A DNA stretch of 27,567 bases. It comes from a virus. The translations under genes were made by a program, and so were the position numbers. Shown here in pieces: positions 1-27,567 of the stretch. Where the stretch lies: positions 1-27,567 of the IMG/VR virus record IMGVR_UViG_3300001472_000018; one strand, 5' to 3'. Position 1 is the stretch's first letter; every line of letters starts with the position of its first letter. Under the pieces are notes generated by a model that searched no databases, had not been told where the DNA came from, and saw only the letters and a list, made by a program, of their open reading frames with translations.

Positions 1-108
1 ATGAAAAATGTAGACATTGTACAGTCTGTAGGTGCTATGGAAGAGTTTGTAGATAGCGGAATGGCTCTTTCAGATTACTTGCAAACTCCTGAAGGACGAG
101 TCATATAA
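1..108 (+). CDS. Short 35-residue frame, possibly the 5' part of a frame-broken gene or the end of an upstream one
   Basis: This frame is open from the first base of the window to a TAA at 106-108. It encodes 35 residues rich in acidic and hydrophobic positions, with coding-like composition. The ATG at base 1 may be a true start or an internal methionine, because nothing upstream is visible. No family is recognised. The next gene's frame (frame 3) is open from base 93, and its start-less stretch translates plausibly (NEISQQLTGVSYDRL) directly after this stop. If one AT unit of the ATAT at 103-106 were absent, the two frames would join into one protein of about 333 residues. So this could be the N-terminus of the 135-1004 protein, separated by a real or artefactual frameshift. 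Confidence 0.4.
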   Translation: MKNVDIVQSVGAMEEFVDSGMALSDYLQTPEGRVI

Positions 109-134
109 ATGAAATTTCGCAGCAACTTACAGGG

Positions 135-1004
135 GTGTCTTATGACCGCCTTCCTGCAGCTCAAAATCAAGCAGGAGAGTACGTTGTTGGAGAAGAGGGC
201 GTAGCAGTCATGAATCGAATGAATGACCTTCTTAAAGATGCAGGAGTTCGGTATGTTAAGACTGCCACAGCTAAAACTGCAGCTGACGATCCTCGATTTA
301 AAAACTTAAAAAATAAAGGAATTGTCAGTAGCGGTATTGCTAACGATACACTTACAGATGGCACTGCTGCTCCAGATAGCACTATAGGTGTCTTTGACGA
401 TCGGGTAAATAATACATTATTAGACGATCAGCTTAATGCCTTCGTCGCATATGACCGCACGCTTAATCTGTTCCCCGCTGCAAGTGGGGGTAAAGAGAAC
501 TTTGAGCGCGGGGAGAACATCCAGTCAAATCAGATTTTAGGATCACGATTGACAAGTGGCATTGGTCCTAAGGGTTATCCGCTTGTGCAAGTAGAATATA
601 GTAATCGAGTTGCGGGCAAGGAAGGGGAGCAAGGTATTGGGTATTACGAGCTGAATAATCCAGATGATTTAGGGCTTCTCCAACAAAGTATGGAGGGAAC
701 ATTGTTACAGCTTCGTAGTGGGGCTACAACTCCTGCAACCCGTTTCAGCATGACTCCAGCTATTGCTAATATATTTGCTCCTAAATTAAATTCGTGGGCA
801 GGGGGAGACGGAAAAGAATCGCTTACTGTGCAAAGTCCTCGAGGTACAGCATTAGAAATTAAAAAAGTATCGAATGGGTTTGCGTTATATGACAGCGAGG
901 GGTCTCCTTATATGAATAATGGGAGTCATTATATTTTAGATAATGAGAATGGGGTTAAGGATTTGCGTAACGCAATTGGAGATTTATTTATTAATAATTA
1001 TTAA
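135..1004 (+). CDS. Hypothetical late-region protein (289 aa), probably virion-associated
   Basis: The frame gives 289 residues from a GTG at 135. The first ATG in frame is at 210, which would give about 264 residues. Neither start has a convincing ribosome binding site, and the coding-like frame continues upstream of the GTG to base 93, so the true N-terminus is uncertain. I do not recognise the family. No signal peptide, membrane segment or catalytic motif is visible; the sequence is Gly/Asn/Asp-rich and looks like a soluble globular protein. It ends 11 bases before the giant RNA polymerase gene and is co-oriented with it. In crAss-like phages the gene before the polymerase block is usually a virion component, so an internal or structural role is an inference from position only. 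Confidence 0.65.
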   Translation: MSYDRLPAAQNQAGEYVVGEEGVAVMNRMNDLLKDAGVRYVKTATAKTAADDPRFKNLKNKGIVSSGIANDTLTDGTAAPDSTIGVFDDRVNNTLLDDQLNAFVAYDRTLNLFPAASGGKENFERGENIQSNQILGSRLTSGIGPKGYPLVQVEYSNRVAGKEGEQGIGYYELNNPDDLGLLQQSMEGTLLQLRSGATTPATRFSMTPAIANIFAPKLNSWAGGDGKESLTVQSPRGTALEIKKVSNGFALYDSEGSPYMNNGSHYILDNENGVKDLRNAIGDLFINNY

Positions 1005-1015
1005 TACTACATATT

Positions 1016-4000
1016 ATGGCGGAGGAAAATCAAGAGCCGGTCAACCTGGGCGATCTAGGTACGGCATCATCCTCAGACATTCGCAAAGCTTTAGAAGGAC
1101 AGCCTAGTCCTGTAGAAGCGAAGGATGCTGTTGACTCGGAAACACCAACTGAAACCCCTGATGCACCACCTGCATCTCCGGGTCAGGACATTACAGGGTT
1201 TCTTACAAACAGCAGTAACAATATTGTCCAGAAGGAGAACGGCAGCTTTAAGTTTATAAATCCTTACGATAATAACTTAGATGTTGACTTAGATCAGTTT
1301 GAAACTCAGCGACGTCGAGTATCGGAAGGTAGCGCGTTGTCAGGCATTTTAAACGGGGTAGAAGGGCTTGAAGAAAGCTTTACTTACACTAGCTTAGAAG
1401 ACACTGCAAAACGCAGTCAGGAGGCTCAAGGCGTCATCAATAAGATGAAGAATGGGATGACTCAGCTTGTAGCAGATACAGGTATAAATGTTGCTCAAGG
1501 TTTTGGCGCATTGCTTTACGGAGTTCCTAGTGCTATAGCGAATGGCGACATCACAAAACTGTATGATAATTCTTTAGCTAATAACTTAGATAAAGGCACA
1601 GAGTTTTTAGACGAGTTCTATAAGATAAAACGAGGGGGTGACCAGAGTAAGGGTCAGAAGGTAGCTAACTTTTTATTTGATGACTTAGCGGGCGGTGCAA
1701 GTTTTGTAATGGGTGCTATTGCTACAGAAATGGCATTTAGTGCTCTTACTGCTGCAACTTTTGGAGGAGCTGCTCCTGCGCAAGCTGCAGTTACTGCAGG
1801 TCTTGTGGCTCGAGGTACGCGGTTAGCTCAAAAAACTTTACAAGGAGGGAAGGCTTTAATATCAGGTAGCCTAGTAGACGATGCTTTACGGGCTAGTAGA
1901 TCTTTAGGAGCTGCAGCTACTAGAGAAGGTGCGGCTTCTGCTTTGCAAGCTGCGGCTCAAACTGCGCGTACTCCGATGGCGCTTCAAGCAGCAGCACGTG
2001 TAGGACGTCAGCTTATTACAGGCGCTTCAATGGAGTCTGGTATGGAAGCAAGACACATGCTCAATGCTTCAGTTGAGAACCAAAAACAACAGTATGAAGA
2101 ACTAAACGGTAAAGGTTCTTTTTCTGAGGAGATGGCAGGAGACTTTCGAGAGGAAATTAGCGGGTATGCAGACGGTGTTTTCGGGGCTAATATGGCTTTG
2201 GTAGGAGCGTCTAACATGTTGATGTTTCCAAAACTGTTTGGGGTAGGGTTACGCAAAGGAATGTCTACTTCAAAGTTTATTGATACAAGTAAACTTTCTC
2301 AGAAAGCACGGGCGCGATTGGCTAAAAATCTAGGAGTAGTAGAAGGCAAGCTTCCGCGTCTTGTAGATGCTGCAAGAGGGAACACTCTAGGGCGTATAGC
2401 GGGTCGCACTGGGACTGTAGGACGTGTAACTGCTGCCAATACTAAGAATGCTTTGTATGAAGGTTTTATCGAGGAAGGTGGGCAAGGAGCTATCAGTCGT
2501 TCGACAGAGGATTACATATCGAAACGCTATGACCCAAAAGGCGTAAAGGATACTGTACGGTTTGCAGACAGCTTTTTAGAGGGACTTAAAGGCAGCTACA
2601 CGACCAAAGACGGCTTTAAGGAAATTGGCATTGGTATGCTTCTAGCATTTACAGGTGTCCCTATGTATGCCCGTAATCAAAGTACTACTCCGTCTTCTAA
2701 TAGTGAAACGGCTGGAAAGCCTGAGAAGAAGTGGAAGTGGCAAATGATGGGAGGGTATGCAGATCAACGGAAAGCACTCATAGCGCGGGATAAAAAAATG
2801 GACGCTATTATGAACCTGTCTGAGAAGCACGGGGATGTAGGCGGCATACTGCGGGCAGAGATAGCAAATATGAATAGACAAAATGTTTTGCAAAAAGAGC
2901 AAGACGCGTCTATTCAAGAGGGCCGATTCAAAGAAGCCAAAGATGCGGAAGCTGAAATGATTTTTTCTCATGCCGCAACTAAAGTCGTTACTGGTCGGTA
3001 TGAGCAATCTATTGCTGAAGCTCAGCAGATTATGGACGAGATGTCAGACGAGGAGTTGCGGGAACAGCTAGGCCCTTCTGCAAAAAACATGACAGAAGAA
3101 GACTTGCGTGCCCACCGCAATAAAGCCATGGAAACTTACCGGTCTAGAATGGATCGGGCTAGGCAGGCGTATGATAGGGCAGGTACAGTGTACAGAGGAG
3201 AAGATGCAGACATCCATACGGGAGTCGCTCATATGCTTTATATGACTAAGGAGAAGGATGCACGTGAGAAGAGTATTGCGGGAGAGATTGCAGATGCAAT
3301 TGAAAATATGAATGAAGGTGATGTTCTTGATCTTGTCCGTATGCAGGCAGATTTAAACATGACTGAGAGCACGACTAATTCATTTTTAGACCTTATTAAT
3401 AAATATCAAAATATTGATAAACAGCTTAATACAAAGCTGGAACGTAAGATTATAAAAAACATTGACCCGGAAAAAGCTGACCAACGTCAAAAAGATATTG
3501 CTAGCGCTCAACAAGCTCGGGAAATACTGGCGGAACAAATGGAAACTATGCTGGAGACTATGGCTACAGCACAGAATGTCGAACGAGGTAAGTACGACTT
3601 TGACCTTAGCACATTCGATCGTTTAGGAGACTTACATAGAGCGATTAGACGTCAACAAGGGGTCGAGTTTCAAGAGGCGGATCTAAAGGCTTTGTTTGAG
3701 GACATGTATGCCGTAGCACAGGACCGTCTAAATTTAATTGGTAACTATAACGACTTTATTAAACCTGGAGGTGTTGAGCGTTTTGAATCTAAGATGATTG
3801 GTTCTATAGAGCGTTTAGCAAAGATGTCTCCTGAGCAGCGTCAAGAAGCTCGTCAACAAGCGGCAGCCGAAGAAGATGCTGATGCTGATTCTGCGGTAGC
3901 AGAAGAGATAGTAAAGGCGGAAGAGGCAGCTACAAAACAGGCTTCTTCACCCCAAAATCCAGGTTCTAATCCCCCTCAAGCTCAAGATGGAGGAGGAGAG

Positions 4001-7000
4001 TTTAGCGTAAATCAAGCTCCACAACAGGTTGTTACTGAGCCGGGCATTGGGTTTCCTGAGCCAGCAGGGTATACTGGGGATGTGCCGACTGCTCCCGCTA
4101 ATGTGGAACTTCGCGAGACACTGCCAGGAGAAAACCCTACACGTAATACGGTAGTCTCTGACGTGACAACAGTACAATTTCAATTTACAAATGCGAATAA
4201 TAGTACAGAGGAAAATAAAGGTAGTACGATTAATGACAAGTACTTAGCCGGACTAAAGAAGGTTATTGCAGGGCTACCTATAGGCACTGTAATAGAAGCT
4301 AGAGAAGGAGAATCTAATGGGAGAATTGCACTACGAGCAGATAAAACTCTTTTAGCAGACATTAAAATTCAAGAGTTTTCTCAAGAGGTGCAAGCGGAGT
4401 TAAGGCTGGGAAAGACAGTCGCACTAGTAACAACATCAGAAGTTAGTCGAGGCTTTGTGGGAGGCGAAACACTTTGGGAAAACAATAATGGAGTAAGGGT
4501 TAGCGCGAATCAGAAAAACGACTTTCCAACAGAGGACTTAGTTAGAGAGGTATTACCGAATGGTGTAGAAGATATCAAAGGCATGAATTTAGTGCCTTCT
4601 AATTCTAACAATTTACTGCCTATAGCAGGGGTAGAATCTATGGGGATTCCTGGTGAAATGGTTACGGATCCAAAGTTTGCAGGTAATTTATTGGTTTCTA
4701 CTGTAGATGCTTTAACTAAAGAAGAAGCGTATCACTTTGTGGAACTCTCGCCAATGACATACGAAAGTTCTACCCAATTGGTAGACTTAGTAGATGCATT
4801 TAATCAATTTGTTCTTAGCCCAAACTCTATGAGTCCTAGTCAAAACGATCTTCTTAGAAAGTTCGCAGAGGCTTCACAAATAGATTTGCAACAACCCGCA
4901 GACGAAGTTTCTAAGGCTGTTGCGTTAAAACTTCGACGGATTATACAGGGCGCAGAGTTCTTAAGTGAGCAAACAAAGAAACTAAAAAATAACCCTAGGA
5001 TTAAAAGGCCGTTACTTGCTGTGGAGCCTTTGGGTTCAGGGAGGGACGGAATTACTTTGGTGGCTTTACTGCAAGGAGATACGTATTATTCCCATGACAA
5101 AGAGGGGAATCGACAAGGCCCCGGTGCGGAAGCTATTGCAAGTTTTATAACCAAGCGTCCTGCAAACGTTACTCAAGAAGGCACTACAGTGTACCCAGAT
5201 GGTAAAGGGAATTTTGATGTTTTTTCTACTTTGGAAATGGTCCAGAAGCAAGGAAAATTTGTGTATCGTGCGCCTTTTGTAGTAGACGGCAAAATTTATA
5301 ACCGGCAATTTGCAAAGGTAGAGCTAAGCATGAACCCTTTGGTTCCTGTTCCTACTAAATTTAAAAGATTAGAAGAGACACCCGAACCTGCTGGCAATAC
5401 ATCTTCTGAGGTTGTAATTGAAAAAAATACGCAGTTTGATCCAGGCAACTATGATCCGAATAAGTTTGGTCTTGACGCAGACTACTTGCCATCTAGTTCC
5501 CAAGAGAGTACCGACCCAATGGAACGCGCAGGGGCTTTGTATGAAGTTCCAGGACTGACTTCTCGTCAGTTGCGTGACGGGATTAACTTCAGTACAGGAA
5601 TGATGGCACGAGCGTTTTCTACTCACATTCGAACGAAAGACCGCAGTGTACCTATTTCAAGTGATTACCTGCGACGTTATGTGAAAGCCAACTTAGAAAA
5701 TAATCTTGCATACTATAAGTCTCTTAAACAAGAGGGCTTTACTGTGAAAGTAGTTGAAGCACATGAAGCCTATCTCAGCTCTGAAAACTTCAATCCTTTA
5801 ATGGATTTGGCTATGGTTGAGCTGCTGCAACAAGCAAAAGACACAGTCGTAGGTCAGGGCGATTTGAATAAGGCGCTCGAAAACATCCGGGATAGAGCGG
5901 CAAATTCTGAAATGTTAGATGATGCAGAGCAAGCTGAACGGGATGCAAATCCTATGGCTGCGTTTGATGAAAACTTTGCTTTTGGAGTAAACCCTAAAAG
6001 CACTTTGCGGTTAGAGTCTAAGCTTTTGCTTATGGGCTTAGTCGATGAGCGTGGTACAACCGGGAAGTCTTTTGGTCTAGCTGGACGTAAATTTTTGAAC
6101 AACACAGATCTTTTAGATAAGCTATCTGCTGTGCTTGCAGGTGTTGCGCCTAGCTATATTAAAGTTAAAGAACGCTTAAAAAAATACACTAAGACTTATC
6201 CTCAGTTTCAGTCTGTTCTAGATATAATGACGGATACTTATGCAATTAATAGCATACCTCCGGGTTTAAAAGCAACCTCTACTGCTAAAGAGTACGCTGA
6301 AATTCAAAACCGTGCTTTGTCTGTCCAAGACATGATTCGCAACCAGTTTGTAGTCTTTGCAAACAAAGAGGTTACAACTTATGACTCGGTTAAAATTGTA
6401 GACGTTACTGCTACACAAGCAAGGGACATCCAAATTTGGAACAGCAACTCCCGTAATATGCGGGAGCATGCAGGAAACGATATTCGTTCAGCTTTGATTG
6501 AACAAGAGTTCTTTGATCTTGATGGTGCGATTAATAAGCCGAAGTTTAAAAACCTTTACGATCAAATCGTAGGAATTTCTGAGTTGCCAGAATCAGACCA
6601 AGCTGCTAAATTTTCTTTAATTCTTGAAGATGAATTAAATATTTCAGTAACGCCTGATGCTTTAACAAGTAAAAACTTGACGGACAATGAAAAGGGTGAT
6701 AGAATATTTCTTGGGGTAGAAGATGCATTAAGGAAAGGAGAAGCGGGAACTGCTGGGATTGTGGGGCGTTTTAAAACAGCCTTAAAAGATTTAAGCACGT
6801 CAGATTTAACTTTAGAAGAAGCATTAAGCTCTGGGTCACAAGCGGGTCGAGCGGTAAAAGACTTTTTTGTAGGGTTAGCGGATTACCGTGAAAACTTTAT
6901 TCAAAAAAGTAGTAAAGACGGGGACAATAAAACTCGGTATCAATACAGTGCGCCTAAACTGGTGCATCAGATGCTAAGAGAAATCAAGACAGCAGCTGTA

Positions 7001-10000
7001 GAAAATCCAGCTTCGGTTCTTTTAGGAAAGCGTTTTGCACAACTTAGCGCAGAAAACCGTCGCTTGATTGAGTTGACTTACTTAAGTGGCATTAAAAAGG
7101 GAAATAAAGGAAAGGAACGAAACTTTCACGGCATGCAAGTGGGTGACAATGTTTTAGCCCAACTTGCTTTTTACGGCAATCGAAACACATATAAACAGCG
7201 GGATGCAAACGGGGAGGCTATAATAATATCAAAATTTTTGATGCCTACCCTAGCTGATAAACAAACAATGCCGATTTTGCAAGCCCCTGCTTTAAGTGCT
7301 AAGCAGGCTGGTGTTGTTTTAAACGAAGAGGTATCTGAAAAGTCTTGGAAGACTCTAACGTTTAAAGACGTAGTGCCTAACGTAGCTGGTGCTTATGAAA
7401 CAATTCTTAAAGACAGCGTTGATCTTGAGATAGATCGTATTATGCGTATCCAAGCGGGAAATACAGAGGGCATGACTGCAGCTCAACGAGTAGCAGTAGG
7501 ATTTGTAATGGTTCCTTCCTTAAACGGAGTAGCTGAAACCTTTATGGAAGGTAAAATCAAACGCGCGGACTTCCGAGCAGAAATTCATAGCAAAGCAGTA
7601 AGGGTATTTGAAGAAGCGATGAACGAAGATATGCAGCACATGCTTCGTGAGACAGAGGGTACTATCTGGAATCCTACAGATAAAGAGGGGGTTGAAACTA
7701 TAGGTGAGCTATTTCACTTTAACGGGTCTAAAAAGAAAAGTCCTGTTAAGGTTCATGTTGCTCCAACAGCTAATCTTCAAAAAGGAGGCAGGCACATAGT
7801 AGCATTTGTAGCGTTTTTAGCTAAGTATGCTATGGATAGCATGAACGTTCGGACAAGTGTTATTATGGACACTATGGGAGATCCTGGGGCATTTGTAAAA
7901 ACAGATAAAGAGACTGGTAAAATTAAACCTGCAAAAACTGCTACTAATTTAGGAAAGCGGTTTGCATCTCTTATTGCCCCTGGCGCGGCAATACCCTATG
8001 TCACATACAATAATCGAAAAGGTATTCCTGTAGATAGCCAAAAGGTAAACTTTCTGGTTATCCCTGCTCGCGTAGTATCTAAAGCCGGGCATTATGAATA
8101 CTTGAAAAAGATAGGACAGTCTGCAGATGAATTGTCTATGCAGGAAAATTACGATAGCGCAGATGCTGCAGAGTATACAACTGTGGAAGAGCATCTGGGT
8201 ATACTCTATGCGAAAGGTGAAATAACTCGTCTGGAAATGGACGATGTTTTAAGTAAAATAGCAAACAACATAAAGCTAACCAATGAGCTAGATTGGTTTC
8301 AACCCATGAAGCCGGTAACTACTGCGCGTGTGGGGGATCATATGCTTTATGTTAAGAGTGCAGCCTTCCCGTTAGTGCCTCAACTTACTCAAGGGACAGA
8401 GCTAGACAAGCTACGGGTATTTATGGAGACTAATAATGTCCAACGTGCTGCTTACGACAGTGCTGTAAAGTTGGGCAACGAGTGGTCGGATGTTAATGAC
8501 ACGTTAGCTACTGAAGCCCAAAAAATGATTCCGGTTCACGTAGGAGACACGGTTGAAATTAATGTAGACGAGTTAAAAAAGCGTGTTATAACTGGCGTCG
8601 ATCGTAAGTACATGCGGATACAACAGGAAGTCCCGAGCAGTACTACAAATGAGAAGGTTCACGGATCGCAGGTAGCTAAATTGCTTCTAGTTGATATAAT
8701 CAGTTCTAAATTTATTTTAAATGGAGAATCGGTAAAAGGGGCTAAGATGTATCAGGCTTACTTGAAGGCTCGTAGGGAAGAGCAAAACGCTCGTTTAGAA
8801 GTATTTGCTGCTCGATACGGGATGGAGTACGATAGCGACACGGGTATATCGCACACTCCAGAGTCAAGGAAGAAGTTTGCCGAGCGTATAACTGAAGAAG
8901 GTGTTGACCGTTCCTATGATGCTAACGAATTAGCGCATCTTTACTTTGACCAGGAAACAGTACGTTTCTTGACACCTTTAGAGGCAGGCCCAAGTTCAGA
9001 ACGCATTGAAAACCTCGTCAAAAGTATAATTTTTAAGGAAGTATACGAGCCGAGTATAGAGGGCTTTAGTGGACCTATACGACCGGAGGTAGGCATTAAG
9101 TCTATTGACGAGGATTTAGTTAATAGCGGAGACATTATGTGGGTTATGAAAGGAGGCGTGCGTCTCTTTGATGGCAATAAACTGAAGGTTGCTCAGGAAG
9201 GGCAGATGGATCAGATTATCATGCCTTGGAAATACAAAGCCAGTCTTGAAAAATATATGGATGATGATGGCAATATCAATGCTGATGACTTACCTCCAGA
9301 GTTGCTCAAGGCTTTTGCCTATCGTATTCCAAATCAACGAAAGAGTTCTTCTGCTGCATTCGAAATTGTAGGGTTCTTGCCCAAGAGTTACGGAGATACC
9401 TTAATTGTTAATGAAGAGCTGGTAGGACGTATTGGACAAGACTACGACATCGATAAGATGTTTGGGTTCTTGTATTCAATTGAACAAACAGAGGATGGTT
9501 CTATAGAGGTTATTAGGAGCGAAGAGAAAGCTAGTGCGCAACGACGGGTTGCGGCTGCACGCAACGAACAAGTTGATATCTATCTCGCCTCTATGGACCC
9601 TCAGGACAATGCGGTTGAAAAGGCTATACACGCTCCTGTAACAGACGGCTATGCGGTAGCGTTAGCAGATCAGATGGATGGACTACTGCATGATGATGCA
9701 GTTTTGGGGCTACCTATGAGCCAGTCCTATAACTCTCGTAAAGCAGATGCAGCTCGAAGTGCGAAAAGTTCTATTGGAGTATTTGCAAAACAGCATGTTC
9801 TTCACGCGCAACTTCAACAGTCTCTTGAAACAAGAGGTTACGGAGGTATTAGTTTTCGAGAGGGAGAGTTTATTACAATTCTTTCAAGTCCAAATGCGAA
9901 GAAACCTACAGAGAATATAGCTTTAGGGAATATAGGAATTCATGACGCAGACTTTAAACTTGAGTATAAAAATCCTCCAGCAGCAGGCAACCGTAGCGAT

Positions 10001-13000
10001 CAGTTTAGCCGATTGTTAAATCATTCTGTAGATAACGAAAACAACGGGTTGTTAAGCAAGCTAGGAATTACACAAGATACTTGGCCTGTATGGACTGGCT
10101 TAACGCATATGGGGTACAACCAAGAGACTATAGCTTTTCTTGTAGCTATGCCTGCAGTTCAACAGTACTTAGCTTTAAAGAAAAAGACGGGACGTTTAGC
10201 TAGTACAGGAAGTACTATAAAAATTAGTACGCTGATAGCACAGGAAATAACAAAGCTGCAGGGAGATTCTAAAAATCCTATAGATATTAAGACTTTACCA
10301 GAGTTAGATAAGGAGTCTATGCTGGATATTATTAAAGGCGCGTCTGAGAAAAGTGAGAGAGAAATTTCTCAAATGAATCTGAGAGCTTTACTAGCTGTTG
10401 AGAAGCTAGAGGTTATGGGTAGAGATCTGAGTCGTGTACAAAACTTTATGGGCTTAGACACTAACCGACCAAAAACATTAATTGGATTGCAGGTGGCTTT
10501 GTCTAAAATGAAAAACCCTCAAAGTGACAAAGAAGGGACTACATTCTCTGTACTAGACGCTGTATCAGCCGCAGACATGACAGTTTCAGGGCAGATTTCG
10601 AATCTAGTTAAAAGGACTGCAACAGGCTTGTTGAATATTCAAAATAACCTGCTGCCGCAAAATATTATTTCGTCTTTAGTAACTGATTTTGAAAAAGCAG
10701 GTCTAACTCAATCTGTAGAAGAATCTATTGGTGACTTGATAAAAGGTGTCAAGAGTTACAATTACTCTTTGTTTACAGCTAAACTAGCGGGTAGGAGTGC
10801 AGAAGAAGTAAGAGCAGAAGCTCACAATCTTGAGACGGGCGGTATTGCAACTCTTTTAATTGAGGCACGTCAGAATCCTGAAATAGCTAATAATTCTTTT
10901 ATTAAGCAGTTGATTGCTGTAAAGGCACCAGGTTCATACCCACACCTAGAGTTTCCAGGAGACCGAGAGCTAGAGGGAAGTTCTACAGAACTACATCGAG
11001 GCTTTTTAAGTTTACTACGTAGTGCTGATCCTGAAGTAAAGAAGTTTGGGGAGTACTTGGTTGTATATGCTTTGGCTACTAGTGGAGGTAAACTCAAAGC
11101 AAGAGGCTATTTAAAGTATGTTCCGGCAGAATACTTACAATCTAAAGGGCTAGGAGATATTGTCAATATTCCTAATATTGCTGAAAGCGTGTCTACTGAT
11201 AAAGTCATAACTGAGGTAATTCGTCATAATGATACTTTAGCTCCTTACTACAACAGTAAGGCAGACGCGGGCATATTTACCTCTAACGAAGTATTACACC
11301 TAGACGTTGAAGCAGCATCCTTTAGAGGGCACGTTCGTGTTAAGAATGCTTTATATGCTCCTTCTGATACTATGGGGCGCATGGTTAGACATAAAGGAAA
11401 AGACGTTGAAGCTATTCCTTTGATACTGGTGAGTAAATTAGGCGATTATTTGACAGATGAGTACACGTCAGATTTTCAGCCAGCTAATAAGAAACCTATA
11501 GTTAAGAGTCTAAAAGGTAATACTACAGCTCCAGCACCTGATGCGCCTCCCCAAGGAACTATGGATCAAAGCTATGAACCAACCCGTAACGTAGCGGAAG
11601 AGTACGACCCAAATTTTAATCCGGTTGTTCCCATGAATATGGGTTTGTCGGGTAAGGTTAATGATGAGATAGTCCGGTCTGAGAATCCAAACAAAATGCC
11701 AATGGGCATTAAGGAGTTCTTAAAAGTTTCTGAGTTACGTAATAACCCTTTTATACAAGAGTTAGCGCAGACTCAAGAATCGTTACAACCTGAAGATAGA
11801 GTTACGGTAGTTGTTAGTGAGGACTTGCCAGGAAAGGGTATGTATAATGCTGGTACTAATACTGTTACTATTCGTCAGGATATGGTAAACGATATTCGTA
11901 CTGTAACTCATGAGTTGGTCCACGCATTTACAAGCCTATCTATTAAGGTAGCGCAAGGCAAGGCAAAAATATCTGACCCTAACAAAAAGGCTAAGATGGT
12001 AGCTGCAGTGAACGAGCTGCAAAAACTTCTGAATATTGCACGTACTCCAGAGTCCTTGCAAAAGATGGGATTAACTTTTGCGGGTCAACAACAATCTGCA
12101 AGAGGCTACAGGGCTTTTAAGAATCAGAGAGATGGAAAGGCCTTGACTGCAGAAGAGCAGCTTGATTTGGATTTCTTCAAAGAAAACTTAGATAAGTACT
12201 ATGCTTTTGTAAGTCTAGAAGAGTTCGTAGCGGAGTCTTTTTCTAATAAAAAGTTTGCTGAGAGGATTGCAAAGCTTTCTTTGAATAGAAATGAAACCTT
12301 TATCGATAGGTTTATGCAGGCTGTAAATAAAGCGTTAATCGCTTTAGGCATAAACTTTGGTAAGGACACTAAGTTCTTAAAGGAGATTTACACGCTGAGT
12401 ATGGGAATCGTGGACATCCAAACAGGAGGTCAGATTGGGTTGATTCCCGGGCAAGAGATAGCGTCTAGTGATTTGATTGACGCAGTTACGGCTGTGGATG
12501 TAGGGGGACAAAACCTACAAGGACTAGATCAGATGAAGGACTACAAGGAGAAGCGTATCCGACAGTTTGAGGAACTTAAGAGTCGGTATAACACTAATAG
12601 GGAGTTTGTACGGAGGGTGGAAGCTAGGCTGGTACAAGAGCGTAAGGATTTGAAGGTGCTTACTGATGATAGTGTAGAGATAACGCCTGACTACTTCCTG
12701 GCTGTTGGTCAAAGAGAACTTGATTTTGCTCGTAGGACTATCGAGAACGTTGACTCTACCGACCCGCAGATTACCATGGCTCTGAGTGCTCTAGAGAATA
12801 TTTATAGTGTGGTCGAGTTCTACGATAAGAGTAGAGAGATTTTGAAAGATCCTGCGCTGTTAGATGTTGCTACTGCGCTACGTAGGGAAGCATCGGAATT
12901 GAAAGATAATTATTTGGATAAGGCTCGGGACATAACACGTCGTGGTGCTAGACAAGAATTAGAGACTCTAGGCGTTAACGTAGATGCTAATAGCTTTGAG

Positions 13001-15748
13001 ACTTTACAGCAGGTTGGGTGGATGAAGTCTTTCTTTATGGATGCGTCTCGTCAGGGCACGGTAGAACTTTCTTTCTTAGATAAGATTGTAAGAGATGCTA
13101 GCCAATTGCAGCGGGTACAGTTTAATGCTCGTGCTAAGCGGTATATGGAAAATAGTAAGAAGTTTAAAAAGACCTCTTACTTTAACGAACACGGCTGGAA
13201 TGGCATGGTTGAACTAGATGCGCAAGGGAATCCTACAGCTAATATGCTTACCATGCTTAGCGGTTCTTATGAATCGGAGTACAACCTTAAGCGTGCTACG
13301 TTAAACAATTCAAAAGCTTTCTATGATTGGAAGCGAAGTGTTACGGGACGTATTGATATCTCTGCTATGTTTGATATCTCTGGTACAGAGGTAAAGCGTA
13401 AAAACAATCCTAAGTACGTAGAGTATCTGAATAAAACGTATGGCGCAGCTGGTGCAGCAGAATTTTTGCAGCAGCAAGAAACGATGGCGCAGGAGTATGT
13501 AGACGCGCGTACCAGTGAATTTGATACGCTGGAGCTTACCCTAGGGGAAAACGCAACAGATGCAAAAGCTTTATGGGAGGCTAAGAATAATCCTATCCAA
13601 GCTTACAAACGTGCTGAGGGTAAAGGGGGTCGTTTTATTAAAGGCGCAACAAGTAGATTCTTGTTAGACATTCCTTTACGCACTGTAAAGGGTAAGGCTA
13701 CGAATTACTATGATGCTAGGTTTGATCAGCTTCAGTCTGAGCCTGATGCATTGGCTTTCTATAATGACTACCGCCAGCAGATAAAAGAGATGATGGCAAT
13801 GTTGCCAGCACATAAGATGACACGTGAAGCGCACCTTGTACGTAATGGACTTTTTATTCCAGCAATTGCGAAATCATTGACGAACGATTTATTTAAAGCA
13901 GAAGGGCTGGCAACCAGGATGAAGCAGCTGCCTGATAATATTCGTAGCGCGTTTACAATTGACCCTGAGTACAATATTAATAAACTTATTGACCCAGTAA
14001 CTGGACGTCCTCGTCAAGAGCTTCCTACTTATTTCTTGGGACAGGTAGATCCTGAAACTCAGGACTACGATATGGATAGGACCTTCCTTGCTTTTACTAT
14101 GATGGCTACCACTTACGATAGTAAGAATGCTATTGAAGATAAAGTTCGGATGACGAAAAGTGTTATGAGCAATGCGCGTGTAGGACGCGTAAAGAAAGGA
14201 TTAGCAGAAAGTGTTTTAAATAAATTAGGGGCAGAGTCTCCTGTAGGGTATGCTGATGAGGCAGCTAGAGCAACTACTATGAGAGTAGTAAATACTGTAG
14301 TAGATACTTTCTACGGTTACCAAAGTAATCAGGATATTACTTTTGAAGCAAATGAAAATTTGTTCACTAAAAAGCAAAAGGAAAAACTAGACGAGTTGAA
14401 AGACCAAAAGCTTGCTGCAAAAACGCAAGAAGAAAAAGACTTAATTCAAAGTCAAATAGAAGAAGCTACTCCTCAAGTAAGTGTGTATAAAGGAATTCGA
14501 GGGGTACAACAGTTTATCCAAGCCAAAGGCATGGCATGGAACGTTCCAGCAGCTATTGTGAATATGGCGTTTGGAGCCATAAGTGTCTTCAAGCACGCTA
14601 GTGGTCAGCGTGACTTTACTGAAGCAGACACCCGTAAAGCTACAGGTATTATGCTAAGTAGTTCATTGAATAATATGACCTTAAATACAGGCTTAACGCA
14701 GAATAAGGAAGCGTTGAAGACTCAAAATGCTATGATAAGCTTTGATTCACTGAAGGACTTTACAGAGATGCGGCACGACCAACGCAAGTTTAAAACTCAA
14801 TCTGGTGAAACTAGCATAAACCAGGCAGAATCTCAGGGCTTTAACAAGCTACGTATGTACGAAATTCAACGTAGCTCAGAGTATTTTGTGTATGGGCAGG
14901 TCATGATTTCTGTATTGCTACATGAAAAAGTCGAGGGTAAGTCTTTGTGGGAGCACATGGGTGGAGATGGGATTATTGATATTGATGGTTATCGTCCGGG
15001 CGAAGAGAAACACTTGGCTTTGATGAATAAGATGGACCAGATCAATAAACGCATACACGGTAACTACGACCCTTCGAGTCCTATCGCAGTGAAGAAGACA
15101 ATGATTGGGCCTCTTCTTATGCAGTTCCGTAGTTGGTTGCCTGAATCCGTAGCAGCTAGATTCGAAAAAGAAAAGTTTGATCCGTATTTGCAACGAGATG
15201 TAAAGGGCACGTATCAAACGATGTTCTTTAGTAGTGCTATTCGTAAGCACCTAACTGCAATGCTTCCAATGTTGGTGCCGAGCTGGGCACGTACGAAAGG
15301 TATGAATGAGATGAGTGCAGAGATCTCAGCAGTGGACCAAGAAAACATTAGAAAGTTCGCGGCTAGCTTGCGTCAGTACTTACAAATAATGATTCTTATT
15401 TCTGTCTTACGTGCCTTGAAAGATGATGAAGACGATAAAGAAGCGTTAATGATTCTGAATGCAAGTCTGAATGTAGTGGACAGAGCTGAAAATGACTTAG
15501 CTTTGTTCGGTCGTCCTGGGGCATTCTTAGATATGACTCAAGGTGATTTCTTAGCTGCAATTGGCGCAGCTAGTGAAGTTGAGAAACTTGGAGAAGCTGT
15601 AGTTAAAACAGCGCAAGGAGACGGAATAATTGAAACCGGTGTTTACGCTGGTAAGTCACGAATGTGGCATCACTTCCAGAAATTAGTACCACACTTAGGA
15701 GCAGTACAGCGGATAGCTAACAACTTAGATCGCGAACTAGGCTCTTGA
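1016..15748 (+). CDS. Giant 4,910-residue virion RNA polymerase and zincin protein, crAss-like type
   Basis: One uninterrupted frame encodes a protein of roughly 540 kDa. Residues 2809-2813 read DYDID followed by KM, the metal-binding DxDxD motif of two-barrel RNA polymerases. It is preceded by YRIP (2769-2772) and a GFLP turn, the arrangement seen in crAss-like virion polymerases and distantly in bacterial beta-prime. Residues 3632-3636 read HELVH with acidic residues at 3735, 3736 and 3740 (EEFVAES), a gluzincin-type metalloprotease signature. The N-terminal region (about 220-415) carries Ala/Gly-rich hydrophobic helices that could be membrane-active. Coiled-coil-like stretches lie near 777-855, 3844-3882 and 4452-4488. 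Proline-rich linkers near 961-1028, 1452-1502 and 3498-3548 divide it into blocks. The C-terminus has an RSWLPE element near 4703. Virion packaging, injection and early transcription are inferred from the family; cleavage at the linkers is possible but not shown. Confidence 0.88.
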   Translation: MAEENQEPVNLGDLGTASSSDIRKALEGQPSPVEAKDAVDSETPTETPDAPPASPGQDITGFLTNSSNNIVQKENGSFKFINPYDNNLDVDLDQFETQRRRVSEGSALSGILNGVEGLEESFTYTSLEDTAKRSQEAQGVINKMKNGMTQLVADTGINVAQGFGALLYGVPSAIANGDITKLYDNSLANNLDKGTEFLDEFYKIKRGGDQSKGQKVANFLFDDLAGGASFVMGAIATEMAFSALTAATFGGAAPAQAAVTAGLVARGTRLAQKTLQGGKALISGSLVDDALRASRSLGAAATREGAASALQAAAQTARTPMALQAAARVGRQLITGASMESGMEARHMLNASVENQKQQYEELNGKGSFSEEMAGDFREEISGYADGVFGANMALVGASNMLMFPKLFGVGLRKGMSTSKFIDTSKLSQKARARLAKNLGVVEGKLPRLVDAARGNTLGRIAGRTGTVGRVTAANTKNALYEGFIEEGGQGAISRSTEDYISKRYDPKGVKDTVRFADSFLEGLKGSYTTKDGFKEIGIGMLLAFTGVPMYARNQSTTPSSNSETAGKPEKKWKWQMMGGYADQRKALIARDKKMDAIMNLSEKHGDVGGILRAEIANMNRQNVLQKEQDASIQEGRFKEAKDAEAEMIFSHAATKVVTGRYEQSIAEAQQIMDEMSDEELREQLGPSAKNMTEEDLRAHRNKAMETYRSRMDRARQAYDRAGTVYRGEDADIHTGVAHMLYMTKEKDAREKSIAGEIADAIENMNEGDVLDLVRMQADLNMTESTTNSFLDLINKYQNIDKQLNTKLERKIIKNIDPEKADQRQKDIASAQQAREILAEQMETMLETMATAQNVERGKYDFDLSTFDRLGDLHRAIRRQQGVEFQEADLKALFEDMYAVAQDRLNLIGNYNDFIKPGGVERFESKMIGSIERLAKMSPEQRQEARQQAAAEEDADADSAVAEEIVKAEEAATKQASSPQNPGSNPPQAQDGGGEFSVNQAPQQVVTEPGIGFPEPAGYTGDVPTAPANVELRETLPGENPTRNTVVSDVTTVQFQFTNANNSTEENKGSTINDKYLAGLKKVIAGLPIGTVIEAREGESNGRIALRADKTLLADIKIQEFSQEVQAELRLGKTVALVTTSEVSRGFVGGETLWENNNGVRVSANQKNDFPTEDLVREVLPNGVEDIKGMNLVPSNSNNLLPIAGVESMGIPGEMVTDPKFAGNLLVSTVDALTKEEAYHFVELSPMTYESSTQLVDLVDAFNQFVLSPNSMSPSQNDLLRKFAEASQIDLQQPADEVSKAVALKLRRIIQGAEFLSEQTKKLKNNPRIKRPLLAVEPLGSGRDGITLVALLQGDTYYSHDKEGNRQGPGAEAIASFITKRPANVTQEGTTVYPDGKGNFDVFSTLEMVQKQGKFVYRAPFVVDGKIYNRQFAKVELSMNPLVPVPTKFKRLEETPEPAGNTSSEVVIEKNTQFDPGNYDPNKFGLDADYLPSSSQESTDPMERAGALYEVPGLTSRQLRDGINFSTGMMARAFSTHIRTKDRSVPISSDYLRRYVKANLENNLAYYKSLKQEGFTVKVVEAHEAYLSSENFNPLMDLAMVELLQQAKDTVVGQGDLNKALENIRDRAANSEMLDDAEQAERDANPMAAFDENFAFGVNPKSTLRLESKLLLMGLVDERGTTGKSFGLAGRKFLNNTDLLDKLSAVLAGVAPSYIKVKERLKKYTKTYPQFQSVLDIMTDTYAINSIPPGLKATSTAKEYAEIQNRALSVQDMIRNQFVVFANKEVTTYDSVKIVDVTATQARDIQIWNSNSRNMREHAGNDIRSALIEQEFFDLDGAINKPKFKNLYDQIVGISELPESDQAAKFSLILEDELNISVTPDALTSKNLTDNEKGDRIFLGVEDALRKGEAGTAGIVGRFKTALKDLSTSDLTLEEALSSGSQAGRAVKDFFVGLADYRENFIQKSSKDGDNKTRYQYSAPKLVHQMLREIKTAAVENPASVLLGKRFAQLSAENRRLIELTYLSGIKKGNKGKERNFHGMQVGDNVLAQLAFYGNRNTYKQRDANGEAIIISKFLMPTLADKQTMPILQAPALSAKQAGVVLNEEVSEKSWKTLTFKDVVPNVAGAYETILKDSVDLEIDRIMRIQAGNTEGMTAAQRVAVGFVMVPSLNGVAETFMEGKIKRADFRAEIHSKAVRVFEEAMNEDMQHMLRETEGTIWNPTDKEGVETIGELFHFNGSKKKSPVKVHVAPTANLQKGGRHIVAFVAFLAKYAMDSMNVRTSVIMDTMGDPGAFVKTDKETGKIKPAKTATNLGKRFASLIAPGAAIPYVTYNNRKGIPVDSQKVNFLVIPARVVSKAGHYEYLKKIGQSADELSMQENYDSADAAEYTTVEEHLGILYAKGEITRLEMDDVLSKIANNIKLTNELDWFQPMKPVTTARVGDHMLYVKSAAFPLVPQLTQGTELDKLRVFMETNNVQRAAYDSAVKLGNEWSDVNDTLATEAQKMIPVHVGDTVEINVDELKKRVITGVDRKYMRIQQEVPSSTTNEKVHGSQVAKLLLVDIISSKFILNGESVKGAKMYQAYLKARREEQNARLEVFAARYGMEYDSDTGISHTPESRKKFAERITEEGVDRSYDANELAHLYFDQETVRFLTPLEAGPSSERIENLVKSIIFKEVYEPSIEGFSGPIRPEVGIKSIDEDLVNSGDIMWVMKGGVRLFDGNKLKVAQEGQMDQIIMPWKYKASLEKYMDDDGNINADDLPPELLKAFAYRIPNQRKSSSAAFEIVGFLPKSYGDTLIVNEELVGRIGQDYDIDKMFGFLYSIEQTEDGSIEVIRSEEKASAQRRVAAARNEQVDIYLASMDPQDNAVEKAIHAPVTDGYAVALADQMDGLLHDDAVLGLPMSQSYNSRKADAARSAKSSIGVFAKQHVLHAQLQQSLETRGYGGISFREGEFITILSSPNAKKPTENIALGNIGIHDADFKLEYKNPPAAGNRSDQFSRLLNHSVDNENNGLLSKLGITQDTWPVWTGLTHMGYNQETIAFLVAMPAVQQYLALKKKTGRLASTGSTIKISTLIAQEITKLQGDSKNPIDIKTLPELDKESMLDIIKGASEKSEREISQMNLRALLAVEKLEVMGRDLSRVQNFMGLDTNRPKTLIGLQVALSKMKNPQSDKEGTTFSVLDAVSAADMTVSGQISNLVKRTATGLLNIQNNLLPQNIISSLVTDFEKAGLTQSVEESIGDLIKGVKSYNYSLFTAKLAGRSAEEVRAEAHNLETGGIATLLIEARQNPEIANNSFIKQLIAVKAPGSYPHLEFPGDRELEGSSTELHRGFLSLLRSADPEVKKFGEYLVVYALATSGGKLKARGYLKYVPAEYLQSKGLGDIVNIPNIAESVSTDKVITEVIRHNDTLAPYYNSKADAGIFTSNEVLHLDVEAASFRGHVRVKNALYAPSDTMGRMVRHKGKDVEAIPLILVSKLGDYLTDEYTSDFQPANKKPIVKSLKGNTTAPAPDAPPQGTMDQSYEPTRNVAEEYDPNFNPVVPMNMGLSGKVNDEIVRSENPNKMPMGIKEFLKVSELRNNPFIQELAQTQESLQPEDRVTVVVSEDLPGKGMYNAGTNTVTIRQDMVNDIRTVTHELVHAFTSLSIKVAQGKAKISDPNKKAKMVAAVNELQKLLNIARTPESLQKMGLTFAGQQQSARGYRAFKNQRDGKALTAEEQLDLDFFKENLDKYYAFVSLEEFVAESFSNKKFAERIAKLSLNRNETFIDRFMQAVNKALIALGINFGKDTKFLKEIYTLSMGIVDIQTGGQIGLIPGQEIASSDLIDAVTAVDVGGQNLQGLDQMKDYKEKRIRQFEELKSRYNTNREFVRRVEARLVQERKDLKVLTDDSVEITPDYFLAVGQRELDFARRTIENVDSTDPQITMALSALENIYSVVEFYDKSREILKDPALLDVATALRREASELKDNYLDKARDITRRGARQELETLGVNVDANSFETLQQVGWMKSFFMDASRQGTVELSFLDKIVRDASQLQRVQFNARAKRYMENSKKFKKTSYFNEHGWNGMVELDAQGNPTANMLTMLSGSYESEYNLKRATLNNSKAFYDWKRSVTGRIDISAMFDISGTEVKRKNNPKYVEYLNKTYGAAGAAEFLQQQETMAQEYVDARTSEFDTLELTLGENATDAKALWEAKNNPIQAYKRAEGKGGRFIKGATSRFLLDIPLRTVKGKATNYYDARFDQLQSEPDALAFYNDYRQQIKEMMAMLPAHKMTREAHLVRNGLFIPAIAKSLTNDLFKAEGLATRMKQLPDNIRSAFTIDPEYNINKLIDPVTGRPRQELPTYFLGQVDPETQDYDMDRTFLAFTMMATTYDSKNAIEDKVRMTKSVMSNARVGRVKKGLAESVLNKLGAESPVGYADEAARATTMRVVNTVVDTFYGYQSNQDITFEANENLFTKKQKEKLDELKDQKLAAKTQEEKDLIQSQIEEATPQVSVYKGIRGVQQFIQAKGMAWNVPAAIVNMAFGAISVFKHASGQRDFTEADTRKATGIMLSSSLNNMTLNTGLTQNKEALKTQNAMISFDSLKDFTEMRHDQRKFKTQSGETSINQAESQGFNKLRMYEIQRSSEYFVYGQVMISVLLHEKVEGKSLWEHMGGDGIIDIDGYRPGEEKHLALMNKMDQINKRIHGNYDPSSPIAVKKTMIGPLLMQFRSWLPESVAARFEKEKFDPYLQRDVKGTYQTMFFSSAIRKHLTAMLPMLVPSWARTKGMNEMSAEISAVDQENIRKFAASLRQYLQIMILISVLRALKDDEDDKEALMILNASLNVVDRAENDLALFGRPGAFLDMTQGDFLAAIGAASEVEKLGEAVVKTAQGDGIIETGVYAGKSRMWHHFQKLVPHLGAVQRIANNLDRELGS

Positions 15749-15751
15749 CAC

Positions 15752-17020
15752 ATGAAAAATAAAATAATCTTTAAAACGCTTAGCCTACTTTGGTTAGGCG
15801 TTTTTCTTGGCTATAATAATTATAGTCAATCTGTCCCCTTTATAGAAGGAATAAACTTATTATTTCCTGGGTGCACTGATCCTATGGCGCTCAACTACAA
15901 TGAGGAAGCTACTGAAGATGATGGCACCTGCGTCTATTCTATAGGCCCAGATCCAGTCATACTTAATATAACTGTTACAGATGAAAGCTGCCAAGAGTAC
16001 GAGACAGGAGTCCTGTCTTCTTACGTATACGAGGCTACTATAGTAAATATAGGAAACGAAGCAGTTACAAACTTTTGCCTTAGCGACTTCTTAGGTACCA
16101 CGTTTAACTGTTTTAACGGGGTCTCTAATCTTGCTGTTTGGATTCAACCCGGGGATACTATAACTGTGACGGGTAACATCAATAGTATAGGCACATGGGT
16201 AGAAGGACAAGGAAACTATATGACTGTAACGAGTGTTCCTGGGGAGGTTATTACAGGTAATAATAACTTTGTTTTTTATATGCCTGAGGGAGTGGATTGC
16301 GTAGAGCCTGCTGATCCTGAATACTGCGATACTCTACTGGTCTACGTGACTGAAATAGACACGCTTATTGAGTATGTAGAACTTCCGGCTGATACAGTGA
16401 CTGTGCTGCAGCTAGACACGTTGTATATTCCTTGGGAGTATTATTTCTACGATACGGTATACGTAGATGTTTTTGACACTATTTACGTGACAATGCTAGA
16501 TACTGTAATTATTACAGAAATAGATTTACAGTATGTATATGAAACAGATACTATTCTTGTACTACAAGTAGACACAGTTCTTGTGTCTCAAATAGATACT
16601 CTCTTTCAGGAGGTAGTAATCTATGAATATATCTACCAGACGGATACAGTACTCCAAGTAGTATACGATGAGGTTTTAATAGACTGCGGGACCGGTCTAC
16701 CTTGTATAGGAGGTTTCTCAGGCATGACGTGTGAATCTGTATTCATACCAAATGCGTTTTCTCCAAACAACGATGGCATTAATGATACTTTCTATGTAGT
16801 ATCTGAATCTTATGACTGCTGGTTAGAATGGCAGTTAATCGTATACAATAGGTGGGGTACTGCAATTTGGAGCAGCGATGATCCGCAAGCCCAGTGGTAT
16901 GGACAAGCAGAAAATCAAATGCATTACGTTTCAGATGGCGTGTATGTCTGGACTCTGCGGGCAAAGGGAGCCACAGGTAACGCGTTAGATCTATCAGGGT
17001 CAGTTACGGTCTTCCGTTGA
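15752..17020 (+). CDS. Secreted surface protein with T9SS type B (CHU_C) sorting domain
   Basis: The 422-residue protein begins with a clear signal peptide (basic MKNKIIFK, then a hydrophobic core to about residue 20). Residues 40-60 carry the cysteine-bracketed GCTDPMALNYN...DDGTC element common in secreted flavobacterial proteins. A beta-rich domain follows at about 68-185, then an eight-residue DT repeat stalk (193-300). Residues 328-422 match the gliding-motility-associated C-terminal domain: IPNAFSPNNDGINDTF at 332-347, a central YNRWG, a DGVYVW strand and a terminal VTVFR. That domain is the cargo signal of the type IX secretion system, found in Bacteroidota. The gene starts three bases after the giant protein's stop, so it is probably co-transcribed and coupled. 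It is unlikely to be a standard capsid part. Host-surface display, superinfection exclusion or a virion receptor role are all inferences. Confidence 0.85.
   Translation: MKNKIIFKTLSLLWLGVFLGYNNYSQSVPFIEGINLLFPGCTDPMALNYNEEATEDDGTCVYSIGPDPVILNITVTDESCQEYETGVLSSYVYEATIVNIGNEAVTNFCLSDFLGTTFNCFNGVSNLAVWIQPGDTITVTGNINSIGTWVEGQGNYMTVTSVPGEVITGNNNFVFYMPEGVDCVEPADPEYCDTLLVYVTEIDTLIEYVELPADTVTVLQLDTLYIPWEYYFYDTVYVDVFDTIYVTMLDTVIITEIDLQYVYETDTILVLQVDTVLVSQIDTLFQEVVIYEYIYQTDTVLQVVYDEVLIDCGTGLPCIGGFSGMTCESVFIPNAFSPNNDGINDTFYVVSESYDCWLEWQLIVYNRWGTAIWSSDDPQAQWYGQAENQMHYVSDGVYVWTLRAKGATGNALDLSGSVTVFR
16328..16651 (+). repeat. Octapeptide DT(V/I/L) repeat stalk inside the T9SS cargo gene
   Basis: Within the secreted protein, Asp-Thr pairs followed by an aliphatic residue occur at residues 193, 203, 214, 222, 234, 242, 250, 266, 274, 282 and 298. 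Position 258 (DL) and position 290 (degenerate) keep the register. From 234 to 298 the period is exactly eight residues (24 bases). Aliphatic and aromatic residues alternate between the DT pairs, which suggests extended beta-strands forming a stalk between the N-terminal domain and the sorting domain. The DNA copies have diverged, so this is an old protein-level repeat and not a recent tandem duplication. Confidence 0.8.
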
Positions 17021-17287
17021 CGCATTGGTTACACGTCCGCAAATCATGTGCTCTGAGATTAGCACGTGGTCTTCTCCGTCGATAGGAATAATTAGACCTT
17101 TAGATTCAGGATGTACCATAACAGTATCGCCAACTTTAACATTGCGGCAATCAGGTCCGACTGCTAGAACGGGCAATACATAAGAAGGTCTAACAGTAGT
17201 CTGTTCCGTAAGGATAATACCAGACTTAGTCTTCTCGTGCTTTTCGTGAGGCAGAATCACGTAGTTGTGTGTGGGTATAAAATTCAT
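17000..17287 (-). CDS. GroES-like co-chaperonin (phage Cpn10)
   Basis: The 95-residue length matches Cpn10. The N-terminal strand (PTHNYVILPHE) is followed by a mobile-loop region at about 16-32 containing KSGIIL, the equivalent of the GIVL tripeptide region by which GroES contacts GroEL. Then come VLAVGPD (40-46) and VKVGDTVMV (50-58), typical of the GroES barrel, and a C-terminal strand with VLISEHMICG. The protein should cap the host GroEL in the cytoplasm, as T4 gp31 does during capsid protein folding; the client here is unknown. No GroEL is encoded in the window. It is the last gene of the leftward block, 11 bases after the 44-residue gene, and its 3' end overlaps the rightward secreted-protein gene by 21 bases. 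Confidence 0.85.
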   Translation of the reverse strand: MNFIPTHNYVILPHEKHEKTKSGIILTEQTTVRPSYVLPVLAVGPDCRNVKVGDTVMVHPESKGLIIPIDGEDHVLISEHMICGRVTNASTEDRN

Positions 17288-17298
17288 TGCTGATAAAT

Positions 17299-17433
17299 TT
17301 AGCGTCCTTGCCCTCTGTAAGATTTCTTATAGAGCTTGGAGTTATTACTTTTAGATGTCTTTGTTTTAGCGTGTACACCTGGACGCTTTACACTTTGCTT
17401 AGTTGCAAATGTGCTAGTCATATTCTTTGCCAT
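17299..17433 (-). CDS. Small very basic 44-residue protein
   Basis: This short frame runs from ATG at 17433 to TAA at 17299-17301. It starts MAKNMTSTFATKQSVKRPGV and ends KKSYRGQGR. It is rich in Lys, Arg, Ser and Thr, has no acidic residues and contains no hydrophobic segment, so it may be disordered and bind nucleic acid. From memory, similar short proteins with a KRPGVHAKTKTSK-like core and a YRGQGR end recur in Bacteroidota phages, without a known function. It sits between uracil-DNA glycosylase and the GroES-like gene, with 11 bases to the latter. Co-oriented neighbours, a clean ATG and a biased composition support it as real. Confidence 0.75.
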   Translation of the reverse strand: MAKNMTSTFATKQSVKRPGVHAKTKTSKSNNSKLYKKSYRGQGR

Positions 17434-17441
17434 ACCGTAAA

Positions 17442-17490
17442 GGTAGTAACTGAGGCGGGACTCTCACCCGCACTCAGTCTACTGTCTACC
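17442..17490 (-). other. Strong bulged hairpin between the UDG gene and the 44-residue gene
   Basis: An inverted repeat pairs ACTGAG plus GCGGG (17449-17459) with CCCGC plus CTCAGT (17467-17478), with one bulged base at 17472 and a seven-base loop at 17460-17466. Three more pairs (17446-17448 with 17480-17482) extend it past a second bulge, and GGTAG at 17442-17446 could alternatively pair with CTACC at 17486-17490, which overlaps the UDG stop. No U-run follows on either strand, so it is not a textbook intrinsic terminator. It could be an RNA processing or stability element, or control initiation of the small gene that begins at 17433. Confidence 0.6.
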
Positions 17491-18172
17491 AGTTTATTGG
17501 TTCAGCACCGTGTTGTACTAAAAAGTTATTGGCTTTCTGAAAATGCCCTGATCCAAAGTACCCTGCTTTACCCCCTGCGTACACTTCTGCAGCAGGGTGT
17601 GGGGCTTTAAGTACTAGTTGATGCGGCATAGTAAAGAACTTCTCATACTCTTGTGCTGCTTTACCCCATAGCATAATAACAAGGGGAGCTTGGGACTCGC
17701 GAAAGTTCAGCGCGTTCAAGGAAGCAGCAATAAACTTCTCCCATCCCCATCCGTGGTGTGACTTTGGTGAGCCAGCATCCACTGTAAGGATTGTATTAAG
17801 AAGAAGAACCCCTTGCTCAGCCCAATGGCTAAGGTTGCCGTTCTCTTTACTCAGTCTTCCAATGCTGCCTTTAATCTCCTTTTGGATGTTACGTAAAGAC
17901 GGGTTGATTTTAGGACTATCGCCTACGTCAAATGCTAAGCCTGTAGCTACCCCATCATGATAAGGGTCTTGTCCTAGTATAAGTACACGGGCATCGAGCA
18001 GTGAGGTGTCTCTATATGCTCTGAAGATATTCTTTCGTGCAGGATAGGTAGTACCAAATGTATAGCAGACTCCCAATTTTTCTTGGAGAGCCTGCATATA
18101 CTTTGAATCGAACTCAGCATCTAAATGCTTTGCCCACTCCTTACCTACAACGTGTTCATACGTTGTAACCAT
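17486..18172 (-). CDS. ung: Uracil-DNA glycosylase, family 1
   Basis: The 228-residue protein has the family 1 water-activating motif GQDPYH at 67-72 (catalytic Asp69), the uracil-pocket segment GVLLLNT at 121-127 (Asn126), and the His loop beginning HPAAEVYAGGK at 192. That loop replaces the usual HPSP with HPAA but keeps His192 and the downstream GYFGSGHF. Length is close to bacterial Ung. The enzyme removes uracil from DNA to start base-excision repair, here probably protecting phage DNA during replication. UDG is a recurrent gene of crAss-like phages. Its start overlaps the end of the nuclease gene by 17 bases, and the chosen ATG gives a normal N-terminus. It ends with TAG, the only amber stop seen in the block. 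Confidence 0.93.
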   Translation of the reverse strand: MVTTYEHVVGKEWAKHLDAEFDSKYMQALQEKLGVCYTFGTTYPARKNIFRAYRDTSLLDARVLILGQDPYHDGVATGLAFDVGDSPKINPSLRNIQKEIKGSIGRLSKENGNLSHWAEQGVLLLNTILTVDAGSPKSHHGWGWEKFIAASLNALNFRESQAPLVIMLWGKAAQEYEKFFTMPHQLVLKAPHPAAEVYAGGKAGYFGSGHFQKANNFLVQHGAEPINW

Positions 18173-19169
18173 CAGGTAATTTTAAGGTTTGAATCATGCC
18201 TAACTGAGTCTCCATAGAGTTACCCCAGTTGTTTCGAGCAAGGTGAAAAGCAATTCGGTCAAGGTGTGCTTCGTACTCTAGGATGCCTTGAGACAAATAA
18301 CTTTCGTCAATTTTAAATACTTCGCTTGGGAACTCTTTATTAGTTTGAACCGCTACGATGTAACACTCGTCTACTTCATAGCCGTCATATGCTGTCTCAA
18401 GACACATACGGTAGTATGCGAGTTGACGGTGGTAGTGGTACATATTTATCGTCTCTTCAAACTTGCCTAAAGGTTTGGCAGTAGTCTTTAAGTCGACAAG
18501 CGTTATGCGTTTGTTCTTGTGATCAAAGAGTACTCGGTCAATCTTACCCTTAATAGGAATATCGACTAACTGATCATTCTCTACAGGCCACTGTAAGTCA
18601 AACGTAATTTCTATTTCAGCCATAGCTTCATCGAATTTGCCATAGCCGTCTTTACAGATCAACTCATTAGCTGCTTCGTGCATCTTAATAGACTCGATAC
18701 ATCCTTGTACGGTGTGGTAGGTAACAGGGTCGACAATCATTTTGCCAGCACTTGTACAGATACACTTCCAGTAATCGTTGCCGTCTTTTAAGATGCGGTT
18801 GATTTTAGTCTGAAGCCCATTGCTTTTGTAGTAGTCCTCAGGTATGACGGACTCCCAAGTATCGTTCTTAATAGAATCTAACTCGGTAATAGGGACATCG
18901 TTAGCTTCGACATTCTTGTATAGCCTATTGTAAAGCCGGTCAATAACGTCTTGTGTTTTAGGACCTGGCACATTCTCAGATACAATATCTAGTTTACCTG
19001 GTTCTAGCAGCTCTTCATGAATGAGAGTTCCAATCTCAAAAGATTTGGAAGACTTCTGTTCTAGTTGTCCGTCAAGAAATTTCCGAAAGAGACGGGGATT
19101 ACCCCCGCTCTCCGGATCAATGTAGTTCAGCGAGCTATTGCTTACTGCTTTAATATCAAAGTAACTCAT
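18156..19169 (-). CDS. PD-(D/E)xK superfamily exonuclease (RecB/Cas4/RecE-like)
   Basis: The 337-residue protein shows the ordered motifs of the RecB-like nuclease group: GTLIHE at 47-52 (His51), IKGKID at 206-211 (Asp211), VDLKTT at 225-230 (Asp226, Lys228) and a QLAYYR helix near 249-254. These are the metal-binding and catalytic residues of the PD-(D/E)xK fold. A 5'-3' exonuclease producing single strands for the Sak4-like annealing system, or a DNA-processing nuclease, is the likely role. It is typical of crAss-like replication modules. The four cysteines of a Cas4 iron-sulfur cluster are not evident, and no CRISPR array is near. Its start ATG overlaps the stop of the upstream amidotransferase gene (ATGA), suggesting coupled translation. 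Confidence 0.88.
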   Translation of the reverse strand: MSYFDIKAVSNSSLNYIDPESGGNPRLFRKFLDGQLEQKSSKSFEIGTLIHEELLEPGKLDIVSENVPGPKTQDVIDRLYNRLYKNVEANDVPITELDSIKNDTWESVIPEDYYKSNGLQTKINRILKDGNDYWKCICTSAGKMIVDPVTYHTVQGCIESIKMHEAANELICKDGYGKFDEAMAEIEITFDLQWPVENDQLVDIPIKGKIDRVLFDHKNKRITLVDLKTTAKPLGKFEETINMYHYHRQLAYYRMCLETAYDGYEVDECYIVAVQTNKEFPSEVFKIDESYLSQGILEYEAHLDRIAFHLARNNWGNSMETQLGMIQTLKLPDGYNV

Positions 19170-20230
19170 GTAAATAAAGTAAGTTGGGCATTACTGATTT
19201 CTTTATACTCCTCGTCAGAAAGATACTGCTCAGTAGTAATGTTGAACCACATCTCTTCTTCTTTGTCCCAGATAAAATCGTATCCATCCCCTGATTGGTA
19301 ATACCCCTCGTCTTCCTCAGTATAGTCGTCAAAAATCGAGGAGCTATAAACAGTTGGACTAGTAGGCTGTCGGTAATCTGCGTAGTCTTTGAGTAAAGGC
19401 AAATCTGCATTAGGAACAGTGTCGTTAAAGTACAGCCAGGATGTAACGACCATTCCATTGTCTAATGAAATCTTTATCTCTTTACGTTGGTACCATTCCG
19501 GATGATTCTCTAGCTGGTCCATCTGGTTTAGAGTAGCGTCGTCTACTGCATATACTTCGACCCTAAGATTGTGACCGTCTTCTCTGTGCCCTGAGGCTAC
19601 ATACGGAATGCCTTGTGCTACCATTGCATACTGCTCGATAGTTTGACCTGCTCCAAGAAGACGAGCACTGCTAAGTAAACGGTGGTTGCCGAAGCCTTTA
19701 CGGAGAGTACCGTATACTGCTACAAGATGTGGGCAATCTAAGACATTGGGCTTACTGTAGTATACCCCATCGTTTATGTGCCAGTTACCTATACGATTTA
19801 CATATACCTTACCTGATTTGCTCATACGAGTGTATGCAAACCTGCTATCCGTTAAAGACAATATGTCTTTCCATGATTGCCAAGGCGTTTTACGAAGTGT
19901 GTCTGCCACAAAACGTGTATCAGATATGTCTTTATCCCAGGTGTGCGGTACCTGCACGGTGCCGTTATGGAATAGCCAGTTATGTTCGTTGACTTTAACT
20001 GGATGAGCATTGTCTATATCAGTTGTGCCTACTGTAGTAAGGCGGGCGTGAAAGATATAAGGACGCTCAGACTGTAGCCAGTCCTGAGCTTCCGCAATGT
20101 TCATTGTCTTTAAGACTTTGCCATCATCCAAAGTTTGGATACCAAAACCATGGGGGTTGTATGCCAGCGCTTGGGCGGCAATAGAGGGATCAAGCTTCCC
20201 GGTTTGCTTCTTGACTATAATCACACACAT
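19166..20230 (-). CDS. Class II glutamine amidotransferase fused to gamma-glutamylcyclotransferase-like domain
   Basis: The 354-residue protein starts MCVIIV, so removal of Met exposes Cys2 as the N-terminal nucleophile; this fixes the start. Residues 61-66 (HARLTT) and 88-90 (HNG), followed by SDTRF at 103-107, complete a class II amidotransferase or Ntn peptidase core (about 1-160). Residues 170-285 form a GGCT/AIG2-like domain: VYGTLRKG (172-179), a VEVYAVDD strand, and LENHPEWY with Glu241 in the position of the catalytic acid. The tail (about 290-354) is acidic and aromatic. No synthase domain is attached, so hydrolysis of a glutamine side chain or a gamma-glutamyl/isopeptide bond is likelier than amidation of a small metabolite. 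It overlaps the upstream amidoligase gene by 41 bases. The substrate is unknown. Confidence 0.85.
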   Translation of the reverse strand: MCVIIVKKQTGKLDPSIAAQALAYNPHGFGIQTLDDGKVLKTMNIAEAQDWLQSERPYIFHARLTTVGTTDIDNAHPVKVNEHNWLFHNGTVQVPHTWDKDISDTRFVADTLRKTPWQSWKDILSLTDSRFAYTRMSKSGKVYVNRIGNWHINDGVYYSKPNVLDCPHLVAVYGTLRKGFGNHRLLSSARLLGAGQTIEQYAMVAQGIPYVASGHREDGHNLRVEVYAVDDATLNQMDQLENHPEWYQRKEIKISLDNGMVVTSWLYFNDTVPNADLPLLKDYADYRQPTSPTVYSSSIFDDYTEEDEGYYQSGDGYDFIWDKEEEMWFNITTEQYLSDEEYKEISNAQLTLFT

Positions 20231-21140
20231 CTAAAGTGAGTTGTTTTAAATTTGACTTAACCGTAGGATTTGGTTGGACGATGAGTCTGTTCCTTACTCC
20301 GGTTGGAATTAGAGTGCGCACCTTGCTATAGGATTTCCACTCGATTGATTCTACTGCAAAGGCTTTGCTGTATGCAGCTGCTAATAGGACTTTCTCGCCA
20401 TACTTCTTTTCATACAAGCCGTAGATATGACTTCCTAACTCGCTGTTGATGTCAAGTAAGTCTTTATAGATTGTATCCCAGGACAGGTCTTCGTACTTCT
20501 CTGTGGTAAACAGAATACGAAGTAAAGTTACCCGCCACTCTAGCTGTTTGAGAGATTTAATAGCACTGAAAAGCCGTATCTCCATGCGATCCGAGCTACC
20601 AAGATTGATAGCATTGTATCTTTCGTTGTAGTCGTTCTTGGTGTAGAACTTAGAGTAGCCTCTTCTCTTCGCCCGCTTAGGGTAGAGAGCGTAGAGTAAC
20701 GGGATAATCTGTGCAGCTTTCTTAGCATACCAATCAGCATCAGCGTTATGCTTTGAAACAGTGATGTGTCCACCACATGCGTAGCTGGTTTTAGAATGGA
20801 TGAGGTAGTTTAATACAGGTTCACTTAAGTGTGTCTTGTATATGTCATTACAAAGATTGTAGATAGGGCTGATAAGCTCGAATCCATAATTTCCTAGTGA
20901 CCCGTCTCTTTCTGCACGCCAGGAGTTAGGAAGATACTCTTCTCTTTGACCTTGGTATAGTTGACAGATGTGTCTGCCAGGCTCGTCTTCTTTCTCTGCT
21001 TCGATACCGAATCGGTACATAGCACGAGGAGTCGTATCCCAGATAGCAGCTACAGAATGGTATCCATATAAGTCACCGTATGTATAGGGAGCATCTTCGC
21101 ATAGTGCTTCGTACATGTCTTCTCTTACTTCGGTTGGCAT
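20190..21140 (-). CDS. Amidoligase (COOH-NH2 ligase, glutamine-synthetase-like fold)
   Basis: The 316-residue protein carries the ordered motifs of the Amidoligase_2 group: FGIEAE at 44-49, ERDGSLG at 77-83, FELISP at 87-92, CGGHITVS at 122-129 and INLGSSDRMEIRLF at 178-191, followed by an SAIKS helix. The acidic residues and His125 correspond to the metal- and ATP-binding positions of glutamine-synthetase-like ligases. Such enzymes use ATP to join a carboxyl group to an amine, making peptide or isopeptide bonds. From memory, Pfam notes that this family neighbours amidotransferase-like peptidases in bacteria and AIG2-type cyclotransferases in fungi; here both activities are fused in the next gene. 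The N-terminal 40 residues are an extra extension. It overlaps the 71-residue gene by 16 bases. Substrate unknown. Confidence 0.85.
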   Translation of the reverse strand: MPTEVREDMYEALCEDAPYTYGDLYGYHSVAAIWDTTPRAMYRFGIEAEKEDEPGRHICQLYQGQREEYLPNSWRAERDGSLGNYGFELISPIYNLCNDIYKTHLSEPVLNYLIHSKTSYACGGHITVSKHNADADWYAKKAAQIIPLLYALYPKRAKRRGYSKFYTKNDYNERYNAINLGSSDRMEIRLFSAIKSLKQLEWRVTLLRILFTTEKYEDLSWDTIYKDLLDINSELGSHIYGLYEKKYGEKVLLAAAYSKAFAVESIEWKSYSKVRTLIPTGVRNRLIVQPNPTVKSNLKQLTLDVCDYSQEANREA

Positions 21141-21340
21141 GGCTCATCCATATTGTCAAACTCATTAACTAAACTGAATATTTGCATGATGAATAGATCA
21201 GCATCGACATTCCCGTTTCGGTAAAGTTTAACTGCGTGTGATACATTCTTCATACATGTTTGTGCGTATTCTAATTCCGGCGCACCAGCCGTCATACCAC
21301 TCGAAATTTCTTCGTGGTAATGCTCTTTTAATTTACCCAT
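21125..21340 (-). CDS. Small hypothetical protein upstream of the amidoligase
   Basis: The 71-residue protein begins MGKLKEHYHEEISSG and is mixed charge with a predicted helical middle (about 22-63), ending in an acidic stretch and CQPK. No family is recognised. It is translationally linked on both sides: its ATG lies within the end of the 50-residue gene (8-base overlap, ATGGGTAA) and its last 16 bases overlap the amidoligase start. That position makes it a possible accessory or substrate of the amidoligase system, but nothing in the sequence proves this; it may be an unrelated early protein. Confidence 0.7.
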   Translation of the reverse strand: MGKLKEHYHEEISSGMTAGAPELEYAQTCMKNVSHAVKLYRNGNVDADLFIMQIFSLVNEFDNMDEPCQPK

Positions 21341-21485
21341 TTTCTTTTAATTTAAATGCTTCTTCCATAGCTCTCTCAAACCTTTTATAGTTTTTGAACC
21401 CTATTCTCTTTGTTAAAGATGTTACATTGATATTTTCATCTGCTAACTTTAACATTAGTCCGTCAATTATTTCTTCTTTACTCAT
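21333..21485 (-). CDS. 50-residue helix-turn-helix-like protein
   Basis: This short frame runs from ATG at 21485 to TAA at 21333-21335. It encodes MSKEEIIDGLMLKLADENIN, then a segment (VTSLTKRIGFKNYKRFERAM, about 21-40) with the spacing of a helix-turn-helix and a resemblance to the second helix pair of AraC-type domains. It fills the otherwise empty gap between the NinB-like gene and the 71-residue gene, one base after the former and overlapping the latter by eight bases. A small DNA-binding protein or a terminase- or repressor-like accessory are possible; the function is unknown. Confidence 0.7.
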   Translation of the reverse strand: MSKEEIIDGLMLKLADENINVTSLTKRIGFKNYKRFERAMEEAFKLKENG

Positions 21486-21486
21486 C

Positions 21487-21942
21487 TTATATAGAATAAA
21501 GGTGTGAAGGGTCTGGGATATCCAGACTCATATTCTCAGCAGCCCACTGTCGTATGTTGTCTATGTAAAGCTTAAACTCTTTAGTAGACATATCCTTAGT
21601 GGACTTCTTGGTCAGTGCGATAACGCGTCCTGTTTCAGGATGGTACAACTCTTGCTTAGCGAAGAGTTCTTTCATCACTTCATGAACGATATCGCGTGTT
21701 AGATTGCCGGTTCTACCAGTGACTAAGTCGCCTGCTTGGTATCCGGATGATACAAGTTCTTCTCGAATCATGTATAGTAGCGTACCCCAGTAATATCTAT
21801 TCTGAGGATTGCTGCGTAGTCGTACACTGTTGACTGTTACTTCAACGTCGTGTCCTTCGAGCTTACGTAGCTCGTTGTGAAATTGAAGATCTTCATACGG
21901 TATTAGTACACCGTCTTTAATCTTCCCGGTAATATGTATCAT
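21487..21942 (-). CDS. NinB/Orf-like recombination protein (putative)
   Basis: The 151-residue protein has a short beta-rich N-terminus (GKIKDGVLIPYEDL), a VEVTVN strand, then SNPQNRYYWG at 44-53. Its C-terminal half contains STKDMSTKEFKLYIDNIRQW and ends in an IPDP turn. The arrangement (an SxxQN-tyrosine element, then a Ser/Thr-rich loop and a KEF-initiated helix) resembles the NinB family, related to lambda Orf, which loads recombinases or helps process single-stranded DNA. Its place next to a RusA-like resolvase and the primase fits a recombination role. The similarity is recognised by pattern only. Its ATG overlaps the RusA-like stop by four bases. Confidence 0.6.
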   Translation of the reverse strand: MIHITGKIKDGVLIPYEDLQFHNELRKLEGHDVEVTVNSVRLRSNPQNRYYWGTLLYMIREELVSSGYQAGDLVTGRTGNLTRDIVHEVMKELFAKQELYHPETGRVIALTKKSTKDMSTKEFKLYIDNIRQWAAENMSLDIPDPSHLYSI

Positions 21943-22529
21943 ACATAGAAAAGCGTGTGCTCTCTTGTGTCTGTTGTAATGGTAAATACTAGCTTACGTT
22001 CTTCCGTAGTTTCTACTGGAAAGAACTCCATGCTAGCAGCCTTACTGACGTACTTGATATTGTCATCAGGTATCAGTTTTTCATTTACGATAAGATCTTG
22101 GAACACCTTTAGGTAAATCCATTTGTTATCTAAATCCCAGTCGGCTTTACCAGCTACATCATACATGGCACAACTGATTTGAATTGGGAACTTGTCTCTT
22201 GGAATCTTCCGAACCTTCCTAAGGTAAGGGCGGAAGGCATCCTTAATAGCGTTAACTACCTTGACTCGCATGACTGGTCTTGTATTACCAGCATAGAAGT
22301 CTTGGCCGTTAATCTTCTTCATACGCGGGGTGTTTACACTCTTCGCGTTACGAATAATAGGTTGTCCATCGTTAGTACAAAGCCTACCCTTTCGGTCATA
22401 CCCGAAAGTAGGGTCTTGGAACTTCTTTGGAATCTTGTCTTTACTAGTGTAGTAGGTCGCTCGTCTTCGGTTGCTCATCTTTACGTGGGTGATGAACTCC
22501 GGAATCTCTATCGTTACGATATGTGCCAT
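21939..22529 (-). CDS. RusA-like Holliday junction resolvase
   Basis: The 196-residue protein contains DWDLDN at 130-135 followed 20 residues later by PDDNIKYV (154-161). This is the RusA pattern of clustered aspartates that bind metal at the junction-cutting site: Asp130, Asp132 and Asp134, with Asp155 and Asp156. A lysine-rich N-terminal half fits DNA binding. It is longer than E. coli RusA (about 120 residues), with extra residues at about 20-80. The enzyme would resolve branched recombination or replication intermediates before packaging. From the ATG at 22529 it overlaps the primase gene by 86 bases; an internal Met18 would reduce this to about 35 bases but lose the first strand. Confidence 0.8.
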   Translation of the reverse strand: MAHIVTIEIPEFITHVKMSNRRRATYYTSKDKIPKKFQDPTFGYDRKGRLCTNDGQPIIRNAKSVNTPRMKKINGQDFYAGNTRPVMRVKVVNAIKDAFRPYLRKVRKIPRDKFPIQISCAMYDVAGKADWDLDNKWIYLKVFQDLIVNEKLIPDDNIKYVSKAASMEFFPVETTEERKLVFTITTDTREHTLFYV

Positions 22530-23493
22530 CCCATAAAGATATGAGTTTCTCTACCTTGCTTCGACCATAAGCCTGCACTAAGTCGCTAATGTCCTTAGCT
22601 CCATAGTTAATCGACCCGAATCTACCGTCGGTTAGAAACATAGGTCTGATGCCATACTTCTTACGCATGTAGTTAGCCATCGTTACACCAGCTCGGTCAA
22701 AATCATATAGACTTACGACAGTATGTGCTTCAGAAAGTAACCCAGTAATCCAAACTTCATCTGGGTACACGGTCTCAGACTGAGGAGCTACAGCAGTGAT
22801 GCCAAACTCATGTAAGACCATCACGTCTTTCATACTTTTAGTAATGACTACTAGACCTGTAGTATCTCGCAGCACTTGGTAACCTTGTACCAAGCTACAG
22901 TTGCACATGAATCGGTTAGTCTTCCGTTTAGGGAAATAGATTTTGTATTGATCGTCACCAAAATCATATGCATAAGCAGGGTCACCTTTCCTATAGGAGT
23001 AGATGCAATTGCCGTTTAACCATGCTGCTTCAAGTGGAGGTACATGGAAGTGCAGTAGAGTAGATTTACTTATACCGAACTGTGTCCAGAACTCTCTGTC
23101 CTCTTCGTTGAAAGGACGTCTCTTGATTTGTATTACAGTCTCGCGTCGCTGAAAAGTGACGAGGTGCGGGTAGTCTTTACGCTCTACCCGCACTCCATCA
23201 ATCAAATTAAAGTCATTTGCTATAATCTCTAGTGCCTCGTGAAAGGAGCAGTTGTAGATATGCATTACAATCTTGAAACAACCGCCGCTTAGAAATCCAG
23301 CAAAGTCTTTGAATATCAGCGAGCCTTCTTTATTGTAGAAAAATCCACAGGTCGGATTCTTATCCTCACGTAGAGGGCTAAGAAACCTAGCCTTAAGCTT
23401 AATGGGCACTTTAAGGTAGTGCTGCATTATCTGCTCTTGGCTTAGTTCCCCAAGGATATAGTCTGCGCTTAAGTCAGGCTTAAGCTGATACAT
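22444..23493 (-). CDS. DNA primase, DnaG-type with TOPRIM domain
   Basis: The 349-residue protein has a degenerate primase N-terminal domain (SPLREDKNPTCGFF at 39-52, then FKDFAGFLSGGCF), which keeps cysteines 49, 72 and 82 but not a full zinc ribbon. A TOPRIM core follows: VVITKSMKDVMVLHEFG at 215-231, an APQSE strand, and YDFDRAG at 263-269 (Asp264, Asp266). The usual first TOPRIM glutamate is replaced by Lys219. It should make RNA primers for the DnaB-type helicase encoded nearby. Its start codon shares the A of the upstream SSB stop (TAATG), indicating coupled translation. Confidence in the primase family is high; the missing glutamate leaves the catalytic detail open. Confidence 0.88.
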   Translation of the reverse strand: MYQLKPDLSADYILGELSQEQIMQHYLKVPIKLKARFLSPLREDKNPTCGFFYNKEGSLIFKDFAGFLSGGCFKIVMHIYNCSFHEALEIIANDFNLIDGVRVERKDYPHLVTFQRRETVIQIKRRPFNEEDREFWTQFGISKSTLLHFHVPPLEAAWLNGNCIYSYRKGDPAYAYDFGDDQYKIYFPKRKTNRFMCNCSLVQGYQVLRDTTGLVVITKSMKDVMVLHEFGITAVAPQSETVYPDEVWITGLLSEAHTVVSLYDFDRAGVTMANYMRKKYGIRPMFLTDGRFGSINYGAKDISDLVQAYGRSKVEKLISLWDGTYRNDRDSGVHHPRKDEQPKTSDLLH

Positions 23494-24119
23494 TACCAGG
23501 GAGCAGTATCCTCCGTTGTCGCAGTAGACTTCTCACTGCTAGACCATGCTTCTCCAGAACTATCAGGAGCAGCAGCTTCCACGATATCCCACTTAGGGTC
23601 AATCACAAGACGGTTAGGCTCAGTCATCGCTTGGATAAATGGCTTGAACGCTCTGTTAGGGAAGGTTGTAAACTGACTGTTCTTCTTGTAGACAATCTTT
23701 ACACGGCAAGGCACGTCGACATAAGTCTGACCAAGCATCTTGATCACGCCGTCTGCAAACTCTTTGAAGTTGGCAGCACGGAATACACACTTGTCCTTAG
23801 GGATAAAGCATGAAAGAACGTGCTTGATACGCTCGCCTTGAGCGTCGAACTGCTGCTTAACAAATGCTTCAGCATCAGCAGTAGACTTGCCCCAACCTTT
23901 AGCAAGCTCTTGGAGTCGTGCCGGGTCAATAGGAAATTCTATATGTGTAAAGCTAGAGCCAGCGCTATCGCTGAATAGAAACTTAAGTACATCGTCTCCA
24001 CTGCCATCGGCTTTAAGAGGTTCGTACAACACGTCTTTAAGGTTTACGTTTTCAGTAATACCTGCCGCGATACGAGAGCCTCCACTAGAAGCGCCCGTTT
24101 GTTCATCAAATCCGTACAT
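23493..24119 (-). CDS. Putative single-stranded DNA-binding protein
   Basis: The 208-residue protein has a beta-rich centre (about 60-165) and a Ser/Thr/acidic, probably disordered C-terminal tail ending TEDTAPW, which resembles the partner-recruiting acidic-aromatic tails of SSB proteins. It lies between a Sak4-like ATPase and a primase with one-base overlaps at each end (TAATG). This is the position SSB often has in crAss-like and other phage replication-recombination modules. No diagnostic OB-fold motif can be read by eye, so this is a context-supported call. It could instead be another Sak4-associated recombination protein. Confidence 0.55.
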   Translation of the reverse strand: MYGFDEQTGASSGGSRIAAGITENVNLKDVLYEPLKADGSGDDVLKFLFSDSAGSSFTHIEFPIDPARLQELAKGWGKSTADAEAFVKQQFDAQGERIKHVLSCFIPKDKCVFRAANFKEFADGVIKMLGQTYVDVPCRVKIVYKKNSQFTTFPNRAFKPFIQAMTEPNRLVIDPKWDIVEAAAPDSSGEAWSSSEKSTATTEDTAPW

Positions 24120-24805
24120 TATTTTATTGTATCAGGGTAAATTTTATTCCAATTTAATTCTAAGAACTGACCTGCTAAGGTAGGAATGCGGCACCCAGCG
24201 TCAGTATTAATTCCGGTTCGGAAATCAACCATTAGTTTATCTTCTTCACGGACTATGCGTCCTACCCCATCCATAATAGAACAGAGGTGAGTCTTGAGTT
24301 TACCTGTAAGGTTAATCTTCTGTACTTCTACACCCTCGTCATCGTGCCCATCTTTCTGGTGCCCGACAATAATGATGTGCTTTGAAGCACGTGCAAACTG
24401 CTCGACTATTGCAATAACTTGACTGCGCATTAGTGACCAGCCCTTACCGTGAGGGATGTCGCCAATGTGCTTTACATTGTTAGAGTTGCATATAGCCTCG
24501 CCTACCCACTGCTCGATATGATCAATGGTATCTAAGACAATAAAGTCATGCTTGCTAGGATTCTCTAGCAAATAGTCAAGAGTTTCTCTTAGCATGGGCA
24601 GTCCATCTACAACGATGCTTGTTGCACCATCGCAGTAGGATGTGCCGCCTACTAACTCTTCTCCATAGTTGCCCTTGACTTCGGTGTCGATAATCAGGTG
24701 CGAGGGTAATTGTGCTACTGCACTTGTTTTACCCACCTTCGGTTTTCCATACAAGAACAACCGGTGTGGCGATAATGCTGCCACCGTTACTTTAGGTTTA
24801 ATCAT
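24119..24805 (-). CDS. Sak4-like RecA-fold ATPase (AAA_24)
   Basis: The 228-residue protein has an early Walker A (GKPKVGKTS at 20-28), a Walker B (DFIVLDT at 87-93, Asp92) and the compact length of Sak4/AAA_24 phage ATPases. A VGHQKD segment near 147-152 fits the sensor region. Sak4 proteins are Rad51-like single-strand annealing or exchange proteins that work with SSB, which matches the adjoining gene. It probably acts in phage recombination-dependent replication and repair with the PD-(D/E)xK nuclease and the resolvase. It overlaps the 116-residue gene by eight bases upstream and the SSB start by one base downstream. Confidence 0.85.
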   Translation of the reverse strand: MIKPKVTVAALSPHRLFLYGKPKVGKTSAVAQLPSHLIIDTEVKGNYGEELVGGTSYCDGATSIVVDGLPMLRETLDYLLENPSKHDFIVLDTIDHIEQWVGEAICNSNNVKHIGDIPHGKGWSLMRSQVIAIVEQFARASKHIIIVGHQKDGHDDEGVEVQKINLTGKLKTHLCSIMDGVGRIVREEDKLMVDFRTGINTDAGCRIPTLAGQFLELNWNKIYPDTIK

Positions 24806-25148
24806 CTAGTATTCCGTCTTCTATTTCATGATATATAGCGCCGAGTAATGTTCGAGCGCGATCTCTAAGATACGTAATAAGCTCCTTATCTTCTACTATT
24901 ATGTCAGCAGAACTAGCAGTGTATTCCTCTGCAGGAGAAGCAGTTACGTAGTTTTTGCCAATGAATTTATAGATTCTATACTTACCTAAAAGTACGAATT
25001 GAGTAGGAGGAGCATACGTGCTTTTACCCAAGCTGTCATTGTCATACTTTGAGATAAGTATGCTACCTACATCAAAGCTTTTAGAGACCGTAGGGGTTGT
25101 CTCTACGTGCTGCCGTATCTCCACTGTCCCAGTCTTCAAAGATTCCAT
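24798..25148 (-). CDS. Hypothetical protein between DnaB-like helicase and Sak4-like genes
   Basis: The 116-residue protein is unrecognised. It has a beta-rich middle (about 25-75, including FVLLGKYRIYKFIGKNYV) and an acidic helical C-terminus ending EIEDGILDD. The first ATG gives a 68-base overlap with the helicase gene; a GTG about eight codons in would shorten this. Overlap at both ends and co-orientation support it as a real replication-module gene. No domain, signal peptide or membrane segment is visible. Confidence 0.65.
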   Translation of the reverse strand: MESLKTGTVEIRQHVETTPTVSKSFDVGSILISKYDNDSLGKSTYAPPTQFVLLGKYRIYKFIGKNYVTASPAEEYTASSADIIVEDKELITYLRDRARTLLGAIYHEIEDGILDD

Positions 25149-26061
25149 GTCTTAAATTATTTTTAAGTAGCGTAATGCCTGCCTGACCGTGTCGGTTCTT
25201 AAGGCAATGCAATGCTACTAGATTTCTAGTCGGTAAGTTTTTCCTACCGTACGCTTCTAGCCCTAGTAACGAAGGCTGATGGATTACCATGACAATATCA
25301 GCAGCGTGGTACAGCTGCTTACTGCCGTGGATGTCAGTCTTCAAGGGGTAGTGTAGATTGGGAGAATCAGGATCGCGTCTCTTCTCACCTTCTATCTTGT
25401 CATTGAGTTGAGAGAGTAAGAGAACCATAGCGCCAAAGCGTTTACGGATTTCGATACTAATCTTACCTAGTTCAGCGAGTGTTTGAATCTCGTTCTCTCC
25501 AGGCATAGGATTTACAAGCAGAGTGTGGTCAAGGCATATAACATAATGACAATCGCCATGTTGTTTAATGAACTCTTGCACAGTACGAGCAATCTGTACC
25601 CTGTTACCAGGTGTTTCTATAAAATAAATAGAAGGCTCGTCAATCTGTTTGAGCTTATCCTCAATCATCACCCGCTCAGTATCATTAAGAGCAGTCGTAG
25701 CGTGAAGCATCCTATCTAGGGGTACTTCAGCTAATGATGAAAGTCTACGCATCAGTTCCATTTCTGCAGACATCTCGAAAGAAAAGTGCAGAATCTTTAC
25801 TGGCTTGTCAAACTTATTGTAAGCAGTTGAAGTAAAGTCACGGAGTAAGTTGTTTAAAAACATACTCTTACCATGACCTGACGCACCCGCTACTACATAT
25901 ACCATCCCAAACTGCATGCCACCCAGCAGCATCTTGTTGACTTTCTCCCAGCGTGTTTTCATCACAGGGATTTTGCCATCCATATAGTTGTGAATCGTAG
26001 TCTGAGTAGATTCTACGACTGATGCCATTGGGCGTACTAGAAGTTCAGAGAATTCGGTCAT
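25081..26061 (-). CDS. DnaB-type replicative helicase (ATPase domain only)
   Basis: The 326-residue protein is an SF4 helicase core: Walker A GASGHGKS at 59-66, the FSFEMS motif at 93-98 (Glu96), Walker B YVICLDH at 173-179 (Asp178), and SQLN at 217-220 followed by a basic KIEGEKRRD loop. A DIVMVIH segment and a KNRHG motif near the end are also typical. It lacks the N-terminal primase-interacting domain of cellular DnaB (about 470 residues), as many phage versions do. It should form a ring that unwinds DNA at the fork and work with the primase and the candidate loader upstream, whose gene it overlaps by 17 bases. Confidence 0.92.
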   Translation of the reverse strand: MTEFSELLVRPMASVVESTQTTIHNYMDGKIPVMKTRWEKVNKMLLGGMQFGMVYVVAGASGHGKSMFLNNLLRDFTSTAYNKFDKPVKILHFSFEMSAEMELMRRLSSLAEVPLDRMLHATTALNDTERVMIEDKLKQIDEPSIYFIETPGNRVQIARTVQEFIKQHGDCHYVICLDHTLLVNPMPGENEIQTLAELGKISIEIRKRFGAMVLLLSQLNDKIEGEKRRDPDSPNLHYPLKTDIHGSKQLYHAADIVMVIHQPSLLGLEAYGRKNLPTRNLVALHCLKNRHGQAGITLLKNNLRHGIFEDWDSGDTAARRDNPYGL

Positions 26062-26602
26062 GCGGTAAGTCTTCTGTAGGGGTTTCTTTCATCATCTCCC
26101 AAAGGTCGACGAAAGTTTCTGCTTGTAACCACTTGTCTATACGTGTGCTAATCAACTTCCTGTCTTTGGCAAACTGCAAAGCTGCCATTACTTTCTTGTG
26201 ATCGTGCACGCTACCAACGTGTTTATGGTACCACTTTACCATTTCCTCCTTGTTGACAGCTTTAAGAGTAATCTTTTTGCCATCGATAGTACTGTAAGGA
26301 GGATAGCTCTTCCAAAACTCATCGCCATCTGTGGTTGAGACAGAATAAAAGGCTTTGCTAAACTCTTCCGTTACTTCATAGTACTCTGCGTACTTTGAAT
26401 TTGCAGAAGGGTTTGTATCAACTACTAAGCCTTTGGTTACGAGGTCGTCTAGATACTCTTTAGGAAATATCTGTCCTTCCTCTCCAATTTTGTAAAGCAG
26501 ATCGTGTCGTCTTTCATATATGATTTGACAAAACAATACTTGAATAGGGCTGATGTTTAGCTTAAGCAATACATCTACGTATTTGTCAAGCGGGTACACC
26601 AT
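26045..26602 (-). CDS. Possible helicase loader or replication accessory protein
   Basis: The 185-residue protein has an N-terminal part (about 1-75) whose helices and final strand look like a winged-helix domain. A C-terminal part follows, with FWKSYPPY, a GKKITLKAVNKEE stretch and a helical AALQFAKDRKL to WLQAETFVDLWE segment. That layout resembles phage replication proteins encoded just upstream of DnaB-like helicases, which load the helicase. The assignment rests on position and layout, not on a diagnostic motif. It overlaps the helicase gene by 17 bases. Confidence 0.6.
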   Translation of the reverse strand: MVYPLDKYVDVLLKLNISPIQVLFCQIIYERRHDLLYKIGEEGQIFPKEYLDDLVTKGLVVDTNPSANSKYAEYYEVTEEFSKAFYSVSTTDGDEFWKSYPPYSTIDGKKITLKAVNKEEMVKWYHKHVGSVHDHKKVMAALQFAKDRKLISTRIDKWLQAETFVDLWEMMKETPTEDLPHDRIL

Positions 26603-26864
26603 TGCTCTTTAAGATTGTTTGTTCAACACATCGGGCATCCGTTAACTCTTGGGATATCTGAGTAAGGGAAGCTTCTAAATTATACTCTTCACTCAGAGAT
26701 AGTTGGAACTGCCATGGTTGGTCAGCCCACTCCCTCTTACCAGACTTAACCAGTAATAGGATTTCTGAGTAAAGAGTCGTTGCACTTTGTGAGTAGTTCC
26801 TCGATAGAGTGTACCCATTCGATATTCGCGGACTTACTTTGCCGCTTCTTAAGCCATTTTTCAT
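26586..26864 (-). CDS. Small hypothetical protein overlapping the SF2 helicase gene
   Basis: From the only usable ATG (26864) this frame gives 92 residues, but the first 119 bases lie inside the helicase gene in another frame, where its composition is not coding-like. The part beyond the helicase stop (about 50 residues, containing REWADQPWQFQLSLSEEYNL) looks coding and bridges to the next gene, which it overlaps by 17 bases. The true start may be a non-ATG codon near the helicase stop. No family is recognised. Confidence 0.5.
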   Translation of the reverse strand: MKNGLRSGKVSPRISNGYTLSRNYSQSATTLYSEILLLVKSGKREWADQPWQFQLSLSEEYNLEASLTQISQELTDARCVEQTILKSNGVPA

Positions 26865-27567
26865 CCTGTGTATCTTTCAGATATAGGTTAATAATAACTC
26901 CGGTCTTATTCTCCTGAAACCTAATGGCTCGACCTGTACGTTGTAGGTCTTGCCTGGGTGTCGAAGTCCCGGAACAAACTATTGCCAACTCTATGCCTTC
27001 TACATCAAATCCCTCGTCCAATGCGCGTGCTGTATGAATCACACGGATATCGGTACGTCTGTCTGCAAAAGAATCTAGTACGTTTTGACGGGCGTACTTA
27101 GACATTTTTGAATGGTACGCAGCGCCCCATGGCTGCGTCTCTTTGTTCATTTGTATAGCGAAGTCAACACTCTCGCTAAAAGTGATAGTAGGCACGTCAA
27201 AGATCTCAATGAGTTTCTTTGCTGCAGCCTGCTTAGTAGCACTCTTGTAGATGAGCTGCTTTCGCTTTTGCATTGCTCGGTTGAACGCACGGGCCTGATT
27301 CAGTACCTGTTGTTCATCCCATCCTGCCAAGTTTCTAGTGAATACTGACAGGTATTGTCGGTCTTGCATACAGCGCATAGCTGCATGGAACCGGTTGTTA
27401 AAGATAGCAAATGCTTTGTAATAAGCATCCGTAACTACCCCATACTCTTCAGCCTCTTTCTCGCCCATGCGTAGACCAAGGTTAAAGACTTGAAACTGTG
27501 ATACATAGTTGTTACGCACAGCTTCCCGAAGAGAGATAGTATCTATGACTGGAGCTGCACTAGATAT
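26746..27567 (-). CDS. SF2 DNA helicase (UvsW/SNF2-like), C-terminal part, cut by the window edge
   Basis: The frame stays open to the right edge (16 more codons beyond the GTG at 27519), so the gene's 5' part lies outside the window and the GTG is not the real start. The visible 273 residues are the second RecA-like domain of a superfamily 2 helicase: a GAAYHSKMSKYAR segment, then motif V (TARALDEGFDVEGIELAI) and motif VI (QRTGRAIR with its arginine fingers). The C-terminal KDTQDEKWLKKRQ region resembles DEXD/H helicases of the UvsW or XPB type. It probably remodels replication forks or recombination intermediates. It is the first visible gene of the leftward block. Confidence 0.88.
   Translation of the reverse strand: MSSAAPVIDTISLREAVRNNYVSQFQVFNLGLRMGEKEAEEYGVVTDAYYKAFAIFNNRFHAAMRCMQDRQYLSVFTRNLAGWDEQQVLNQARAFNRAMQKRKQLIYKSATKQAAAKKLIEIFDVPTITFSESVDFAIQMNKETQPWGAAYHSKMSKYARQNVLDSFADRRTDIRVIHTARALDEGFDVEGIELAIVCSGTSTPRQDLQRTGRAIRFQENKTGVIINLYLKDTQDEKWLKKRQSKSANIEWVHSIEELLTKCNDSLLRNPITG

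Follow-up and report, generated by a model that had tools for sequence, protein, structure and literature searches.

A single gene of a crAss-like phage joins, in one chain of 4910 residues, a predicted two-barrel RNA polymerase (RNAP) to counterparts of the virion proteins that lie beside the polymerase in other crAss-like phages. Since both flanks appear homologous to neighbours of the polymerase gene, this lineage would have fused the whole three-gene locus. The explanation that fits best, and that we hold to be fairly likely, is a three-gene fusion made as one chain, packaged, ejected and put to work transcribing the early genes. The gene lies in the window, by which we mean the whole stretch of DNA analysed (positions 1 to 27,567 of the 57,246-base record IMGVR_UViG_3300001472_000018); its features are collected in Table 1.

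Table 1 Features of the giant gene in the window (nucleotide positions of the window, residues of the giant protein)
Feature	Residues	Position	Strand	Basis
Giant ORF, encoding all the parts listed below as a single protein		1016..15748	+	ORF, purifying selection
N-block region	1-960	1016..3895	+	Profile homology
Low-conservation stretch, Pro/Gln/Glu-rich at its start	961-1490	3896..5485	+	Conservation, relatives' boundaries
RNA polymerase module	1491-3470	5486..11425	+	PDB sequence match, gene comparison, structure superposition
Modelled polymerase core; superposes on 6vr4_A residues 612-1823	2020-3215	7073..10660	+	AlphaFold2 model
QPMKPV...K with invariant lysines K2432 and K2447		8300..8356	+	58/58 aligned cores
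YRIP element; R2770 and P2772 invariant	2769-2772	9320..9331	+	58-row alignment
DYDID catalytic motif	2809-2813	9440..9454	+	Alignment, PDB match, structure
Second low-conservation linker; RNAP|C boundary in split relatives (e.g. L118)	3471-3575	11426..11740	+	Conservation, relatives
Zincin-like domain	3576-3830	11741..12505	+	Motif, profiles
HELVH	3632-3636	11909-11923	+	Alignment
EEFVAES	3735-3741	12218-12238	+	Alignment
Helical C-block; homologous, by profile, to phi14:2 gp76 and crAss001 gp49	3831-4910	12506..15745	+	Profile homology

The giant ORF is a real gene under purifying selection. It starts with ATG and runs for 4910 codons without an internal stop, as a sequence-only reading of this DNA had described, and the same length recurs in a second IMG/VR contig (L004/L013), identical across a 550-residue query. 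The ORFs of diverged relatives are of similar length (L005, 4928 aa; L006, 4969 aa; L008, 4941 aa; L036, 4992 aa). Between the window and L005, dN/dS was ~0.09–0.10 for the N-terminal, polymerase and C-terminal parts; dS reached saturation there in both stretches of low conservation and in the zincin-like domain, and also in most comparisons with L008. Pfam gave no match above its cut-offs for the whole giant protein.

Searching all PDB sequences with phmmer returned 6vr4_A as the sole significant match (E = 2.8e-16), and in that alignment the YRIP element and the DYDID motif pair with the equivalent elements of 6vr4_A. With tblastn, positions 7400–11500 of the window matched 135 phage records; the best E-values among the matches listed belonged to Flavobacterium phages, followed by crAss-like phages. 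The core alignment (A5; 58 of 69 prepared rows, with 11 divergent rows omitted) contains 18 columns that are invariant within those 58 rows, including K2314, R2315, D2383, K2432, K2447, K2485, Q2552, R2770, P2772, D2809, D2811, D2813 and D3006; a further alignment (A6) used 46 of 78 rows. The lysines of QPMKPV...K would belong to the second (beta-like) barrel.

Structure prediction led to the same relative. The AlphaFold2 model of the core had a mean pLDDT of 88.3 and a pTM of 0.88; Foldseek matched it to 6vr4_A with an E-value of 1.8e-39, the sole match below 0.001, and VIA superposed 1042 residues on this phi14:2 polymerase with a Z of 23.3 and an rmsd of 3.7. The next VIA matches were QDE-1 (Z 14.6), maize RDR2 (14.5), P74 gp62 (10.5) and P23-45 gp96 (9.6), and largest-subunit chains of multisubunit polymerases also matched over model residues ~660–1007, the stretch that contains DYDID. 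Together these matches support the assignment of residues ~1490–3470 to a single-chain two-barrel RNA polymerase of the crAss-like phage type, in which 'two-barrel' refers to superposition of the whole fold on 6vr4, not to strand-by-strand tracing of the barrels. The earlier reading thus fared well here: its DYDID motif and upstream YRIP were found as described and both are conserved, its two-barrel core was recovered by sequence and by predicted fold, and around residues 2770–2850, where it had placed a double-psi beta-barrel, the model superposes on 6vr4. The length it gave for the phi14:2 polymerase, about 2,200 residues, agrees with the 2180 aa of KC821624 and the 2194 of 6vr4. That virion polymerase is reported to transcribe early genes and to be insensitive to rifampicin (PMC10136315).

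The same reading had taken the polymerase to be fused to further blocks on both sides, and the homologies of these blocks bear it out. A four-member profile of the N-block (A3) matched phi17:2 gp39 (3.9e-42), MT837277 (1.6e-33) and a 2208-aa structural protein of csAssE-Sib (5.7e-26) and, more weakly, crAss001 gp47 (7e-7 for the whole sequence, with no single stretch below 1e-3) and bajarodcaudo virus 1 (1.4e-6); further rounds added phi14:2 gp78 and a 2019-aa protein of cr107_1. The conserved part of the block, residues 100–560, is homologous to crAss001 gp47, phi14:2 gp78, p-crAss gp45 and phi17:2 gp39. The four-member C-block profile (A4) matched phi14:2 gp76 (1e-14) and crAss001 gp49 (8.6e-9), and further rounds, for which fused proteins were trimmed at fixed distances from the motif, added the C-half of cr107_1, a 1596-aa protein of Fpv1, the C-half of p-crAss gp44 and phi17:2 gp36. 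At an E-value of 1e-5, no polymerase-core segment was matched by either profile in any round. Profile–profile comparison without iteration gave probabilities of 99.85 for A4 and 88.3 for A3, each against seven separate proteins of its own kind, with crossed controls at or below 0.4. By these profiles the N-block appears homologous to a separate virion protein (crAss001 gp47, phi14:2 gp78), a relation that was weak in the first pass, and the C-block to another (crAss001 gp49, phi14:2 gp76). crAss001 gp47, gp49 and gp50 are reported to have been detected in virions by mass spectrometry (PMC10172136), and record notes give phi14:2 gp76–gp78 as virion proteins by the same method. In relatives with split genes, the boundary between the N protein and the polymerase falls ~1330–1420 residues before DxDID, which is near residue 1400 here, and that between the polymerase and the C protein 730–1070 residues past the motif, in or near the second linker.

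One description of the N-terminus, as membrane-active-looking, was not supported: no 19-residue window has a Kyte–Doolittle mean above 1.44. A membrane-pore reading of the N-block likewise gained no support, its hydropathy being that of a protein without a classical transmembrane helix. A PDB profile search with the N-block gave nothing below an E-value of 0.38. For the C-block, Foldseek against the PDB gave no match under 0.001 and the VIA rows were mostly helical bundles (Z 7–9), so we claim no fold for its helical part; the top VIA row was the PhiM1 ejectosome 8vb2_A (Z 9.3, 139 residues). Two of the four best PDB profile matches of the C-block are designed helical bundles and were discarded as matches of composition.

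The polymerase locus of Cellulophaga phage phi14:2 (vRNAP gp66 of the literature, gp77 in KC821624, PDB 6vr4) shares the two-barrel fold, motif and gene order of the window, and its gp78 and gp76, the latter also with HExxH, are homologous to the fused blocks, but it consists of three genes of 1797, 2180 and 1421 aa rather than one of 4910 aa. The homologous blocks of crAss001, gp47, gp50 and gp49, are described as virion proteins throughout (PMC10172136); their genes are separate, gp47 lies on the opposite strand and gp49 has EExxH instead of HExxH. In p-crAssphage, gp44 (BK010471; annotated as an RNAP catalytic subunit fused to an unknown RNAP subunit) joins polymerase and C-block as in the window, whereas the N-type protein is separate: gp45, which has the N-block (probability 96.9), is annotated as an RNAP-associated protein fused to a zincin protease, so that the zincin annotation falls on gp45. 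The nearest named relatives by TerL and core are those of Flavobacterium phage Fpv1 (a 4401-aa structural protein and the 1596-aa protein), in which the C-block is separate; profile–profile comparison of the 1875-aa N extension of Fpv1 with the N-block gave no detectable relation (probability 0.5).

The flanking blocks occur in an Epsilon phage as well. In phi17:2 (L026), homologues of the N- and C-blocks lie at 15155–21028 and 22915–28659; gp36 passed the cut-off in the last C-profile round only and reached a profile–profile probability of 99.9, and no C-block was found among the csAssE-Sib proteins tested. The polymerase profile found no core in the phi17:2 or csAssE-Sib genomes, and Epsilon phages have been reported to lack a vRNAP (PMC7886860); because a weak HHpred polymerase match is reported for crAssE-Sib (95%, E = 3e-3; PMC11054128), we do not rely on that absence. 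Blocks that occur where no core is found, as in phi17:2, could suggest that the core of the giant protein is catalytically dead and the protein solely an ejection protein, but we give this almost no credence, since the window retains the three Asp of DxDID together with every other residue that is invariant in the 58 rows, and dN/dS of the polymerase part is ~0.09.

Behind the second linker, H3632, E3633, H3636, E3736 and E3740 are invariant in the four full-length family members, so that HExxH is accompanied downstream by a candidate third ligand, E3736 or E3740, as in a zincin. The C alignment has 86 rows, some of them near-duplicates, of which 59 have letters at the HExxH column; HExxH occurs near its column in 24, phi14:2 gp76 included. 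Seven rows, crAss001 gp49 among them, have EExxH instead (for example LPEEFAHFAIE; handles include L023, L063, L071, L072, L101, L102 and L103), the first His being lost. The lack of HExxH in many relatives argues against an essential role in processing. Small archaeal zincins (4jix, 4qhi) matched the C-block model in Foldseek only at E-values of at least 0.4, a SprT-like Pfam match for L017 (2.2e-5) fell just under the Pfam cut-off, and the C-block profile also hit a deposited internal protein of a virion, 9sfn_G, with the match at the HExxH of that protein (E = 2.7e-4).

Such a domain could make the giant protein a true polyprotein, one translation product that is cleaved in both linkers, perhaps through the action of its own zincin-like domain, to give equals of phi14:2 gp78, gp77 and gp76. 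We regard this as rather unlikely, although both linkers lie where split relatives have their gene boundaries, HELVH is intact with a conserved downstream Glu, and phi14:2 and crAss001 have three separate proteins: HExxH is confined to the minority of C-block rows given above and is present also where the genes are already separate (phi14:2), and the N4 vRNAP, with HExxH at the equal place, is described as being handled as one full-length chain (PMC12633501). Of the two, we favour a chain that stays uncut, since most members of the clade retain the full length (4910–4992 aa) and many relatives have lost the zincin site.

Fusion is not unique to the window lineage, and such fusions recur. Among the relatives analysed (the best 80 of 239), 63 of 73 distinct cores could be scored, ten having been left out because they were truncated or their N part was of middling length; neither neighbour was fused in 17, the N side only in 29, the C side only in seven and both in ten, with lengths of up to 5642 aa. 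N fusion was scored by length, as at least 2300 residues ahead of the motif; profiles found N-block homology in six of the ten doubly fused rows, and some length-scored extensions, such as that of Fpv1, are not demonstrably N-block. On a quick maximum-likelihood tree with five long end branches, at least eight state changes are needed for N (63 rows) and nine for C (72 rows), or seven for each without those five rows, and 100 label shuffles averaged 19.3 and 18.3 changes and never gave fewer than 15. With far fewer changes than the shuffles, yet several, fusion states are inherited but repeatedly changing; the counts carry no direction between fusion and splitting. The window clade comprises nine rows (SH-aLRT 100) inside a 24-row group with the Fpv1 clade. 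Within the window clade, L118 (branch support 81) has the C-block in an ORF of its own, the split falling at the second junction.

Two further loci were recorded. L014 (9992–22105) and L017 (9992–24901) are near-identical contigs by polymerase core, and the giant ORF of L014, which ends ~300 bases before the contig end, most likely through a frameshift, was excluded from the counts. In bajarodcaudo virus 1 (L028, record positions 54754–59976, minus strand) the core is split across two genes, at profile positions 11–800 and 802–1218. Giant crAss RNAP genes of up to ~6000 aa have been reported before (PMC10136315), as have several large multidomain proteins of the transcription block and, within Zeta-group clades, protein boundaries that vary (PMC7886860); fused forms are also annotated in the p-crAssphage record. 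Within the literature searched, the three-way fusion in this lineage, the mapping of both flanks to neighbour genes and the fusion census are new.

By gene comparison the phage appears crAss-like, its TerL, MCP and portal being related to those of crAss-like phages. TerL matches Flavobacterium phages (FPSV-S29 and others) at 38% (E = 6e-136) and MCP matches crAss002 and similar phages at 34–35%; portal and TerL match PHROGs, that of the portal being head-and-packaging. A flavobacterial host had been thought probable, and this holds as far as Bacteroidota, with Flavobacterium phages nearest by TerL and the next ORF bearing a domain of type IX secretion, but not at the level of Flavobacteriia. 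The ORF in question, directly behind the giant gene (15752–17020, plus strand, 422 aa), has a C-terminal CHU_C type IX secretion signal domain (Pfam E = 1.5e-16) and encodes a putative phage-encoded T9SS substrate. CHU_C-like C-terminal ends occur also in L009, L017, L036 and L112; the place is taken by an opposite-strand ORF in L116 (3784–4878, minus), L015 (18973–20157, minus), L113 and L114, and the end of the L116 ORF we take, by eye, to be dockerin-like. Further on, window 19166–20230 (minus strand) has a gamma-glutamyl cyclotransferase-like domain (Pfam GGACT, E = 1.3e-22) and a weak GATase_6 match.

Ahead of the giant gene lie two ORFs (1111 and 509 aa; L013 5125–9989), the end of the second being window 1–1004 (plus strand); the first is presumably GH19/lysozyme-like, judged by eye. 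No homology was found between these ORFs and the cargo proteins gp45 and gp46 of crAss001, with which they agree in place alone. An RNA polymerase made and used only inside the infected cell, and never packaged, would accord with a phage known from its sequence and not from virions; we consider this very improbable, since the giant ORF ends the structural block and immediately follows the ORFs that occupy the cargo-protein place, and its homologues in phi14:2 and crAss001 are virion proteins. By analogy with such phages, the polymerase of the giant protein is probably injected into the host.

For the packaged and ejected chain that we favour, a model of ejection can be drawn from what is reported for crAss001 (PMC10172136) and N4 (PMC12633501). 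The giant chain would be packaged in the capsid and would thread the portal and tail domain by domain, as beads on a string, as has been proposed for N4 gp50 (PMC12633501). The N-block may act at the envelope, the polymerase would refold in the cytoplasm and transcribe early genes independently of the host polymerase, and the C-block may aid delivery or restrain the polymerase.

Two other giant polymerase proteins invite comparison. Thermus phage P23-45 gp96 (5002 aa) is described as a two-barrel vRNAP within a giant protein of the virion that also has metallopeptidase and transmembrane parts (PMC10770324), and its fold match to the window core is the VIA Z of 9.6 given above, but its polymerase is N-terminal on a tape measure protein, belongs to another two-barrel lineage and comes from a long-tailed phage. 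The vRNAP of N4 (gp50, Schitoviridae) is described as one ejected chain of a lipid-binding NTD, a 100-residue low-complexity linker, the RNAP, C1, which bears HExxH, and a helical C2 for which no homologues are known, with a CTD that slows transcription in vitro (PMC12633501). This order of N-terminal block, linker, polymerase, HExxH domain and helical C-domain resembles that of the giant protein, but the polymerase core is unrelated: the crAss core profile scored a probability of 0.3 against the N4-family RNAP and had no match in the N4 genome, and the window core has a two-barrel fold, not a T7-type single-subunit polymerase core. Nor is homology detectable between the helical C or N parts and those of N4-like chains (profile–profile probabilities 0.1 and 2.9); VIA gave a Z of 7.4 for the C-block against N4 9pnr, but with an rmsd of 18.

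HExxH follows the polymerase in 16 of 16 aligned N4-like chains. The crAss zincin profile matched N4 C1 with a probability of 92.2 (E = 5.8e-7, 115 columns; reversed control 0.4), and the window-family zincin alone did so with 95.8 over 59 columns. Masking the motif reduced the crAss zincin signal to an E-value of 3e-3, so the N4 match rests largely on the motif region. PhiM1 gp43, a T7-like internal core protein, matched the crAss zincin at the downstream stretch only (probability 62, E = 7e-5) and N4 C1 with a probability of 70; against the window family alone there was no match (1.0). In the open-access literature on vRNAPs, zincins and crAss-like phages that we covered, we found no statement of this shared HExxH position.

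The polymerases of crAss-like and N4-like phages may be two unrelated cores in one common delivery chassis, a proposal that we put forward tentatively. Its parts would be an N-block that acts at the envelope, a disordered linker, the polymerase itself, an ejection-protein zincin that T7-like internal core proteins (PhiM1 gp43, for example) would have too, and a large helical C-domain. The polymerase would be the part that can be swapped, and the flanks would be the older ejection proteins; among crAss-like phages, one to three genes would encode the chassis, through repeated splitting or joining.

These results offer an identity for the flanks of a giant phage polymerase, which would be the other virion proteins of its locus, joined and split at similar places across lineages. 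Because 17 scored cores (from the best 80 of 239 relatives) have neither neighbour fused, each block can be tested for its function separately. With an HExxH domain at the equal place in both kinds of vRNAP, the idea of a common delivery machine for unrelated enzymes becomes testable as well.

Follow-up and report, generated by a model that had tools for sequence, protein, structure and literature searches.

The gene at positions 15752-17020 (plus strand) encodes a 422-residue protein, P0001, which as read from its sequence bears the marks of a type-B cargo of the host type IX secretion system (T9SS). The DNA analysed, here called the window, is a stretch of 27,567 nucleotides belonging to a 57-kb virus record. 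By comparison with other phages, the gene has the behaviour of a mobile accessory gene of Bacteroidota phages that is directed at the host, and not that of a part of the virion. We consider it likely that the protein is displayed at the cell surface as the product of an accessory gene. With somewhat less assurance, we favour an overall reading in which this mobile cargo would be exported by the host T9SS and displayed, with its head occupying or hiding a surface structure used by phages. T9SS cargo in phages as such is already published, namely the type A cargos of Cryophage. What is new is a type-B, stalked and head-exchanging family spread over two phage capsid types, together with an exchange slot beside a crAss-type polymerase gene and no shuttle of its own found.

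Most of what is known of surface-altering phage proteins comes from E. coli-type hosts. If the favoured reading is true, Bacteroidota phages, crAss-like ones included, commonly borrow host type IX secretion for the display of a protein of their own, and superinfection and phage-host contact in Bacteroidota would become open to concrete study. The family would also be a natural test of what selects the type-B shuttle, as the phage brings the cargo and, as far as seen, no shuttle. The same gene with interchangeable tips in unrelated phages suggests that phages remodel the surface of infected cells.

Domain layout and predicted structure of the cargo protein

The open reading frame starts with ATG and includes its stop codon. 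The N-terminus reads MKNKIIFK, followed by TLSLLWLGVFLGY and NNYSQ, and residues 1-26 (15752-15829) were identified as a Sec signal peptide by direct reading, with the cleavage site placed by eye, and by hydropathy over the homologues. The element GCTDPMALNYNEEATEDDGTC (GCTDPMALNYN…DDGTC; aa 40-60, 15869-15931) was present in all seven phage proteins aligned. It is followed by a CARDB-like beta-sandwich head (aa 64-186, 15941-16309), delimited from the structure model, the Foldseek match and identity to other phage heads, by an acidic DT-repeat stalk (aa 187-310, 16310-16681), and by the C-terminal sorting domain (aa 311-422, 16682-17017). The stalk of 124 residues has 11 DT pairs, most commonly spaced by 8, with 25 acidic and no basic residues, and 11 pairs were reached in 0 of 20,000 shuffles. 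Lysine and arginine are wholly absent from residues 27-310; as several host proteins are likewise depleted of them in the stalk region, we rejected this depletion as a phage-specific trait.

The type-B sorting domain sits at the extreme C-terminus. Pfam CHU_C (PF13585) matched aa 331-408 (16742-16975) with E=1.5e-16 and 60.7 bits against a cut-off of 27, so that a match near the C-terminus, on which the initial annotation had staked its reading, was found clearly above the Pfam threshold. The second profile it had proposed, TIGR04131, matched aa 332-398 with a clear E-value (1.9e-8) and a score of 34.3 bits, marginally (0.7 bits) under the cut-off of 35. The protein also contains FSPNNDGIND, YNRWG, WYG, DGVYVW and GSVTVFR, which are candidates for the conserved type-B motifs that secretion requires (A-E of PMC12618676). 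Three features had originally been read as export marks. The signal peptide and the type-B domain hold, and the GCTDP element does not, being no export signal but a repeat common in Flavobacteriales proteins: matches to the head profile, mostly to this element, occurred in 170 of 299 Flavobacteriales genomes.

AlphaFold2 modelling depended on the depth of the input, as seven sequences gave a poor mean pLDDT of 43.8 and 59 sequences gave 61.0. In the 59-sequence model the head (aa 64-186, pLDDT about 58-89) and the C-terminal domain (aa 331-422, mostly 77-92) were fairly confident, and the stalk had no confident structure. Foldseek related the head to the CARDB domain of PF1109 (3idu; E=1e-3, probability 1.00, TMt 0.54), a structural and weak match. 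A PDB sequence search with the cargo family returned nothing significant.

Phage lineages, head exchange and the slot after the polymerase gene

By its major capsid protein, portal and terminase, the phage is assigned as Crassvirales-like: the capsid protein matched PF23898 (Crass_capsid, E=3e-82), the portal phrog_6547 and the terminase phrog_6681. A 76.9-kb viral contig (G001) matched the window at 99.99% over the 21-kb stretch compared. Upstream of the cargo gene lies a giant gene of 4910 residues (1016-15748, plus strand), predicted to encode a crAss-like RNA polymerase polyprotein. It matched phrog_16227 (virion structural protein, E=1.2e-30), and its residues 2374-2825 (8135-9490) matched the RNA polymerase of phi14:2 (6VR4, E=2.8e-16). 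In the DxDxD region QDYDIDKM aligns with SDFDIDKM of 6VR4 (DYDID versus DFDID). We take its product to be the virion RNA polymerase, from what is known of crAss-like phages. By eye, a THELVHAF sequence (HExxH) was noted near residue 3632 of the giant gene, possibly a protease segment of the polyprotein.

The three-base gap between the giant-gene stop and the cargo ATG that had been described is confirmed by the open reading frame coordinates, and the spacing from polymerase to cargo slot was -1 to +3 in the five relatives whose reading frame is clear. The proposed coupling to the virion RNA polymerase gene stands to the extent that the cargo adjoins a crAss-type polymerase gene, but the link is limited to one lineage and is not family-wide. 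Promoter-like matches near the cargo gene were at chance level (5 seen, 5.0 expected), and from gene position alone we infer that it is made late. Downstream, the 3' end of a convergent GroES-like (Cpn10) gene (17000-17287, minus strand; PF00166, E=1e-10) overlaps that of the cargo gene by 21 nt. This is the first gene of a convergent block that also holds a uracil-DNA glycosylase, a nuclease, a primase-like protein and a DnaB-type helicase.

Viral contigs were scanned twice for the family, which turned up more than 80 loci, and 59 distinct proteins were compared. All 59 matched both CHU_C and TIGR04131; since the second scan searched with C-terminal motifs, this uniformity is in part built in. 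Almost every complete member has a hydrophobic, signal-like N-terminus, and a few start codons look called too far upstream. The stalk region contained on average 11.2 DT pairs in the phage proteins; for host CHU_C proteins the mean was 1.8 and the maximum 4. The family was found in phages with crAss-type capsids (G001, G003, G005) and in phages with T4-type Gp23 capsids (G006, G010-G014, G026). Of 12 phage genomes, 11 had a single CHU_C gene and one had two. Its neighbourhoods differ: the gene lies after the polymerase gene, beside terminase genes or within large T4-like genomes. A tree of the C-terminal domain put the 59 phage rows in one set with only 2 of 64 host rows (support 96); it has few columns, its phage and host sets came from related queries, and it does not prove a single origin. 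In a search of 199 Flavobacteriales genomes, nearly all of the matches listed were confined to the C-terminal domain, and the best of them covered mainly that domain and left the stalk uncovered.

The cargo DNA was 82% identical to that of L005 over 1103 bp, with the TerL, portal and MCP proteins at 41-43%. In the same comparison dN/dS was 0.13 for the head, 0.19 for the stalk and 0.11 for the C-terminal domain, and dS was 0.26, 0.83 and 2.45, respectively, the values for the C-terminal domain being near saturation. Such purifying selection implies that the conservation of the cargo is not chance. Heads were 75-93% identical to those of other phages, large ones included, and the C-terminal domains were far more diverged. 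In the relative L223 the polymerase C-terminus is 89% identical, the gap is again 3 nt and the signal peptide is very similar, but a different head follows; its contig stops 209 bases past the polymerase stop. The simplest reading of these sequences is that recombination spreads heads and each lineage retains its own C-terminal domain, which would fit a match of that domain to the host shuttle.

In close relatives (L225/L226, L227, L229) the slot after the polymerase is occupied by a gene on the opposite strand, whose product has a signal peptide and an M43 metalloprotease domain. The M43 domains matched with E-values down to 2.2e-19, and their HExxH zinc motif is intact (for example L225:3482-4675, L227:5885-7072 and L229:3781-4878). 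Well-supported branches of the polymerase tree require the cargo state to have changed at least three times, and the protease-bearing L229 and the cargo-bearing L230 pair as sisters with support 100/100. A CHU_C gene was absent from the 79.9-kb protease phage, and an M43 gene was absent from the crAss-like cargo phages tested. From its gene content the slot appears to be a place for exported proteins, and the alternation may reflect a general hot spot for exported genes without shared function. In L115/L117, L145 and, divided between two frames, L142, the gene immediately before the cargo encodes an M43 protease, and in some large phages the M43 gene in this position ends with a type A-like tail by sequence reading. 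A general partnership of protease and cargo was rejected, as none of the 80 nearest M43 loci had a cargo gene within flanks of up to 6 kb, and we therefore claim only a local link. Viral contigs commonly encode secreted M43 metalloproteases that carry dockerin-like repeats; a single scan gave 161 matches.

Probable export route and possible roles of the head

To leave through the SprA translocon, type-B cargo needs a cognate PorP/SprF shuttle, one of which can serve several unlinked (orphan) cargos (PMC12618676). PorP-like proteins also anchor type-B cargo at the cell surface (PMC9143113). No PorP/SprF gene (PF11751) was found in the 12 phage genomes, some of them partial, and five Flavobacteriales genomes had 3-17 each, so that a host shuttle would have to serve. 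Most likely, as far as gene content tells, the phage supplies the cargo only and exploits the host shuttle. According to our proposal, the protein would be produced together with the late genes, carried by Sec into the periplasm, and moved over the outer membrane by the host T9SS translocon and a host PorP/SprF-type shuttle via its CHU_C domain. The same domain would retain it on the surface of the infected cell, where the DT stalk would hold the variable head away. The head would then occupy or hide a surface structure that phages use, leading to less superinfection or to less progeny being lost onto spent cells and debris.

This last part, an exclusion or anti-readsorption role through receptor masking or less re-adsorption, is put forward tentatively, with the odds somewhat against it; an exclusion factor would be expected early, not late. 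Adhesion is the role usually assigned to CARDB-like heads, so that attachment by the infected cell comes close to masking in likelihood. The displayed head would then bind outward targets and tether infected cells to other cells or particles, with lysis near new hosts. We regard such an adhesin as a possibility of slightly lower standing. The CARDB-like head on a long stalk, the exchange of heads among phages while C-terminal domains diverge, and the presence of this type of C-terminal domain on host adhesins such as SprB (PMC12618676) all speak for it, but the resemblance to CARDB is a weak one, seen in structure (E=1e-3).

Cargo with a type-B domain is sent either onto the gliding machinery or into static anchoring (PMC12618676). 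The protein might accordingly compete for the PorP/SprF shuttle or ride the gliding track, and so stop gliding or starve the export of host cargo and block phage adsorption that depends on them. This is consistent with the targeting of gliding machinery by such domains and with the failure to find a phage-encoded shuttle in the 12 genomes, but a plain competitor needs neither a conserved head (dN/dS 0.13) nor a long stalk, and we hold it to be unlikely.

That the protein is built into particles, or captured by them once the cell has lysed, and that its head serves their attachment, is very unlikely. The cargo does adjoin the polymerase gene in a late-looking block, but the same family occurs at unrelated loci of crAss-type and T4-type phages, a protease substitutes for it in close relatives, and its signal peptide counts against a virion-associated protein, given that assembly of phage particles is cytoplasmic. 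The initial view that the protein is unlike usual virion proteins is borne out by the signal peptide, the spread over both capsid types and the replaceable slot. That it is a passenger host gene without phage function, recently picked up or a binning artefact, is scarcely credible: CHU_C genes are numerous in host genomes, but the cargo is under purifying selection, falls in a well-supported and almost purely phage C-terminal clade, recurs in viral contigs alongside phage hallmark genes, and has best matches in the 199 Flavobacteriales genomes that cover mainly the C-terminal domain and not the stalk.

Extending the favoured reading of surface display, we speculate, with little confidence, that Bacteroidota phages share a modular surface-display kit. 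Its parts would be exchangeable heads, a phage-specific DT stalk and a C-terminal domain that the host shuttle reads as a host-specific address. The infected cell would display the phage protein or carry it along the gliding track, and the M43 protease would serve the same surface remodelling, either in place of this protein or together with it.

Known systems and other putative exported phage proteins

Like the present protein, the Cryophage cargos are phage-encoded proteins with T9SS sorting domains (PMC7468147). Cryophage has three such cargos, which are highly variable between phage variants, and its authors already proposed superinfection exclusion or competition (PMC7468147). There, type A domains are carried by an endoglucanase, a GH39 protein and a PA14 protein in one phage, whereas the present cargo is of type B (CHU_C), has no enzyme domain and forms a family across crAss-like and T4-like phages. 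In crAss-like gut phages, T9SS sorting domains have been described near the head gene section, one of them fused to BACON domains (PMC6949934); the parts of that report available to us describe no stalk-CHU_C family, head exchange or exchange slot. Our literature search found no study of the stalked CHU_C phage family.

The protein resembles SprB and Fjoh_3952 of Flavobacterium johnsoniae (PMC12618676) in its signal peptide and its CHU_C/TIGR04131 C-terminal domain, and a PorP/SprF shuttle is expected accordingly. The host proteins closest in their C-terminal domain are for the most part far longer than the phage cargo and lack its DT stalk. Some host type-B cargo genes have a linked shuttle gene, whereas the phage cargo genes have none. 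The BFVD entry A0A7S9STS8 of Virus NIOZ-UU157 is of similar length and matched in fold along the chain (E=3.8e-15). Its label, 'Gliding motility-associated C-terminal domain', is an automatic name, as for some other BFVD phage proteins.

Other putative exported proteins were observed in these phages. The same phage (G001) encodes a second T9SS cargo of type A (L187:7960-10095, 712 aa) upstream of the polymerase block, with a Por_Secre_tail match of 27.7 bits against 27 and several GCTDP-like repeats; group B phages have a similar protein of 707 aa. Adjoining it is a 346-aa protein (L187:10095-11132) that has a signal peptide, looks like an outer-membrane barrel and is conserved across two crAss-like groups. 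It was considered as a PorP/SprF shuttle and rejected, as it had no PF11751 match and a profile comparison with host PorP/SprF was negative, the phage alignment being shallow; nor did it match any PDB sequence. The same block holds a small exported thioredoxin-like protein (L187:11430-11792 and L005:11161-11532). In L012/L013 (L013:5743-6402) a protein with a DT-repeat stalk and a short type A-like tail, lacking CHU_C, adjoins a barrel-like protein. At 15 of 61 loci, in several phage groups, a small secreted protein of about 120-140 aa with an EF-hand/dockerin-like repeat lies beside the cargo (for example L104:7059-7481), and it matched the M43 profile weakly.
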